Notes: generated by a model from the letters alone, not told the origin. Counted from the first letter of the stretch, positions 1 through 64,000 are shown. The stretch is DNA of 64,000 nt from Nitrospirota bacterium (GCA_030682135.1 JAUXQT010000005.1:1-64000); one strand, 5' to 3'. Numbers and translations are program-made.

Positions 1-146
1 TACGACAAGCCTTCGGCGGGCAGGCTCGCCGTTCGTTCCCTCGACGTACTGTTCAAGTACGCCTCGGGCTCTCACGGCTCCGCGTGCCCGTCTCACAACG
101 CGACTGCGCGATTTCGCGACGAACTGTCATGAATAATGCGGGCTAG
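1..146. repeat. Interspersed repeat cut by the left window edge
   Basis: No gene is visible here. The stretch contains a short perfect stem, CGTACT (45-50) and AGTACG (56-61), with a 5-nt loop. Read on the minus strand its sequence around the stem resembles the elements at 16816-16936 and 59986-60106, which carry CGTACC-5 nt-GGTACG at the same place. It ends at GCGGGCTAG, and a GCTAG-type end also borders the other elements. It probably belongs to the same or a related repeat family and begins outside the window. Confidence 0.5.
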
Positions 147-167
147 TCCATCTGGTTTTTCTGGTTC

Positions 168-229
168 GTCTGGTTTGTTTGGTCTGTCTGGTTGGTCTCG
201 TTCAACCAGACAGACCAAACAGACCAGAC
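168..229. repeat. Long inverted repeat of TGGTTTG/CAGACC units
   Basis: Perfect 18-bp arms at 177-194 and 203-220 flank an 8-nt spacer. Weaker pairing extends the arms outward to about 168 and 229. The arms are built from short units of the type GGTCTGTCTGGTT. A related but different inverted repeat lies at 962-1041. It could form a strong hairpin in RNA or DNA. A terminator role is possible, but no U-tract follows. Confidence 0.75.
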
Positions 230-467
230 CAATCTACTGCACCCAATCCGATTCCATCTCAATCAAAAGAGATTCAATCCTTCACTGACCATCGTATCGA
301 CAAACTGACCACGTCATTCTGCTTACATTCACTTCACACAAAAAAACAGATGGTTAGCACGAGCAGTGCCGATGTTCCCATGCCTCAGCAAACTGGCACA
401 CCCCTTGCTCAATAGGACCACTACGTACAGGGCTCTCGAAGGGCATCCGAACAAGGAGGGAATCGAG

Positions 468-554
468 ATGGACTTTGCCGCAACATTAATCGTCTCCAAT
501 ACCCTCATGGCTGCCGTGATCTATCTCGTCGTGACCTGGATCTGGGAGGACTAG
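468..554 (+). CDS. 28-residue single-pass membrane microprotein
   Basis: The start is set by a strong ribosome-binding site, AAGGAGGG, ending 6 nt before the ATG. The product is almost entirely one hydrophobic helix (residues about 4-25), ending in the acidic residues ED. I do not recognise the family. Its size and single helix suit a small accessory subunit or regulator of a membrane complex, but that is inference. It stands alone between two inverted-repeat regions, so no operon partner hints at its job. The clear Shine-Dalgarno and uninterrupted hydrophobic helix are the only evidence that it is real. Confidence 0.5.
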   Translation: MDFAATLIVSNTLMAAVIYLVVTWIWED

Positions 555-910
555 CAGGATGCTGAAAATGCACGCTAGCCTCAGAAGGCCGTCATTCGTG
601 AAACGTGAAACGTATCTCGTCCGAAGAAACGAGCCTATAGCGTACGACTTATAGCAGGACTCACGGTTGGAACTGCCAAAACTATGGGCCGACGCCTTTT
701 CACGACGGACGGCGCTTTTTCTGAGCCATCAGCTATACGCCATACGCTCTTCTCTCCTGCTAACGGCCATGACACAACCCTTAATAATATTGGCGAGACG
801 TGGATCCGGCCCACCCTTCATCTGGCTGCCAGCCGACAACAGCCCGATGACCCCTCAGGTGTTGAGTCCTCTCACCCAGAGCACAACGGCCGACGACGCG
901 TCTTCCCAAC
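555..910. other. Non-coding stretch with repeat fragments
   Basis: No convincing gene was found. Around 598-650 are the units GTGAAACGTGAAACGTATCTCG and TATAGC...TTATAGC. Similar units recur at about 60220-60360 and 18795-18815, so this is part of the dispersed intergenic repeat population. The open frames here have low-complexity, frame-ambiguous translations and no ribosome-binding site. Confidence 0.4.
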
Positions 911-945
911 GGGCCGCGCTTTCACAACCACTGAAAGCGCGGCCC
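911..945. terminator. Strong GC-rich hairpin, terminator-like
   Basis: A perfect 14-bp stem, GGGCCGCGCTTTCA (911-924) paired with TGAAAGCGCGGCCC (932-945), encloses a 7-nt loop. The stem is strong enough to act as a terminator in either direction. The following sequence, GCCTTTGAGG, has only a short T run, so intrinsic termination is probable but not certain. Confidence 0.55.
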
Positions 946-961
946 GCCTTTGAGGCTGTAC

Positions 962-1041
962 GGTTCATCTGGTTTGTTTCGTTTGTCTTGTTATGTGGTC
1001 AAGTCAGACTAACCGAATAAACCAAAGAAACCAGATGAACC
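962..1041. repeat. Inverted repeat, GGTTCATCTGGTTT arms
   Basis: The 14-bp arms at 962-975 and 1028-1041 are perfect complements, separated by 52 nt that also pair in part. The composition (GTTTGTTTCGTTTGT against ACCAAAGAAACC) is like the element at 168-229. Copies of CAGATAGACCAGAT continue to about 1068, just upstream of the response regulator gene. Confidence 0.65.
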
Positions 1042-1100
1042 AAATAGACCAGATAGACCAGATCAACCGTTGGCCGCAAATCGAACAGGGAGGCAGAGCG

Positions 1101-1601
1101 ATGCACGGAGTAATTTTGGTGGTCGATGACAATGACGACCTTCGAGAAACCACGCTCCTCACGTTGAGCCGACAGGGCTATGAAGTCTGGCTCGCCCCTG
1201 ATGGCAACAGCGCGAAGAAGCTGTTAGATCAGCCGGTGCTGGCAAGCGCCGTGTGCACCGTGATCTGCGACCTGGCCATGGCGAACGGAAGCGGAATGGA
1301 CCTCATCCATTATCTCCGGAAAGATCATCCGGCGATCCCCATCATCGTCTACAGCGGGACCGACGACACCGTCTTTCTCCAAGGGATTCTTCAAGACGGT
1401 GTGAGCGACTGGATGCGCAAGCCCGTGTCACGGGACACGATGCTGCAAAAAGTCCGAACCGCCGTCCATCTCTTCACACTCAGGAAACAGCAGGACTCGG
1501 GCAACGAGTCTTCACCGGCGCCAGCCACAACACCAAGAACGGTCTCCTCTTCGGATATCGAGACGCTACAGGAATATCACGACGGGAATACCGGACGGTA
1601 A
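1101..1601 (+). CDS. Single-domain response regulator
   Basis: The 166-residue protein is a receiver domain (residues about 3-125) with a short polar tail and no output domain. Key receiver residues are visible: acidic pair D9/D10, phosphoacceptor D57 in VICDLAM, Ser of VYSG, and Lys of MRKPVS. The ATG at 1101 is preceded by GGGAGG, so longer in-frame starts upstream, which would run through the repeat, are unlikely. CheY/Spo0F-like proteins of this kind act by protein-protein contact or as phosphate shuttles. No kinase is adjacent, so the partner is unknown. Confidence 0.85.
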   Translation: MHGVILVVDDNDDLRETTLLTLSRQGYEVWLAPDGNSAKKLLDQPVLASAVCTVICDLAMANGSGMDLIHYLRKDHPAIPIIVYSGTDDTVFLQGILQDGVSDWMRKPVSRDTMLQKVRTAVHLFTLRKQQDSGNESSPAPATTPRTVSSSDIETLQEYHDGNTGR

Positions 1602-1679
1602 ACCAGACGTCTCACCGCGCCAGGGGAACGATCCTCACGCCGCAGGATACCCTTGACTCTTCCACCAGAATCGCTCGCT

Positions 1680-1716
1680 GAATCTAATTGGATTCTCCCT
1701 CAATCCAATTAGATTC
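1680..1716. repeat. Perfect 15-bp inverted repeat
   Basis: GAATCTAATTGGATT (1680-1694) is mirrored by AATCCAATTAGATTC (1702-1716) across 7 nt. It lies 78 nt after the response regulator stop and could be a terminator hairpin, but lacks a T-tract. The core AATCCAATTGGATT recurs as a perfect 14-bp palindrome at 15955-15968. Confidence 0.6.
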
Positions 1717-2225
1717 AGCCGGAATCTGTCCGGGACATCTGTGTGGCCTTCCATACCGGTCTCTTTTCATCTGAAATCAGAAAAACCTGCCAATTTTGGA
1801 GACAATCACGAAAGGCTTCTTACAGGGGGGGCTCCAACTGCTGCTGGCACATCCATTGCGATACACCACGACAGGAAGGCGTGAGACGAGAATCGGAACA
1901 GGAATTTCGCGTCAGTGACCGCCGACACAGGCACTCCTTCCATGTATTGATTTCCTCCTGAGGAAAGGCCCAGTCCATCAATGAACGAGCATGGAAGCAA
2001 CGGACGATTCTTCTCCCTCAAACCGAGATTGTTGCGATGCGCTGGGCTGAACCAAGCAATCCTTCCACGAGGCATCAACTCCGCTCGCTCAGATAGACAG
2101 ATGACAACCGCCATGGGAGCCGCACCCACTCAAACCATGGGAGAACCAATATCTCGCGGGAACTGGGAGCACTAATAGAAGCGCTTCACGAGCAACAGCT
2201 GGCGGATGGCTCTCGATGAATGGGA
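1717..2225. other. Unassigned stretch, no convincing gene
   Basis: Short frames exist on both strands but none has a recognisable domain. The best candidate is a minus-strand frame at 1806-1943 (45 residues) preceded by AGGAGG at 10-nt spacing. Its composition is unremarkable and I do not call it. Non-coding DNA or a decayed gene are both possible. Confidence 0.3.
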
Positions 2226-2630
2226 TCAGCGAGTAACATCGAGAGGAACGGCTGGAACGTCGCAGGACGGGAAAAGAAATGGCAGCAGATCGGGATTCAC
2301 AAGGGCGGGGTCGAGTCCGCGCAGCGGGGAAAAGGATCGACCATTCATATGAATGGCAATCGATCCATTTTCATTCTGCGACAAGTAGAGCGAGGACGCA
2401 CTAAAGAAGGCGCCGGCTGGCATCGCGACCAGAACCATCGATGGCTCGTTAAAAGAAACGGAAACCGCGGATTGGTCGCTGGCGACAGGGCCAGCAATGG
2501 ATGCCTGAATGGGTGAGAGCGCGAGGGAGGGAATCGTTTGATGAGCAAGATCACCGATCGAAAGCCCTGCGCAGGCCGTGAACGACCAAACAAGGCAGAG
2601 AACCGAAGCCAGGCGACACCAGATATCCAT
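2226..2630 (-). CDS. Exported small hypothetical protein
   Basis: A 134-residue product starts MDIWCRLASV and has a clear signal-peptide-like hydrophobic segment (about residues 7-22). Its end, FTACAG, could be a lipobox or a signal peptidase I site. The ATG at 2630 is chosen because GGGAGG lies 9 nt upstream. A start 27 nt earlier has no ribosome-binding site. The mature part is rich in Ser, Pro and hydrophobic residues, without a recognised domain. It is divergent from the protease gene at 2886, so the roughly 250-bp gap probably holds promoters for both. Function unknown. Confidence 0.55.
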   Translation of the reverse strand: MDIWCRLASVLCLVWSFTACAGLSIGDLAHQTIPSLALSPIQASIAGPVASDQSAVSVSFNEPSMVLVAMPAGAFFSASSLYLSQNENGSIAIHMNGRSFSPLRGLDPALVNPDLLPFLFPSCDVPAVPLDVTR

Positions 2631-2885
2631 TCCCGACGCCCTCCCATAACGAAGCATAGCTTCTATATCGGAAGAGTCTTAGAAATCTGGAGGACATAGT
2701 GTGCTGATGAATGGCTTTTCAACAAGTTGTGGGGGAGTCTTCTGACATGAGGCCGCCCATAGATTTTTCAGGGAGAGCAGATCGGCCCCATCCGAAAGTG
2801 TTATTGAGAAACTCTCATTAAAGGCATAGTTAGATGGTGCTCCTACCCTTTATTTAGTCTGTTTTTTTCTTGAGCGAGGTCTGAC

Positions 2886-5846
2886 TTGGGACTAGAGCGT
2901 TTCTTCTCAAGAAGACAATTCCTCAAAGCCTCCGTTCAAACAATTACCGCGTTCACCCTATTTAAGCAGCTTCTCTCTTCATCAGCTATCGCAGACGATG
3001 CGCTTCCGCCTTTGATCCCTACACCCGACGACCACCTAACTCTTCGGCCTGTAATGGATCTATCCCTCTTTCCTGATCAACTCTCCTTCTCCGATGGCAC
3101 CATTTCGGTTCGCGACCAAACCCGATTGCTACTATTTTTTTGGAATCAGCCACACTCTGCGCCCCTCCTCAAAGACGACGTCGTTACGCTACTGAAGCCC
3201 GCTGGATTGGTTTTAGAAGACGATAAACATGTTAGTGCAGGCGAGACCTCAACAAATCGGCATCTTATCAACCATGGTCCCCGAAGATTTTGGGTTCGAT
3301 CCAAAAACAAAAGGCCGATTACGCGCGGAATGCTCAAAGCCTTAGAAGACGAGGCAGGTGGCAAATTGGAACGAATTGGTCCGGCCTATCAATCCCCGGG
3401 GTCGAAAGACCGGTCAGGTCTCTATTGCCCCCTCCCACATGTCCTGCTGATAAAACCCCAGCCAAAGATGTCCGACAAGGACCTCCAGGAATTCTTTACA
3501 TCGTTCCACCTTATTGAGATTTCCAATATCTCAGTCTACCTCAACGGCTATCGGTACCTGGTCTTAAGAGACCAAGACGATCCGGCTGTGTATGACCTGT
3601 TCCAAAGACTTGTCCGGCACGAGCCCAATATAATCCAGAGTGTTCTTTTCGACATCATGCCGCTCATCAGTCCATTGGCCAGCACTCACGACCCTGATGA
3701 TTTTCTTTATCCTCGGCAGTGGTCCATGACCCGCATTGCGGCTGGAGCAGCGGCATCCGGCTCATCAGGATGGGTGATTTCTCAGGGTGACGGGATTATC
3801 GTCGCGATCGTAGACAAGGGTTGCGATCTCACCCATCCGGACTTGCGCTTCACTCCAACCGGCATATCCGAACCGAGCAGTGGCGCAACATTCGACTTCC
3901 CTGGCGATTATGACGATGGGCCTCGCGACTGGTGCTTGCCTGGAGACTGCCCGGGCCCGGTTAAAGATGGCGGCCCTATAGCAATAGTAACGGTAGATCC
4001 GCAGTATGTCCACGGCACAAAGATGGCTGGAATAATCGGCGCTCTTCACAACAACGGTGCCACGGGAAACGAGGGAATTGCCGGCGTAGCCGGGCAATGC
4101 AGCCTCATGTCCTTGATGTGTGCCAACGCATCGATTGCAGAACGAGCGGTCGCAATCGCCTATGCTGCAACGAATGGCGCCAAGGTCATAAACTATAGTA
4201 TTGCCGAGGGGCAAGACACCTGGGCTAATGAACCTTACACAGGCTGGAAACCTACTATTGATTCGGTCATCCGATCCGCAGCCGAGCAGGCTGTCATCTG
4301 CGCCGCAACCGGAAACTATGCGAGCACTGAGTCTTCCGTCAGATATCCTGCCCAGCTTGACGAATCTGTGATCGCGTGCGGGGCATCGCAGGATATCGAT
4401 ATGCGTCGACCCTCTTCTCAATATGGCGCAGGACTCTCGGTAGTGGCACCAGGCGGGCAGATTGTAAGCACTACTATTCAAGGACAGGGTAATCTTGCTG
4501 GAACTTACGGAGGAACCTTGGATTACGAGTCCGATTTAAATGGAACGTCAGAGGCGACTGCACATGTCTCAGGGCTGGCTGCCATGATCAGGAGTAAGTT
4601 TCCCTCCCTCGGATCCCGCGCAGTCCGGAGCATCATCGAGCGGACAGCAGGCAAAGTACATCCCGATGTATATCCATATCGTTACCGTTCTGAAATGTTC
4701 CCATCGGGCAACCTCCGCTACCCTAGCGGCCCTTGGAACGAACAAGTCGGCTACGGTCGAATCAATTGTCACCATGCCCTGACGTTTTCCGATGTCTGCA
4801 TTAAAGATTATTCGAGTGATACCGGCGTTGAGCCTTCGTCTCCTCCAGCAGGCGAAAATTTTTGGAGCACATCGGGAGTTGCGATCAGGCCATCGGACGA
4901 TGGCGTCTTCCAGCCGGATGATCCGTTGCAATCTAGTATTGTCACCCCAGGGCAGGACAATGTCGTGTACGTTCAGATACTCAACCGCGGACCAGCCTTG
5001 GCACCGAACTTCACTGTAAAATCCCGGCTCGTCCGGTATGCCATGACAGAATTCACGCTGCATGACTGGACAAAGAACATCGATCCTGCGACCGACCCAG
5101 TCTTCGCTTCAGAGCATATTGAGCTGAGCCCCACCAACCCTACGGCAGCAACGTTCAGCAATGTTGCTGCTGGCGCCAGCGTACTCGCAAAATTCGTGCT
5201 TCCGAAACAAGATGTCGATGCCTTCTTCACAAACTTATGGCACCCCTGCATTCTTGCGCATGTTGATTGTTCTACAGACTACGCCTCTCTTAATCACCGG
5301 GCATTTGCCACTACCAGCCCCCAAGTGCTTTTGCTCAATAATTTTGCGCAGCGCAATGTCACCGTTGCCTCAGTTTCTGCAGGCCAGATGAAGAAGTTCC
5401 CTTTTATGATCGGGAACCCTGCAGCTACTTCAGCCAGAATCGGCAAAGCCATTGAAATCATCGTTGAGCGTACGTTGCGTTCGAAAGCTCCCCTCACTCC
5501 TCCTGGTCCTCAGCCGTTGTTGTTTCCCAGAACCCCAGCTCGACTGTCCCTCGACGTAGATCGCTCCCTGCTCCCTGCGGTCAAATTGTTGGCCCCGCTT
5601 GAAGCGATCACCGGTCGCCGAAGGAAAAATGAGGGCAGGATCGGAACTCGCAGCTTTGACTTCGATGAAGCGAGCAAAAGATTCCGCATTCTTCCTTTAG
5701 AAGCTGGCTCAGCTATGTTGTCACTCGAAACGGAGATCCCAAAAACCGCGCGGCCTGGAGATCTATTCCAAACCGATATTTCCCAGCTCAACCGGCATGG
5801 CGAAGTTTTAGGCGGAGTCACGGTCATCTATCACGTCATGGAATAG
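2886..5846 (+). CDS. Tat-exported subtilisin-like serine protease (S8)
   Basis: The 986-residue protein opens with a twin-arginine signal, SRRQFLK at residues 8-14, followed by a hydrophobic stretch, so a folded protease is probably exported through Tat. The S8 triad is visible: D310 in IVDKG, H376 in VHGTKMAG and S555 in NGTSEATAHVSG. Residues 40-290 form a long N-terminal region that may be a prodomain. Residues about 640-986 look beta-rich and may be adhesion or P/CARDB-like modules. The TTG at 2886 is the only start that keeps the Tat signal. It has only a weak ribosome-binding site. The secreted-protein gene 39 nt downstream is probably co-transcribed. The substrate is unknown. The adhesin locus after it is a candidate. 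Confidence 0.85.
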   Translation: MGLERFFSRRQFLKASVQTITAFTLFKQLLSSSAIADDALPPLIPTPDDHLTLRPVMDLSLFPDQLSFSDGTISVRDQTRLLLFFWNQPHSAPLLKDDVVTLLKPAGLVLEDDKHVSAGETSTNRHLINHGPRRFWVRSKNKRPITRGMLKALEDEAGGKLERIGPAYQSPGSKDRSGLYCPLPHVLLIKPQPKMSDKDLQEFFTSFHLIEISNISVYLNGYRYLVLRDQDDPAVYDLFQRLVRHEPNIIQSVLFDIMPLISPLASTHDPDDFLYPRQWSMTRIAAGAAASGSSGWVISQGDGIIVAIVDKGCDLTHPDLRFTPTGISEPSSGATFDFPGDYDDGPRDWCLPGDCPGPVKDGGPIAIVTVDPQYVHGTKMAGIIGALHNNGATGNEGIAGVAGQCSLMSLMCANASIAERAVAIAYAATNGAKVINYSIAEGQDTWANEPYTGWKPTIDSVIRSAAEQAVICAATGNYASTESSVRYPAQLDESVIACGASQDIDMRRPSSQYGAGLSVVAPGGQIVSTTIQGQGNLAGTYGGTLDYESDLNGTSEATAHVSGLAAMIRSKFPSLGSRAVRSIIERTAGKVHPDVYPYRYRSEMFPSGNLRYPSGPWNEQVGYGRINCHHALTFSDVCIKDYSSDTGVEPSSPPAGENFWSTSGVAIRPSDDGVFQPDDPLQSSIVTPGQDNVVYVQILNRGPALAPNFTVKSRLVRYAMTEFTLHDWTKNIDPATDPVFASEHIELSPTNPTAATFSNVAAGASVLAKFVLPKQDVDAFFTNLWHPCILAHVDCSTDYASLNHRAFATTSPQVLLLNNFAQRNVTVASVSAGQMKKFPFMIGNPAATSARIGKAIEIIVERTLRSKAPLTPPGPQPLLFPRTPARLSLDVDRSLLPAVKLLAPLEAITGRRRKNEGRIGTRSFDFDEASKRFRILPLEAGSAMLSLETEIPKTARPGDLFQTDISQLNRHGEVLGGVTVIYHVME

Positions 5847-5885
5847 TGTCATTATGATTTCCCATTCCCCAACAAGGAGGGACGT

Positions 5886-6734
5886 ATGAAAATAGGGTGG
5901 GCTTTCGCTCTTATTCAATGCACTGGCCTGGCGACGGTTACGTTTCTACCACCGGCTTGGGCCCTCACTGTCCAGGTTGGTGGGGTCGAGATTGTGCAAG
6001 GCCAAAATGACGGGGCTGAACCGGCAACAGAACGATCACTCAGCGGTCCTAATGGTGAGGCAGTGAGCTATGGCTGCTTCAAGATCGAAGGGCTCACATC
6101 CGGCAGCAAAGCCAAAGTCGCATATAGCGATACAAATCAGGATACACTGAAGATTGAAAATGCCAAAATCACAGCCACCTCCGCAACTTATACCTCCCCT
6201 TGTACGAGCGATATCGTGGCATGGCACACGTATGATGCGCCGCCCAGTACCAATCCGAGCGGCATTAGATTTCGCCGGAACATTGACGCGGAAGCGCTAC
6301 GTGGGACAAACGGAGCCTCGAACAATTCAATGAAAGTAACCGGATGGATCAATGGAGACGAAATTTGGGGATACGACCAGCGCACTTTCTGCGCCACTCC
6401 CCATCCGACATGCGGCAACTTCAAGTACCAGCGATATGAGGACTGGCTTCATGCGACAAAACCGCTGACCGATCCTCGGGAAATGCGCCTGCAAGTCTGG
6501 TTCACCATGCGATACACAAATGATTTCATCAAGATGCCGCTCACGCAAGTCTATACCGATAGCATCAGTGATGAAGGCAAACCCAATCCTGACTTGCCCG
6601 GCCACTCGACCGGTCATATCGACGACGTGGGATCATGCGTCACGTGCTGCAAGGAGAATCCGCCTGTAAAGCCAGAGGTATTCAGACCAGATAGGTTCAT
6701 CCCGAAGGAGATACCGAAACTGAAACATCCATAA
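5886..6734 (+). CDS. Secreted Cys-containing hypothetical protein
   Basis: A 282-residue protein starts after AAGGAGGG and has an N-terminal signal peptide (about residues 1-26, ending PAWA). The mature part is polar and contains several cysteines (YGCF, SPCT, TFCA, PTCG and a C-terminal SCVTCC group), suggesting disulphide bonds outside the cytoplasm. I do not recognise the family. It lies 39 nt after the Tat protease gene and is probably its operon partner, perhaps a substrate, inhibitor or co-factor. That is inference from position only. Confidence 0.7.
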   Translation: MKIGWAFALIQCTGLATVTFLPPAWALTVQVGGVEIVQGQNDGAEPATERSLSGPNGEAVSYGCFKIEGLTSGSKAKVAYSDTNQDTLKIENAKITATSATYTSPCTSDIVAWHTYDAPPSTNPSGIRFRRNIDAEALRGTNGASNNSMKVTGWINGDEIWGYDQRTFCATPHPTCGNFKYQRYEDWLHATKPLTDPREMRLQVWFTMRYTNDFIKMPLTQVYTDSISDEGKPNPDLPGHSTGHIDDVGSCVTCCKENPPVKPEVFRPDRFIPKEIPKLKHP

Positions 6735-6945
6735 CGGATCAGTGAATCACATCGGATTGACTTTGGACCGGATATGTCCGGTTACAAGTGAAGTAGCGTG
6801 ACCCTGCATGAGCAGTTGATGGTTGCACTGAGACTTTTGCAATTGTCTGTCGTACAAGGCCTTGTCGCAGCTTGGCACAATGGTTGGCAGACCTCTACTG
6901 CAACGTGGCGTACTAAATGTTCCGAATCATGGATGGAAAATCCCC
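6735..6945. other. Gap before the haemagglutinin gene
   Basis: The gap contains a small stem, CCGGA-TATG-TCCGG, near 6769-6782, which may be a weak terminator for the preceding pair. Alternative in-frame starts for the haemagglutinin gene (TTG at 6862, ATG at 6880) fall inside it. No other feature is seen. Confidence 0.3.
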
Positions 6946-9900
6946 ATGGTACAGATCAGATCGAATCCATCTGAGTCACGACTCAGGATCGTCAGGCGGA
7001 TGGCCTTGCTAGGGTGCTGTTATTTACTTTTGATGGCACTTCCCAGCCACAGCCAGCAAGGAGGAGTCCCAACCAAGCTCACCTCTTCGGGACTGGGGAC
7101 GGACATCGTGCTTCCTCCCGCAGGCGGAAATGTCTTTAACATCAATGGAGGAACGGTCAAAACCGGGTCCACCGGCAACAACCTCTTCCACAGCTTTGGA
7201 GAATTTAGCGTCGGAGCCGGGGACATGGCAAGATTCAACAACACCACTTTCGCCCCCAGCATTGCTAACATCCTGGCACGCGTCACTGGCGATAATATTT
7301 CGAGCATCTTTGGAACAGTGGAGTCCACCGTTCCCGGAGCAAACCTCTTCCTCATCAACCCCCGAGGAGTGGTATTTGGTCCCAACGCCTCGTTGCAGGT
7401 CAGCGGCTCCGTCCACTTCAGTACCGCAGACGCCATCGTTCATAGCGACGGTGTACGGTTCGACATGACCTCGACCAGTAACACCTTGACCGCGGCACCG
7501 ATATCCGCCTTTGGATTTCTTGGGAACCCTGTTGGGTCTATCGTGGTACAAGGCAGCCAGCTCTCTACGGCGTCTGGAAAAACGTTGTCGCTCATCGGCG
7601 GTAACGTAGACATCCGAGCCGGCACTCTCGACGACGGTACTGTTCAACCCGCCCGCCTCACGGCTCCAAGCGGTCAGATCAATGTGACCAGTGTTGCCTC
7701 CGCGGCTCATATCTCACTCACAACTCTGGAAACGACAATCAGCGGAGGAAACAGCCCTCCAATCTTTGGAACCATCTCCATTGCAGAACAATCTCTTCTT
7801 GACGCAAGCGGATCACCGGGTGGGACCATCCGGATTCGAGGGGGACAATTCACCATGGATCGCTCCGCTGTTACTGTCGCCCATGCTGGAGAGGGCATAG
7901 CAGGAGAAATCAACATCGTAGCAGACTTGGTGAATCTCACCGGTGGAGCCCAAATTGTCTCGACAAACACCGGGACAACACCAGGGCCCGCCATCACTAT
8001 CACCGCGAATGAATCCATTGCGATCTCAGGCTTCGATACGGAGGGGACACTCACGGGCATCGTACCTACGGTATTCGGACCGGTTCCAAGCGGAATCATT
8101 TCCATGACGTCTTCGAGTGGTACGGGGGGATCCATCACGATTGCACGACAAGGTGCAACTGTGTCTCCGACAGTTACCCTTGAAGAAGGAGGTGCTGTCG
8201 CCAGCATCACATCGGGCTCTGGGGCCGGCGGTGACCTCGTCCTAACGGACATCAAAGCACTCGAAGTCAAATCTGGCGGGCAGATTACCAGCACGAGTGG
8301 GTTGTTCGATCTAGAAACAGGTGAAACCCTAGGTTCAGGAACCGGTGGCCAAATCACCATCCGTGCCGGTGAATCTGTGAACATAGCCGGAGGACAGCTT
8401 GACTTGTTCCAGCAGAGTGCAATTTTCAGCAATACCAGCACGACCGGAAAGGGTGGAGACATTTCCATTTCCGCTCCAACCATCACCGTTGGTGAAGGCG
8501 GCGCAGTCGTGTCCAATGCAGGGGCAGGGGGTGCCGGTGGCGCCCTCACGGTCACCGACTTCTCTACGCTAGCGATTACAGGCTTCTCACCGGGCTTTCT
8601 GAATTCGGTGATTGTGAGCAACGCATCAGCTAACGGTACCGGAGGGCACATTACACTTTCATCACCAGAAGGAACAGTCCTTGTCGATCAACTGGGAGTC
8701 GTCAGAAGTCAGAACACCGGCAGCGCGTCAGGTGGTGACATCGTCGCAAACACCCGTGATGTCATGATCACAAATGGAGGGGCGATTGAAGCATCCGCAA
8801 CGTCGTCGACAGGATCATCGGGAAAGATCACACTGACGGCTGAGCACGATGTGCGTATCATTGGTCAAGTCCAGGATCCGGTTAATCCGGAAGCCTTTGC
8901 ACGCAGTCATGTATTCAACAACGTCTCGGGCATCGACAGCCAGAGCGGGACGAACAATGGAATCGCCATCGTGGCAACCCACGACGTCGAGGTCTCAGGG
9001 GGCGGGCGAGTGGAAAGTATTACAGGAACGGGTAACGGAGGGAACACCTCTATCTCAGCCGATCATGCCATCACGCTTTCAGAACCTCTCACTATTGGCA
9101 TGTCAACACTCGACGGATCGGTTGGATCATTGACTCTGAATGCTCCCATTATCACCCTTCAAGCGCGTGCAGTTATCAGCAGCTCATCAGCTTCTAACGC
9201 TGCCGCGGGCGAGATCCGTCTTGCAGGTGACGTAATCACATTAAAGGAAAGCAGCTCCATTCGCAGCAATACCCAACAAGGTACGGGCCGTGGAGGAACG
9301 ATTGTGGTCGACGCTGAGGATTCAGTATTCCTCTCAGGTGGCTCGAGCATCCAGAGTAATACGACGACAAGTCAAGGCGGTCACGCGGGATCGATTACGG
9401 TCAACGCCGATAACCTCGTGTCTCTCTCCGGAGCAGAAACCGGGATATTCAGCGAAAGCGGGAGCGGCACAAGCCTAGGCACTGGTAACGGGGGAATGAT
9501 TTCCCTTCAAAGTTCTCAAGTTAGGATCACTGACGGAGCAGTGATCTCTGCAAAGAGTAATGGGTCTGGAGCCGCAGGCAGCGTAACCATCGAAGGCACC
9601 GCCAGCCCTGCCCAGTCCATCAGGATTGAGGGGGTGGGCAGCGGCCTCTTCACGGAAACGCAGGGCACAGGCAAGGGCGGAGATATGACGGTTTGGGCCA
9701 ATCAGGTCCAACTCACAGACGGCGCAACGATTTCTTCGAAAACGACTAGCTCGGGCAATGCCGGCGACATCATCCTGAAAATCAATGAGCTTCGTATCGA
9801 TGGCGGCGCGACCATCACGGCGGCCTCGACCGGCTCAGGCAATGCCGGAACCGTCACGATTCAGGGTATAAATAGCCCTGCCAACTCCGTCCTGATCGAA

Positions 9901-10824
9901 GGCGCAGGGACCGGCCTCTTCACGAATACTGAAGACCAGGGCAGAGGCGGCGGCGTCTCGATCGACACGAGAACCCTGACAATGCAAAACGGGGGAACCA
10001 TCTCCGCTGCGACCTCTGGCACGGACGCGTTAGCGACCGGCGGCAATATCAGCATCACGGCCTCTCAGTCAGTGGACTTACGGAGCAACGCCTCAATCTC
10101 CTCTCGAAGCACGGGCGACGCCGACGCCGGCAATATCTCGATCAATGCCGGCAACAGATTCGACGCACGGAACAGCTCGGTGACGACCAGATCCGACAAC
10201 GCCGGAGGCGGAAACATCGAAATCAATGCGCTGGATCAAATCAGGCTGGTGAACAGCCAGGTCAACGCCTCGGCATTTATGAACGGCGGCAACATCAGCA
10301 TCGATCCGAATCTCGTGATCCTGCAGAACAGCAGCATCCTGGCCCAGGCAATTCAAGGCAACGGTGGGAACATCACGATCTTCACTCCCCTTTTCCTGGC
10401 CGATTCCAGCAGCCTGGTGAGTGCCTCGTCACAATTCGGCTTGAGCGGAACGGTCACAATCCAGAGTCCCACGTCTAATTTAAGCGGCAGCCTGGGAACC
10501 CTGGCATCAAAGCCTCGTCAGGCACAAAGTCTTTTGACTCAACGCTGCGCGGCCTTGGCCAACGGTCAGGCCAGCAGCTTCGTCGTCGCCGGACGTGAGC
10601 AGTTGCCCGCCGATCCAGGAGGCTGGCTGACGAGCCCGCTCGCACTCGCCGGACTAGATGCCGATCCATTCAGCGAAGGGACCGTCGCCGAAGGCACCTC
10701 GAACCTCGCACCTCGAACCGCTGGCCTCATGGCCAACGGCACGGTCTCGCTCCGCCGGTTCACTCCGGCCGGATTTTTAATGGCCAACTACGCCGATAGT
10801 GAGGCTACCGGGTGCCATTCGTAA
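6946..10824 (+). CDS. Filamentous haemagglutinin-type exoprotein (TpsA)
   Basis: The 1292-residue protein has a signal peptide (hydrophobic core about residues 20-35) followed by the TPS/haemagglutination domain. That domain shows NVFNINGG, LFHSFGEF and LFLINPRGVVFGPNA, the last being the classic NPxG(I/V)xFG signature. The rest is Gly/Ser/Thr-rich beta-helix repeats. One roughly 100-residue unit is clearly repeated near the C-terminal third (GNAG..TI.GI.SPA.S..IEG.G.GLFT). The C-terminus has a conserved-looking module, RCAALA...SSFVVAGREQLP. There is no CDI-type toxin tip. The ATG at 6946 was preferred because it gives a normal signal peptide. TTG 6862 and ATG 6880 are possible. TpsB overlaps its end by 13 nt. 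Probably a surface adhesin or biofilm protein. Confidence 0.85.
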   Translation: MVQIRSNPSESRLRIVRRMALLGCCYLLLMALPSHSQQGGVPTKLTSSGLGTDIVLPPAGGNVFNINGGTVKTGSTGNNLFHSFGEFSVGAGDMARFNNTTFAPSIANILARVTGDNISSIFGTVESTVPGANLFLINPRGVVFGPNASLQVSGSVHFSTADAIVHSDGVRFDMTSTSNTLTAAPISAFGFLGNPVGSIVVQGSQLSTASGKTLSLIGGNVDIRAGTLDDGTVQPARLTAPSGQINVTSVASAAHISLTTLETTISGGNSPPIFGTISIAEQSLLDASGSPGGTIRIRGGQFTMDRSAVTVAHAGEGIAGEINIVADLVNLTGGAQIVSTNTGTTPGPAITITANESIAISGFDTEGTLTGIVPTVFGPVPSGIISMTSSSGTGGSITIARQGATVSPTVTLEEGGAVASITSGSGAGGDLVLTDIKALEVKSGGQITSTSGLFDLETGETLGSGTGGQITIRAGESVNIAGGQLDLFQQSAIFSNTSTTGKGGDISISAPTITVGEGGAVVSNAGAGGAGGALTVTDFSTLAITGFSPGFLNSVIVSNASANGTGGHITLSSPEGTVLVDQLGVVRSQNTGSASGGDIVANTRDVMITNGGAIEASATSSTGSSGKITLTAEHDVRIIGQVQDPVNPEAFARSHVFNNVSGIDSQSGTNNGIAIVATHDVEVSGGGRVESITGTGNGGNTSISADHAITLSEPLTIGMSTLDGSVGSLTLNAPIITLQARAVISSSSASNAAAGEIRLAGDVITLKESSSIRSNTQQGTGRGGTIVVDAEDSVFLSGGSSIQSNTTTSQGGHAGSITVNADNLVSLSGAETGIFSESGSGTSLGTGNGGMISLQSSQVRITDGAVISAKSNGSGAAGSVTIEGTASPAQSIRIEGVGSGLFTETQGTGKGGDMTVWANQVQLTDGATISSKTTSSGNAGDIILKINELRIDGGATITAASTGSGNAGTVTIQGINSPANSVLIEGAGTGLFTNTEDQGRGGGVSIDTRTLTMQNGGTISAATSGTDALATGGNISITASQSVDLRSNASISSRSTGDADAGNISINAGNRFDARNSSVTTRSDNAGGGNIEINALDQIRLVNSQVNASAFMNGGNISIDPNLVILQNSSILAQAIQGNGGNITIFTPLFLADSSSLVSASSQFGLSGTVTIQSPTSNLSGSLGTLASKPRQAQSLLTQRCAALANGQASSFVVAGREQLPADPGGWLTSPLALAGLDADPFSEGTVAEGTSNLAPRTAGLMANGTVSLRRFTPAGFLMANYADSEATGCHS

Positions 10825-12608
10825 ATCCATGCGCTCCTCGATCTCTTGCCAACCAGGCAACCCATCGAGCGGCGCGATGGCTCATATTCTTTGGGGGCGC
10901 CATGCTGACCGCGTTGGCAGGAACCTCATCGTATGCGCAACAGGCGCTCCCTCCGATCTTCGATCCGACTGGACGATCGGGTGAGCCGCCTGCGCCGCTG
11001 AAGAAAGAATTCAAGGCTCCCCCCGCGGCTCCCCTCCCCACCCTTCCAATTGTGCCAAGCCCTCCAGCGGGAGATGGGAAACGTCCGCTGGGCCAGATCA
11101 GGGTCTTTGCCAGCTATATTCATGTGATCGGCAATACGGTCTTCACCGATGAGGAGCTGGCGGAAGTCACCGCTCCCTACAAGAACCGGGTCCTGACGAC
11201 CGAAGATCTTGAGCGCCTCCGTCTCGCACTGACCCTCCTCTATGTGAATCGAGGCTACATCACCTCCGGCGCGATCATCCCGGATCAGGATGTCACGTTC
11301 GGCGTGATCACCGTCCAGATCATCGAAGGCACCTTGTCCCGGATCGACATCGAAGGCCACGATTGGTTCCGCGCCGGTTATATACGCGACCGCGTCGAGC
11401 GAGGCACACAGACGCCGCTGCGGCTTGAGCCATTACAAGAAAGGTTGCAGTTGCTCCAACAAGATCCACGCATCGAACAGATCAATGCCGAACTCCGGCC
11501 CGGCGATACACGCGGCGACAGCCTCTTGCACGTCAGAGTGAAAGAAGCCAGCCCCTGGAAGGCCTGGCTGGACTTCAATAACTACCAAACCCCCGTGGTC
11601 GGAGCCGAACGAGGCCTGGCCACCATCGCCCACCAGAATGTGACAGGCAACGGCGACGCCTTCAGCTTCACCTACGGCAAGTCGCGGGGTGTCAACCCGA
11701 TCATCGATACCTCCTACTCGCTCCCCTTGAATCGCTACGATACGACCTTCATCGCCTCCTACCGGCGCAACGATTTCCTCGTCGTGGACAACTCTTTTCG
11801 CTTTCTCGACTTGAATGCCGAAGCGGAAATCATCGGCTTCACCCTCCGGCAGCCGATCTATCGAACCGTTTCCGACGAGTTTGCCATCGCCATCACCGGC
11901 GAACGGTTGTACAACAAAATCACCTCGATCTTCGACGATATCCCCGGACAGCCGCTTGAGTTCATACCCGGTTCGTCGAATACGGGGGTGAACACGGTGA
12001 GTGCGCTCCGCTTCACACAAGAATATACGCACCGCACGCCTTCTTCCGTTATCGCCGCTCGATCACGTTTCAGCCTGGGCATCGACGCTCTCGGCGCCAC
12101 GATCAATCGCGGGCCTGTGCCGGACGGACAGTTCTTTTCGTGGTTAGGACAGGTTCAAGCCGTGAAACGAATGGATGAGTGGGGCGGGCTCCAGATCCTT
12201 GGCCGCATGGACCTGCAATTGGCGAACGACCGCCTCTTTCCCCTAGAACAGGTACCCGTAGGCGGACGATTCAGTGTGCGCGGATACCGCGAAAATACAC
12301 TCATACGCGACAACGCTTTCCTTGCGTCGATTGAGACGCGTTATCCCCTCATGCGTTATGCCAGCGGAGAAGATTTGCTGCAGTTCGCCCAGTTCGTGGA
12401 CATGGGCCGGTCCTGGAATGCCAAAGGCACGACGCCCGATCCTCAAACATTGGCGAGCGTCGGCTTGGGCGTGCGATGGAACATTCTGCCGCGCGATCGC
12501 GCGCGCTTCGAACTCTACTGGGGTGTGCCGCTGAATCACGTCCCCCATCCGCCGGGGAACTTGCAAGACCATGGAATTCATCTGCAGCTCGTCATTCAGG
12601 TGTTGTGA
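10812..12608 (+). CDS. TpsB outer-membrane transporter (ShlB/FhaC/HecB family)
   Basis: The 598-residue protein has a signal peptide (about 1-43, ending SSYAQ), a Pro-rich linker, a POTRA domain (about 95-170: IHVIGNTVFTDEEL, then VNRGYITSGA) and a C-terminal 16-strand-barrel-type region. The barrel contains the conserved VRGY loop motif at residues 489-492. These are the marks of the Omp85-superfamily two-partner secretion pore. It starts at GTG 10812, inside the end of the tpsA gene, so the two are translationally coupled and the exoprotein at 6946 is the likely substrate. The length is normal for the family. Confidence 0.9.
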   Translation: MPFVNPCAPRSLANQATHRAARWLIFFGGAMLTALAGTSSYAQQALPPIFDPTGRSGEPPAPLKKEFKAPPAAPLPTLPIVPSPPAGDGKRPLGQIRVFASYIHVIGNTVFTDEELAEVTAPYKNRVLTTEDLERLRLALTLLYVNRGYITSGAIIPDQDVTFGVITVQIIEGTLSRIDIEGHDWFRAGYIRDRVERGTQTPLRLEPLQERLQLLQQDPRIEQINAELRPGDTRGDSLLHVRVKEASPWKAWLDFNNYQTPVVGAERGLATIAHQNVTGNGDAFSFTYGKSRGVNPIIDTSYSLPLNRYDTTFIASYRRNDFLVVDNSFRFLDLNAEAEIIGFTLRQPIYRTVSDEFAIAITGERLYNKITSIFDDIPGQPLEFIPGSSNTGVNTVSALRFTQEYTHRTPSSVIAARSRFSLGIDALGATINRGPVPDGQFFSWLGQVQAVKRMDEWGGLQILGRMDLQLANDRLFPLEQVPVGGRFSVRGYRENTLIRDNAFLASIETRYPLMRYASGEDLLQFAQFVDMGRSWNAKGTTPDPQTLASVGLGVRWNILPRDRARFELYWGVPLNHVPHPPGNLQDHGIHLQLVIQVL

Positions 12609-12656
12609 TGAAGCAGGTAGATAGGCTGAAGGCGTTTAGGGAGGAAGGTAACTCAG

Positions 12657-15026
12657 GTGGCTAGACAGAAAGCTAAAACGGTTGAACCTTCGATCCTCGA
12701 ACTTCGGCCTTCAGCCTTCAGCCTTCGGCCTCAACACCACCTCGCATGCCTATTCCTCGGCGCGCTCCTGCTGATTCCCTCCATAACGGCATCTGGTTCA
12801 GGGGCCGGCTCATCTGCCGACAGCGCGATGACACAAGGCACGCAAGCCTTTCAGCGTGGCGCCTACGAAGAGGCGCTAGGACTATGGAAAGATGCCGCAC
12901 GGCAATATGAGGGACAAGGCCGATCGCACGATCAGAGTCGCGCGCTCGTCTCTGCTGCACGAGCGGCTGAGTCGCTGGGCCAAACCAGACAGGCGCTCCA
13001 ACTCCTCGAACTGGCCTTGGCTCTTGCGCAGCAGGCAGCGGACAGTCAGTGGCGGGCCACAGTCATGGCACAACTGGGACATACCTATCTGACGGCACGC
13101 CAGCTCGATGCCGCCTCGACCCATTTGACGAAGGCCCGCGAACTCACCAAGGAGATATCATCGCCGGCGCTTGCGGCTGCTCTCTTCAACGACCTCGGGA
13201 TTCTCGCTGCGCTCCAGAACCGTCCTGAAGAAGCCCTCACTCACTTTACCGATACCGTCCAGTTGGCCCAACAAGCAGGGCTGCCCCTTGTCGCACTGCA
13301 TGCACGGCTGAATGCAGCACGAACAAGTTTGCAACTCCATCAGCCGACGAACAGCCGCATCTGGATCGACCAGGCCCTTGAGCGAGCCGATGCCTTGCCG
13401 GCATCTCGTGAGAAAGCTATGGCCCTGATGAACATCGGACTGCTGTATCGCAACCTGCTCCCCTCCTTCCCGGACCTCCGGAGCCCGCTGATCCTCAGAG
13501 CGGCAGGGGCCTTACAAGAAGCGGCAGGCCTGGCCGAACAGATGGGCGATGCCCGCACCCTGTCGTTCGCCCTCGGGCATCTCGGCCATCTCTATGAGTT
13601 GGAGGAGCGGATGGACGAAGCCCTGGCCTTCACGAGACGCGCGATCTTTTCCGCGCAATCGGTCGATGCACCAGAATCGTTGTACCGTTGGCAATGGCAA
13701 CTCGGGCGGCAGTTAGCTGCTACAGGGACGCTCGACGAGGCTATCGCCTCCTATCGGCAAGCCACAGGCACGTTACAGCCGATTCGTCAGGCCGTCGCCG
13801 TGGCAGCGGCAGACGCCTCCTGGTCGGATGAGAATCCGATACGCCCATTGTTTTTTGAGCTGGCAGATCTGCTGCTCCAGCGGGCCTCGCTGACAGAAGC
13901 GCAACCGGCTGCCACGCAATACCTGTTAGCAGCCCGGGACGCCATCGAAGCCTACAAGGCCGCCGAGCTGCGTGACTACTTCAAAGACGAATGTGTCGAT
14001 GCGCTACAGGCCAGACTCACGAAATTCGATACCCTGGCGGCGAACACGGCGGTCATCTATCCCATTCTGTTCCCAACCAGACTGGAACTGCTGGTGAGCC
14101 TGCCCACAGGCCTCACCAGATTTGCCGTGCCGGTCGGTGCGGACATGCTCACGAAAGAAGTCCGCCTCTTTCGCCGCACCGTCGAAAAACGCACTACGCG
14201 GGAATATCTTGCGCATGCCCAACAGCTCTATGACTGGATGATTCGCCCGCTCGAACCGGCACTGGCCCGGCAGCACATCACCACCCTCGTCTTTGTCCCG
14301 GATAGTTCACTCAGGACGATTCCCATGGCGGCCCTGCACGACGGTGCCACATTTCTCATCAATAAATATGCCGTCGCCGTCACGCCAGGGCTCAACTTGA
14401 CCGATCCACGTCCGATCGACCGGGAGCGGGTGAGGATGTTATCCAGCGGACTCACAGCAGCCGTGCAGGGGTTTCCTGCCCTGCCCTATGTCGCGGGTGA
14501 AATGAGCACGATTCAAGACCTCTACCGGGGAGACCAGTTGCTGAATCGGGACTTCCTTGCCACCAGGCTGGAACATGAATTGCGAGATGGGCAGTATGGG
14601 ATTCTTCATATCGCCACCCATGGACAGTTCGCCACCGATGTGAATCAGTCCTTCCTCCTGACGTTCGACGGGAAGCTGACCTTGAACCAGCTGGATCGGC
14701 TCATCGGATTATTCCGGTTTCGTCGAGAGCCGCTCGAATTGTTGACCCTCAGTGCCTGTCAAACAGGAGTAGGAGACGATCGAGCTGCCTTGGGTCTCGC
14801 TGGTGTCGCAATCAAGGCCGGCGCCCGCAGCGCATTGGCGACGCTCTGGTTCATCAATGATGAAGCTTCGTCTGAGCTGGTCACTGAATTTTACAAGCAA
14901 TTGCGCAACCCCAAGCTGTCAAAGGCACAAGCATTGCAGCTCGCACAGCAGAGGCTCTTAGCAGATCGGGTCTATGAGCACCCGGCCTACTGGTCGGCGT
15001 TCCTCTTGCTGAATAACTGGCTGTGA
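12657..15026 (+). CDS. Exported TPR-CHAT protein (caspase-like)
   Basis: The 789-residue protein has an N-terminal hydrophobic export signal (about 27-48), TPR repeats over about 55-330, and a C-terminal CHAT domain. The catalytic dyad is H655 in HIATHGQF and C701 in LSACQTGVG, so the protease is probably active. CHAT domains are caspase/separase-fold Cys proteases. In cyanobacteria they are often encoded beside TpsA/TpsB and DUF928 genes, the same layout as here. The GTG at 12657 has AGGAAGG upstream. Codons for residues about 8-25 coincide with the intergenic repeat CTTCAGCCTTCAGCC, so the N-terminus has been extended by, or lies in, repeat DNA. It may process the exoprotein, which is inference. 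Confidence 0.85.
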   Translation: MARQKAKTVEPSILELRPSAFSLRPQHHLACLFLGALLLIPSITASGSGAGSSADSAMTQGTQAFQRGAYEEALGLWKDAARQYEGQGRSHDQSRALVSAARAAESLGQTRQALQLLELALALAQQAADSQWRATVMAQLGHTYLTARQLDAASTHLTKARELTKEISSPALAAALFNDLGILAALQNRPEEALTHFTDTVQLAQQAGLPLVALHARLNAARTSLQLHQPTNSRIWIDQALERADALPASREKAMALMNIGLLYRNLLPSFPDLRSPLILRAAGALQEAAGLAEQMGDARTLSFALGHLGHLYELEERMDEALAFTRRAIFSAQSVDAPESLYRWQWQLGRQLAATGTLDEAIASYRQATGTLQPIRQAVAVAAADASWSDENPIRPLFFELADLLLQRASLTEAQPAATQYLLAARDAIEAYKAAELRDYFKDECVDALQARLTKFDTLAANTAVIYPILFPTRLELLVSLPTGLTRFAVPVGADMLTKEVRLFRRTVEKRTTREYLAHAQQLYDWMIRPLEPALARQHITTLVFVPDSSLRTIPMAALHDGATFLINKYAVAVTPGLNLTDPRPIDRERVRMLSSGLTAAVQGFPALPYVAGEMSTIQDLYRGDQLLNRDFLATRLEHELRDGQYGILHIATHGQFATDVNQSFLLTFDGKLTLNQLDRLIGLFRFRREPLELLTLSACQTGVGDDRAALGLAGVAIKAGARSALATLWFINDEASSELVTEFYKQLRNPKLSKAQALQLAQQRLLADRVYEHPAYWSAFLLLNNWL

Positions 15027-15094
15027 TTGGCAGCATGAGCATGCTACAGTACATCGGTGGACGCCCCTCACCGCTTCAACGACAGAGGTTCGGC

Positions 15095-15871
15095 GTGAAG
15101 ACATCGGTCATCATCAACAGCGCATTGCTCATCCTCCTCAGCCTGCCTGGCTTCAATTCAGGCGTAAGCGCCACGCCCATCGCCGACCGGCCCATCGCCG
15201 ACCGGCCCATCGCCGCCCAATCCGATCAACGGGAAGAGCCGGCGATGCCGTTCTATACCCCTCGGAAAAAGACCACGCCCCGTGCGCGAGTCGGAGGAGG
15301 CTTACGGGGAACGGATGGGAAAGACCCTGAAATCGTGGCCCTGGTTCCCGACCATGTCGGGCTCACGGTGAAACAGGCGCCCTCCTTAAACTGGTTCCTC
15401 TCCAAGCCGACCTCCTTGCCCATTCGATTTACACTCATCGACACCCGATCGGTCAAACCCTTGCATGAAGGCCTGATTCCCACACCGGATCATGCGGGCA
15501 TCCAATCGCTGAATCTCAAAGACCTCGGGTTGACCCTCGAACCGGACGTGCAATATCGCTGGTATATCTCCGCCATTCGCAATTCGGAATCCCCGTCGCA
15601 GGATATCGTCGCCGGCGGGATCATCGAGCGCTGTGAATTCAGCGCCTGCCTGGTGGAAACGGCCGTCGACCTCACCTGCGACCGGCAAAGTGTTCTGCGA
15701 AATGCCGTGCGAGGCTTCTGGTACGATGCCATGGCCTGCCTCTGTGAGTTGATCGACGCCAATCCCTCCGACCAGATCCTCCGGAGACAACGTGCCGCGC
15801 TGCTCAAGCAGATCGGTCTCCATGGGGTGGCAGACTGGGATCTTCGTTCAGCTCAAACCCCCATCCGCTAG
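15095..15871 (+). CDS. DUF928 family exported protein
   Basis: The 258-residue form starts at GTG 15095, preceded by AGAGG, and gives a standard signal peptide (VKTSVIINSALLILL). An upstream GTG at 15023 overlaps the CHAT stop by 4 nt and is an alternative. The mature protein shows DUF928 features: RVGGGLRGTD, LVPDHVGLTV, a Leu/Phe-rich middle and a C-terminal region with CEFSACL and DLTCD. DUF928 proteins accompany CHAT/TPS loci in cyanobacteria and their function is unknown. A 15-bp tandem repeat (15176-15217) encodes IADRP units just after the signal peptide and could vary in copy number. Confidence 0.75.
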   Translation: MKTSVIINSALLILLSLPGFNSGVSATPIADRPIADRPIAAQSDQREEPAMPFYTPRKKTTPRARVGGGLRGTDGKDPEIVALVPDHVGLTVKQAPSLNWFLSKPTSLPIRFTLIDTRSVKPLHEGLIPTPDHAGIQSLNLKDLGLTLEPDVQYRWYISAIRNSESPSQDIVAGGIIERCEFSACLVETAVDLTCDRQSVLRNAVRGFWYDAMACLCELIDANPSDQILRRQRAALLKQIGLHGVADWDLRSAQTPIR

Positions 15872-16150
15872 CCTGGCCCTCATCACCACGTTATTTGGTT
15901 TCTCTCGTGTGTGGTTGAACCAGATCAACCCTTTCCCGTCTCTTCGATCCGGTCAATCCAATTGGATTCAGCACAGAATCCTTTTCGATTCAGGCAAACC
16001 ATTCATTCCTTCTACGACAGCCGCGCACAATCTATTTCTCGGCTAAAACCATCAACATCGATAGAAGCCCTGTACCGTCCGATCAGGCACACAGCTTGCT
16101 GGATACTCCTATAACTAATGGCAATTCCAGCGATGAAGGGAGGCACGACG
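15872..16150. other. Gap with palindromes between surface locus and small membrane gene
   Basis: A perfect 14-bp palindrome, AATCCAATTGGATT, sits at 15955-15968 and shares its core with the inverted repeat at 1680-1716. A GGTTGA/TCAACC pair lies near 15913-15930. No gene was found. The palindrome could be an operator or part of a terminator. Confidence 0.4.
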
Positions 16151-16339
16151 ATGACACAGGAGATCATTGTATGGGCGCTCCTTGCCGGATTGGTCGGCCT
16201 CATCTGGGTCATCGCAGTCGGTATCCTTAGTACCGACCATCCCTCCCAGCACAACCAACAAGGTGATGCTCAGCCGGAGCACCGCAATGGATACAAACCA
16301 CATGAACAGACAGCCCAGCATTCCAACACCCCAGCCTGA
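16151..16339 (+). CDS. Small single-pass membrane protein
   Basis: The 62-residue product starts at an ATG with GGGAGG at 7-nt spacing. It has one transmembrane helix (about residues 4-24) and a polar tail rich in His, Gln and Asn. No family is recognised. The following gene starts inside it in another frame, which suggests the two are co-translated. A role as a small membrane anchor is possible but unproven. Confidence 0.6.
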   Translation: MTQEIIVWALLAGLVGLIWVIAVGILSTDHPSQHNQQGDAQPEHRNGYKPHEQTAQHSNTPA

Positions 16340-16718
16340 CAACGGAACCTCTCATTCTCATTCTTCCTCTAGCCGCATAGAGCAGACACGACTATCCGTC
16401 GATCGTCCCTCCCTCAATGGACACATCCAGAAGGTTCGGCCCTCTCCCCATTCAGAAAAACAGCGAGTCACCATCTCTATTCCCACCCCTCTCATTGAGC
16501 GCCTCAGAAACGCGGTGTATTGGACAGGACATCGTCCTCTCGTAGCCCTGGTAAGTGAGGCGATCGAGGACATCGTGGCCCAGATGGAGGAGGTGAACGG
16601 AGGAGCCTTTCCCCAACGTGTTGCCCCCCTGAAAGTAGGCCGACGACAAGGACAACACTCCCCTCTCCGCCCCGCCAAGGGCCACAGTTCCACCTCAGCA
16701 TTCCCAGACAGATTGTAG
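16287..16718 (+). CDS. Ribbon-helix-helix-type DNA-binding protein
   Basis: The 143-residue protein has a disordered Ser/Pro/His-rich N-terminus (about 1-55) and a conserved C-terminal domain. The domain begins QRVTISIPTPLIERLRNAVY, continues YWTG.RPLVALVSEAIEDIV and ends NGGAFP..VAPLKVGR. This resembles the YWT-containing ribbon-helix-helix family common on mobile elements and plasmids. The ATG at 16287 is chosen because GGAG lies 7 nt upstream. An ATG at 16266 is also possible. It overlaps the small membrane gene by 53 nt. Probably a DNA-binding regulator, possibly autoregulatory. The target is unknown. Confidence 0.65.
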   Translation: MDTNHMNRQPSIPTPQPDNGTSHSHSSSSRIEQTRLSVDRPSLNGHIQKVRPSPHSEKQRVTISIPTPLIERLRNAVYWTGHRPLVALVSEAIEDIVAQMEEVNGGAFPQRVAPLKVGRRQGQHSPLRPAKGHSSTSAFPDRL

Positions 16719-16733
16719 CGATGAATCGAACCG

Positions 16734-16936
16734 GCTAGCAGGCTGCGGAAAAACTCGGTGTATGCGAAAAACACGGGTGAACTACTCCGAACGATATCGA
16801 GGTCTGAGTAACCACAGGATGCTCAAAAAGGCCGTCCAGCAAGGCCGCAGCGAGCGAAGAGGCGAGTCGTACCCTAGTGGTACGTTGAGCCTCTTCGTGA
16901 AGCGAGAACGCCGCTGGCGGACTTTTTCAGCATCCT
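16734..16936. repeat. MITE-like element, copy A, with conserved outer box
   Basis: The core at 16816-16936 (121 bp) has imperfect terminal inverted repeats, AGGATGCTCAAAAA and TTTTTCAGCATCCT. It also has an internal stem, CGTACC (16868-16873) and GGTACG (16879-16884), around a 5-nt loop. A 27-bp outer box (16734-16760, GCTAGCAGGCTGCGG then AAAAACTCGGTG) precedes it. Copy B at 59986-60188 is inverted, has the same 121-bp core length and the same outer box, while the sequence between box and core is unrelated. No transposase is present, so it would be a non-autonomous mobile element or a REP-like structure. Confidence 0.8.
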
Positions 16937-17086
16937 GCGAGAGGAAGCCGATGAGGACATGCGAGAGTTTCGAGAGTTCGAGTCTCGGCACAACCAGCGC
17001 ATTCAAGCAGGATGCGCAATGGTTGAGGTATCGGGACCTGGACGATAGACACAGGGGGCAGTTATCGCGATCGTATTCTGTTTATA

Positions 17087-18700
17087 ATGGACAGCACGCG
17101 CAACAGCGCGATGACTCCGACCACTCGAACCGCTATGGTCGCTGAGGCCTCAATGGTCACTGGAGCGAGCCACCACTCCGTGCTCGTCGTGGAAGATAAC
17201 CCGGACCTCGTGATCGGGCTGCGAGATCTCTTGCTCCATGATGGCTACGACGTCACCGTGGCCGGCACCGTCGCCGGGGCCATCGAGCTTGTTCGAACCC
17301 ATCGCTTCAACGCCATCCTCCTGGACTTAGGCCTTCCGGACGGCGATGGGATCGATGTCTTGAAAGAAACTCAGCGCCTGGACCCTTCTCTCCCCGTCGT
17401 GATCGTCACTGCCCATATCTCGCCGGACCGCACCGTGGGATCCCTGACAGAAGGAGCGTTCGCCTATCTGACCAAGCCCTATCATCGGGAAGAGCTCAGA
17501 CAAACGCTGCGGCGCGCGATCGGAGTCAAGGAACTCAGCGTACAGGCCGAGCGGGCAGCGCATCTTCTCCACGAAAGCGAAGCCCGCTTCCGTTCGCTGG
17601 TCGAGTCGGCCACCGATGCGATCCTGGTAGCCGATCACCGTGGGCTCCTCGTCTCCTGGAATCGATCAGCGGCGAGGCTCTTCGGATATGCCAGCGAAGA
17701 CGCGATCGGCAAACCCCTGACCCTCCTCATGCCGGAACGGTACCGTTCCGCCCACGAAAAGGGTCTCACTCGCATGGAATCGACGGGAACGAGCCGCGTG
17801 ATCGGGTCCGTGGTGGAGTTGCACGGATTGAGGAAGAATGGCACAGAATTCCCCATCGAACTCTCGTTGGCAACCTGGAATACAACTGCCGGAAACTACT
17901 ACAGTGGCATCATTCGGGATATTTCCTCGCGAAAGAAGACCGAGGACGCACTGCGCCGGAGCGATCAGATTCTACGGGAAGTGGCCGACAACACCACCGC
18001 GGTCATCTACGTCAAATATGCCGACGGCCGGTATCTCCTGACGAATCGACGGTTTGAACAGATCTTCAACCTGACAACCGATCAGATCGTGGGCCATACC
18101 GATCACGAGATCTTCCCCGCACACATTGCGGACGGGTTTCGCACTAACGATCTGGTCGTGCTGGAGCAAAAACGCACGGTCGAGTATGAAGAAGAGGCGC
18201 CGCACTCGGATGGAGTGCATACCTATATCTCCATGAAATTCCCGCTGTGCGATCACGCCGGCACAGCCTATGCTGTCTGCGGTATTTCGACCGACATTAC
18301 CGAGCGCAAACATATCGAAACCGCCCTTCGCACCCATGAAGAGCAACTCCGCCTGGCCCTGACCTCGACAGAAGTGGGCGGCTGGTCCTGGGACTGCCAA
18401 GCCGGACGAATCTATTGGTCGCGGCAAGTCGACGACATGCTTGGCGTCTCGGAGAGCTTACGGCCACATACCCAGCAGGAATGGCTTGCGCTGATGTACC
18501 AGGATGATCGGCAGACAGCCGCGCGGGCGATGAGTCTCGCCATGGAACAGCCCGGCACAGAGGCGCTGTTTGAACATCGAGTCATGCGAAAGGACGGCAG
18601 CCTCCGGTGGTTCGTCTGGACCGGTCAAATCATTCGAGATCGTGATGGGAAAGCCGTGCACATATTAGGGATGGTCCGCACCACGGCCGGTGGCGCGTGA
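17087..18700 (+). CDS. Receiver protein with three PAS domains, no kinase
   Basis: The 537-residue protein has a receiver domain (about 29-145) with the EDN acidic patch, phosphoacceptor Asp in LLDLGLPDG and Lys in LTKPYH. It then has three PAS domains with PAC-like joints (about 165-285, 295-410 and 425-535). It lacks HisKA and HATPase domains, so it is a signal-integration or relay protein, not a kinase. The ATG at 17087 has no ribosome-binding site, and TATAAT at 17083-17088 overlaps it. If that is a promoter, translation starts downstream, for example at ATG 17153 after GAGG. It overlaps the next gene by 11 nt and belongs to a four-gene sensory operon to 23602. Confidence 0.8.
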   Translation: MDSTRNSAMTPTTRTAMVAEASMVTGASHHSVLVVEDNPDLVIGLRDLLLHDGYDVTVAGTVAGAIELVRTHRFNAILLDLGLPDGDGIDVLKETQRLDPSLPVVIVTAHISPDRTVGSLTEGAFAYLTKPYHREELRQTLRRAIGVKELSVQAERAAHLLHESEARFRSLVESATDAILVADHRGLLVSWNRSAARLFGYASEDAIGKPLTLLMPERYRSAHEKGLTRMESTGTSRVIGSVVELHGLRKNGTEFPIELSLATWNTTAGNYYSGIIRDISSRKKTEDALRRSDQILREVADNTTAVIYVKYADGRYLLTNRRFEQIFNLTTDQIVGHTDHEIFPAHIADGFRTNDLVVLEQKRTVEYEEEAPHSDGVHTYISMKFPLCDHAGTAYAVCGISTDITERKHIETALRTHEEQLRLALTSTEVGGWSWDCQAGRIYWSRQVDDMLGVSESLRPHTQQEWLALMYQDDRQTAARAMSLAMEQPGTEALFEHRVMRKDGSLRWFVWTGQIIRDRDGKAVHILGMVRTTAGGA

Positions 18701-19748
18701 AGCGCGAGAAAGGCGCGACTTGAAGTTCGAAGTTCCGAACACTTCAGCCTTTAGCCTTCAACCTTCAGCCCGTCGCGCGATTCTCGCGCGAATAACGTTT
18801 CACGTTTCACGAACACAAGGGCGCTTCTTCGCCCACTGCGCGGTGGCGGGACTCGTCTTGTGGCTGGGACTCTCGTCCCTCTTCGTCTCAGAATCCGCCG
18901 CGATGGACATCGCGATCCTCCAATCTTCGGACATCGCGGCCTACCACGAGGCGATTGCAGGCCTGAAGGCCACCGGCCCGATAGGCGCGATCTATACCGA
19001 ATACGATATGCAAGGCGACCTGGAGCTCGGCAAGAAGCTCGCGCGAAAATTACGCGGATCCAATACATCGCTGGTGGTCGCCGTGGGACTCAAGGCCGCA
19101 CTGGCGGCAAAATTTGAAATTACCGAGGTCCCGATCGTCTACATGATGATCCTGGACCCGCTCAAACATCAGCTCACAGCCGGCAACATGACTGGCACAT
19201 TGCTGGAGGTCCCAATCGACCGGCAGCTCAAGATCATGCGGATGTTTTTCCCGACCCTCCGCCGGCTCGGGACGCTCTACGATCCTGCCAAATCGTCCTC
19301 GCGGGTAAGGGAGGCTGTGCGGCAATCCACCAACGCCAACTTTCAACTGAAGGGGCTTCCCGTCGAGAGTGAGAAAGACGTGCCGCAGCAGTTGCGCGTC
19401 TTACTCTGGGATGTGGAAGCCCTCTGGCTCATGCCCGACTCCACGGCACTCACGAACGAGTCCATACAATTCATCCTGGAATCGTCATTGGCGCGCCAGA
19501 TACCTGTGATCGGCTTCTCACCGGAGTTTACACGTCTGGGAGGGCTGCTGAGCTTGTCCGTCAACTATGGTGAAGTCGGTCGAGAGACCGGCCTGCTCGC
19601 CAAACGTATTCTCGATGGGGAACGGCTGCTGCCGCTCACCCCCGTCCCGATCGACCGCATCAAGATCACGGTGAATCTCAAAACCGCCAAGTTCCTGGGC
19701 CTGACGTTTACGAAAGAGCTGACGAGTCTCATCGATGAAACCTATTGA
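18690..19748 (+). CDS. ABC transporter-type substrate-binding protein
   Basis: The 352-residue protein has a hydrophobic export segment (about 50-70) followed by a two-lobed periplasmic binding protein fold of the ABC_sub_bind (PF04392) type. Typical segments are AAVG-like VVAVGLKAALAA, TGTLLEVPIDRQL, and VNYGEVGRETGLLAKRIL. No permease or ATPase is nearby. Instead it lies between a receiver-PAS gene and a membrane histidine kinase, overlapping both, so it probably feeds a ligand signal to the kinase. Its N-terminal 45 codons run through two intergenic repeat types (CTTCAGCCTTTAGCC and CGTTTCACGTTTCACG), which makes the GTG start at 18690 doubtful. Confidence 0.75.
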   Translation: MAREARERRDLKFEVPNTSAFSLQPSARRAILARITFHVSRTQGRFFAHCAVAGLVLWLGLSSLFVSESAAMDIAILQSSDIAAYHEAIAGLKATGPIGAIYTEYDMQGDLELGKKLARKLRGSNTSLVVAVGLKAALAAKFEITEVPIVYMMILDPLKHQLTAGNMTGTLLEVPIDRQLKIMRMFFPTLRRLGTLYDPAKSSSRVREAVRQSTNANFQLKGLPVESEKDVPQQLRVLLWDVEALWLMPDSTALTNESIQFILESSLARQIPVIGFSPEFTRLGGLLSLSVNYGEVGRETGLLAKRILDGERLLPLTPVPIDRIKITVNLKTAKFLGLTFTKELTSLIDETY

Positions 19749-19761
19749 TGGAGACAGGCAT

Positions 19762-22038
19762 ATGAATCGTCCAGACCAGGCAGAGGGTCCCATGGGTCCC
19801 AGATCCTTCCCGGCGAACCGGTTCTTCAGCCTGCGCTCAAAGTTTGTGCTGTTTTTCAGCCTCATTCTGATCGTCGCCTGTTCAACCTTGAGCTGGTACT
19901 TCGTGGAAAAGAGACGCGAGGCGATGATCGACAACCTTCAGCAATTGGGCGCAATCCTGCTCACAAGCGTGGTGCACAATGATCACTTTCGATTTGCGGG
20001 CCTTATCGCAGAAGATCGCGCCACGCTCCAGCAATTCACGGAAGGCCTTCTGGCGGTTCAGGATGTGGTCTATGTCGTCATCACACGGCCAGACGGTACG
20101 GTGCTCGCCCGGCAGACGAAAGGCACCCGTCCATCCTCTGGCAGCCTTGCACGCTCCATCGACCGCCCCCTGTACCCGGACCCCGACATCGCCACACAGT
20201 ACGTACATTCCTCCAGCACCATTCCTCACATGACCCGCCTCTCCATCTCCAACTCACTGGGCAATCGATTCGCCTGGGAAGAACAGGTGTACGACTTTGC
20301 CATGCCGGTGCTGCGGAAAGGCCATGACGCCACCCCGATGCCGCCCTTTTCTATCCTGCTGGATGAAGGGAACACGAACGCCTCGACGACACTCCTGTCC
20401 GGTGTCGTCCAGATAGGATTGACCGACGCGCACGTGAAGCACGAGCTCGCGACGATGATCAGCAACATTTTTCTCCTCACCGCCCTCATCATCGCCACAG
20501 GCATGTTGGGCGCCCACCTCCTCACCCTCCGCATCACGAAACCGTTGAGGAAACTTGCCGACGTGGCGAGACAAGTCGCTGAGGGCCAGTCGCCCATGCC
20601 CCTCACACCCTCCACGCGCGACGAAGTCGGACAGCTAACGAGCATGTTTAACCTCATGACCCGTTCATTGCAGGAAAGAAGCCTCGCCATCACCGGGAAC
20701 CTCGCCACCATCAAACATCAAATCGGCCAATTGACCACGTTGCATGAAGCGAGTGCGGCCATCACCAGAACATTGGACCTGGACGAGCTCCTCAACACGG
20801 TGCTCCAACTCCTGATGGCCAACCTGGGTTTTACGCGGATGCTCTTGGTCTTGCGGGAGCCCGAGCGAGACTCCGCATCTGTGGCTCAGGTCGCAGGTGT
20901 CACGGCCGACATTGTGGAAGCGGCCCGTCATCTTGAGGTGCCCATCCAGAACGATGGCAGCCTCCAGGCGGATCTGTTGATTCATGGCAAGCCCCTGCTC
21001 ATCCTGAGCCTCGATGCCGTGTCGAATCGCATGCACCCATCGGTGCTGGCGTTAGCTCGCCGGACAGGAGTCACATCCTTCGTCGCGGTCCCGCTCCAGA
21101 GTCACAATCAAATACTCGGATATCTCGCCGCCGACCGGGGATCGCAACCCTGCACGGACGAGGATCTCCATATGCTGCTCACGATTGCCAGCCATGTGGC
21201 CGCAGCCATCGACAATGCCAGAGCCTATTCGCACCTCGAAGAACTGACACAGCACCTCGAACAACGCATCACGGACCGCACCCTGGAGTTATCGATCGCC
21301 AACGAACGGCTCCAAGAACAGGATCGGCGGCGATCGCTGTTTCTCTCCGTCGCGTCACACGAATTGCGCACCCCCATGACCGTGATCCGAAGCTTTGCGG
21401 ATAATATGCGCGACGGGATCGCAGGACCGGTGAGCGACCAGCAAGTCACTTACCTCACACGTATCGAGCACAACCTGAATCGACTCACGAGAATCATCAA
21501 TCAACTCCTCGATTGGTCGCGCCTTGAGTCACAGAAGGAAGTCCTCTGCCTCAAACCGGTCTGCGTTGAAGCCACGGCCCTCCTGGTGGCCGATAGTTTG
21601 CGCACCGTGGCGGCTGAAAAAACGATCGCCCTCGAAATCGTGCATGAGGATGGGCTTCCAGCAGTCTTGGGCGACCCCGATAAACTGGAACAGGTCCTCT
21701 GGAACCTGATCGGCAACGCGATCAAATTCACTCCGCCCGGCGGCCGCATTACCGTCGACTTCCAACCGATCCCCGAAGGCTTCGTCCAAACTTGCGTCGC
21801 CGACACCGGCTGCGGAATCGACCCGGCTCATCTCGAAAAACTTTTCCAGGAATTCTCGAAAGTACCATCGGCGATCCCCGCCGCTCAGGGCGCGCAGCTC
21901 GGCCTCTTCATTACAAAAAGCCTGGTGGCGATGCATCGCGGAAGCATCTGGATCGAAAGCACACCCGGCGCCGGCACGCGCTTGTATTTCACGATGCCGG
22001 TTTGCATCCAGACAGATAGGCTGAAGACTGAAGGCTGA
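19762..22038 (+). CDS. Membrane sensor histidine kinase
   Basis: The protein of 758 residues has two transmembrane helices (about 30-48 and 235-258) flanking a periplasmic sensor. A HAMP domain (about 260-310), a GAF-like domain (about 335-505), HisKA with H533 in SHELRTP, and HATPase_c (N box GNAIKF, then DTGCGI and LGLFI) follow. The ATG at 19762 has GGAG at 8-nt spacing. A start 27 nt upstream overlaps the previous gene and is less likely. It probably phosphorylates the NtrC-type regulator at 22157, in response to ligand held by the binding protein upstream. The last codons and stop fall in the repeat CTGAAGACTGAAGGCTGAAG, so the C-terminal tail is repeat-derived. Confidence 0.88.
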   Translation: MNRPDQAEGPMGPRSFPANRFFSLRSKFVLFFSLILIVACSTLSWYFVEKRREAMIDNLQQLGAILLTSVVHNDHFRFAGLIAEDRATLQQFTEGLLAVQDVVYVVITRPDGTVLARQTKGTRPSSGSLARSIDRPLYPDPDIATQYVHSSSTIPHMTRLSISNSLGNRFAWEEQVYDFAMPVLRKGHDATPMPPFSILLDEGNTNASTTLLSGVVQIGLTDAHVKHELATMISNIFLLTALIIATGMLGAHLLTLRITKPLRKLADVARQVAEGQSPMPLTPSTRDEVGQLTSMFNLMTRSLQERSLAITGNLATIKHQIGQLTTLHEASAAITRTLDLDELLNTVLQLLMANLGFTRMLLVLREPERDSASVAQVAGVTADIVEAARHLEVPIQNDGSLQADLLIHGKPLLILSLDAVSNRMHPSVLALARRTGVTSFVAVPLQSHNQILGYLAADRGSQPCTDEDLHMLLTIASHVAAAIDNARAYSHLEELTQHLEQRITDRTLELSIANERLQEQDRRRSLFLSVASHELRTPMTVIRSFADNMRDGIAGPVSDQQVTYLTRIEHNLNRLTRIINQLLDWSRLESQKEVLCLKPVCVEATALLVADSLRTVAAEKTIALEIVHEDGLPAVLGDPDKLEQVLWNLIGNAIKFTPPGGRITVDFQPIPEGFVQTCVADTGCGIDPAHLEKLFQEFSKVPSAIPAAQGAQLGLFITKSLVAMHRGSIWIESTPGAGTRLYFTMPVCIQTDRLKTEG

Positions 22039-22128
22039 AGGTTCGATGTCCTACGATCAAAGGAGTGCATTTTCCTATTCGCATGATCTACAATTTATGG
22101 CTGAAGGCTGAACCTTCAGCCTTCAGTC
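22026..22128. repeat. Inverted repeat of CTGAAGGCTGAAGG units
   Basis: GACTGAAGGCTGAAGGTT (22026-22043) and AACCTTCAGCCTTCAGTC (22111-22128) are perfect 18-bp complements. A smaller hairpin, GGCTGAAGG/CCTTCAGCC, lies at 22099-22121. The left arm overlaps the 3' end of the kinase gene. The same unit occurs near 12700, 18745, 23690 and 62134-62178, so it is a dispersed family. Confidence 0.85.
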
Positions 22129-22156
22129 TAAACTCCTGACTCCTAGAGCCGGCACC

Positions 22157-23602
22157 ATGCGCGCAAAAATCCTAATCGTCGACGACGATCGCGATATTCT
22201 TCTCGGACTCGAGAATCGTATCACCTGGATGGGGCACGAGCCTGTCTCCGCCGACAACGGCAAGGACGCGTTGCGCCTGATCGAGCAGGGAGAATTCGAT
22301 CTGGTGCTTCTGGATTTGGAACTGCCGTTCCTCTCCGGTCTGGAAATCCTCGAACGGGTGAGAGCCAGCTCGCACAGCGAGCAGAGGATCGAACGGGCCA
22401 CCAACACAGCCTACACCACACCGCTCATCGTCATCCTCACCGCCTTCGGCACCATCGAGCGTGCGGTGCATGCCATGCAACTCGGCGCATTCGATTTCCT
22501 GGCGAAACCGTTCAGCGCCGACCACCTCACGGTCGTCGTTCAAAAAGCTCTCACCACCGTGGCACTGCAACGTCAAGTCGATGTGCTCCGTCAAGAAGTC
22601 GACGATCGCTATGAACATCTCGTAGGGGCCAATGCCAAGATGGCCGTCCAACTCACGATCGCCAAACAAGCGTCCACGTCCGACGTGACCGTCCTTCTGC
22701 TCGGGGAAACCGGAACAGGAAAGGAAGTCGTCGCCCGCGCCATTCATCGATGGAGCCCGCGCCGTTCCAAACCTTTTGTGGCGGTCAATTGTGCGTCCCT
22801 GCCGGAACAGCTCCTCGAGAATGAACTATTCGGCCATGAAAAAGGCTCGTTCACCGGAGCAGTCAAACGGGAGCCAGGCAAGATCGAGGTGGCTGAGGGC
22901 GGAACGGTGTTTCTCGACGAAATTGGAGATATGCCGCTGCTCTTGCAAAGCCGCCTCCTGCGGGTCCTCCAGGATCAGACGTTCTATCGTGTGGGCGGAA
23001 CACAGCCGGTTCACACCAATGTGCGTTTCATCGCGGCCACGAACAAAGATATTCGTCGCGCGATCCAACAAGGCACATTTCGTGAAGATCTCTACTATCG
23101 GCTGGCCGTGATCACCGTGACACTCACGCCCCTGCGTGAACGAATGGACGATGTCCCGGCACTCGCCCAGCACTTTCTCAATCGCGGGGTCAGAATGGGG
23201 ATTCATCGCCCCTGTACCCTCAGTGCCCAGGCCTTACAGGCATTGCAACAGTATCAGTGGCCTGGCAATATCCGCGAGCTGGAGAATGTGCTGACACGCG
23301 CCCTCATCTTGTGCCCTGAGGATATCCTTGAGCCCGCGTGCCTGCATCTATCAGATGCGCCGTTCCCCTCGACAACCGACACCGAGACAGGCACTCCGCT
23401 CCGTCTCTATCATGAAAGCGTGGAAGCCTATAGCCGGAAGATCATCGAAGCAGCGCTACGCAGGAATGGGTGGAACCAAACCAGGGCCGCCGAAGAACTC
23501 GGCCTTCAGCGGACCTACCTCACGAAACTGCTCCGTCAAAAAGACATCCCAGGCAGAGCCCCTACGGGACCAGCCCCCTCATCTGACGACGATACACAGT
23601 GA
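22157..23602 (+). CDS. Sigma-54-dependent response regulator (NtrC family)
   Basis: The 481-residue protein has a receiver domain (about 1-135, D53), an AAA+ sigma-54 activation domain and a C-terminal Fis-type helix-turn-helix (about 425-465). The AAA+ domain carries Walker A GETGTGKE, the sigma-54 contact loop GSFTGA and Walker [13 protein letters not shown]. The loop reads GSFTGA instead of GAFTGA, a common variant. The receiver has an insertion of about 15 residues after LERVRASS. It follows the histidine kinase by 118 nt of repeat DNA and is its likely partner. Its targets should have -24/-12 promoters. None was identified in the window. Confidence 0.92.
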
Positions 23603-23629
23603 TTGGATGTTTGATACCCGTAACGCGTA

Positions 23630-23720
23630 TCTCGTGAAGCGTGAAGCGCAATCCGAAGACTAACGGTCCGAACACTTCAGCCTTCAGCCTCAGTCCGCAA
23701 CCTTTAGCCGTGAGCCAGCC
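23630..23720. repeat. Repeat-containing convergent intergenic gap
   Basis: The gap holds GTATCTCGTGAAGCGTGAAGCG followed by CTTCAGCCTTCAGCCTCAG, two of the dispersed repeat units seen elsewhere in the window. It separates convergent genes and may act in termination, but no clear stem plus T-tract is visible. Confidence 0.5.
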
Positions 23721-24089
23721 TCACTTATCCGAGCAGTAGCGCATGCGGGTCCCGTGAAGCAGGGAAAGCTCGATTTCATTAGCAGTCAGTTCAACTGGGA
23801 AATAGGCCCCTGAGATCTTCGACGCATTGATACTGGCGCCTTCAAGCCGGGCCTTTCGAAAATCGATGGTACGCAGGTCGGATTGGCGGAAGTAGCAATC
23901 ACTCAGGTCCAACCCATCGACATCCAGCCCCCGCAGGTCAAGCCCACGCAGATCGCACCCACGTAAGTCGACCTTCTCCCCCGAGGATTTTTTCGCGTTG
24001 AATTCGGTGATGCAGCCTTCGCGCAACAAAAGATACATCGGGTCCTTGGGAGTCCGCAGTTTGGAACGGGCTGGGTTGTTCTCGTCCAT
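23721..24089 (-). CDS. Pentapeptide-repeat protein
   Basis: The 122-residue protein contains consecutive A(D/N)LxX-type repeats in the middle (DLRGCDLRGLDLRGLDVDGL, then DLSDCYFRQSDLRTIDFRKA). A conserved-looking N-terminus (MYLLLREGCITEFN) and C-terminus (ISGAYFPVELTANEI, LHGTRMRY) frame them. The ATG has GGAGACTT immediately upstream. Such proteins form right-handed beta-helices and the biochemical role of this type is unknown. It is monocistronic, convergent with the sigma-54 regulator and next to a repeat element. Cytoplasmic location is likely, as no signal is present. Confidence 0.75.
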   Translation of the reverse strand: MDENNPARSKLRTPKDPMYLLLREGCITEFNAKKSSGEKVDLRGCDLRGLDLRGLDVDGLDLSDCYFRQSDLRTIDFRKARLEGASINASKISGAYFPVELTANEIELSLLHGTRMRYCSDK

Positions 24090-24224
24090 AAGTCTCCGAT
24101 CGTAATCGCTTTATCAATCGTATCGGAACATTCCCGACCGACTTGAGGGGAATGAGGCTGCCTGGTACGTGAGTGAGTCCTCCCTTCGGCTCAGCCGTAG
24201 CTCCAAAAGATACAGCTCCAGGAG

Positions 24225-24392
24225 AGCATGATGTTCAAACAGTTCGGCCAGCAAGGCCGCAGCAACCCATCACGTTCCAAGGGGTGGCTGGGATGATTCA
24301 ACTGCGCGCGTCCAACGAGGGCCTTCCCAGGCCGCGCGTTGCGCGAGCACGGGAATCACCCCAGCTACCCCGCCATTTTTCAACATCATGCT
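24225..24392. repeat. Diverged MITE-like element
   Basis: Terminal inverted repeats AGCATGATGTTCAAA (24225-24239) and TTTTCAACATCATGCT (ending 24392) match at 14 of 15 positions. The interior begins CGGCCAGCAAGGCCGCAGC, as in the elements at 16816 and 59986, then diverges. The right end overlaps the last codons and stop (24386-24388) of the response regulator gene to its right. Confidence 0.55.
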
Positions 24393-25282
24393 AGACGAAC
24401 CGTAAACGAGACCTCATTGCCTTTATCGTTATAACGAAGATCGGGAAAGAACGACTGCGTAAGGAAGATGCCACGCCCGCTGCCATCCCCTGTCGGACAG
24501 GCATCATGACGAAGATTCCCGCGCGACTTCCAATTGAATCCCTTCCCCTCATCGGCAATCTGGTACGTCAAGATCTGCTGCCGTTTGTCGTAGATCGCGC
24601 GGATCGTGACTCGGCGGCCTCGGAAACGGGCGTCCTGCCGGCGTTGCTGAATCAACGCATCATATTGGTCTTTCGCCATGGCCTCGATCTTGTCGCGATA
24701 GCGGACTTCGAGGCAGCCATGTTCGACCGCATTCATCACCAGCTCTTGCAACGCGGCTCGAAGATGGAGCTGTCGTGCCTCCATCAGCCCCATTGCCGTC
24801 CCTTGAATGAGCCAGGTCACTGTGCTCTCAACGTAATTCGGATCGGGACCCATGACCAGCACATACTCCAGCCGTTCGACACCCGGCGCATCGTCCACGG
24901 AGGCAGGCAGCGAATGGATCGCCCGTTGAAGGATCTGGGCAAAGACCTCCTCATGAATCGGTTGCTGCACATAATCCAGGGCTCCTGCGCGCAACCCTTC
25001 CATCGTCGAGTCATCGTGCCCTGCATCGGTGAGGAGCACGACGGGACAGGTCGGACGGCGCTCGCGAATCTGCTTCACCAGCGTCATCCCATCCTGATCC
25101 GGCAGAAAGAGGTCCATAATCACGATATCGGGCTGCGTCATATCGAACGTCGTCAATCCGAGTGCCGGGGACGTGGCCGCGATCACCGAATGCCCCTTCG
25201 CCCGCGCATGTTCCAGGATCAGAGCCTGGGTATCGGGATTGTCTGCCACGACAAGTAATGTACGCGACGGTGTGGCGATCAT
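24386..25282 (-). CDS. Receiver fused to RsbW-like HATPase (anti-sigma-type kinase)
   Basis: The 298-residue protein has an N-terminal receiver (about 8-125, D57 in VIMDLFLP) and a C-terminal HATPase_c_2 domain. That domain shows N box ELVMNAVEHG, DEGKGF, and GRGIFL, as in serine-kinase anti-sigma factors. The receiver is atypical: the acidic pair reads AD and the conserved Lys is replaced (VQQP instead of KP), so its phosphorylation may be altered. The ATG overlaps the Hpt stop by 4 nt. It is the last gene of the partner-switching operon and probably phosphorylates one or both STAS proteins. The stop codon lies in a repeat end. Confidence 0.82.
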   Translation of the reverse strand: MIATPSRTLLVVADNPDTQALILEHARAKGHSVIAATSPALGLTTFDMTQPDIVIMDLFLPDQDGMTLVKQIRERRPTCPVVLLTDAGHDDSTMEGLRAGALDYVQQPIHEEVFAQILQRAIHSLPASVDDAPGVERLEYVLVMGPDPNYVESTVTWLIQGTAMGLMEARQLHLRAALQELVMNAVEHGCLEVRYRDKIEAMAKDQYDALIQQRRQDARFRGRRVTIRAIYDKRQQILTYQIADEGKGFNWKSRGNLRHDACPTGDGSGRGIFLTQSFFPDLRYNDKGNEVSFTVRLA

Positions 25283-25638
25283 GATGGGAATCCTCCGGCG
25301 ATCACATCCCGAAGCGCGGCATGCACCTCGGCCAAACATCTCTCGACATCCGCACAAACCGGCTCGGCTTCGGCACAGTCGCCCTGGCGTCCAAGCAGTT
25401 CCAGCCGCTGTGCACGTTCGAAAAGGCGCGGTGCACAAATCGGCAGGACAGATCCCTTCAGCTTGTGCGCCGCCGCTGCCAGCCCGCGACAATCCTGCCG
25501 TGCCAACGCCGCGCGCGCCGCAGCCAGCTCTTTAGGACTCTCTTGCAGAAAGAGGTTCGCCAGACTCAGGAAGAACTCCCGATCGCCATCGGCCAGGTCC
25601 AACGCCTCGGACAGCACGAACACCGCTAACGTATCCAT
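25279..25638 (-). CDS. Histidine phosphotransfer (Hpt) protein
   Basis: The 119-residue protein is a stand-alone Hpt domain with H58 in AAHKLKGS, the usual xxHxLKGS site. It is coupled to the receiver-HATPase gene by a 4-nt overlap and follows the receiver-PP2C gene by 15 nt. Hpt proteins pass phosphate between receivers, so here it probably links a kinase (CheA or the hybrid-input kinase at 36339) to the receivers of the neighbouring phosphatases and HATPase. The start ATG has GGAAG upstream. Confidence 0.85.
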   Translation of the reverse strand: MDTLAVFVLSEALDLADGDREFFLSLANLFLQESPKELAAARAALARQDCRGLAAAAHKLKGSVLPICAPRLFERAQRLELLGRQGDCAEAEPVCADVERCLAEVHAALRDVIAGGFPS

Positions 25639-25653
25639 GTATGGTTCTTCCGA

Positions 25654-26898
25654 TCAGACGCTCAATTCCAATCCCACCACCGCCGCGTCATCTAAAAAGT
25701 CGCTCTGAGCTTGCCAGCGTCTGGCTTCCGTAAAGCAATGGGCAATCGTGGCGGCAAGCGGGACATGCTGTTGTGCCTCGACGGCTTGCTGAAACCTCCA
25801 GCGGCCCCAGGGCTCTCCGGTCGTAGACGGCGCTTCGTAAATGCCGTCGCTCAACAAAAAGAGACGATCCGCCGGCTGCAAGGTGATCTGGTCGCCGGCA
25901 AAGACGGCAGCCTGGTCGAATCCAAGGGGCGAAGAGGGCCGCGTCAGCCATCGGGAAGGCCGCTCTGCCGGGCTGAGCAGCACCCCATGATGACCGGCCG
26001 AGGCATAGGACAAGGTGCGTGTCGGCAGGTGGATCTGCCCGACCCAGAGCGTGAAATACTCTCCTTCAGCACTCAAGGGAAACTGCCGGTTCGCTTCGCG
26101 TAACACGGTTGCAGGATCGTATGAACCGATCAGCTGGAGGATATTTTCCACCCGGAGGAACGTCATCAACGACGCCGACCGCAAGGCAGCCGCCACACCA
26201 TGTCCGGACGCATCGAGAATATAGAGGCCCAAGTGATCCGCATCGATAGCGGCCACACCGAAGAGATCGCCGCCCAAGGTCAGCGCCGGTTGGTACTCCC
26301 ACGCGAGCGAGAAGCCCGGAGCCGGGCTTCCCGGCGGGGGCAACAACGAATGGACGAACGCTGCGGCCGACTGCAGATCGGCTTCCATCTCCGTCTGTTT
26401 CGTTTGCAGCAAGAGCATGGACGACTCCAGCTGAGCGCCCGTCGTTTCCAGCTCACGCACCAATCGGCCGGTGCGCAGACCGGCCAACACACGCGCCGTG
26501 ATTTCCTGTTTACTGGCCGCCTTACTCAGAAAATCGTCGGCCCCCCGCGCCAACCCTTCGGCGATCTGCGCCGGTTGATCGTGGGAGGTCATCAGTACAA
26601 TATGGATGGATTTCATCGCCGGATCGCGCCGCACCATTTCGCAGAACGTGGGGCCGTCCATCTCCGGCATCATCCAATCGACGATGATCAGATCGGGTCG
26701 TTCGCGCCCGGCCACGTCAAGCGCCTCTCGTCCGTTTCCTGCCTCCAACACCCGGTGCCCTAACCGCTTCAGCCGCGCCGCCATGCTCATCCGCGTCACC
26801 GGTTCATCCTCCACCAGCAGAATCGTCGCGACCATAAAACAGTCTGGCGCCGACGAACCGAAGGAATGAGCGATACGTTGAGTGGAGTCGTGATTCAT
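25654..26898 (-). CDS. Receiver-controlled PP2C/SpoIIE phosphatase, copy 1
   Basis: The 414-residue protein has a receiver (about 23-140; Asp in IIVDWMMPEMDG), a coiled-coil linker (about 145-190) and a SpoIIE-type PP2C phosphatase domain. The metal motifs are GGDLFG, LDASGHGV and SDGIYEA. Enzymes of this build dephosphorylate STAS anti-anti-sigma proteins. The STAS gene 27 nt upstream (26926) is the natural substrate. It is a paralogue of the protein at 27321 with the same architecture, so the STAS-phosphatase pair was probably duplicated in place. The RBS is AGGTGT, close to the ATG. Confidence 0.88.
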   Translation of the reverse strand: MNHDSTQRIAHSFGSSAPDCFMVATILLVEDEPVTRMSMAARLKRLGHRVLEAGNGREALDVAGRERPDLIIVDWMMPEMDGPTFCEMVRRDPAMKSIHIVLMTSHDQPAQIAEGLARGADDFLSKAASKQEITARVLAGLRTGRLVRELETTGAQLESSMLLLQTKQTEMEADLQSAAAFVHSLLPPPGSPAPGFSLAWEYQPALTLGGDLFGVAAIDADHLGLYILDASGHGVAAALRSASLMTFLRVENILQLIGSYDPATVLREANRQFPLSAEGEYFTLWVGQIHLPTRTLSYASAGHHGVLLSPAERPSRWLTRPSSPLGFDQAAVFAGDQITLQPADRLFLLSDGIYEAPSTTGEPWGRWRFQQAVEAQQHVPLAATIAHCFTEARRWQAQSDFLDDAAVVGLELSV

Positions 26899-26925
26899 AC
26901 ACCTGAGCCTTCGTGATCGGAGTGG

Positions 26926-27264
26926 TTACGCCGCACGCGCCGTCAGCGCGTCCCCCTCGGTCTCATAGATCGGGATCATGTTCGGAATATTCGCCAGGCT
27001 CATGATTTCCCGCACGTAACTCTGGGGCTTCAAGAGACTGAACTGGGCCTTCTGGAGTTTGAAGCTCTGAGACATAAGAACGAGTAACCCGAGCCCGGAA
27101 CTGTCCACGAATCGAACCTGCTCAAGATTCACGATGAGGTGCTGGCAGTTCCGGCTTTTCACCTGTTCGACGGCGGTTTTGAACGCCGCCCGATTGCTAT
27201 AGGTCAGGTCGCCGTTCACATCCAGTACGGTCGCGTTCAAGACGGCACGCTGGGTAATATCCAT
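26926..27264 (-). CDS. STAS anti-sigma factor antagonist, copy 1
   Basis: The 112-residue protein is a single STAS domain with the phosphorylatable Ser in RFVDSSGLGLLV, as in SpoIIAA and RsbV. AAAGGA lies 7 nt before the ATG. It lies between the two receiver-PP2C genes. In the usual scheme the HATPase kinase phosphorylates this Ser and the PP2C enzyme removes it, so the protein switches between partners. Its final target (a sigma factor, diguanylate cyclase or other effector) is not evident in the window. Confidence 0.88.
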   Translation of the reverse strand: MDITQRAVLNATVLDVNGDLTYSNRAAFKTAVEQVKSRNCQHLIVNLEQVRFVDSSGLGLLVLMSQSFKLQKAQFSLLKPQSYVREIMSLANIPNMIPIYETEGDALTARAA

Positions 27265-27320
27265 GGGATGGTCCTTTCGTTATCTATGCACGGAATACTC
27301 GAACCCTCTGCCTGAACAGG

Positions 27321-28571
27321 CTACAACAGGGTAATGCCATCTTGCTGCTCGTCAACTCGTTCCAAACCGACCAGCGCCGCATCGTCGCGAAAATGCTCTG
27401 CCTGCTGCCACGCGCGTGACGCTTGAAAACATTGATCGATCGCATAATCCACCGGCCGCGTCGCATGACGCTCAATCACCCGCTGAAGCCGTTCTTTTCC
27501 CCACATGACCTGCTCAGCCGATAAGGCCTCATACACACCGTCACTGCTCAAGTAGAGCCGATCGCCGAGGCGGATCTCTTGCTCCCCGGTGGTGAAGGTG
27601 CCGTCAGGATCGAATCCCAGCGCCAGATCAGCCTGTTCGAGCCACACAGAATTTGCATGTGGACGGCAGAGAACCACACCGGCATAGCCTGCCGACGCAT
27701 AACGAAGGCGCCAGGTCGGTAGGTGAAGGGCGCCCACCCACAGGGTGAAATACTCGCCTTCCGATGAGAGGGGGAACCGCCGGTTGGCGGCGCTGAGGAT
27801 CGCTCCGGGATCATACGATTCGCTGACCCGAATCAAATTGTCGGGATGCAGGAATGCCACCATGGAGGCCGCGCGCAAGGCAGCGGACACCCCATGCCCT
27901 GAGGCATCCAACATAAAGAGCCCGAGATAGTCGCGGCCCCAGCGTGTCACGCCGAACAAATCGCCCCCCAATGTCAGGGAGGGCCGGTAGTGCCAGGATA
28001 AATGGATACCCGGCACCGGTACGCCCGGTGAGGGCAGAAGCGATTCGATGAAACTGGCGGCCGACTGCAGTTCAGCTTCCAGGGTCTGCTCCCTGGCCAG
28101 GATCGCATCGCGGGCATAGGCAAGCTGTCGCACCAACGCGGACGAGCGAATGCCGGCTTGCACTCGGGCCGTAATCTCCAGCGGGCTGGCGTCCTTGCTC
28201 AAAAAACCATCCGCGCCTCGATTCAACCCCTCTTCGATATCCTCAGGCCGGTCATGCCCGGACATCAGAAAAATCTGACTCGACTTGAGCAACGGGTCCC
28301 GGCGGACCCATTCGCAGATATCCGGCCCATCCATCTTCGGCATGATCCAATCCAGAATCGTCAAGTCCGGTTGCAGCCGCCGAATCATCTCCAAGCCCTG
28401 CCCGCCATCCTCCGCCTGGAACACCCGATAGCCGAGCTTCTCCAGTCGCGCAACCATGATCAGGCGGAATATGGGGTCGTCATCCACCAGCAAAATGGTC
28501 GCGGCGCGAGGGACGCCCTCTGCAACCCTGTCACCCTGTGAACCCGATACCTCTAAAGACGGCTCTTCCAT
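27321..28571 (-). CDS. Receiver-controlled PP2C/SpoIIE phosphatase, copy 2
   Basis: The 416-residue paralogue of the 25654 gene has a receiver (about 23-140; LTILDWIMPKMDG), a coiled-coil linker and a SpoIIE-type phosphatase domain (GGDLFG, LDASGHGVSAA, SSDGVYEA). It ends DGITLL, loosely like the VTLF tails of CheD and the chemoreceptor at 45957. The STAS gene 117 nt upstream (28689) is its likely partner substrate. AAGGA stands about 7 nt before the ATG. Confidence 0.87.
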   Translation of the reverse strand: MEEPSLEVSGSQGDRVAEGVPRAATILLVDDDPIFRLIMVARLEKLGYRVFQAEDGGQGLEMIRRLQPDLTILDWIMPKMDGPDICEWVRRDPLLKSSQIFLMSGHDRPEDIEEGLNRGADGFLSKDASPLEITARVQAGIRSSALVRQLAYARDAILAREQTLEAELQSAASFIESLLPSPGVPVPGIHLSWHYRPSLTLGGDLFGVTRWGRDYLGLFMLDASGHGVSAALRAASMVAFLHPDNLIRVSESYDPGAILSAANRRFPLSSEGEYFTLWVGALHLPTWRLRYASAGYAGVVLCRPHANSVWLEQADLALGFDPDGTFTTGEQEIRLGDRLYLSSDGVYEALSAEQVMWGKERLQRVIERHATRPVDYAIDQCFQASRAWQQAEHFRDDAALVGLERVDEQQDGITLL

Positions 28572-28688
28572 CCTATTCCTTACACATGGCAGTCACTTCC
28601 GCAGCAAAAACGAAAGAGACGGTGACTCGTCCGGTGGGAGACACACAGACACGAACCAGGGCAACACGAATCCTCCGCTACGCGCCGA

Positions 28689-29027
28689 TCACGCCGCATG
28701 GGCAGCCGTCGCCTCTTGCTCCGACTGGTACACGGGAATGATCTTGTGAATCCCGGCAATGGTCAACAACTTCAGGCCCTGATCGGTCGGCTTCAGCAAG
28801 CCGAACTGCCGCTTCTCCTCTGTAAACTTCCGATTGGTCAGCACTAAGATGCCCAAGGCCGCGCTATCCAGGAAACTCACCTCCTGCAAGTCGATGATCA
28901 GTTTGGTGCACCCGGCCTGGGTGGCCTTGTCTATCGCCTCCTTGAACTGGATGCGGCCGTCGTAGGTGAAGCTGCCTTTCAAACGAACGCGCGTATACGT
29001 AGGCTGAACCGTTGTTTCTACTTGCAT
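28689..29027 (-). CDS. STAS anti-sigma factor antagonist, copy 2
   Basis: The 112-residue STAS protein begins 21 nt after the cheB stop and has AAAGGAG before its ATG. The phosphosite region reads SFLDSAALGIL. The Ser after Asp is kept but the following Ser-Gly of copy 1 is Ala-Ala, so recognition by the kinase or phosphatase may differ. It is the first of two STAS-PP2C pairs and is probably co-transcribed with cheD and cheB. Confidence 0.86.
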   Translation of the reverse strand: MQVETTVQPTYTRVRLKGSFTYDGRIQFKEAIDKATQAGCTKLIIDLQEVSFLDSAALGILVLTNRKFTEEKRQFGLLKPTDQGLKLLTIAGIHKIIPVYQSEQEATAAHAA

Positions 29028-29048
29028 ATCTGCTCCTTTCCGTCGCGG

Positions 29049-30231
<1,183 letters not shown>

Positions 30232-30233
30232 AA

Positions 30234-30833
30234 TCAGAACAACGTGACATCGCTGGCTTCCTGCTCATGCACTAACTGCTGCTGATATTGCTGTTCACGG
30301 GCGACGATGGTTTCGTTCTTGACCCGTTGGATTTTCTTCATCATCACGCGGCCCGAGTCGATGAAGTAATAGACTTTCCGCGGAAACACATCGCCGAGAT
30401 CGCTCGTCTGCGCCACAAGCCCTTCGGTTTTCAGGTATTGCAGCACCCACGAGGCATTGTTCGCGCCGACATCGATATTGCCCTCGTAAATCTTCCCGCC
30501 CCCGAAGAGTTTCACTTCCAGCCGCTGGCGGAGTCCTCCCCGTTTCAAGATTTCATTGATCAGACTTTCCATGGCAAAGGAGCCGTAACGCGTCGACTCT
30601 CCGCCCCAGGCATCCCCGGACTGGTGCTCTTTCGGAGCCGGCAGCATGAAGTGGTTCATGCCCCCGACACCGGCCACCGGGTCGCGGATGCAAGCCGAGA
30701 TGCAGGAACCGAGGACGGTATAGACGATCATCGGCTCGGAACTGACAAAGAATTCTCCGGGCAGGATGGCCGCAATCTCGTAGGGAAAACGGTTGTCGTG
30801 CATCCGCCTGACATGGGCAAATTGATCACTCAT
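30234..30833 (-). CDS. cheD: CheD chemoreceptor glutamine deamidase
   Basis: The 199-residue protein is CheD: catalytic Cys in VLGSCISACIRD and His in GGMNHFMLP, with the family's ARYGSFAMESL-like and FGGG.I segments (RYGSFAMESLI, LFGGGKIY). It deamidates receptor glutamines, and in some species interacts with CheC. An extended C-terminal tail (after about residue 160) ends SDVTLF, shared with the chemoreceptor at 45957. GAGG stands 5 nt before the ATG. It lies between cheR and cheB. Confidence 0.93.
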   Translation of the reverse strand: MSDQFAHVRRMHDNRFPYEIAAILPGEFFVSSEPMIVYTVLGSCISACIRDPVAGVGGMNHFMLPAPKEHQSGDAWGGESTRYGSFAMESLINEILKRGGLRQRLEVKLFGGGKIYEGNIDVGANNASWVLQYLKTEGLVAQTSDLGDVFPRKVYYFIDSGRVMMKKIQRVKNETIVAREQQYQQQLVHEQEASDVTLF

Positions 30834-30923
30834 TCAATCCTCGACATTCGTAAACCAAGTCCGTCAGACGGGAGAAACCCTGTTGCGCGTCGCGCGTGCC
30901 CCGCACGTCCCGCCTTTCACGCC

Positions 30924-31742
30924 TCACATTTCCTTCCGATAGATCGTCGGCGCCACCGCCTTGAAGGGCTGATCGAGGCTCTGGATGTTTTCAGAATGCC
31001 CGATGAAGAGAAAGCCTCCAGGCTTCAGATACCGATGAAACTTATTCACCAGTTGCGTCTGCGTCGGCCGGTCGAAATAGATCATCACGTTGCGGCAGAA
31101 GATCAGATCCAGGTGACCTTTGATGGGAAAGGTGTCGTCCATCAAGTTGATCCGCCGGTAACGAACCATCTCGATCAGGTGCGGTTTCACCTTGATCATG
31201 CCGGCGCGCTCCCCCTTGCCTTTGAGAAAATGCCGTTCAACGAGGTCCGGCGGCAGATCCCGCACACGATCGGCTTCATAGATGCCCGACGCGGCCTTGG
31301 CCAACACGCGCGTCGAAATATCCGACGCCAGAATTTTACAGTCCCATCGTTCAGGATCCGGCACGCTATCGTGCAACGTCATCGCAATGGTATAGGGCTC
31401 CTCGCCGGACGAAGATGCCGACGACCAGATGCGGACACGCCGGGTGGATTGGAGCGTGGGTAGGATCTGTTCACGAAGAAAGTCGAAATGCTTGGGCTCG
31501 CGAAAGAAGTCGGTTTTATTGGTCGAGACGAGATCCAGGAGCAGCGTGAACTCCTCCCCGTCCGTCTCGCCTGCAACCCGATCGTAATAGGCTTGAAACG
31601 AATCCAGCTCCAGCATCCGCAACCGTTTAGACAGCCGGGACACGAGCAGGGTTTTTTTGCTGTCATTCAAACTAATGCCGCACTCCTGATAAATGAGCGC
31701 GCGAAAATTCTCGAACTCTTTGGGCGTAATCGTGTAATCCAT
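30924..31742 (-). CDS. cheR: CheR chemoreceptor methyltransferase, copy 1
   Basis: The 272-residue protein has the CheR N-terminal helical domain (about 1-75: FRALIYQECGISL, SRLSKRLR) and the SAM-dependent methyltransferase domain (RIWSSASSSGEEPYTIAM, ILASDISTRVL, FCRNVMIYFD). ATG 31742 is chosen. An in-frame start 84 nt upstream would add an atypical leader. It is the first gene of an operon that continues into cheD, cheB and the partner-switching genes. A sigma-28-like promoter lies about 200 nt upstream (31939-31966). No beta-subdomain-independent pentapeptide-binding prediction was attempted. Confidence 0.93.
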   Translation of the reverse strand: MDYTITPKEFENFRALIYQECGISLNDSKKTLLVSRLSKRLRMLELDSFQAYYDRVAGETDGEEFTLLLDLVSTNKTDFFREPKHFDFLREQILPTLQSTRRVRIWSSASSSGEEPYTIAMTLHDSVPDPERWDCKILASDISTRVLAKAASGIYEADRVRDLPPDLVERHFLKGKGERAGMIKVKPHLIEMVRYRRINLMDDTFPIKGHLDLIFCRNVMIYFDRPTQTQLVNKFHRYLKPGGFLFIGHSENIQSLDQPFKAVAPTIYRKEM

Positions 31743-31938
31743 AGTCAGCAACGCTCCATATGTGGCGAACAGCGTACACACCCTCGCCGGCAATCGAAGC
31801 GATGGTGCAATCCAATAGGCAGCCAAGACGACGACGGCACAGAGGCACCCCGACAGGCCCCATCCCCGGACAAGAATACAGAGTCCGGATGCTCCCCCTT
31901 GCAGGCCCTCACTCCCCTACCCATAGGCCGTGATTACT

Positions 31939-31966
31939 CTATCGGTTGGTTACTGTCGATTCTTGA
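31939..31966 (-). promoter_or_regulatory. Sigma-28 (FliA)-like promoter, cheR-cheD-cheB operon
   Basis: Read on the minus strand: TCAA, 16 nt, ACCGATAG. The flagellar sigma-28 consensus is TAAA, 15 nt, GCCGATAA. It points at cheR, whose ATG is about 195 nt downstream. Four similar sites occur in this window. Confidence 0.65.
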
Positions 31967-32346
31967 CCGACACGTTGTGTCGGCATCATCTTCCGGGGGG
32001 AGGAAGGGGGGGAAATGATTCTGTTTAGACGATCTGGTTGGTCGGTCAAAACTGGGCATTTCTGGTTTCGAGTTTCGGAGGGAGCGTCCTCAAAACTCGA
32101 AACCTGAAACGAGACGCTTGAAGTGTTTGCCCGTCACCGGGGAACCGAGAAAAAACTGGTCAGAAAATGTCAAACCATGAAGGGATGATAGCAGCGGCAA
32201 CGATTGCCTAACAGGTTGTTGACAAACTACCAAGCCACTGCAGAAATGCGCCTGCCAGAACAGTTGCAGATGCTGGCAGAAGTCGTCGCAGGCTGAGGTC
32301 AAGACGCAGAAGGCAAACTTGGCTGATTCGGTCTATCCGGCGGGAG
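31967..32346. other. Non-coding gap with TTTCGAGTTTCGGAG repeat
   Basis: GGTTTCGAGTTT (32064-32075) and AAACTCGAAACC (32093-32104) form a perfect 12-bp inverted repeat. Related TTTCGAGTTTCGAG sequences occur at about 33127-33160 and 33945-33970, bracketing the two toxin-antitoxin modules. No gene was seen here. Confidence 0.55.
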
Positions 32347-32769
32347 TTAGCACGCGTCCGGCATCTGGACGGGAATGACCTGCCTCCCGTGCTTGCGATA
32401 GATTCGAAAATCGCGATCCAGCGTCATCACGATGGCGGAGGGGTATTGTTCGGCCATTCGCACGAGACAGCCATCGGCCAACGACATGGGCACCGAAGCA
32501 TATCGAAAGAGCAGTTTCGCAACTGCGGGTGTTTCTTCTTCCAGGCAAAACGGTGCCGACACAATCCCACGAGCAAGCAATTGCATAACAGCCTGGCTTC
32601 CCCCGGACGATCGACGAAGCAAAAAGCAGGCTTCTGCCAACACGGCCTCGCACGTCAGAAACGGGGGACTCGCGCCAGCCCATTGAGACAATGCCCACTC
32701 ATGATGCCGGTCCCGGCGATTGAGAAACGCAACCAACGGACCGGCATCCAGTAAAATTGGAGCGGTCAC
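32347..32769 (-). CDS. PIN-domain toxin (VapC family)
   Basis: The 140-residue protein is a PIN-domain ribonuclease with acidic residues in LLDAGPLVAFL, CEAVLAEA, SLADGCLVRMA and LDRDF, the usual metal-binding set. The GTG at 32769 overlaps the antitoxin stop as GTGA, which fixes the start. An upstream in-frame ATG would run through the antitoxin gene and is rejected. VapC toxins cleave specific tRNA or rRNA. The antitoxin is the ribbon-helix-helix protein at 32766. Confidence 0.85.
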   Translation of the reverse strand: MTAPILLDAGPLVAFLNRRDRHHEWALSQWAGASPPFLTCEAVLAEACFLLRRSSGGSQAVMQLLARGIVSAPFCLEEETPAVAKLLFRYASVPMSLADGCLVRMAEQYPSAIVMTLDRDFRIYRKHGRQVIPVQMPDAC

Positions 32770-33035
32770 CGAGTGGGCTTTCGCTTGCGTAGAGGTGGGC
32801 GTCCGAACTGCTTCAGATGGGCAGGATTGACCGATAAGTCCGAGGGCCCTGCAATACAACCAGCGAGGTCTTTGGCCAAGACAAAGGCCGACCCTGCCTG
32901 TTCACCTCCAGTTTCTGCAAGAAACGCATCCAGCGCTTCACGAACGAGCTCGGACTTGGTGCTCTTACGGCAAGTCGCCGCATGAGTCAGCCGATGGTCT
33001 AGTGCATCCGGCACTTTCAGTGAGAGTAGTTTCAT
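32766..33035 (-). CDS. Ribbon-helix-helix antitoxin
   Basis: The 89-residue protein begins with a CopG/Arc-like fold (LLSLKVPDALDHRL, STKSELVREALDAFL) and has a basic C-terminal tail for toxin neutralisation. GGAGG stands 6 nt before the ATG. It is translationally coupled to the PIN toxin gene. Such antitoxins repress their own promoter, so an operator is expected upstream of 33035. Confidence 0.8.
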   Translation of the reverse strand: MKLLSLKVPDALDHRLTHAATCRKSTKSELVREALDAFLAETGGEQAGSAFVLAKDLAGCIAGPSDLSVNPAHLKQFGRPPLRKRKPTR

Positions 33036-33215
33036 CGCGTCCTCCAGTCATACCCGACTGCGGCAATGGTACTACGACGAGGAATCAGGTTCAAGCGCAC
33101 GGTGAGGACGGACAGGTTACTCGATGCTCGTTTCTGGTTTCGAGTTTCGAGTTTTCGGAGGGGCATTCCCGCACCTACTCGTAACCCGTAACAAGAAACT
33201 CAAAACGTTCACGCC

Positions 33216-33602
33216 TTACCACTGGGTTCTCAAGGGATATTGTGCGATGAGAGGATCGGGAGTCAGCAAGAGACAGTCATGCTCAATAGCCTGGCAAATC
33301 AGCATCCGGTCGAACGGATCGCGATGCAGTGCGGGGAGCTTATGGAGATGAAATATTGCGCGTTCTTCGAGCGGCAGCACCGTGATGCCATGCTGCTCCC
33401 GCTGCTCCAGGACGAATCGATCGAGCGATGCCGGCAGAGGCAGTTTTCCAAGGGAATGTTTGACGGAGAGCTCCCATACCGACACCACACTGAGCAAGAT
33501 CTCGTTCGAGGGATCGGCAAACACCTGCGCGGCTGCCGGAGACAATTCCTTCGCACCCGCAATAATCCACAAGAAGGTGCATGTGTCGAGGAGCACCCTC
33601 AC
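33216..33602 (-). CDS. PIN-domain toxin, second module
   Basis: The 128-residue PIN protein opens RVLLDTCTFLWII, then has SVVSVWELSVKHSLGKL, and near the C-terminus RDPFDRMLICQA. These are the marks of the PIN subfamily paired with Phd-type antitoxins. The GTG start (33602) overlaps the antitoxin stop by 4 nt. It is distinct in sequence from the PIN protein at 32347, so the two modules are not a recent duplication. Confidence 0.87.
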   Translation of the reverse strand: MRVLLDTCTFLWIIAGAKELSPAAAQVFADPSNEILLSVVSVWELSVKHSLGKLPLPASLDRFVLEQREQHGITVLPLEERAIFHLHKLPALHRDPFDRMLICQAIEHDCLLLTPDPLIAQYPLRTQW

Positions 33603-33844
33603 GCGGACCGGCCCTCGAAGACATCAAGCAGTTCATCGGGAAGCACCTCGAAAAACGAACGCGGGACAGAGAAGATTCCCTTGGCTAGCCCGATGGGTCG
33701 AGGACGCGTCGGAACGTCAGGCAGCGCAGTGATCTGCGCCACAGGCTGGTTACGCTTACATAACAGAATCTGCTCCCCGGCCTTGAGCTGCGCCAGATAC
33801 TTCGAGAGATGGGTCTTCGCTTCATGAATATTGAGCTTGATCAT
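33599..33844 (-). CDS. Phd/YefM-type antitoxin
   Basis: The 81-residue protein shows the Phd fold: KLNIHEAKTHLSKYLAQLKAG, then ILLCKRNQPVAQI. The C-terminal half (FFEVLPDELLDVFEG) is the likely toxin-binding segment. The ATG at 33844 has a poor ribosome-binding site. It is coupled to the PIN gene by the 4-nt overlap and probably autoregulates the operon. Confidence 0.88.
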   Translation of the reverse strand: MIKLNIHEAKTHLSKYLAQLKAGEQILLCKRNQPVAQITALPDVPTRPRPIGLAKGIFSVPRSFFEVLPDELLDVFEGRSA

Positions 33845-34005
33845 GACTAGATAGTAAACTAACTTTCAGAGTCGGTCAAGCTGCGAGAAAGAATGCGTAG
33901 CGGACATAATGAGGCGATCCAATCAGTTGGTTCAGGTTGCTTGTTTCGAGTTTCGAGCTTCTGGTGTTCGGGGGGACTGTCGTTCGTCCGGTCACGCCGG
34001 CGCCA

Positions 34006-34623
34006 CTACATAGCAGCACGATACTGATCGAGATATTGCTGGGCGAGTGCACGGACGTCCGGCACCAGCGCCTCGGAAAGGATGGCCGCGTCTCGCTGCA
34101 GCTCATCCAAGGCAAATCCCATCTGCATTTTAAAGTCCGGCTCGAGACTGAACCCAGTGTCCAGACAACGTTCTGAATAGGACACGCAGATGTGCCAGGG
34201 GTGTGCGATTCGCTTTTTGAACTGCATCCGCGCCAGCCAATCGCCAAGGAGTCGTGGATACACGAGCGAGCGCGTATAAAACCAGACTTGCGGCACCCGC
34301 TGGAGGGAGCCGTCGGGATACTGATGGCCCTCGCAAGACCAAAACGGCGGACAAATCCGCAGACTATTGAATCCAAATACCAAGCCCACGATCTTCGGCT
34401 CGATCGGATACCGATCGCCCTCCGACGACATCTTCACCGGCACATGAACGCATTGGGGCCCGCAGAGGCAGGTGCAGGTGGGCGAAGCCGAACAGGGACA
34501 GGGCATCGTACATCCGGCACAAGGCCGCAACTCGCGACAGGTGGGTTGTTCGAGCAGAACGGACAAATCCCGCAGCCGCGTCGCATCCCCCACAGGATCC
34601 GGACCAGGCATGTAGAGTTTCAT
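34006..34623 (-). CDS. Cys-rich hypothetical protein
   Basis: The 205-residue protein has an N-terminal segment (about 29-58) with ten cysteines in CxxC, CxC and CC-like spacing (CRELRPCAGC, CPC, CTCLC, QCV), then a soluble region with Trp and Cys. This suggests metal or Fe-S binding, but the family is not recognised. GAGGAGG lies 4 nt before the ATG. It follows the DUF420-like membrane protein by about 160 nt of repeat-rich DNA and may share its sigma-28-like promoter. A redox role is inference only. Confidence 0.7.
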   Translation of the reverse strand: MKLYMPGPDPVGDATRLRDLSVLLEQPTCRELRPCAGCTMPCPCSASPTCTCLCGPQCVHVPVKMSSEGDRYPIEPKIVGLVFGFNSLRICPPFWSCEGHQYPDGSLQRVPQVWFYTRSLVYPRLLGDWLARMQFKKRIAHPWHICVSYSERCLDTGFSLEPDFKMQMGFALDELQRDAAILSEALVPDVRALAQQYLDQYRAAM

Positions 34624-34786
34624 GATGCCTCCTCAACGCTGGTGCGTGACGGGTTGCCTGGTCGATGCAGCCGGTCTGGGTGGCGAGACAGGCGCGACGA
34701 ACGGGAGGAGCGAGACACGGTGGATATCAAATCTGTCACCCTCGTCCCGTCCGCATGTCTCGCCAGTCCCGCATGTCGCGCGCGCG
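34624..34786. other. Gap with CGTCCCGCATGTCTCGCC-type repeats
   Basis: The stretch contains GGCGAGACAGGCGCGACG on one side and CCCGTCCGCATGTCTCGCC on the other, partly complementary. Related GCGCGTCGCGCGTGCCCC units occur near 30880-30915. No gene was found. Confidence 0.45.
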
Positions 34787-35254
34787 TCACGACGCTGCGG
34801 GATACCAAACGAACAACATGAGATAGACCAGGTAGGCCGTCGCCATGGTGCCGGAGAAGGTCCAGACCAGCAATTGCCCCAACCGGCGATGCAGCGACAA
34901 CCTGGACGACATCGCGCCCACGCTCCCGTAGCGAATCCGGTGAAGCCCCATGTAGAGATTGTAGCCGCCAAGGCCGATCGTCGTGACCGCCAGCGCCATA
35001 TGGACAGAAAACAACGGCACATAGAGCGACCAGTACTGGGTATCCGGCCCTCCGAACCGTTCACGCCCGAAGAGGACCTGTTTCAACACATAGGCCACGA
35101 GCCAGATCCCGACGATCGTGCAGGCCACGATCATGCGGCGCGAATGATGCGAGACTTCGTGCTGATGCGCCGAGCGCACACCCGCCATGGCGACAAGATA
35201 GGCGCCCGTAATACTCGTCAACACCGCGTACCAGAGGAACGTCTTCAAGTCCAT
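34787..35254 (-). CDS. DUF420-like membrane protein
   Basis: The 155-residue protein has four predicted transmembrane helices (about 5-23, 42-60, 78-98 and 128-150). Conserved-looking histidines lie in SHHSRRM, FSVHMALA and LSLHRRLG. The second half resembles DUF420, a family that includes the Bacillus cytochrome-oxidase assembly factor CtaM. The assignment is moderate. GGGGGTGAC stands just before the ATG. A sigma-28-like promoter lies about 80-107 nt upstream, so a respiratory-type membrane gene may be expressed with the flagellar genes. Confidence 0.6.
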   Translation of the reverse strand: MDLKTFLWYAVLTSITGAYLVAMAGVRSAHQHEVSHHSRRMIVACTIVGIWLVAYVLKQVLFGRERFGGPDTQYWSLYVPLFSVHMALAVTTIGLGGYNLYMGLHRIRYGSVGAMSSRLSLHRRLGQLLVWTFSGTMATAYLVYLMLFVWYPAAS

Positions 35255-35333
35255 GTCACCCCCTTACACCGGTGATGCGTTGAGCGCGGCAATCGAGCCT
35301 GAGCCCCGGCGAGATGACCACCCGCCTGTATCT

Positions 35334-35361
35334 ATATCGGTCGGTTCAGGCCGATTCTTTA
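35334..35361 (-). promoter_or_regulatory. Sigma-28 (FliA)-like promoter, DUF420-like gene
   Basis: Read on the minus strand: TAAAGAAT, 12 nt, ACCGATAT (TAAA to ACCGATAT is 16 nt). The -35 tetramer matches the sigma-28 consensus fully. It lies 80 nt before the ATG at 35254. Confidence 0.65.
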
Positions 35362-35407
35362 CTGGGGGCGGCAAGCCGCCCGGGAGCCGTCCTTCACAAG
35401 TGCAGTC

Positions 35408-36337
35408 TTATGCCGAGGGCAGATCCGGCTCGGTGCGTTCGGGGCATGCCAGGGTAACGATCACTTCATTCCCCTTCCCGCGATATTCCAAGCTGGTGAA
35501 GCACATCAGGTGTGCCGTGGCGATTCCACGGCCGTGGGCGTCGTAGGCACGATCCACCGAAAATTCCATATAGGGGCGCCAGTCGAATCCTTCGCCTTGA
35601 TCTTTGATGACCAGGAGAATCGAGCCTGGCTCACGGTCGAACTCCACCGTGGCGACACGAGCGGCATATTCCGGCATCGCGAGGCGGCGCGCGACGTCCT
35701 CCTCCCAACTTGCGGTGGCAAGGAGCTTCGACTTCTCCTGATAGGAGATGCCGAGATTGCCATGCTCCACCGCGTTGAGCATCAATTCATAGATCCCGAT
35801 ACCGACTTGCTCAGGGTCCGGAAACACGCTGGCGATAAGTGTGGCCAGGTTTTTCGCTTCCTCCAGCGTGCGGAAATGAAAGCGTCCGGCGCTGAGGAGC
35901 GTAAACGCATGCGAGACCGCCAGCGTCTCCTTGCGCATATGCCGGCGAATCGCATGGTCCTCGATGGCCGTGCGGACGATCGCCAGCAGAATCGACTTCT
36001 CGTACGGCTTGGTGAGGTAATAGTAGGCGCCCGCGCTCAGGCCCTCATGGACCTCCGCCGTGGAGGCCGCCGCAGTCTGCAGGATGACCGGAATCGGCTT
36101 GATCGCCGGATCGGCCTTCATGAGCGCCAGCAGGCCCATGCCGTTCATCTTCGGCATCATCCGGTCCAGCAGCACGACGTCGAACCGGTCCGGGTCCTCC
36201 CGCAGCAAGGCCCAGGCCTGTTCCCCGTCCGCAGCCGTCACGATGCGATAGTCGAGGTCCGCGAGACTCTCCTCGATGATCTCCAGATTCACGGGATCAT
36301 CGTCTACCGCAAGAATGGTCGCCGCCCGCTGTGTCAT
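35408..36337 (-). CDS. Receiver fused to RsbW-like HATPase, second type
   Basis: The 309-residue protein has a receiver (about 5-130, D58 in VVLLDRMMPKMNG, Lys in LTKPYE) and a C-terminal HATPase_c_2 domain (YELMLNAVEHG, DQGEGFDW, GRGIATA). Unlike the homologue at 24386, its receiver residues are intact. The ATG is 1 nt after the stop of the large kinase at 36339 and has AGGAGAT upstream, so the two are tightly coupled and the kinase is its likely phosphodonor. It probably acts as an anti-sigma-type Ser kinase on a STAS partner. The ORF upstream of this ATG is a frame shadow. Confidence 0.85.
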   Translation of the reverse strand: MTQRAATILAVDDDPVNLEIIEESLADLDYRIVTAADGEQAWALLREDPDRFDVVLLDRMMPKMNGMGLLALMKADPAIKPIPVILQTAAASTAEVHEGLSAGAYYYLTKPYEKSILLAIVRTAIEDHAIRRHMRKETLAVSHAFTLLSAGRFHFRTLEEAKNLATLIASVFPDPEQVGIGIYELMLNAVEHGNLGISYQEKSKLLATASWEEDVARRLAMPEYAARVATVEFDREPGSILLVIKDQGEGFDWRPYMEFSVDRAYDAHGRGIATAHLMCFTSLEYRGKGNEVIVTLACPERTEPDLPSA

Positions 36338-36338
36338 G

Positions 36339-39300
36339 TCAGATCTCCTGTGTGACGAGGGTATCGGCGGCCGCTTGGTCGAGCGTGAACGTGACCGAGG
36401 TCCCACCCGCTTCATTCTGCGCGGCCGTGATGACGCCTCCGTGGCCACCGATAATCTGGCGGCAGATGGCCAACCCCAGGCCCGTCCCGCCAGCGCCGGT
36501 CTTGGTTTTCTTGCTCTGCACAAACTTGTCGAAGACCGCTTCCAGCTCGTCGGCCGGGATGCCGATCCCCTCGTCCTTGATGGTCACAGCAAGCATGGGA
36601 TGTCCCTGTCCAGACGCATCTCCCGGCGCGGACGGCTGCCCTGTGAACCCTGTCGTGATCCTGATCGTCTTGCCATTCGGCGTAAACTTGATCGCGTTGG
36701 ACAGGAGGTTATAGAGGACCTGGCTGATACGCATGCCGTCGCAACGCACGAACCTGGGTTCGTCGAAGGGTTCAATGATCAGGGTGAGGGATTTCTGATG
36801 GACGAGAGGCTCAACCTGGCCGGCCACCGCGCCGACCAGAGCCGCCATGTCATGCCGCTGCATGTTGTAGGTCATCTTGCCGGATTCCAGTTTGGAGAGA
36901 TCCAGCAGATCGTTCAGGAGAGACAGGAGCCGTGCGCCACTCTCCTCGATGCGCTGAAAATACAGCGGGAGCTTCTCCGGCGCATTCAGCGTGAGCTTCT
37001 CGGTCCCTAAATTTGCGAAGCTCATGATGGCATGCATCGGCGTCCGCAGCTCATGAGACATGTTGGCCAGGAACTCGGATTTGGCCTGATTGGCCGACTC
37101 GGCCTTTACTTTTGCCGCTTCCAGGGCCTGGGTTCTCTCCACGATGTCATGCTCCAGCGTGACACGATACTGCCGCATCACCTCCTCGGCCTGTGCCGTC
37201 TCGCTGACATCGCGAAGGACCACCGTGGCGATGAGCGACTCCTCTAACCGGCTCAAGGCAATAGAGGCCTCTGCGACAAATTCACTGCCGTCCTTGCGGC
37301 AGACGGTGAACCTCCGGCCTGCCCCCATCATGCGACTTTCCCCCGCTCCTGCGATAAATCTTTGCACCAGATCCCGGTGCTTCTCCCGCAGTCGCTCCGG
37401 CAAGAGCATCTCGAGCGGCTGCCCCAGCATCTCGGCAGCCCGATACCCGAAGATGCGGACCGCGCCCTGGCTGAAAAGTATGATCCGCTGTGAAGCGTCC
37501 ACGGAGATGATGGCTTCGAGAGCAAGATTGACGATGGTTTCGAACCGGAGCTCGTTTTTCCGGAGGTTCTTCTCGTTGCGCTTATGGACGATAAAGAGAC
37601 CGATCTGATCGTTGATCGACTCGAACATCTTGATCAGATGCTCATTCGGTTGCTCGATGTGCTGCGCGAAAAATTCCATCACGGCGAGGGTTTCGCCATT
37701 GGCCATCACAGAGAAGGCACAGGCGCTGCGAAGCCCCGCTGCCAGGGCGCTCTCCTTCCGCGGAAAATTCTTTTCCGTCTGAAGATCGACAAGCCACAAC
37801 GGATGACCGCTGTCCCAGACACGACCGGGCAGGCCGATGGTGCGGGCAAAGACATGATCGGCGGACGCCCGAAGGAAGGACTCCCCCTTGAAGCCCGGCT
37901 GGTGCCAGGACAGGCCGTGCCGCAGCAGGTCATCCTTCACGAGCCACATCGAACCGACCGGCCAGTTCAGGCCGCCGCAAACGGCCTGGAGAATTTTCGA
38001 GGCCGCCTCCTCGCAAGTCTCGCTGGTCGCAAGCACGGCGGTGATGCGATGCTCGATCGCCAGGAGCCGCTGAGCCTCCCTCTGGGCGGAGACGTTCCGA
38101 AGAAAAGCGGTAAACATGGATCGGCCTTGCTCCTGCGACTCCGTGATCGCAATCTCTATGAGGATCTCCTTGCCGGTCCGATCGCGAGCCGGCAGTTCCA
38201 GCCGCCGGCCAATGATAGTCGAAAACCCCGTCTCACAGAACCGCTTGAGTCCGTCTTCATGCGCGGCCCGTAATTCGGGAGGCACAATGAGGTCGCTCAG
38301 ACATTGCCCCACCGCTTCCTGCCGATCCCAACCGAAGACCGAGGCTGCCTGCCGGTTCCACTCCAAAATGTAGCCCTGGTCGTCCATCACAATCACGGCA
38401 TCGAGAGCGTTCTCGATGGTCTGCCTGATGCGCCGCGCGCCGATATTGGCCAGCTGCTCCGCCGCTCTCGCAGCGAACCACTCACGCTCCACCTTGCGGG
38501 TGGTCAGGATTAAAGCCCCACACAGAGGCAGGATCGTCATGGCAAGACCGGCGCCGATCAGTTGGAGTGTGAACGCAATGGCCCCCATAACATCCGCTTG
38601 ATCGACCCGAACCAGGACTTTCCAGGGCAGGCCGATGAAGTCCGGCTTCGCAGCCAGTGAGGCGAAGCCCGTGACGACCGGCACCGCACGGCGCCGATGG
38701 ACTTCCTCGATCCATCCCACGCGACGCACATCTGACAACACGGCGGATGGCACACCGAGGGCCCGGAGGTTGGCCGGCTCCTGAGACGTCGAATCGATAA
38801 ACGCCGTGCCGTTGCCGGAGAGGACCTGATACTCGAATTTGTTCAAGAACGAAATCTGTGAAGCCGCCAGCGAGAGCCCGCCGAACACTTCCGATTCCAT
38901 CGATTTCGCCGTCACGCAGGCATGCACCACGCCGAGGAACGTACCCGCCCTGCTTCGAGCCGGAGCGGAAAACGTGACCGTACAGTCTGGACGATCCGGA
39001 TCTAGGCTCTCACTGTCTGTCACGAAGACGGTCCCGGTCCCGACGCTGCTCCGAAACCAATCCGTCCGGGACACGTCGGCTCCGAACTCCGAGCGACGGG
39101 TCGTCGCGACCAGCCTCCCCCGTTGATCCGCAAAGCTGAGCGAGGTATAGATCGGGTAGACGTCTCTGAATACCCCCAAGACAGACGAGAGGCTCTCTTG
39201 CGACATCGAGTGCTCGGCGACGAAGGCCGAGAAGGCCTGGATATCGCCGAATCGCTCGTAGAGCATCTGCCCAAACGAGTTCGCGATGGCATGGGCGCTG

Positions 39301-39482
39301 AGCTCAAGCGCCTCGCCGCTTAGCTTCACCAGATGTCGTTTGACGATGTAGGGGATGACCAGGCTGGCGGCCAGCGACGACACGACCAGAACGAGGAGCC
39401 CTTTCGACAGCCAGGCATAGGGATAGGAGCGGGGCGAAGGGGCGGAAGGAGGGGAGGTAACAGTGGGTCGCATCGAGTCCAT
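36339..39482 (-). CDS. Membrane histidine kinase with Cache, PAS and GAF inputs
   Basis: The 1047-residue kinase has two transmembrane helices (about 22-42 and 310-335) around a dCache-like periplasmic sensor (TDWFRSS, TVTFSAPARS). Next come a PAS domain (about 355-475), a GAF domain (about 490-645), a second PAS (about 665-780), HisKA with H810 in SHELRTPMHAI, and HATPase_c (LSNAIKF, DEGIGIP, GTGLGLAI). It is not fused to a receiver. The receiver-HATPase gene 1 nt downstream is its natural partner. ATG 39482 has AGGGAC at suitable spacing. ATGs at 39512 and 39560 are alternatives. It follows the globin-chemoreceptor gene in the same operon. Confidence 0.88.
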   Translation of the reverse strand: MDSMRPTVTSPPSAPSPRSYPYAWLSKGLLVLVVSSLAASLVIPYIVKRHLVKLSGEALELSAHAIANSFGQMLYERFGDIQAFSAFVAEHSMSQESLSSVLGVFRDVYPIYTSLSFADQRGRLVATTRRSEFGADVSRTDWFRSSVGTGTVFVTDSESLDPDRPDCTVTFSAPARSRAGTFLGVVHACVTAKSMESEVFGGLSLAASQISFLNKFEYQVLSGNGTAFIDSTSQEPANLRALGVPSAVLSDVRRVGWIEEVHRRRAVPVVTGFASLAAKPDFIGLPWKVLVRVDQADVMGAIAFTLQLIGAGLAMTILPLCGALILTTRKVEREWFAARAAEQLANIGARRIRQTIENALDAVIVMDDQGYILEWNRQAASVFGWDRQEAVGQCLSDLIVPPELRAAHEDGLKRFCETGFSTIIGRRLELPARDRTGKEILIEIAITESQEQGRSMFTAFLRNVSAQREAQRLLAIEHRITAVLATSETCEEAASKILQAVCGGLNWPVGSMWLVKDDLLRHGLSWHQPGFKGESFLRASADHVFARTIGLPGRVWDSGHPLWLVDLQTEKNFPRKESALAAGLRSACAFSVMANGETLAVMEFFAQHIEQPNEHLIKMFESINDQIGLFIVHKRNEKNLRKNELRFETIVNLALEAIISVDASQRIILFSQGAVRIFGYRAAEMLGQPLEMLLPERLREKHRDLVQRFIAGAGESRMMGAGRRFTVCRKDGSEFVAEASIALSRLEESLIATVVLRDVSETAQAEEVMRQYRVTLEHDIVERTQALEAAKVKAESANQAKSEFLANMSHELRTPMHAIMSFANLGTEKLTLNAPEKLPLYFQRIEESGARLLSLLNDLLDLSKLESGKMTYNMQRHDMAALVGAVAGQVEPLVHQKSLTLIIEPFDEPRFVRCDGMRISQVLYNLLSNAIKFTPNGKTIRITTGFTGQPSAPGDASGQGHPMLAVTIKDEGIGIPADELEAVFDKFVQSKKTKTGAGGTGLGLAICRQIIGGHGGVITAAQNEAGGTSVTFTLDQAAADTLVTQEI

Positions 39483-39634
39483 GGCCAGTCCCTGTGTCGC
39501 CTGTCGTCGCATCACGCAGGCCGGGGCGACTGGTCGACCGGCGGCCCCGTTGCGGTTCATACAGGGCGAGAGCTGAGGATCGGCCGGGAGCCGGGACTTA
39601 CATCCAGGCCCCCAGCCTCACACCCTCGTCTCGT

Positions 39635-42481
39635 TTAGAATTCCTCGAAATCGTCCTCTTGCTTCCGGCGGTCTTTCCCGTTCCCTGCGGCCATCCCGAC
39701 CGCGGTCTTGGCCTGGGCCTGCGGGGCGGCAAACGCGGGCTTCTTGAAGCCAGGTTTCTGTCCCATCCCCTGGGCCATGGGCTTCGAGGAGGGCTTGGCG
39801 GCAAACGAGGACTCGTGCCTGGCCGCAACCGGCCTGGCCTCGCGCATCTCGCCCTGATTGGTCTTAAAGACTTCGACCTGGCGCATCAGTTCCCTCGCCT
39901 GCTCCTTCACGGATTGGCTGGCCGCCGTCGTCTCTTCCACCAGCGCCGCATTCTGCTGCGTGGTTTCGTCCATCTGCATGATGGCCTTGTTCACTTGATC
40001 GATGCCGCTGGCCTGTTCCTGCGAGGCCGCCGTGATTTCGGCAATGATGTCGGTCACCCGCTTGACGGAACTCACGATTTCGTCCAGCGTCTTCCCGGAC
40101 TGGTTCACCAGCTCGCTCCCGTCTGAGACGCGCTGAATGGACTCGTTGATCAAGCCCTTGATCTCTTTGGCCGCAGTCGCCGACCGCTGCGCCAGGTTCC
40201 GCACCTCGGCGGCCACGACGGCAAAGCCCCGGCCATGCTCGCCGGCCCGCGCCGCTTCTACCGCGGCATTCAGGGCCAGGAGATTCGTTTGGAACGCAAT
40301 CTCGTCGATCACGGTAATGATGTCGGCGATCTTCTTGCTGCTCTTATTGATCTCACCCATGGCTTCGACGGCCTTGGAGGTGACGGAGCCGCCCTTATCG
40401 GCGATATCGCGGGCCGTGATGGCGAGCTGATTGGCCTGCTTGGCGTTGTCCGCGTTCTGCTTGACGGTCGAGGTCATCTCTTCCATCGAAGCCGAGGTCT
40501 CCTCCAGCGCGCTGGCTTGCTCGCTCGTGCGCTGCGAGAGATCTTCGTTGCCTTTGGTGATCTGCTCGCTGCCGGAGCTCACCGCGTCCACCGATTCGCG
40601 GACCGCCATCATCGTCGTGGTCAGGTTCCGCACCGCCGTGTTCAAACTGGTCTTCATCTGGTCGAATTCGCCCTCGTACAGGCCGGTCATTTCCTTCGTC
40701 AAGTCGTTGCCGGCCAAACAGGTCAGGATCGTCTGGGCTTCGTGCAACGGCGTGACCACGGCATCCAGCATCTTGTTGATGCCTTCGGACAACGTTTTAA
40801 AGAATCCTTCGAACTCGCTCGCGTTGATCCGCTCGGCGAGTTGCCCCGCCGCCGCCGCAGTGATCAGGCGATCCACTTCGGTTTGCGCCCGCTTCTGCGC
40901 GGTAATATCGGCCCATTCGAGCGTGTTGCCGAGATACTCTCCCGATTCCGACACGATGGCGCTGACCGTCAATGAAAGGGTCAGGGGCCCCAGCTTGATA
41001 TCGGCCCGATGCGGCAGGTTCTTCGGATCGCCCAAGACCCGTCGCTGCAGATCGGGGACCTTGTGAAACGAGTCGATACAGACGCCGACAATCTTGTCGG
41101 CATTGAAGGCCGGGAGGACCTTGCGGATTTCCATCTCGAGCACCTTGAGTTTGCTCGAGGCCGCCTTGTTGATATACGTGATGAGGAGGTTGCGGTCGCA
41201 CATCAGCACGTTGCTGGTGGAGTTATCCAACGAGTTCTTGAGGGTGGTCATCTCCCGATCGGCCTTGCGTTTGGCCGTCACGTCGGACCATTCGAGCGAG
41301 TTGCCGAGATATTCCCCATTGTCCGAGATGATAGCCCCGACGTTGAGTTCCAACTGCAGGGGTCCGAGCTGAATGTCCGCCTTGTGCGGCAGGTTCTTGG
41401 GATTCTCCAAAATGTTCCGCTGATGCGAAGGCATTTTATGGAACCCGTCGATGCAGGTGCCGACGATCTTGTCCGCGTTGAACGAAGGCAGGACTTTGCG
41501 GATCTCGTTCTCGAGGCCTTTCAACTTGTCTTGGGCCGCCTTATTGATATAGGTCACGATGAGGTTGCGGTCGCACATCAGCACGTTCGTCCCCGAGTTA
41601 TCCATCGCGCTCTTGACCAGCGCCTTCTTCTTCTCCTCCGTCACGTCCGACGCGAACTTCACGACCTTGTACGGCTTGCCGTTCGCATCCATGATCGGAT
41701 TGTAGGAGGCCTGAATCCAGACTTCTTTGCCGCCCTTGCCGATCCGTTTATAGACGCCGGCGTCGAACTCGCCCCGGTTCAGCTTAGCCCAGAAGGCCTG
41801 GTATTCTTGACTATTGGTATAGGTCTGATCGCAGAACATCCGGTGGTGATGGCCCTTGATCTCGTCCAGGGTATAGCCGAGCGTATTTAAGAAATTGTCG
41901 TTGGCCGTGATAATCGTCCCGTCGAGCTCAAACTCGATGACGGCCTGGACCCGGTTGATCGCCTCGGCGCGCGCCATGAGATCCTTCACGTCGGGTTTCT
42001 TCGAGGCTGCCTTGACTGCCGTCTTTCCCTTTGCCATCTTCGTTCCTCCTTGGATTGGAGCCGGATGCGTGGCCGCATCGCGGGCGCCCTCCAGCATGAT
42101 TTGGGCGATTGTGTTCAATGCATCGGTCCAGGCTTGCTTCACCTCGGAGGTCCAGGCAGTCCCGGCCATCTCCGCCATGACGCCCAACAACGTGTCCGCC
42201 ACGGCGCCATAATGAGCCGGCTGCGTACCGTAGGCTACGTGCCGCGCGCCCAGTTGTTTTAATGCGGGCCCGAGGGTGTCCGGGCGCCGCAAGTTCTGCA
42301 TCACAAGTACAAGGGAGGCGAGCAATTTCTTCTTCTGCTCGGGCATCGTGGTGCGGGCGAACATCGGTTTGACTGCCGGATACTTCTCGAACAGCCGTTC
42401 GTAGAACCGGCTGACCAGAGTGTCGGCCTGGGGTTTCAATAATTCAAAACTGCGTTCTAGTAATTCGACGTTCAATCCCAT
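39635..42481 (-). CDS. Globin-fused soluble chemoreceptor (globin-PAS-MCP)
   Basis: The 948-residue product has a Vitreoscilla-type haemoglobin domain at residues 1-135, a linker, a PAS domain (about 175-290), two repeated PAS-like units with NVLMCDRN (about 295-520), a HAMP-like region and a methyl-accepting signalling domain (hairpin tip [20 protein letters not shown] near 730-770). Haem-pocket positions are all present: Tyr27 (B10), Phe41 (CD1), Gln49 (E7) and proximal His81 (F8). There is no transmembrane helix, so it is cytoplasmic. The C-terminus is DFEEF, like CheR/CheB-tethering pentapeptides. ATG 42481 has GGGAG upstream and lies 25 nt after cheW. An internal start at 42037 (see next entry) could give an 800-residue form without globin. 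It probably senses O2 or NO. Confidence 0.88.
42035..42051 (-). promoter_or_regulatory. Internal ribosome-binding site and ATG at the globin-MCP junction
   Basis: AAGGAGG (42051-42045) stands 7 nt before an ATG (42037-42035) that is in frame with both the upstream globin and the downstream receptor. The codons read [10 protein letters not shown]. The spacing and sequence are optimal and match those of other strong starts in the cluster, such as cheY at 57049. It may be the original start of the receptor gene, left after the globin gene lost its stop codon, and may still be used. Confidence 0.8.
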
Positions 42482-42506
42482 GTCGTGGCTCCCTCTCCCT
42501 CTTCGT

Positions 42507-43025
42507 CTACGCGGCAACCGTGGTGGTGGCTTCCTGCAAGTCTTCGTCCGACAACAGTTTGTCCATGTCCAGGAGGGCAATCAGTTTCTCGCCGGACTTC
42601 CCGATCCCGTTCAGGAAGCTGACGTCGACCTTCGCGCCGAATTGCGGCGGCGGCTGAATGTCTTTTTTGTCGATATTGAGGACGTCGGACACGGCGTCCA
42701 CGACCAGCCCCATGATCTTCTCCTTGACGACGACGACGACGATGACGGTGAACATCGTATACTCGATCGTCGGCATGCCGAACTTGGTGCGCAATTCGAC
42801 GATAGGGACGATCGTGCCGCGGAGGTTGAGCACGCCCTTGATGTGCGAGGGAGTATTGGGAATCTTGGTCACGGCGGTGTATCCCTTGATCTCCTGGACC
42901 CGAAGGATGTCGACACCATAGAGTTCTTCGCCCAACTGAAAGGTGAGAAACTGGCTGCCATCGGTGGTGAGCCCGATTTGCTGATTCAGTTCTTTCGTCG
43001 CGGTTTCAAGTGTGGCTGCGGCCAT
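42507..43025 (-). CDS. cheW: CheW adaptor, copy 1
   Basis: The 172-residue protein is a single CheW domain ([48 protein letters not shown]). It couples receptors to CheA. The ATG at 43025 has AAGGAGG at 5-nt spacing. Upstream in-frame starts lack one. A (GAC)5 microsatellite on the plus strand (42726-42740) encodes a run of five valines in the domain, a site of possible slippage. The globin-receptor gene begins 25 nt downstream, so the two are probably one operon under the sigma-28-like promoter at 43180. Confidence 0.93.
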
Positions 43026-43179
43026 CGTGTCCTCCTTCATGAAGCGTCGTTCGTGAATCGTTCTCGTTCCCGGTTTGAGACCTGTCACCACTGGTGCACA
43101 GGCCTTGTCCTGCACTCTGAGCCAGCCGGGGACGTCTCTAGGAAGAAATCGTGGCCCGTTTTCTGGATCACTACCGATC

Positions 43180-43206
43180 CTATCGGTTGTTCCACAGATA
43201 TCTTGA
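43180..43206 (-). promoter_or_regulatory. Sigma-28 (FliA)-like promoter, cheW-globin receptor operon
   Basis: Read on the minus strand: TCAA, 15 nt, ACCGATAG. The spacing equals the sigma-28 consensus. It lies about 155 nt before the cheW ATG at 43025 and after the cheA stop at 43270. Confidence 0.65.
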
Positions 43207-43269
43207 GCGCTCCTCGGTTGCGAGCCGGCTGCATCCGCTCGTCAACATTTTGACGCGCGACCCGCTCTC

Positions 43270-45465
43270 TTACGCCGCCACGGGGGTCTCCCGGCGGGCG
43301 ATCTCCAGCAGGCCCCGGACGTCCAGGATAAACCCGACTGTGCCATCGCCCAGGATTGTGGCGCCTGCGACGCCGTCGACCTTGCGGAAGTTCTGCTCCA
43401 TGCTCTTGATCACGACCTGCTGCTGGCCCAGAATTTCGTCCACCATCACCGCGACCCGCTCCCCTTCTGTCTCCAGGATCAAGAGAATGGCTTTGGCCGG
43501 CTCCGTATATTCCGGCTGCAGGGAGAAGACCTCGTACATGCGCATCATGGGCAGATAGGTCCCGCGCACGTTGATGAGTTCACCCTTGCCGACCAAGGTT
43601 TTGATCGCTTCTGCCTTGGGTTGGATCGATTCCAGAATGGACAAGAGCGGCACGATATAGGTGTCACTGCCGACCCGCACCGTCATCCCTTCGATAATGG
43701 CCAGGGTCAGCGGAAGTTTCAGCGTAAAGATCGTGCCTTTGCCGAGCGCGGTCTTAATGCTGACCGTGCCGCCCAGGGCTTCGATATTCCGTTTGACCAC
43801 ATCCATGCCGACGCCGCGGCCCGACACGTCCGTGACTTTCTCCGCGGTGGAGAAACCAGGCTTGAAAATGAGCGGCCAGATTTGATCGTCTGTCAGCTTC
43901 TCCTGCTCGCTTACGAGTCCGGACTTGATGGCCTTGGCCAGAATCTTGTCCCGATTGAGTCCCCGTCCGTCGTCCTCGACGGTGATGCAGATGCTGCCGC
44001 CTTCGTGGAAGGCGTTCAAACGGATCGTGCCCAACTCGGGCTTGTCGTTGGCGAGGCGTTCATCCGGCGGCTCCAGTCCATGATCGGCTGAATTTCTCAC
44101 GAGGTGCGTGAGCGGATCGCCGATAGACTCGATGACGGTTTTATCCAGCTCGGTTTCCTCGCCGGAGAGGACGAGCTGAATCTTCTTCCCCGATTTCCCC
44201 GAGAGATCTCTGACCAGCCGCGGAAACCGGCTGAAGGCGCTGCCGATGGGCAACATGCGGATGCCCATGACCCGTTCCTGAATTTCCCGCGTGTTCCGTT
44301 CGAGCTGCGCAACCCGCTCCAGCAGCACCGCCAGTTGCGACATCTCGAAGCGCACACTCAAGTCGCTGAGCATCGACTGGGTAATGACCAATTCGCCGAC
44401 GAGGTTGATCAGTTTGTCGATCTTGGCGGTATCCACGCGGATCGACGCAGTGTCCGCGCCCTTTTTGGCATGGATCGCGCTCTCTTGCTGCTTCTGGAGC
44501 GCCTGGGAAATCTGTTGCGGTGTGGCGGCATGCTGCTCGATCAGGATCTCGCCGACCCGCTTCTGCTGCGATAACGCATGGTCCAGCGTCTCGCGCGACA
44601 CGACTCCGGTTTCGACCAATATTTCTCCCAGTGGTTTGGGCTCGCTGTCGCTCACGGCGAGAGGCGAGGGGCGAGGGGCTTGGGGGGGAGCAGTGAGCTC
44701 TTTCGCATCGCCTCTTGCCTCTCGCCCCTCGCCCTTTGCCTGTTCCTCAATCGTGAGCATGCCTTCGTCCTTGACGAAATCGAACACCGATTCCACAACG
44801 GATTTGTCTTTGGCGGTCTCTACGTCAAAGATCCAGGACAGGTAGCAGCATTCCGAGTCCAGCACGTCGAATGCCGGCAGGCTCGAGAGGTCCAAGGTGC
44901 GCGAGACGAGGGTGCCCAGATCTTCCAGTTCCTTGATCATCTGGATCGGATCGAGTCCGCGCTGGAACAGCCAGGACGGCGGCGTCCAGCGAATACGGAA
45001 ATGCCGGCCGCCGATGGCCTGGTTCACTGCGGACTGCGCGGACGCCGGCCCCTGGCCTGGTTCAGCCGGGGACGCCTGCCCGCCGGACGCGGAAGCCAAT
45101 TCCTCTTCCAGCTTGGCAATGGTCTCCGGGTCCGGAGCCGCACCGCCGCGGGCGGCTTCGAGGAGGGATGAAAGGCAATCGGTCGAGCGTAAGAGGACAT
45201 CCGCGATGGCCGGCGTGACGGAGAGTTGCCCGTTGCGCAGCCGATCCAGCAGCGTCTCCATTTTATGGGTAAACTGCCCGACGGCGGTAAAGCCGAACAT
45301 CCCGCTGTTGCCCTTGATGGAATGGGCTGCACGGAAGATGCGATTCAGCAGATCGAGGTCGTCGGGATGCTGCTCAAGGTTCAGCAGGCCCTCTTCCATC
45401 GTGGCGAGGTGATCGGCCGATTCCTCGAAAAATGCGTCCTGAAAATGTGACAGATCTGTGCTCAT
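43270..45465 (-). CDS. cheA: CheA histidine kinase, copy 1, with MshEN-like linker
   Basis: The 731-residue protein has an Hpt domain (H48 in RAAHSIKG) and a P2-like region (about 155-235). A low-complexity linker follows (241-272), then two tandem LGEILVxxGxxSxxxLxxAL..Q motifs (278-301 and 303-326). The dimerisation domain, HATPase (VRNSADHGLEPP, EDDGRGL, GRGVGMDVV) and a C-terminal CheW-like domain complete it. The tandem motifs resemble the c-di-GMP-binding MshEN domain. The linker is encoded by GCGAGAGGCGAGGGGC-type repeat DNA (44641-44750). It follows cheY by 79 nt with repeats and shares the operon started at 47385. Confidence 0.94.
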   Translation of the reverse strand: MSTDLSHFQDAFFEESADHLATMEEGLLNLEQHPDDLDLLNRIFRAAHSIKGNSGMFGFTAVGQFTHKMETLLDRLRNGQLSVTPAIADVLLRSTDCLSSLLEAARGGAAPDPETIAKLEEELASASGGQASPAEPGQGPASAQSAVNQAIGGRHFRIRWTPPSWLFQRGLDPIQMIKELEDLGTLVSRTLDLSSLPAFDVLDSECCYLSWIFDVETAKDKSVVESVFDFVKDEGMLTIEEQAKGEGREARGDAKELTAPPQAPRPSPLAVSDSEPKPLGEILVETGVVSRETLDHALSQQKRVGEILIEQHAATPQQISQALQKQQESAIHAKKGADTASIRVDTAKIDKLINLVGELVITQSMLSDLSVRFEMSQLAVLLERVAQLERNTREIQERVMGIRMLPIGSAFSRFPRLVRDLSGKSGKKIQLVLSGEETELDKTVIESIGDPLTHLVRNSADHGLEPPDERLANDKPELGTIRLNAFHEGGSICITVEDDGRGLNRDKILAKAIKSGLVSEQEKLTDDQIWPLIFKPGFSTAEKVTDVSGRGVGMDVVKRNIEALGGTVSIKTALGKGTIFTLKLPLTLAIIEGMTVRVGSDTYIVPLLSILESIQPKAEAIKTLVGKGELINVRGTYLPMMRMYEVFSLQPEYTEPAKAILLILETEGERVAVMVDEILGQQQVVIKSMEQNFRKVDGVAGATILGDGTVGFILDVRGLLEIARRETPVAA

Positions 45466-45544
45466 ATTTACATCCTATGACGAGTGATGTGACATGAGCG
45501 CGAGACTCTACTCATCACACATCACAGATCACCCTTCACTCTTG
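45466..45544. repeat. GTGATGTGACATGAG-type repeat in the cheY-cheA gap
   Basis: GTGATGTGACATGAGCG is followed by ACTCATCACACATCACAGATCACCCTTCAC, partly complementary. This is the family seen at 30130-30231 and 48390-48522. It sits inside a probable operon. Confidence 0.5.
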
Positions 45545-45916
45545 TTATGCCGGAAGAACTTTCTGGATCACTTTCAACATTTGTTCCGGATTGAACGGCT
45601 TGACGACCCAGCCTGTCGCGCCGGCGGCCTGCCCGGCCTTCTTCTTGTCGTCGGACGATTCGGTGGTCAACATCAGAATCGGCGTAAATTTCAGCGCCGC
45701 ATTTTTTCGAATCTCCTGGATCAGAGTGATGCCGTCCATCTCCGGCATATTCAAGTCTGTGACGACCAGGTCCGGCTTGGTCCCTCCGCCAATCTTGCCC
45801 ATCGCTTCTTTTCCGTTTCCGGCTTCGACGACCGTGAATCCGGCATTCGAAAGCGTGAAGGCCACCATCTGCCGCATGGTCGGCGAATCGTCGACGACGA
45901 GTACTGTCTTTCCCAT
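45545..45916 (-). CDS. cheY: CheY-type response regulator, copy 1
   Basis: The 123-residue single receiver has D9/D10, phosphoacceptor D54 in VVTDLNMPEMDG, Thr of LMLTTESSDDKKKAG and Lys of VVKPFNPEQ. It resembles the CheY type found with alternative CheA systems. AAGGAG stands 8 nt before ATG 45916. The gene lies between the short chemoreceptor and cheA, so CheA copy 1 is its likely phosphodonor. It may drive the motor or act as a phosphate sink for CheY copy 2. Confidence 0.92.
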   Translation of the reverse strand: MGKTVLVVDDSPTMRQMVAFTLSNAGFTVVEAGNGKEAMGKIGGGTKPDLVVTDLNMPEMDGITLIQEIRKNAALKFTPILMLTTESSDDKKKAGQAAGATGWVVKPFNPEQMLKVIQKVLPA

Positions 45917-45956
45917 ATCTGACACTCCTTGTTGCAAGGGGCCGGTTCACTGCCGA

Positions 45957-47078
45957 TTAAAACAACGTCACGCTGTCTTCCTCGCGAGCGGGCGCGGACG
46001 TGGGCGCCGGTCCATGTGTACCGTTCGTGCCGTTCATGGCCGATTCCATGACGTGGCGCTCATGATCCATGGTGTAGCTCTTTGCGAGTTTCTTGAGAAT
46101 GCTGCCATAGTCGAAGCCCTGCTCCGGCATCTGCCCCCCGGCTAACAGCCGGATCTGCGCTTCGATCTCCGACAAGGGTTCGATGACATGTTCCAGTTTC
46201 TGTCTGGTGATGTCTTGGAACTGCAGCGCCATGACGATCTGGGCGATGTCTCGCGTCAATTCATGGGCGCGGGCCTGTGACGCTTGCACACTGTCCTGAA
46301 GAATCGCCGTTCGGGCACACAGGGCTTTCGTCGTCGTATCCAACAAGTCTTTCATCGAGAGCGTCTTCGTCAGGTCCACCGATGACAGTTGTTTGATCTC
46401 CGACATGGCATGAGCGGTGCTGCGTTGGACCGCCTTTACTAAAAGATTGATGTTGCTGGCCGCCTGCCCGGATCGATTGGCCAATTTCGTCACCTCGTCT
46501 GCGACGACGGCGAACCCGCGGCCATGTTCGCCGGCCCGAGCCGCTTCAATCGCCGCATTCAAGGCCAGCAACCTGGTCTGATCGGCGATGAATTGAATTT
46601 CTCCCAGGATCCCGGCGATGGATTTGGTTTGCCGGGAAACTTCGTCCATGACATCGGAGACGGACATGCCGATCGTGGAAGCCGTCATCACATCCTGGAC
46701 AAACCCGGACAGCATGGTTTCGGACTGATCGAGGAGTCCTGTCGTGTCCTGCCCGTTTCCGACAAAGAGCGAGGCAGCTCCGGCGGCCTGTTCGCTGGCC
46801 CGTTGCGAGATGTCGCTAAAGCGAGTCGAAAGGCTCATGACCGCTTGTTCCGTCTCGGCAATCACGCTTTTCATTTGTCCGCTCAGGACCGGAATGAGCG
46901 GCATGAAACCTTCAGCAAATGCCTGCCAATGCCGGCAAGCCTGTTCCAGCCGTTGCTGCACGGCCTGGTCGGGTGCAGGGACGGATGCGGCGCTTATTGC
47001 ACCCCTCCTATATCCGTACCAACCTCCGAGGGTCAGTCCCACGATCAATCCAGTAGCGATCAAGACAAGAATGTCCAC
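45957..47078 (-). CDS. Short chemoreceptor with one N-terminal membrane helix
   Basis: The 373-residue protein has a single transmembrane helix (about 2-22), no sensor domain, and a methyl-accepting signalling domain with the tip [20 protein letters not shown]. The core motif [17 protein letters not shown] follows near residue 290. It ends DSVTLF, matching CheD (SDVTLF). Start is GTG 47078 with AAGGAG close upstream. It lies between a STAS gene and cheY. With no periplasmic part it may sense membrane state or a cytoplasmic partner, or act as a signalling scaffold. Confidence 0.85.
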
Positions 47079-47118
47079 GGGCTCCTTATAGTCGTCCTAA
47101 ATTTTTCCCCTGACCGGA

Positions 47119-47385
47119 TCAGACCCTGGCAGGTGTCAGACTCCCGCCGATTCGCTCCAACTTGCTTTTGACCTCGTCAGACGCGCCGGTCACACAGAGG
47201 CGTCCCGTCCGCAGCGCGGCGAGAATCAGTTGGAGCGCCGAGCTATCCACCTGTCCGACCAGCGAGAGATCGAGCGTCCCAGTTCCTCCACAGGACAACA
47301 ATTCCACCAAGCTGTCCTTGAATGATGCCACTTCAAAAATCGTGAGATCTCCGGTCGGCTTACATTCTCGTGTTTGAACATCCAT
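47119..47385 (-). CDS. STAS-domain protein, third copy
   Basis: The 88-residue STAS protein has the core GDLTIFEVASFKDSL and phosphosite-like QVDSSALQLIL. It is shorter and more divergent than the STAS proteins at 26926 and 28689, resembling the MlaB-like single STAS group. It heads an operon with the short chemoreceptor, cheY and cheA, 70-96 nt after a sigma-28-like promoter. The ATG at 47385 has no clear ribosome-binding site. It may be another target of the receiver-HATPase kinases. Confidence 0.75.
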   Translation of the reverse strand: MDVQTRECKPTGDLTIFEVASFKDSLVELLSCGGTGTLDLSLVGQVDSSALQLILAALRTGRLCVTGASDEVKSKLERIGGSLTPARV

Positions 47386-47454
47386 CACGTTGTGTGCATC
47401 CCGTTGTTGTGGTCGATTGACTGGTCTGAAGCCATTTGCACTTTGTCACTTGCC

Positions 47455-47481
47455 TTATCGGTGCATGAATCGAATACTTGA
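47455..47481 (-). promoter_or_regulatory. Sigma-28 (FliA)-like promoter, STAS-MCP-cheY-cheA operon
   Basis: Read on the minus strand: TCAA, 15 nt, ACCGATAA, differing from the sigma-28 consensus at only two positions in the two boxes. It lies 70 nt before the STAS ATG. This is one of the two best of the five sites. Confidence 0.75.
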
Positions 47482-47517
47482 GTCCTGCCAGGACGACCGC
47501 ATTCCTATCCTATTTTC

Positions 47518-48375
47518 TTACTGCGCCACCGACGATGGCGACAGCAAGGCGGAGGGAATGTCTCCGGAAATGCCTCTGTCACTTCGCATCGACTCATCCG
47601 AAGGGACGGCTGCCCTTTCCTGGACTATCGGCTGTCCTGCCGCGTCGACCGGTGGAGGCGTCCATTTCTTTTCCAGCACGACGATTTCGACCCGCCGATT
47701 CTTCGCTCGATTCTCCGCTGTGGTGTTGGCGACGACCGGTCTGGAATCGGCATACCCGACCGCCGACAGGTTCTGCATCGACACCCCATACAATTCTCCT
47801 AACGCCCGGACAACCATCACCGCTCGCATCGCGGAGAGTTCCCAATTCGAGGGAAACTGCGCCGACCGGATCGGCACATTGTCCGTATGGCCTTGCACCC
47901 TGACCTGGCGGTCGAGTTCGACCAACACCTCGGCAAGCGTCTGAAGAAATGGCAGGGCCTCGGGACGGAGCACCGCCGCCCCGCTCTCGAACAGGACTAA
48001 CTCCGGGAGGGAGAGGACGATGGTGCTCTCTCCCGGCTCGGTCACCAGAATGGGCTCGATTTTCGAAGAGGCCTGGAGCGCCTTCAGGGCCTGGCGCAGG
48101 CGCCGGACCGCCATATCCTTTGAGGGGATCACATTGGGCACGATGGTGGTCGGCTTGTTGGCGCCGACTTGAAACGGCGTGGCAGTGGCCGGTGGACTGA
48201 CGATGGGATTTAACGCCGCCTTAATGGATTCGCTGACCGTTCGGAACTTGCCCTCGTTCACCGAGGAGATCGAGTACATGACGACGAAAAATGCAAAGAG
48301 CAGCGTGATGAAGTCGGCATAGGACACCAGCCACCGCTCGTGATTTTCGTGTTCTTCGTGTTTCTTTTTTCCCAT
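47518..48375 (-). CDS. motB: Flagellar motor stator protein MotB
   Basis: The 285-residue protein has an N-terminal transmembrane helix with the proton-binding Asp D21 in VSYADFITLL, a plug/linker region and an OmpA-type peptidoglycan-binding domain (VRVQGHTDNVPI, NWELSAMRAVMV, RRVEIVV). It anchors the stator to the cell wall and pairs with MotA at 48530. The Asp and HTDN motif are intact. The ATG has no clear ribosome-binding site. The two genes are separated by 154 nt of repeat DNA. Confidence 0.93.
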   Translation of the reverse strand: MGKKKHEEHENHERWLVSYADFITLLFAFFVVMYSISSVNEGKFRTVSESIKAALNPIVSPPATATPFQVGANKPTTIVPNVIPSKDMAVRRLRQALKALQASSKIEPILVTEPGESTIVLSLPELVLFESGAAVLRPEALPFLQTLAEVLVELDRQVRVQGHTDNVPIRSAQFPSNWELSAMRAVMVVRALGELYGVSMQNLSAVGYADSRPVVANTTAENRAKNRRVEIVVLEKKWTPPPVDAAGQPIVQERAAVPSDESMRSDRGISGDIPSALLSPSSVAQ

Positions 48376-48529
48376 GATGGCGATGAAGCGTGATCAGTGA
48401 TGGGCGATGAGTGAACAGTGTTTAGAAACCCGTCATCGATTGAGGACCTCTTGTTCCAATCGGCTCAGTTCTCACAGGTCACTCCCCTCTTTACGCATCA
48501 CCCATCACCGATCACTGATCACTTCCCCA
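48376..48529. repeat. Inverted repeat between motA and motB
   Basis: GTGATCAGTGAT (48390-48401) is the exact complement of ATCACTGATCAC (48511-48522). Flanking units GGGCGATG and CATCACCCATCACC extend the similarity. It belongs to the same family as 30130-30231. It may form a long-range stem in the motAB transcript and set the MotA:MotB ratio. Confidence 0.7.
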
Positions 48530-49300
48530 TCACTTCTTGGCTTCCTTCGTCCGCTCCGACTCCGGGAGGAAACTCTCGAGTTTTTCCTGCAAGAGCCGTG
48601 GGTTCTCGCCTTGCGCCAACCCGACGAGTCCCATGATGATCATCATGCGCGAGCCCGCTTCTTCCTTGATCTTGAATTTCATCTTGCTGGCGAGGGGCAG
48701 AAAGAACAGATTGGCGGCGGCCACACCATACACCGTTGCCACAAACGCGACCGCGATACCGCCTCCGAGTTTGGAGGGGTCGGCCAGGTTTTCCATGACG
48801 TGGATCAACCCGAGCACCGCGCCGATGATGCCGACGGTCGGCGCATAACCGCCTGCTGCCTCCCAGACCTTCGCGGCGTTGATGCCCTCTTCTTCATGAT
48901 GTTCGACGTCGATCTCCAGGATCTCATGCACCACCTTGGGATCGGTCCCGTCCACGATCAACTGCACGCCTTTGCGGAAAAACGGATCGTGGATGTCCTT
49001 CAGCTTGCCTTCGAGCGCCAAGAGCCCTTGTTTGCGAGACACGTTCGCCAGATCGAGGATCGTCTTGATGGTGCCCTTATTGTCGTGCTTGGGATTCAGG
49101 ATGCCGAGACTGAGCATCGTGACCCCCTTCAGCACGACGGACAGGGGATTCTGCACACAGACCGCCCCGATGGTGCCGCCCATCACGATGATGAAAGCGG
49201 TGAGCTGCATGATGGAACTGAGGTGGCCGCCTTCGAGGGCCTGCCCCCCGACGATGGAGCCGAGTGCGATGACGATCCCGAGAATTGTCGCAATATCCAC
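48530..49300 (-). CDS. motA: Flagellar motor stator protein MotA
   Basis: The 256-residue protein has four transmembrane helices and the conserved MotA segments GGYAPTVGIIGAVLGLIHVM and VAFVATVYGVAAANLFFLPL. The cytoplasmic loop (about 60-150) carries HEEEGINAAK. It forms the proton or sodium channel with MotB. The GTG at 49300 has AAGGAA upstream. It is upstream of motB in the same direction. No sigma-28-like site was found for motA. Confidence 0.93.
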   Translation of the reverse strand: MDIATILGIVIALGSIVGGQALEGGHLSSIMQLTAFIIVMGGTIGAVCVQNPLSVVLKGVTMLSLGILNPKHDNKGTIKTILDLANVSRKQGLLALEGKLKDIHDPFFRKGVQLIVDGTDPKVVHEILEIDVEHHEEEGINAAKVWEAAGGYAPTVGIIGAVLGLIHVMENLADPSKLGGGIAVAFVATVYGVAAANLFFLPLASKMKFKIKEEAGSRMMIIMGLVGLAQGENPRLLQEKLESFLPESERTKEAKK

Positions 49301-49435
49301 GTCGCGCGATTCCTTCTAAGTCAGTGACTCGTTCGAACAGATTCGAAACCGGCACAGCACCCATGCTTTCGTACTATTGCCATTCAAAAGACGGCTCTGT
49401 TACCGTGCATTTCCACAGAAGATCGGGAGGTACCT

Positions 49436-49678
49436 GTGCACTCTCTGGACTGTCTGATACTCGATGCCAAACAAGCTATCCTTCATGAGCAGCATCGGCG
49501 CTTCCAGGAACTCCAGCGCGAGGGAAAGTGGGTCGAAGCCATGCAACAGTTTCAAACGACGATGTCCTGCGCCTCAGACCTCCTGAACGAATCGCTCGGG
49601 CTGTTAGACCGCGTCATCGAAACACAACGGCTGAAATCTCAGCGCCCTCCTTCTAGTGCCCCGCCCCCTGCCCCGTAG
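49436..49678 (+). CDS. Small coiled-coil hypothetical protein
   Basis: An 80-residue product starts at GTG after GGGAGG at 5-nt spacing. The sequence is helical and charged (EQHRRFQELQREGKWVEAM, then LLNESLGLLDRVIETQ), ending in a Pro-rich tail. It is the only plus-strand gene between 24 and 58 kb and overlaps the 3' end of cheW copy 2 by 26 nt in convergent arrangement. No family is recognised. A small flagellar or chemotaxis helper is possible. Confidence 0.55.
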   Translation: MHSLDCLILDAKQAILHEQHRRFQELQREGKWVEAMQQFQTTMSCASDLLNESLGLLDRVIETQRLKSQRPPSSAPPPAP

Positions 49679-50198
49679 CCGCATCTACTGCAGCCTGCTC
49701 ATTGGAAATCAGCAGGCGATTTAGATCCAAGACGATCAGCAGACGGTCGGCGATCCGTCCGATGCCCTGCGTGAATTCGGCGCCGGAGGAGCTGCCGAAC
49801 GCCGGCGGCGGTTCAATCGTGGATTTCGGAATGCGCAGCACCTCCACCACTTCATCCACGATCAACCCCACCATTCTCTGCCGCACTAAGACCACCATGA
49901 TGCGAGAATCATCCGACTTCTCGACCGAAGGGAGTCCGAACCGCCGCCGGAGATCCAGGACAGGAATGATCCGACCGCGCAGATTGATCACACCTTCGAC
50001 GTACGAAGGCGCCTTCGGCACCCGCGTGATTTCGACCATGCGATTGATCTCCTGGACGCTCAACACGTCCAACGCGAACTCCTCACGGCCGATCATGCAG
50101 GTCACCAGTTGACGGAGGTCGTCACCCGCCACGACTTCCCTGGTCAACACGCCTGAGCCCTGGCTCTGTTGAGCCTCAACCTTTTCTTCGACAATCAT
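49653..50198 (-). CDS. cheW: CheW adaptor, copy 2
   Basis: The 181-residue protein is a CheW domain (FALDVLSVQEINRM, GVINLRGRIIPVLDLRRRFG, GLIVDEVVEVLRI) with a short N-terminal extension. Start ATG 50198 has GAGGAG 6 nt upstream. The ATG at 50204 would abut that site. It is the last gene of the operon that runs cheR-cheY-cheZ-cheA-cheV-cheB-receptor, 26 nt after the c-haem receptor, so it probably couples that receptor to CheA copy 2. Confidence 0.92.
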   Translation of the reverse strand: MIVEEKVEAQQSQGSGVLTREVVAGDDLRQLVTCMIGREEFALDVLSVQEINRMVEITRVPKAPSYVEGVINLRGRIIPVLDLRRRFGLPSVEKSDDSRIMVVLVRQRMVGLIVDEVVEVLRIPKSTIEPPPAFGSSSGAEFTQGIGRIADRLLIVLDLNRLLISNEQAAVDAATGQGAGH

Positions 50199-50224
50199 CG
50201 GCATCTCCTCTCTATCGCGTGATG

Positions 50225-51910
50225 CTAGACCTTGAACGATCCCACAATACTCTGCAGCTCAACCGCCAACTGGCTGAGATCATGGCTCGCTTTCGCCGAT
50301 TCATTGGCGCCCGACGAGGACTCCTTCGTCACCTTCGCGACATTCTCAATGTCGTTGGCGATTTGCTGCGTGGCGACCGACTGTTCTTCCGAAGCCACTG
50401 CGATCTGCCGAATCATATCGGCGCTTTCGGAAACCATTTGCACGATCCGCGTGAGTGCTTCACCGGTCTTGTTGACCAGTTCGACGCCGCCGCTGACTTT
50501 CTGCGTCCCCTGTTGCATCGAATCGACCGCGCCGCGCGTATCATGTTGAATCTGCCGGATCATATCCCCGATTTCCTTGGTGGCTTTGGTCGTCCGTTCC
50601 GCCAGCTTGCGGACTTCGTCGGCGACGACGGCGAACCCACGCCCCTGTTCGCCCGCTCGCGCCGCCTCGATGGCCGCGTTCAAGGCCAGCAAATTGGTCT
50701 GGTCCGCGATATCTTCAATGACGCGGACGATTTCCCCGATTTGATCGGACGACTTTCCCAGCTCGGCAATGATCGTCGCCGAGTTGGAGACGGCTTCCGA
50801 CAGCTGTTGCATGCCGGAGATGGTGTCGGACACCACCGACCCGCCGTCCTTGGCGGTCTGGACGGTCTCTTGCGCCAGCGTCGCCGCTTTGCCCGAATTC
50901 TGGGCCACCTGGCTCACCGTCGCGTTCATTTCCTCTACCGCAGCGGCGGTCTGTGAGGCGCGGGAGGTCAGGGTATCGGTCCCCCTGGAAATTTCCTCCG
51001 CGGTCGCGGACAGTTCGACTGCAGCCGAGGCGACCTTGTCGGTCACATGGGCGACTTTGCCGATCATCTTCTGCAATTTATCGATGAACAGATTGAAGTA
51101 GCCTGCGAACTGGGCAATTTCATCCTTGCCTTCAGTCGGAACACGCTTCGTCAAATCACCTTCGCCCTGGGCAATGTCCTTGGTAATGTTCGCCATGTGA
51201 GCCAGCGGCTTGAGGACGATGCTGCTGAGCAGCCAATAGGTTGCGAGGACAAGGGTCAGGATGATCCCCACCAGCAAACCGGCGGTGTTCCATAACGACT
51301 TATCCGACGCGGCTTTGCCTTTGGTCATGTTCATCCCGACGCTCAGCACACCCAGGACGTCGCCGACCTGTTTATCGGCGTGGCAGCCGATGCAGGCTGA
51401 CGACGTGGCCTTGTCCACCGATGCCCGACGGAACATGAGCACCCCGTTGACCTCTTCAATGCGGGAAAAGCTCTCGCTCCCGCCCATGATGGCTCGCACC
51501 GCCTCTGTTTCAAACGCGTCCTTCGGCGAATTGGCTGGGTTGATCGGATTTTGGCTGATCATCCTGGCCGTAAAGAGCCCGCTCTTGTTGGCTTCTTCTC
51601 CCATTTCTCTCGTGGCGGTTGCCGGAAAGGGAATCGCATCGGGGTTGTTCGCATGGTCCTTGGCCACGACGATATCGCTCCCGGCCTTGCTCTTTTTTAT
51701 TTTCCCGACATAATTTTGCGCGATGTAAGACCGTGTGATCTGAATCTGGGTTTCAAGCAGTTTCCCGCGTTGCTCCAGCATCCCTGCCATTTTGTCCTGC
51801 TCCTGTTCATAAATGATGACCATCCCGATGAGTGCCATCACGGTGGCGATCGCCCCCATCGAAACCGCAAACTTCGGTCCGATATTCATGCCCTTCAAGA
51901 ACGTATTCAT
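50225..51910 (-). CDS. Chemoreceptor with periplasmic c-type haem sensor
   Basis: The 561-residue receptor has a transmembrane helix (about 13-34) and a periplasmic Tll0287/DUF3365-like domain with the c-haem motif CIGCH at 173-177. A second helix (about 213-233), a HAMP domain and the signalling domain (tip [20 protein letters not shown]) follow. Characteristic sensor segments are [25 protein letters not shown] and VLMFRRA. The covalent haem suggests redox or small-gas sensing in the periplasm. There is no CheR-tethering pentapeptide (end SIVGSFKV). ATG 51910 has AGGAGG upstream. It is flanked by cheB and cheW. Confidence 0.9.
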
Positions 51911-51964
51911 AGAGCCTCCTACCCTCTCCGTTGTGAGTGAACCGGTCCCATACACATTGACGCA

Positions 51965-53035
51965 CTACACCATATTGAGAATCTCTCCCACGACCCCCGA
52001 GAGCGGAATGACCTTATCCGCGCAGCCTGCCTCCACCACCGCTTTCGGCATGCCGTAGACGATACAGGTTTTTTCGTCCTGCGCGATGGTCCTGCCCTTG
52101 GCTGCCTTGATGGCCTTCATGCCTTCCAGTCCATCGTGCCCCATGCCGGTCAGGATGACGCCGATGCCCCGTTCTTCGTAGACCGTGGCGACCGACTGCA
52201 TCATGATGTCGGCGGAGGGGGCATGCAGATGATGTTCAAGATTCGGAGTCAGCGCGATGACCGTGCAGGTGATGGACTTGCGCTTGACCCGGCATTGGAC
52301 TCCTCCAGGCGCGATCAAGATCCGGCCAGGCTTGACTTCATCGCCCTCGGCGGCCTCTTTCACTTCCAAGCTACAGAGGGCATTCATGCGATCGGCAAAG
52401 GGTTTGGTGAAGGTCTTGGGCATATGCTGCACGATGACGATCCCCGCAGGGAAATCGGAGGGAAAGGCCGGAAGCACTTCGATCAACGCTTGAGGCCCCC
52501 CGGTCGAACAGCCGATGGCTACCACGCGACTGCCACGCGTGACACTGACCGAATGGGAGGTGAGCCCCATCGGCCGAGGCGTGACGACGGGACGAGGAGC
52601 CCCGTTCAGGTTGCGTGATCGTACTTTGCCGACCGCTTGGCTGGCGGCAACAATTTTGGCGATTAATTCATCCTGAATCTCGTGGATCTTCATGGCCACG
52701 CCATCGAGTTGCTTGGGAATGTAGTCGATGGCTCCCAACTCCAGCGCCTTCAAGGTGTCGCCGGCGCCTTCTGTCGTCAGCGAGCTGACCATCAGTACAG
52801 GGACGGGATGTTCGGCCATAATGCGTTTGAGGGCCTCGATGCCGTTCATCCCCGGCATTTCGACATCCATGGTCACGACATCCGGGTTCAATTGATGCAC
52901 GAGCTGCACGGCTTCTTCCCCGTTCCGCGCCAATCCGGCGATGGCAATGCGGGGATCCTTCGTCAACATCGACGAGAGGCTCTTCCGCATAAATGTCGAA
53001 TCGTCGACGATGAGGACTTGAATTGCTTTGACCAT
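51965..53035 (-). CDS. cheB: CheB protein-glutamate methylesterase, copy 2
   Basis: The 356-residue protein has a receiver (D57 in VTMDVEMPGMNG) and a methylesterase domain with Ser in GCSTGGPQAL, His in VQHMPKTF and Asp in GMGHDGLEGM. The last reads GMGHDG where copy 1 has GMGGDG. It sits between cheV and the c-haem receptor and probably acts on that receptor. The ribosome-binding site is weak. Confidence 0.95.
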   Translation of the reverse strand: MVKAIQVLIVDDSTFMRKSLSSMLTKDPRIAIAGLARNGEEAVQLVHQLNPDVVTMDVEMPGMNGIEALKRIMAEHPVPVLMVSSLTTEGAGDTLKALELGAIDYIPKQLDGVAMKIHEIQDELIAKIVAASQAVGKVRSRNLNGAPRPVVTPRPMGLTSHSVSVTRGSRVVAIGCSTGGPQALIEVLPAFPSDFPAGIVIVQHMPKTFTKPFADRMNALCSLEVKEAAEGDEVKPGRILIAPGGVQCRVKRKSITCTVIALTPNLEHHLHAPSADIMMQSVATVYEERGIGVILTGMGHDGLEGMKAIKAAKGRTIAQDEKTCIVYGMPKAVVEAGCADKVIPLSGVVGEILNMV

Positions 53036-53098
53036 ACCCGTCGATTCCCTATGTCCGACTGTCCAGATGCCGCTGAACCGGAGTGACCAGCCACCCGA

Positions 53099-54052
53099 TT
53101 ACATGATGTGGCGCATCAATTTTTCCGCAAACATTTTCGGGTCGAACTTCGTGACATAATCTGTGGCGCCCACTTGCCGTCCCTTGTCCTGATTGCAAGT
53201 TCCCGTCAACGAGGAATGCAACACCACGGGAAGATGCGCCAGTCTCGGGTCCGCTCGGATCTGCTTCGTCAAGGTGAACCCGTCCATGTCCGGCATTTCG
53301 ATATCGCTCAGGACCAGATGAATCCCCTGCACCTGCGTCACCCCTTCTTTGGACGCCGCTTCCGCCAGCTGCTGCAGATAATCCCAGGCCTCTTTCCCGG
53401 TGGTCGTTTGGATATAGGGCACGCCGAGTCGTTCTAAGGCCTTCCGGATCTGCGTCCTGGCAACACTGGAATCGTCCGCAAACAGCACACATTTGGATTG
53501 AAGTGCCGGCACCGCGTGCATCCCCGCATAGACTTCCTCGTCGGGACGAGGACAGATATCGCTGAGTGTTTTCTCCACATCGAGGATGAGGACCATGCGG
53601 CCGTTGTCCAGCATCGTGACGGCGGTCACCGCGCCTTTATTATTCTCACGGACCAGCGCCGGCGGGGTCTTGATCTGCGACCAGGAGGTGCGAATGATGC
53701 GATCGACAGCCGCGACATGAAAGGCCTGCAAGCTGCCGTTGTATTCAGTGATGATCAGTATGCCGTTCTCTTTCGAGTCTGGTTTAGTGAGGTCGACCTC
53801 GTGTTCGCCGAGACCGAGGCTGCGCTTGAGCGCAATGACCGGCACCATCGTCCCCCGGATATTGGCCATCCCGACGACGCGGCTGTCCGCTTCAGGGACA
53901 CGCGTCAGTTCCGGCAGCTTCATCACTTCGCGGACTTTGAAAACGTTGATCCCGAACAGCTCGTTGGTCCCCAGGTGGAACAGCAACAGTTCCATCTGAT
54001 TGGCGCCGGCGAGCCGGGTTCGAGCGTCGATTTCGTTCATCAATGTAGCCAT
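53099..54052 (-). CDS. cheV: CheV (CheW-receiver fusion)
   Basis: The 317-residue protein has an N-terminal CheW domain (LFHLGTNELFGINVFKVREV, GMANIRGTMVPVIALKRSL) and a C-terminal receiver (LFADDSSVARTQIRK, LVLSDIEMPDMDGFTL, TDYVTKFDP). CheV couples receptors to CheA and tunes adaptation by its phosphorylation state. ATG 54052 has AAGGAG at 6-nt spacing. Upstream in-frame codons are not used. It lies 35 nt after cheA copy 2. Confidence 0.94.
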   Translation of the reverse strand: MATLMNEIDARTRLAGANQMELLLFHLGTNELFGINVFKVREVMKLPELTRVPEADSRVVGMANIRGTMVPVIALKRSLGLGEHEVDLTKPDSKENGILIITEYNGSLQAFHVAAVDRIIRTSWSQIKTPPALVRENNKGAVTAVTMLDNGRMVLILDVEKTLSDICPRPDEEVYAGMHAVPALQSKCVLFADDSSVARTQIRKALERLGVPYIQTTTGKEAWDYLQQLAEAASKEGVTQVQGIHLVLSDIEMPDMDGFTLTKQIRADPRLAHLPVVLHSSLTGTCNQDKGRQVGATDYVTKFDPKMFAEKLMRHIM

Positions 54053-54087
54053 CGTCGACTCCTTCTCCTCAGTAACCCACGTCGAGA

Positions 54088-55986
54088 CTAGGCCGCGACG
54101 GCGTGGTGCCATGCATGGGCATTCTCGACCAATTCGGAAATATCCAGGATGAGGACGACTTTTCCATCGCCGGTGATCGTGGCGCCCGAGATGCCCTTGA
54201 TGCTATCCAGGTATTCCCAAATCGATTTGATCACGACTTCTTCCTGCGACCGGAGTTCATCGACGACGACGCCGATCCGCCGGTCGCCTAAGGCCGTCAC
54301 GACGACATTGAAGCGGTCACGGTCTGGATCGACGGGAATATCGAACTCTTGCGCGAGACGAAGCAACGGCAACACCCGATCGCGCAGGTGCAGCACTTCG
54401 CGTCCATTGATGGTCTTGATGTCCGACTTGGTAATCCGGACGGCCTCGATGACGGAACTGAGCGGAATGGCAAAGGTGGCACGTTCCACCTCGACCATCA
54501 GCGCTTGAATGATTGCAATGGTCAGCGGAAGCTTGATGGTGATGAGACTGCCCTTGCCCTGCTCGGACTCGATTTCCACGGTGCCGTTCATCTTGCGGAT
54601 GTTGGTCCGAACGACGTCCATTCCCACCCCGCGACCGGAGACATCGGTCACATGTTCAGCCGTGCTGAACCCCGGCAGAAAAATCAGGTTCACGACTTCG
54701 CGAGGCTCCATGGCGGACAATTCTGCCTCGCTGACCAATCCCTTGGCCAGCGCTTTGGCCTTCACTTTATCGATGGGGATGCCTTTCCCGTCGTCCTGAA
54801 TACGAATGACGATGCTGTTGCCTTCCTGGCTGGCGGCGATCCGCAAGAGGCCTTCAACCGGCTTGTTTTTCTCATGCCGCTCCGTCGGCATTTCAATGCC
54901 ATGGTCGATGGCATTTCTCACCAAGTGGACCAAGGGATCGCCGATTTCGTCGGCGACCGATTTATCGAGTTCCGTCTCTTCTCCGTGCGTCTCCAGGCGT
55001 ACTTGCTTCCCGAGTTTCTGCGACAGGTCTCGTACCAGGCGCGGCAATTTGGCGAGCACTTTCTTGATCGGGAGCATCCTGGTTTTCATGACGGCCAGTT
55101 GGAGGTCGGTCGTCACGAGATTCAACTGGGTGAGGGTTTCGCCCAGGGCACGGACTTGGGGGTCCGATTCATGGCTTTCGTCCAGGGCTCCACCGATCTT
55201 GATCAGGCGATTGCGCCCTAAGACGAGTTCACCGACGAGATTCATCACAGAATCCAGCCGGCGCGTCTCGACTCTGATCGTTTGGTCTTCGTCAGCCGAC
55301 TTCCCGGGCTTGTCCTGTTTGTGCAGCGCCTGGTCCAGTGCGCGCTCAGAGATCACCTTGGCCTGAATGAGCAGTTCTCCAAGGGGTTGCTTCGGCTCCG
55401 TCTGTTTCTGCTGCTCCGTCAAGGCATCGAATACCTGTTCCTTCGATGCCAGGCCATCATGCACGAGGATCTCGCCAATCGTCGGATGTGGTGAGGCTGG
55501 TGCCGCCGGATCCGGAATTGGAGTCGCAGCAGGTGATGGGGCTGAAGCGGCCATGGATGGCTTCGCTGCGGGCGTTGTCCCTTCAAATTTCCCGGCTAAG
55601 ACATCGTCGAGCTTCTTGGCCATCTCCTCTGTCGGTACATTGTTATCGGTGCCGGTGGCACGAATGTCATGCATGATGGCCTTGACCACATCGACGGCTT
55701 CTAAAATGACGTTAATGATCGAGGGAATGACCGCCATTTCACCCTGGCGCATTTTATTGAGAATGCTCTCGCCGCGATGCGTCACATCGACGAGATGGTT
55801 GAATCCCAGGAAGCCCGCTCCGCCTTTCATGCTATGCATGGCGCGGAAGATTTCATTCAAGAGGTCGGCATTATTCGGATCGGCTTCCAGGGCGAGAAAT
55901 CGCTGATCGAGGACGTCGATCATCTCCGTCGACTCCGTTAAAAAGTCGTTGAGAATTTCCTTCATCTCATCTGCTTCATCGCTCAT
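54088..55986 (-). CDS. cheA: CheA histidine kinase, copy 2, with MshEN-like linker
   Basis: The 632-residue protein has an Hpt domain (H51 in RAMHSMKGGAG), an Ala/Pro linker and tandem motifs TIGEILVHDGLASKEQ (169-193) and PLGELLIQAKVISERA (201-224). Dimerisation, HATPase (VRNAIDHGIEMP, QDDGKGI, GRGVGMDVV) and CheW-like domains follow. There is no recognisable P2 domain, and the tandem motifs occupy its place. They resemble MshEN c-di-GMP-binding motifs, although the usual first Arg is Thr or Pro. It is 8 nt after cheZ. It is probably the kinase for CheY copy 2 and the flagellar motor. Confidence 0.94.
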   Translation of the reverse strand: MSDEADEMKEILNDFLTESTEMIDVLDQRFLALEADPNNADLLNEIFRAMHSMKGGAGFLGFNHLVDVTHRGESILNKMRQGEMAVIPSIINVILEAVDVVKAIMHDIRATGTDNNVPTEEMAKKLDDVLAGKFEGTTPAAKPSMAASAPSPAATPIPDPAAPASPHPTIGEILVHDGLASKEQVFDALTEQQKQTEPKQPLGELLIQAKVISERALDQALHKQDKPGKSADEDQTIRVETRRLDSVMNLVGELVLGRNRLIKIGGALDESHESDPQVRALGETLTQLNLVTTDLQLAVMKTRMLPIKKVLAKLPRLVRDLSQKLGKQVRLETHGEETELDKSVADEIGDPLVHLVRNAIDHGIEMPTERHEKNKPVEGLLRIAASQEGNSIVIRIQDDGKGIPIDKVKAKALAKGLVSEAELSAMEPREVVNLIFLPGFSTAEHVTDVSGRGVGMDVVRTNIRKMNGTVEIESEQGKGSLITIKLPLTIAIIQALMVEVERATFAIPLSSVIEAVRITKSDIKTINGREVLHLRDRVLPLLRLAQEFDIPVDPDRDRFNVVVTALGDRRIGVVVDELRSQEEVVIKSIWEYLDSIKGISGATITGDGKVVLILDISELVENAHAWHHAVAA

Positions 55987-55994
55987 GAGGCACC

Positions 55995-56651
55995 TCAGTT
56001 AAATCCGTATTGCTTGAGAATTTCGTCGGCCAAGTCCTGCTTCATCGAGGTGTTCTTGGTCGCGGAAAGTTGCTTCAGCATATCGGAAGCTTTGCTCGCT
56101 TCTGCTTTGCCTGCGCCCTTGGTGTAGGGCCCAAACACCACCACCAGCTCCAGCAGCTTGTGCTCGACTTCTTCGATGATCGTGACGAGTTTATTCACGC
56201 TCTGCGCGACCAGATCCTGGAACGACAAGGCCGTGATGATGTCCATGAGCGGCTTATTGTCGGCGGCGAGTGTGGCGCGAATCGTCATAATCTTCGACGC
56301 CACGGTGGCAGCGTCAGAACCGGCCAACCCGTTCACGAGGGCATCCAATTGCATATCCGCACGTTTCCGGTTCTCTTCGATCCCTTCGACCAGCTGCATA
56401 ATTCTGTGGGTGCCGTCTTCCGTCAGCTTGCGAAGATCTTTTAGATACGCCGTGGCGTCTGGGAGCTGCTCCGTCGTCGCGCTCATCGGAGCAGAAAACT
56501 GGGAGATGGTCTTGATGGTCTTGTCGATAAAACGTGTCAGCTCTCCGAGCTTCTCGTATAGCTGCGTGTCCTCAGGCTCCTCGTCGTCGAGTTCTCTGTG
56601 CCCGGAAGGCTCCTGCTGACCGGACCTTGCTACTGGATCACGTATGATCAT
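55995..56651 (-). CDS. cheZ: CheZ, CheY-P phosphatase
   Basis: The 218-residue helical protein has the CheZ active-site segment LSFQDLVAQSVNKL, with D146 and Q150 at the positions of the catalytic Asp and Gln of enteric CheZ. Its C-terminus, LADEILKQYGFN, is like the CheY-binding tail. It removes phosphate from CheY. GGAAGGG precedes the ATG. It lies between cheY and cheA, which fits a classical FliM-CheY-CheZ pathway. Confidence 0.92.
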   Translation of the reverse strand: MIIRDPVARSGQQEPSGHRELDDEEPEDTQLYEKLGELTRFIDKTIKTISQFSAPMSATTEQLPDATAYLKDLRKLTEDGTHRIMQLVEGIEENRKRADMQLDALVNGLAGSDAATVASKIMTIRATLAADNKPLMDIITALSFQDLVAQSVNKLVTIIEEVEHKLLELVVVFGPYTKGAGKAEASKASDMLKQLSATKNTSMKQDLADEILKQYGFN

Positions 56652-56665
56652 GGAAGCGGCCCTTC

Positions 56666-57049
56666 CTATTTATTGAAGATCTTATTGATCTTTTCCTGCA
56701 TCGTTTCCGCCGTAAACGGCTTGACGACGTAGTTGTTGACGCCGGCCTGAATGGCCTCGATCAAATTTTCCTTCTGCGCTTCAGCGGTCACCATGAGCAC
56801 GGGAATATGTTTGAGTTTTTCGTCCGCGCGGATGGCGCGGAGCAACTCGATCCCCGGCATCACCGGCATGTTCCAATCGGAGACGACGAACCCGAACGGT
56901 TCGGCGCGGAGTTTGGTGAGCGCCTCTTGTCCATTCTCGGCCTCGTCCATGTTGGTGAAACCGATCTGCTTCAGAATATTTTTCACGATCCTCCGCATGG
57001 TGGACATATCGTCCACTACGAGAATCTTCATGTTCAAATCTGCAGGCAT
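56666..57049 (-). CDS. cheY: CheY response regulator, copy 2
   Basis: The 127-residue receiver is close to the enteric CheY type: [16 protein letters not shown], phosphoacceptor D58 in [13 protein letters not shown], Thr of [10 protein letters not shown] and Lys of [17 protein letters not shown] stands 7 nt before the ATG. It is 14 nt from cheZ and 12 nt from cheR, in one operon. It is the probable motor-binding regulator. Confidence 0.95.
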
Positions 57050-57061
57050 GTCACAACCTCC

Positions 57062-57925
57062 TTATACTTTTTGATACACGACGGAACGTCCTGTCTGCAT
57101 GGTGCGAAATAAATTTCCCATATTCGTGAGCGACTCGGAAAATCCGATCACGAGATATCCATTCTGCTTGAGCGTGGCCTGTAGATCGGTCACGATTTGC
57201 CATTTCGCCTTGTCATCGAAATAGATCAGACAATTCCGGCAGAAGACGGCATCGATGCCTCGCACCAACTTTAAGCGAGGGCGATCATACAGATTGAGAT
57301 TCATGAATTTGACCCGCCCCTTGACCGCGGCCGTCAACGTAAAATGCCCTTTTTGCTCCACGAAATACTTCCGCTTTAGCATGAGAGGAACATGGCGAAG
57401 GGTATGCGCCTCATACACACCGGCCTTCGCCTGGGTCAGTACTGCGTCGTTGATGTCCGTCGCAAGAATCTCGATGTTCCATCCAGCGAGCGGCAGGTGT
57501 TCGAGCAGCATGATGGCGAGGGTGTAGGGTTCATCGCCCGTCGAACAGGCTGCGCTCCAGATGCGAATCTGCCTGGTCGCCTTATTGGCCTCCATCATCG
57601 CGGGCACGATGGTCTTCATGAAATTCTCGAGCTGAGGAATGTCCCGATAGAAATACGTTTCATTCGTGGTAATCAGTTCGTAGAGCGAAGAGAGTTCTTT
57701 GTCGCGATAGGTGTCGAAGCGCAGATAGTGATAGTAGTCCTCATAGGTGGCCAGATTGTGTTCCTTGAGGCGCGGCAAGAGGCGGCTTTCGAGCAAATAC
57801 TTCTGGTTGTCCTGAAAGGAGATGCCTGTCTGCTCATAAATGAATGTGCGAAACTGGTTATACGTTTCGTCTCTCATGACTAAGGACGATTGCTTGGATG
57901 CGGATTTAGAGAGGGCCTGTTTCAT
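57062..57925 (-). CDS. cheR: CheR chemoreceptor methyltransferase, copy 2
   Basis: The 287-residue protein has the N-terminal domain (FRTFIYEQTGISFQ, SRLLPRLKEHN) and the methyltransferase domain (RIWSAACSTGDEPYTLAI, EILATDINDAVL, FCRNCLIYFD). It has about 20 extra residues at the N-terminus compared with copy 1. An ATG at 57877 is an alternative start. Neither has a strong ribosome-binding site. It follows the HTH gene by 110 nt and is probably driven by the sigma-28-like site at 58277. Confidence 0.93.
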   Translation of the reverse strand: MKQALSKSASKQSSLVMRDETYNQFRTFIYEQTGISFQDNQKYLLESRLLPRLKEHNLATYEDYYHYLRFDTYRDKELSSLYELITTNETYFYRDIPQLENFMKTIVPAMMEANKATRQIRIWSAACSTGDEPYTLAIMLLEHLPLAGWNIEILATDINDAVLTQAKAGVYEAHTLRHVPLMLKRKYFVEQKGHFTLTAAVKGRVKFMNLNLYDRPRLKLVRGIDAVFCRNCLIYFDDKAKWQIVTDLQATLKQNGYLVIGFSESLTNMGNLFRTMQTGRSVVYQKV

Positions 57926-58035
57926 CGTGTCTTTCTCTTATTGCGCGAGACCGTAGACGCGGCACTACGCCCCGTGTTTTGGGCATAGTCCATCCCGGAC
58001 GCGACGCAGACGGTAGAGCCGGAGATCCGAGCTCG

Positions 58036-58266
58036 TTACGCCTGTTGAGAGCGGCTGTGCATCCATTCATGGATGTCACGACGGAGGAAGCGCCAATGCT
58101 TCCCGATCTTCGACGCCGGCAATTCACCGACCCGCGCAAGCTTGTATACGGTGGACTTGGGCACCCGGAGAAACCGGGCTACGTCCATGACCGTCAAGAT
58201 CTCGCCGTCCGCCGTCGCGATCCCGTTCGCTGAAAACATCGTTGGTGTTGAGGCTGCATCATTCAT
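58036..58266 (-). CDS. Small helix-turn-helix protein (excisionase/MerR-type)
   Basis: The 76-residue protein has one HTH_17-type domain: ILTVMDVARFLRVPKSTVYK, KIGKHWRFLRRDIHEWM. Such small proteins are transcription regulators or excisionase-like. No integrase is nearby, so a regulatory role in the chemotaxis operon is more likely. The sigma-28-like -10 element ends 11 nt before the ATG, so the transcript would have almost no leader and no ribosome-binding site. A later start (58239) is possible. It is the first gene of the cheR-to-cheW operon. Confidence 0.75.
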   Translation of the reverse strand: MNDAASTPTMFSANGIATADGEILTVMDVARFLRVPKSTVYKLARVGELPASKIGKHWRFLRRDIHEWMHSRSQQA

Positions 58267-58276
58267 AGTGAATTGG

Positions 58277-58304
58277 TTATCGGTGCTGCCAATAGAAAAC
58301 TTGA
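58277..58304 (-). promoter_or_regulatory. Sigma-28 (FliA)-like promoter, HTH-cheR-cheY-cheZ-cheA operon
   Basis: Read on the minus strand: TCAAGTTT, 12 nt, ACCGATAA. This is the closest of the five sites to the long sigma-28 consensus (TAAAGTTT, 11 nt, GCCGATAA). The -10 box also forms an inverted repeat with ACCGATAAC on the plus strand at 58308-58316, which could be an operator. Confidence 0.75.
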
Positions 58305-58439
58305 GAGACCGATAACGATCATTGCGGCGCGGCACCGTTCGTCTTGTATGTGTCTATGATGGATAGAGGCGCTTATGTTTTGAGCGAAACAGCCGATTAA
58401 GGAATGCGGACTCACACGAACCAATAGGAAGCTGTCTCA

Positions 58440-59438
58440 ATGGCTACCATCGTCTCTATCGCATCGGGTAAAGGAGGGGTCGGCAAAAGTGTGATCGCGG
58501 CCAATCTGGCGTTGCTGCTGGCCAAACAAGGCAAGCGAGTCGTGCTGGCCGACCTCGATATCGGCGGCGCAGACATGCACATTTTGTTCGGGCTCTTGAA
58601 TCCCCCGCTCACTTTGACGGATTTCCTTACCAGGAAGGTCGATCGGCTCGCGGACGTCGCACAGGCCCTCCCGGTCCACCCAGGCCTCACATTGATTCCT
58701 GGAACGGGCGACACACTCGCGACCGCGAACATGCCGCATGCCAAAAAGAAACGACTCATTCGTCATTTACGGGAGCTTGAGGCCGATGTCGTCGTCGTGG
58801 ATATCGGTGCGGGGACGAGTTATCACGCGCTGGATTTCTTTTTGATGGCGGATCACCATGTGACGGTCGCCACACCCGATCCCACCTCGGTGCTGGATCT
58901 CTACCGCTTCATCAAACTCGCCGCAATCCGGCGCGTCCTGTCTTCGTTCCTCTCACGGGATGCGATGGCTGACGCGCTGTCGGATCGCGATTTCTCCAGC
59001 GTTGAAGAGGTGCTCGAAGTCGCGGGTCAGACCAACGAAACCGGACGAGCCGTTGCTGAAGCGACCCTGCGGACATTTCACCCGGCCCTCATTCTCAATC
59101 GAGTGACCGGACGCTCCCGCGTCAACACTTCCGTGCTCAAGAAACTGCTCACCCAATATATCGGGGCTTCGCTGACCCTATTGGGAGAGATTCCCGACGA
59201 CCCAGCGATAGGACGAGCGGTTCGAGGATACCTGCCGGTCGTCGATTCCGAGCCGGCCTCTCCTGCCGCAGTGGCGCTGAAGACCACTGCCGACGCTTTG
59301 GCCATCCACATGGAGGAATCACGACGAGTACAAGAAGACCTTGACCAAGCCGCTCTTGCAGCCAGCCTCCTCGTCAGCTCGTATGATTACGGCGTGCACG
59401 CAATCGCTCAGCCTGTGTCTGTAGAATGTGGCGGATGA
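58440..59438 (+). CDS. FlhG/MinD-like ATPase
   Basis: The 332-residue protein has a deviant Walker A GKGGVGKS (10-17), the switch region DLDIGGADMHILFG and VVVDIGAGTSYHALDFF. It belongs to the ParA/MinD family and lies closest to FlhG/FleN, which sets flagellar number and place. It lacks the usual short N-terminal DQAxxLR motif of some FlhG proteins. It is divergent from the HTH-cheR operon. A weak sigma-28-like site, TTAT-15 nt-GCCGATTA, is at 58373-58399. Its end overlaps the PilZ gene by 65 nt in convergent orientation. Confidence 0.83.
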   Translation: MATIVSIASGKGGVGKSVIAANLALLLAKQGKRVVLADLDIGGADMHILFGLLNPPLTLTDFLTRKVDRLADVAQALPVHPGLTLIPGTGDTLATANMPHAKKKRLIRHLRELEADVVVVDIGAGTSYHALDFFLMADHHVTVATPDPTSVLDLYRFIKLAAIRRVLSSFLSRDAMADALSDRDFSSVEEVLEVAGQTNETGRAVAEATLRTFHPALILNRVTGRSRVNTSVLKKLLTQYIGASLTLLGEIPDDPAIGRAVRGYLPVVDSEPASPAAVALKTTADALAIHMEESRRVQEDLDQAALAASLLVSSYDYGVHAIAQPVSVECGG

Positions 59439-59970
59439 GGTGTTCCTGATCGGTGGGAGAGAGGGACACAAACTCCGTGGCGATTGAGTAGCCTAGGCCT
59501 TCTTTGAGGGGGATCGATCGGATCACCCGTGCCGTCGCATCGATCGGCGTAAATGGCGGCAGCACGACTTTGATGCTCAATTTGTCTTCGGCGGCAAAAC
59601 ACCGCGGGGAGACAAAGCCGATACCCCCACCGCTCAGATTGACATCGGCGATCTGGGCGATCGGCACTCCGCCAGGATGCATCTGTGCGAGCGTCTTCAC
59701 GATGACCTCCAGTAGCCAGTCGACTTTCATCATCCAGGGAAGCAACGGTGAATGCGCCAGTTGTTCTCCCTGCTGCGCAAAGAAGTCGGCTGCCGGCTTA
59801 CGCATGGCCTCCGCAATCGCCTGGTCGCTTGCGGGGGGCATCCCGGGTATGGAGGACTCCTCCTGCTCGGTGATGAGCCGATATTCCAACAGGACGCGAT
59901 CGTCGATTCGAAGCCATTCGCGCCGTTCGTCGGATCGTGGCATGTTGACTTGCACAGATGGTGGCATCAT
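59374..59970 (-). CDS. PilZ-domain protein (c-di-GMP receptor)
   Basis: The 198-residue protein has the two c-di-GMP-binding motifs: RxxxR in RREWLRIDDRVLLEY (about 16-30) and NLSGGGIGF (NxSxxG, about 110-118). A helical insert lies between them. It is probably a c-di-GMP effector acting on motility, next to a diguanylate cyclase gene. GAGGAT stands before the ATG. The 3' end overlaps the FlhG-like gene by 65 nt. The length is greater than a bare PilZ domain, with an N-terminal YcgR-like spacer possible. Confidence 0.82.
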   Translation of the reverse strand: MMPPSVQVNMPRSDERREWLRIDDRVLLEYRLITEQEESSIPGMPPASDQAIAEAMRKPAADFFAQQGEQLAHSPLLPWMMKVDWLLEVIVKTLAQMHPGGVPIAQIADVNLSGGGIGFVSPRCFAAEDKLSIKVVLPPFTPIDATARVIRSIPLKEGLGYSIATEFVSLSPTDQEHLIRHILQTQAERLRARRNHTS

Positions 59971-59985
59971 CGATTATCCTCTAGC

Positions 59986-60188
59986 AGGAGGTTCAAAAAG
60001 ACCGCCAGCGGCGTTCTCGCTTCACAAAGAGGCTCAACGTACCACAAGGGTACGCCTCGCCTCTTCGCTCGCTGCGGCCTTGCTGGACGGCCTTTTTGAG
60101 CCTCCTGAGACCATTGAGGTCTCTATGCCATAGTGAAGCATTACAGCCATATGTTTCTCTTTCACCGAGTTTTTCCGCAGCCTGCTAG
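59986..60188. repeat. MITE-like element, copy B, with conserved outer box
   Basis: The inverted copy of the 16734-16936 element has a 121-bp core (59986-60106), terminal repeats AGGAGGTTCAAAAA and CTTTTTGAGCCTCCT, and internal stem CGTACC/GGTACG around a different 5-nt loop. The 27-bp outer box is at 60162-60188. It lies just upstream of the PilZ gene. Confidence 0.8.
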
Positions 60189-60352
60189 CCCGCGTGACTC
60201 TCGAAACAACGTGACGCGTATCTCGTTGAGGAGAAGAGCGTATGGCTGGTGGCTTATAGCTGGCAGCAAAGACGCCCACTCTCCATTTCTGACCATACGC
60301 TATTGGCTATACGCCATATGCTCTTTTCTTTGGACGAGATACGAGCGACGTT
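60189..60352. other. Repeat-containing gap downstream of the GGDEF gene
   Basis: Units such as CGTATCTCGTTGAGGAG, TGGCTTATAGCTGGC, ACCATACGCTATTGGCTATACGCC and CGTTTCACGCGC recur here, as at 598-760. No gene was found. Confidence 0.4.
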
Positions 60353-61870
60353 TCACGCGCACGCGCATTTGTCCGTCGTATGAATCACCACCCCGTTCCG
60401 CCCGCAGCCCTTGGCTTCGTAGAGTGCGGCATCGGCTGCGGCCATCCATTCGGGCACCGTACCGATTGTTGTGTCCGGGATCTGTGCTATACCCACGCTG
60501 ACCGTGATCTTCACCGACTCACCGTCCACGCCGAATACATGATGTTCGATCTGATCCCGCAGCCGTTCTGCGAGCACAGAGGCGCGGGTAAGATCGGTAT
60601 GGGGCAGCACAATCCCGAACTCTTCGCCTCCGTACCGGCCCACCGAATCCGTATCCCGCACGGCCTCCTGCATGACCGTCGCAATCTCCGTCAAGACCCG
60701 ATCGCCCCCCACATGCCCGAACAGATCGTTCACCTGCTTGAAGTGATCCACGTCGACTAAGATCAGACAGGCGGATGCACGGTAACGCATGCCGGCTTTG
60801 AGTTCTCGCGAGAGGACTGCTTCGAGTGCCCGCCGGTTCAGGAGTCCGGTTAAACCATCGCGCGAGGCCAATTCCTGCATCTGCTGATGGATGGCGGCAT
60901 TGTGAAGCGCCAACGCCAGCGACGTGCCGACCATGGACAACAATTGGAGTTCGGATTCCGAGAATGCGCCCTGCTGCCGCTCGACATACAAGAGCCCCTG
61001 GCTGTTCGGCGAGAAGGTCAGCGGGATAGTCATCTGTGCAGGCCGTTCGGTTTCCGATAAACCGCTCGACCACCGACGCACCTGTGCCTGAGCCTGAGAA
61101 ACCGGTGCGGCCTGCGCATTGAACCGGCTGAGGAGATGCGCGCGCACTCGTTGCTCTTGAGCTTCGTAAACCGCCGTTCGAGACCATGTCCAGACACGAT
61201 GGGGATCGGGCCGTCCGAGTCCGATGACATCCACCGGGACGAGCCCGGCAAGGCCGTTGAACAGGGACCGTGCAATGGACTCGCTATTCAAGGGGCCAGC
61301 CAACGCTTGTGTCAGATGATTGAGCAGCGACAGCTTGCTATTCCATTGCCGAAGGACATCCCGCTCACCCGCCAAGGAGGCATTCACTTGTGCGAGCTGT
61401 CCGGAGAGATCGCGCACGGATTGAAACGCCTGCCGATTGATGAGCCCCTTCTGCAGGGAGTCCAGCACTCGTGTTGTCGGTGCGGGAACGGTCAGATAGT
61501 CGAACGCGCCGTCCCGCAGGCATCGCGCCACCTGTTCGGCGCCGAGGTCCGGACCCATCAAGATCACACAGGCGTCGCTTTGCACAGCGGCCAATCGGTT
61601 CAACAGCGCAAAGGCCGGCTCAGGCGCAGCGGTCACTTCGCAGAAAATCGCATCGGGCGATGTGGATTCGATTGCAGCGAGAAGCGCCGCCGGTCCGGTG
61701 AACCGGCAGACACGATTCCCCGATGCTTCAAGACCTGTCCAGACTGCTTTGCGCTGAAAGGCGGCATGGCCCGCAACGAACAGACAGGGTCGTCGATCCT
61801 CTTCCTTGAGGGGCGTGATGGCGCGGCCAGGAATGAGATCGGCGTGGTCGGGACTTGCCTGCCTGCTCAT
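60353..61870 (-). CDS. Diguanylate cyclase with degenerate receiver and GAF
   Basis: The 505-residue protein has an N-terminal receiver-like domain (about 28-140), a GAF-like domain (about 175-325) and a C-terminal GGDEF domain with the active motif GGEEF at 414-418. The inhibitory RxxD site lies at 405-408. The receiver lacks the phosphoacceptor Asp (FCEVTAA) and the Lys (VPAP), so it is a pseudo-receiver. The enzyme should make c-di-GMP with product inhibition. The ATG overlaps the upstream small gene by 4 nt and has AAGGAG upstream. It belongs to the fliD-fliS operon. Confidence 0.88.
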   Translation of the reverse strand: MSRQASPDHADLIPGRAITPLKEEDRRPCLFVAGHAAFQRKAVWTGLEASGNRVCRFTGPAALLAAIESTSPDAIFCEVTAAPEPAFALLNRLAAVQSDACVILMGPDLGAEQVARCLRDGAFDYLTVPAPTTRVLDSLQKGLINRQAFQSVRDLSGQLAQVNASLAGERDVLRQWNSKLSLLNHLTQALAGPLNSESIARSLFNGLAGLVPVDVIGLGRPDPHRVWTWSRTAVYEAQEQRVRAHLLSRFNAQAAPVSQAQAQVRRWSSGLSETERPAQMTIPLTFSPNSQGLLYVERQQGAFSESELQLLSMVGTSLALALHNAAIHQQMQELASRDGLTGLLNRRALEAVLSRELKAGMRYRASACLILVDVDHFKQVNDLFGHVGGDRVLTEIATVMQEAVRDTDSVGRYGGEEFGIVLPHTDLTRASVLAERLRDQIEHHVFGVDGESVKITVSVGIAQIPDTTIGTVPEWMAAADAALYEAKGCGRNGVVIHTTDKCACA

Positions 61871-62082
61871 ATCGGACGCTCCTTGTCCTGTTGATGAAAT
61901 CCTCCCGATGGCTGATCCGCTCGGGATGGCTCGTTCTGCGCTCTCGCTTCCGGCGAAATCGACACCCGATCCTCTGCCTCCACAACATCCTTGTCTTCGT
62001 AAGACGGCTGGCTCGTCGGTACCTGCAAAATCCGCTGATAGGTGCGAACCAGGTTATGGATCTGGCTGAATTCGATGCCCAT
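61867..62082 (-). CDS. Small flagellar-locus protein with DRVSISPEAR motif
   Basis: The 71-residue protein begins with a helical region (FSQIHNLVRTYQRILQ) and has EDRVSISPEARAQ near the middle, a motif seen in FlgM-like and other flagellar small proteins. It lacks the C-terminal sigma-28-binding half of FlgM, so that assignment is not made. GGAAG stands 4 nt before the ATG. It is translationally coupled to the GGDEF gene. The role is unknown. Confidence 0.6.
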   Translation of the reverse strand: MGIEFSQIHNLVRTYQRILQVPTSQPSYEDKDVVEAEDRVSISPEARAQNEPSRADQPSGGFHQQDKERPI

Positions 62083-62215
62083 GGTTCTTCCTACGTCGTT
62101 CGTGACAGCTGCGCGAGAGAAGGGCAGAAGACTGAAGGCTGAAGTGTTCCGAGATTCGATCCCAAACCTTCAGCCTTCGGACTTCAGCCATCCAACCGCC
62201 TCGACCTGCGCTCAC
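62083..62215. repeat. CTGAAGGCTGAAG inverted repeat
   Basis: GAAGGCTGAAG (62134-62144) pairs with CTTCAGCCTTC (62168-62178) across 23 nt. It belongs to the same unit family as the repeat at 22026-22128 and lies between the FliT-like gene and the small gene. Confidence 0.7.
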
Positions 62216-62602
62216 TCAACCTCGCGCGCTGAGAAACTCCGCGGAGTCCGGCATCGCGGACGCAGCGTACCCGTTCACGGCTCGCCCGCCAGTGCTCATA
62301 TGGGCCAAGGTATCTTGTGTTTGACCCATCCACTGCTGAATCTGCTCGCGATTCTGCTCGGCACGAACCAAGGCCTGCCGCATGGCATCGGCAAGGCTCT
62401 CCCACGCCTGATCTTCGCCCGGCAACATGGGCCGCCCTGCGAGCTGAGCGGAGACCTGGGCCAATCGAATCAGCGCCTGATCGATCGCCTGTACCGATGC
62501 GTCCAAACCGTCCAGGTCTTGGCTGGCTATCGAAGCCTGGCTCTGTTCCAACTGCGCCATAAACGCGCGATATTGTGCTTCGAGACTCTGCAACGAGATC
62601 AT
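62216..62602 (-). CDS. FliT-like flagellar chaperone candidate
   Basis: The 128-residue helical protein (SLEAQYRAFMAQLEQSQAS, then coiled segments QALIRLAQVSAQLAG) directly follows fliS by 18 nt. Position and size fit FliT or another flagellar export chaperone, as in the fliD-fliS-fliT order. Sequence similarity to FliT is not decisive. AGGTAGACG precedes the ATG. Confidence 0.55.
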   Translation of the reverse strand: MISLQSLEAQYRAFMAQLEQSQASIASQDLDGLDASVQAIDQALIRLAQVSAQLAGRPMLPGEDQAWESLADAMRQALVRAEQNREQIQQWMGQTQDTLAHMSTGGRAVNGYAASAMPDSAEFLSARG

Positions 62603-62620
62603 CGTCTACCTCTTAAGATT

Positions 62621-63112
62621 TCAGGCCTTCAGGGCAAGGCGAGGAGCTGTGTCTGGCTGTGCATAGGCCGAAAGACCCGCCGGCATCGCGGGAGGAGGCG
62701 CTGCACCGGTCCCCGCATCGATGATCGTCTTCACTTGATGGGCGACCTGTCTCCAGGAGCTGTTGAGATCGGTCAACAGGGTGCGGACCCGTTCCAGCGG
62801 TTGCGCCTGTTTCGCCAGATGCCCCTTGACCAGCTCCTCGTGCATATGGAGATAGAGCCGGTCCAGGTTCCGCGCAATCTCGCCCCCCTCTTCGAGATTG
62901 AGCGACTTGCGCAGCTCGCCGATGATGGCCAAGGCTCGATAGAGGGCAATACCGGAGGCCAGGGTATTCTGCTTCTCGATCTCCTGTATGGCCTGCCCGA
63001 TCCGATAAATCGCGCCCTCATACAGCAGCACGATGATCTGGGCCGGATCGGACTGGGTCACATTGCCGGCCATGTACATCGCGATGGCATTGGGATTGTT
63101 CGATACACTCAC
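62621..63112 (-). CDS. fliS: FliS flagellin chaperone
   Basis: The 163-residue protein has FliS hallmarks: IAMYMAGNVTQSDPAQIIVLLYEGA, RALAIIGELRKSLNLEEGGEIA and LYLHMHEELVKGH. It binds flagellin and prevents early polymerisation. The GTG start (63112) has GGAGG at 6-nt spacing. The C-terminal 30 residues form an Ala/Pro-rich tail longer than usual. It lies 34 nt after fliD. Confidence 0.93.
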   Translation of the reverse strand: MSVSNNPNAIAMYMAGNVTQSDPAQIIVLLYEGAIYRIGQAIQEIEKQNTLASGIALYRALAIIGELRKSLNLEEGGEIARNLDRLYLHMHEELVKGHLAKQAQPLERVRTLLTDLNSSWRQVAHQVKTIIDAGTGAAPPPAMPAGLSAYAQPDTAPRLALKA

Positions 63113-63146
63113 AAGTATCCTCCATCAAAATGTCGAACGGTTCTCA

Positions 63147-64000
63147 TCACCCCCCGATTTTTGGCAGCTTATCGAGTTGGGTCGTCAAATAATTACTGGT
63201 CGCTTTAAATTTGCTGAGCAGCGACTCCAATCGAACCAGTTGGTCGCGGAATCGCTCCCCCTCTTGATCGACACGGGCATTAAATTTTTCGATGTCCTTC
63301 TTGAGCCGGTCTACGGTGCCTTGCAGCCCCTTCGACTTCGACGTCAGGATGCCGACGGTCGGATCGGTGTAGGAGGCCAGAGACGACACGAGCTGGTCTC
63401 CGACGCCCCGCGTGACGTCAATGGTACCGAAGAGACCGGTCGCCGTGCTTTCCGTGCTGATCGACAGACCGTCTTCCCCGAATCCCGAGTTACTTTTCAG
63501 CACATTTCCACGGCCTTTTGCCGAATGGTCGTTAATCGTGCCCGCAATATCGGCCCCCTGTGCCGTCCGCCCGACCGAGCCGATGCCTGTTTGGGTCACG
63601 CCTGCCTGGTCGGAGACGACCGTAAATCGGACGTCTGCTCCATAATCTTTCGACGTGATTTTAAGCCGTCCTCCGTCGTTGGACGCCGACAGGCCGGCGC
63701 GATTCGTCGCAAATGCGCTGTTCAACGTGCTCACGATATCGTTGATTCTCTGGCCTGCGGTCAGCGAGACGGTGAAGGATGTCGTCGTTGGAGTCGCAAC
63801 GCTATAGTCGCCGCTGTAGCTGAAACTCAAGGCTTCGGCGCTCGTCAATCCAGTCGATGACAAATCCTGAAACGTCACATCCGAGGAGCCCCCAAGAATG
63901 GCTTTCTGTGGCGCCGTGGTAATGTTCAGGCCATAACGTCCTGCTGACGTCGTGGCACTCAGGCCGACGAAGGTCACGGCGCTATTACTGGGGGTGCCAA
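63147..64000 (-). CDS. fliD: FliD flagellar cap protein, C-terminal part (cut by window end)
   Basis: The reading frame runs off the right edge, so only the C-terminal 283 or so residues are seen. The visible part contains the FliD middle region and the conserved C-terminal coiled-coil, QGTVDRLKKDIEKFNARVDQ, RLESLLSKFKATSNYLTTQL. The ATG at 63977 is internal, not the true start. FliD caps the filament and the following fliS gene supports the call. Confidence 0.9.
   Translation of the reverse strand, partial: GTPSNSAVTFVGLSATTSAGRYGLNITTAPQKAILGGSSDVTFQDLSSTGLTSAEALSFSYSGDYSVATPTTTSFTVSLTAGQRINDIVSTLNSAFATNRAGLSASNDGGRLKITSKDYGADVRFTVVSDQAGVTQTGIGSVGRTAQGADIAGTINDHSAKGRGNVLKSNSGFGEDGLSISTESTATGLFGTIDVTRGVGDQLVSSLASYTDPTVGILTSKSKGLQGTVDRLKKDIEKFNARVDQEGERFRDQLVRLESLLSKFKATSNYLTTQLDKLPKIGG

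Follow-up and report, generated by a model that had tools for sequence, protein, structure and literature searches.

MshEN N-subdomain modules in the Hpt-P3 tether of two CheA proteins as candidate c-di-GMP sensors

Both CheA proteins encoded in the window, the whole 64-kb stretch of DNA analysed here, carry a module of the MshEN N-subdomain family in the tether that joins the phospho-accepting Hpt (P1) domain to the P3 dimerisation domain. On sequence grounds, the reading toward which we lean, with some reserve, is that the module is a c-di-GMP sensor that would set CheA activity directly.

An earlier note on this DNA had placed paired motifs at residues 278-326 of CheA1 and 169-224 of CheA2 and likened them to MshEN. 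The open reading frames and the motif pairs were found where the note had put them, between Hpt and P3 (Table 1), and in both proteins the Hpt, P3, HATPase and CheW-like domains follow one another in CheA order, all above the Pfam gathering cut-offs. Both proteins have two 24-residue motifs with Gly at position 3 (Gly3), Leu, Ile or Val at positions 2, 17 and 21, and Gln at position 24 (Gln24). The likeness is one of homology to the MshEN N-subdomain, as seen with the family model NF053729, in profile searches of the PDB and in the CheA2 model described below. NF053729 (NCBIfam, c-di-GMP_motif, MshE-related; 53 positions arranged as 24+5+24, curated cut-off 38 bits) matches CheA1 at 278-326 with 44.4 bits (E = 1.1e-11) and CheA2 at 170-224 with 48.2 bits (E = 6.9e-13), and covers its full length in both; relative to that length the CheA1 module is 4 residues shorter and the CheA2 module 3 residues longer. 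In light of these E-values, and of scores above the curated cut-off, the pairs are not products of chance. Profiles A2 and A3, built from the modules, recovered PilF (2.9e-22 and 4.9e-26, respectively) and MshE 5htl (2.2e-9 and 3.2e-10) from the PDB, where the chains with E <= 1e-3 were exclusively MshE, PilF and PilB; one further PilB chain followed at 0.002, and no other chain had E < 0.3. The CheA1 and CheA2 modules are members of the MshEN N-subdomain family.

Table 1. Coordinates of the two CheA genes, their modules and the neighbouring c-di-GMP-related genes in the window
Feature	Position	Strand	Basis
CheA1, 731 aa: Hpt(P1) - P2-like stretch - MshEN_N module - P3 - P4 - P5	43270..45465	-	Pfam Hpt, H-kinase_dim, HATPase_c, CheW
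CheA1 P3 dimerisation domain, adjoining the module on its C-terminal side	44263..44448	-	PF02895
CheA1 motif II, residues 303-326, RVGEILIEQHAATPQQISQALQKQ, Arg at position 1	44488..44559	-	NF053729
CheA1 spacer, one residue, K302	44560..44562	-	sequence
CheA1 motif I, residues 278-301, PLGEILVETGVVSRETLDHALSQQ	44563..44634	-	NF053729 match 278-326
CheA2, 632 aa: Hpt(P1) - MshEN_N module - P3 - P4 - P5, without P2-like stretch	54088..55986	-	Pfam
CheA2 P3 dimerisation domain, adjoining the module on its C-terminal side	55081..55284	-	PF02895
CheA2 motif II, residues 201-224, PLGELLIQAKVISERALDQALHKQ	55315..55386	-	NF053729; model on c-di-GMP-bound MshE/PilF
CheA2 spacer, eight residues 193-200	55387..55410	-	sequence
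CheA2 motif I, residues 169-192, TIGEILVHDGLASKEQVFDALTEQ	55411..55482	-	NF053729 match 170-224
PilZ-domain protein (c-di-GMP receptor family)	59374..59970	-	PF07238, 41 bits
GGDEF protein (diguanylate cyclase family)	60353..61870	-	PF00990, 145 bits

The Pfam family PF05157, proposed in the earlier note as a check, matches neither CheA at E-values up to 10, but this result is uninformative, because the family covers the stretch after the motif pair. Thus, in the two open reading frames of PilB-type size that are the only other NF053729 matches in the genome (C104:13128-13283 and C82:12858-13013), PF05157 starts where NF053729 stops (C104:13284-13541 and C82:13032-13277), from which it was concluded that PF05157 models the C-terminal subdomain, and it was dropped as a test of membership. 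By their profile matches, both CheAs carry the MshEN N-subdomain alone, the C-terminal subdomain being absent. A second Pfam family, DUF4388, stayed below threshold in the modules (19 and 11.5 bits against a cut-off of 25) and was rejected. Compared with the N-subdomain of Vibrio cholerae MshE (5HTL), the CheA modules have in common the two 24-residue motifs, Gly3, hydrophobic residues at positions 2, 6, 7, 17 and 21, and Gln24; MshE, however, is an ATPase with a C-terminal subdomain and a five-residue spacer, whereas the modules reside in a CheA host and have spacers of one and eight residues. The best sequence match in the PDB is GSPII-C of Thermus thermophilus PilF (residues 302-360), which resembles CheA2 in that one of its motifs begins with Pro (P335) and, by alignment, is preceded by a seven-residue spacer, but differs from the CheA modules in having three motifs and a C-terminal subdomain and in belonging to an ATPase.

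Monomer models of both modules were predicted with AlphaFold2 from alignments of 13 sequences each, and are modest overall (mean pLDDT 70-72, pTM 0.40-0.46). The structure prediction called for in the earlier note bore out the likeness for CheA2. The CheA2 model, with its eight-residue spacer, has four helices, and its best 13 Foldseek matches are MshE, PilF GSPII-B and PilB N-domains; in VIA-align, 57-59 of its residues superpose at 1.5-2.0 A on PilF GSPII-B and MshE in their c-di-GMP-bound forms (Z 9.0-9.6, the best unrelated chain reaching Z 5.1), the predicted bundle lying 1.9-2.0 A from that of MshE 5HTL. The CheA2 module is thereby predicted to fold as a closed, MshEN-like four-helix bundle. 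The CheA1 model, with its one-residue spacer, also has four helices, with block-mean pLDDT of 83-90 and a pTM of 0.40. Its best match is MshE 5HTL, yet at 9.5 A for this low-pTM monomer model, and VIA-align gave no chain with Z >= 2 among seven candidates, which is no proof of a new fold. It is likely that the modelled CheA1 hairpins match those of MshE while their mutual placement differs. Given the modest mean pLDDT and pTM, the contrast between the two models is suggestive rather than proof.

The earlier note was right that the CheA1 spacer is short, at one residue against five, which is the weightier of its two doubts about binding, and neither CheA has the five-residue MshEN spacing. The length of the spacer is not strictly fixed, since that of PilF GSPII-C is seven by alignment. 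Among 79 distinct CheA modules from all loci, 48 have a spacer of one residue and 51 a compact spacer of one or two, whereas compact spacing occurs in none of eight ATPase modules (spacers 5-7; Fisher p = 5e-4). Kinship among the sequences, the few ATPases sampled and a profile derived from compact modules make this p-value no more than indicative. When 18 genomes were searched with the compact profile, every full-length match lacking a long spacer (18 in all) was a CheA, and the eight ATPases there had longer spacers. A profile so built would equally have favoured compact modules outside CheA. The motif pair was found in a scan of genome contigs in Nitrospira/Nitrospirales loci (L064-L073) and in loci L083, L089 and L101, and was not found in the mostly proteobacterial CheAs of that scan; of 198 genomes sampled from the phylum to which the Desulfamplus locus L089 belongs, 85 have the module together with P3, as does the Holophagaceae locus L083. 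CheA is one of the MshEN fusion partners listed by Wang et al. (2016), with reference to their Supplementary Table 4 and Fig. 3b (PMC5013675). This is the same domain combination as in CheA1 and CheA2, although the main text of that paper lists the fusions without discussing how the motifs are spaced, where in the tether between Hpt and P3 they sit, or a compact form. The MshEN-CheA architecture is thus not new, being listed in 2016 and frequent in the Desulfamplus phylum; the compact spacing, seen here in CheA only, seems to be the new element.

The compact spacing raises a tentative variant of the main explanation, compatible with it: in CheA1 and the other compact CheAs the one-residue spacer may stop the hairpins folding against one another, and the c-di-GMP site may lie between the two protomers of the dimer, motif I of one pairing with motif II, or else with its own counterpart, in the other to form a clamp beside P3. 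Failure of the CheA1 monomer model to superpose on MshE leaves room for such a site. Consistent with it are the 9.5 A by which that model departs from MshE when the CheA2 model lies at 1.9 A, a link whose single residue might not reach far enough to allow the canonical bundle, the confinement of compact spacing to CheA in both comparisons above, the conservation of the contact residues of both motifs in compact modules, and the two-fold symmetry of c-di-GMP and of the CheA dimer alike. Nevertheless, the structural argument comes from one monomer model of low pTM built on 13 sequences, the sequences behind the spacer counts are related rather than independent, with few ATPases among them, and the module may instead close as a monomer, with one helix trimmed. 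It is rather doubtful that a CheA-specific 24+1+24 form in CheA1 and its compact relatives makes c-di-GMP sites across the homodimer beside P3 and so clamps the signalling dimer.

The earlier note had doubted binding in part because Arg is missing from the first position of most motifs, and three of the four indeed lack it: position 1 is Pro in CheA1 motif I, and Thr and Pro in CheA2 motifs I and II, so that the Arg1 of MshE 5HTL recurs in CheA1 motif II only. The doubt is weakened by PilF, in which GSPII-B, whose first positions are Lys and Leu, binds c-di-GMP at 6 nM and GSPII-C binds it with Pro at one of them; the MshEN first-position rule has been extended from Arg to Arg/Lys/Leu (PMC11731258); in light of these two binders, Arg is not required there. 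The doubt retains some force, since a reconstructed PilF GSPII-A construct lost its binding when motif II began with Ser (PMC12002112). In that domain four determinants had to be restored, Gln24 twice plus Arg1 and Gly3 of motif II (PMC12002112); CheA1 has all four by sequence comparison and CheA2 three, with Pro in place of Arg1. The motif alone is no proof of binding, because a perfect consensus gave none in full-length GSPII-A. The lack of a C-terminal subdomain has a precedent in the isolated MshE N-subdomain (residues 1-62), which binds c-di-GMP at 0.35 uM without it (PMC5013675).

Conservation bears on the same question. In 26 CheA1 family proteins, the mean frequency of the top residue is 0.79-0.80 in the motifs, which contain no gaps, 0.74 in P1 and 0.63 in the linker that follows the module, but 0.16 in the linker that precedes it; the module is as conserved as P1, unlike the preceding linker. 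Its pN/pS is 0.07-0.32 in CheA1 pairs and 0.06-0.25 in CheA2 pairs, rough values with high pS in most pairs, and the module is under purifying selection. Among the 79 distinct modules, Gln24 of motif I is kept in 98% of compact and 82% of longer-spacer modules, Gln24 of motif II in 100% of both, and Leu21 in 94-100%; Gly3 is at 100% by construction, having been part of the search pattern, and the choice of sequences weakly favoured a hydrophobic residue at 17 and 21 and Q/N/K/R/H at 24, not Leu or Gln themselves. The ligand-contact glutamines are almost invariant. These figures weigh on the alternative of a degenerate MshEN that binds no nucleotide and has been retained as a folded spacer or a docking site for protein. 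Non-binding relatives do exist (XpsE and PilF GSPII-A; PMC5013675, PMC12002112), Arg is missing at three of the four first positions, and the module has been lost from two relatives among metagenome-assembled genomes (MAGs), one CheA1-type (L063) and one CheA2-type (L033), from which it follows that a CheA can do without it; in each case the other CheA encoded in that genome keeps its module (L032 and L044, respectively). Yet the Gln known to hydrogen-bond the ligand ribose-phosphate is retained at 82-100% in both motifs and the Leu contact positions are retained as well, whereas the non-binder XpsE has lost such residues (G11V, R38G, G40L, L54H, L58C, Q61V; PMC5013675). A degenerate module is unlikely, and c-di-GMP binding by at least one of CheA1 and CheA2 is, to judge by their residues, probable. 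An exact-phrase search of a library of open papers found no report of c-di-GMP binding by a CheA.

The genomic setting fits a c-di-GMP ligand. In the window, a minus-strand chemotaxis cluster encodes CheR, CheY, CheZ, CheA2, a CheW-REC protein (CheV-type), CheB, a chemoreceptor, MotA/MotB-type proteins and CheA1, and the nearby PilZ and GGDEF genes reported in the earlier note are both present, at the upstream end of this cluster. The closest named relatives of CheA1 are from Nitrospira MAGs. Profile searches of the whole Nitrospira-type genome (G000, 3.75 Mb) gave six GGDEF and 11 HD_5 (HD-GYP-type) matches and none to EAL, a repertoire by which the genome can make and probably degrades c-di-GMP. 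A third CheA, on contig C70, has several Hpt-like segments, and the whole-genome search found no NF053729 motif pair in it. That the true ligand is instead a different cyclic dinucleotide, or that the module docks a partner protein, for which the PilZ protein encoded nearby would be a candidate, is improbable. In favour, MshEN binds cGAMP weakly (PMC5013675), a structure of Xanthomonas PilB, of the same family, shows its N-terminal domain in complex with a PilZ protein (7lkm/7lko), and the cluster includes a PilZ gene; but the modules keep Gly3, at and after which lie the backbone amides that give MshEN its specificity, the genome has its GGDEF/HD-GYP-type repertoire, and nothing positive points to another ligand.

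Direct action of c-di-GMP on CheA, as first suggested in the earlier note, is plausible. The tether of a CheA allows the Hpt domain of one protomer to reach the kinase domain of the other, and the MshEN N-subdomain is placed in this tether, between the phospho-acceptor Hpt and the P3 dimerisation helices. In the proposed mechanism, c-di-GMP would bind the module with one guanine per motif, and the bound ligand would order and compact the tether; from CheA architecture, we infer that an ordered or compacted module would change Hpt access, altering the reach of Hpt to the P4 kinase domain, so that the level of c-di-GMP would set CheA activity directly. The sign of this effect, like the binding and the effect on access, belongs to what we infer.

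Control of swimming by c-di-GMP is usually held to act at the motor, through YcgR/PilZ brakes, or via adaptors that touch on chemotaxis. If the proposal is true, a c-di-GMP receptor inside CheA would put the switch between sessile and motile life at the very kinase that sets motor switching, and such CheA-level control by c-di-GMP would operate in a sizeable fraction of Desulfamplus-phylum genomes as well as in Nitrospira relatives.

Between its Hpt domain and the pair of MshEN-type motifs that forms the module, CheA1 carries a P2-like stretch that is conserved (0.63) and matched by no Pfam model. CheA2 is without such a stretch, and its module therefore occupies the place expected for P2. Some relatives (loci L060, L061 and L062) have a third class of CheA, in which the motifs of the pair are separated by a spacer of 17-18 residues.

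Across the whole source genome a search for the EAL domain gave zero matches; HD_5 (HD-GYP-type) domains were matched 11 times and GGDEF domains six times.

Two further proteins lie beside the che genes. The MCP-signal protein has a hydrophobic stretch at its N-terminus, and the CheZ match in its C-terminal part is sub-threshold (25.4 bits against a cut-off of 30.7). The chemoreceptor is a globin-coupled sensor: a globin domain stands at its N-terminus, and it also has PAS domains, a HAMP_2 domain and an MCP signalling domain.

Features in and around the che genes, in window coordinates
Feature	Position (strand)	Size or residues	Location
Chemoreceptor	39635-42580 (-)	981 aa	adjoins che genes
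P2-like stretch	44728-45000 (-)	about 156-246	CheA1
MCP-signal protein	45957-47078 (-)	373 aa	adjoins CheA1
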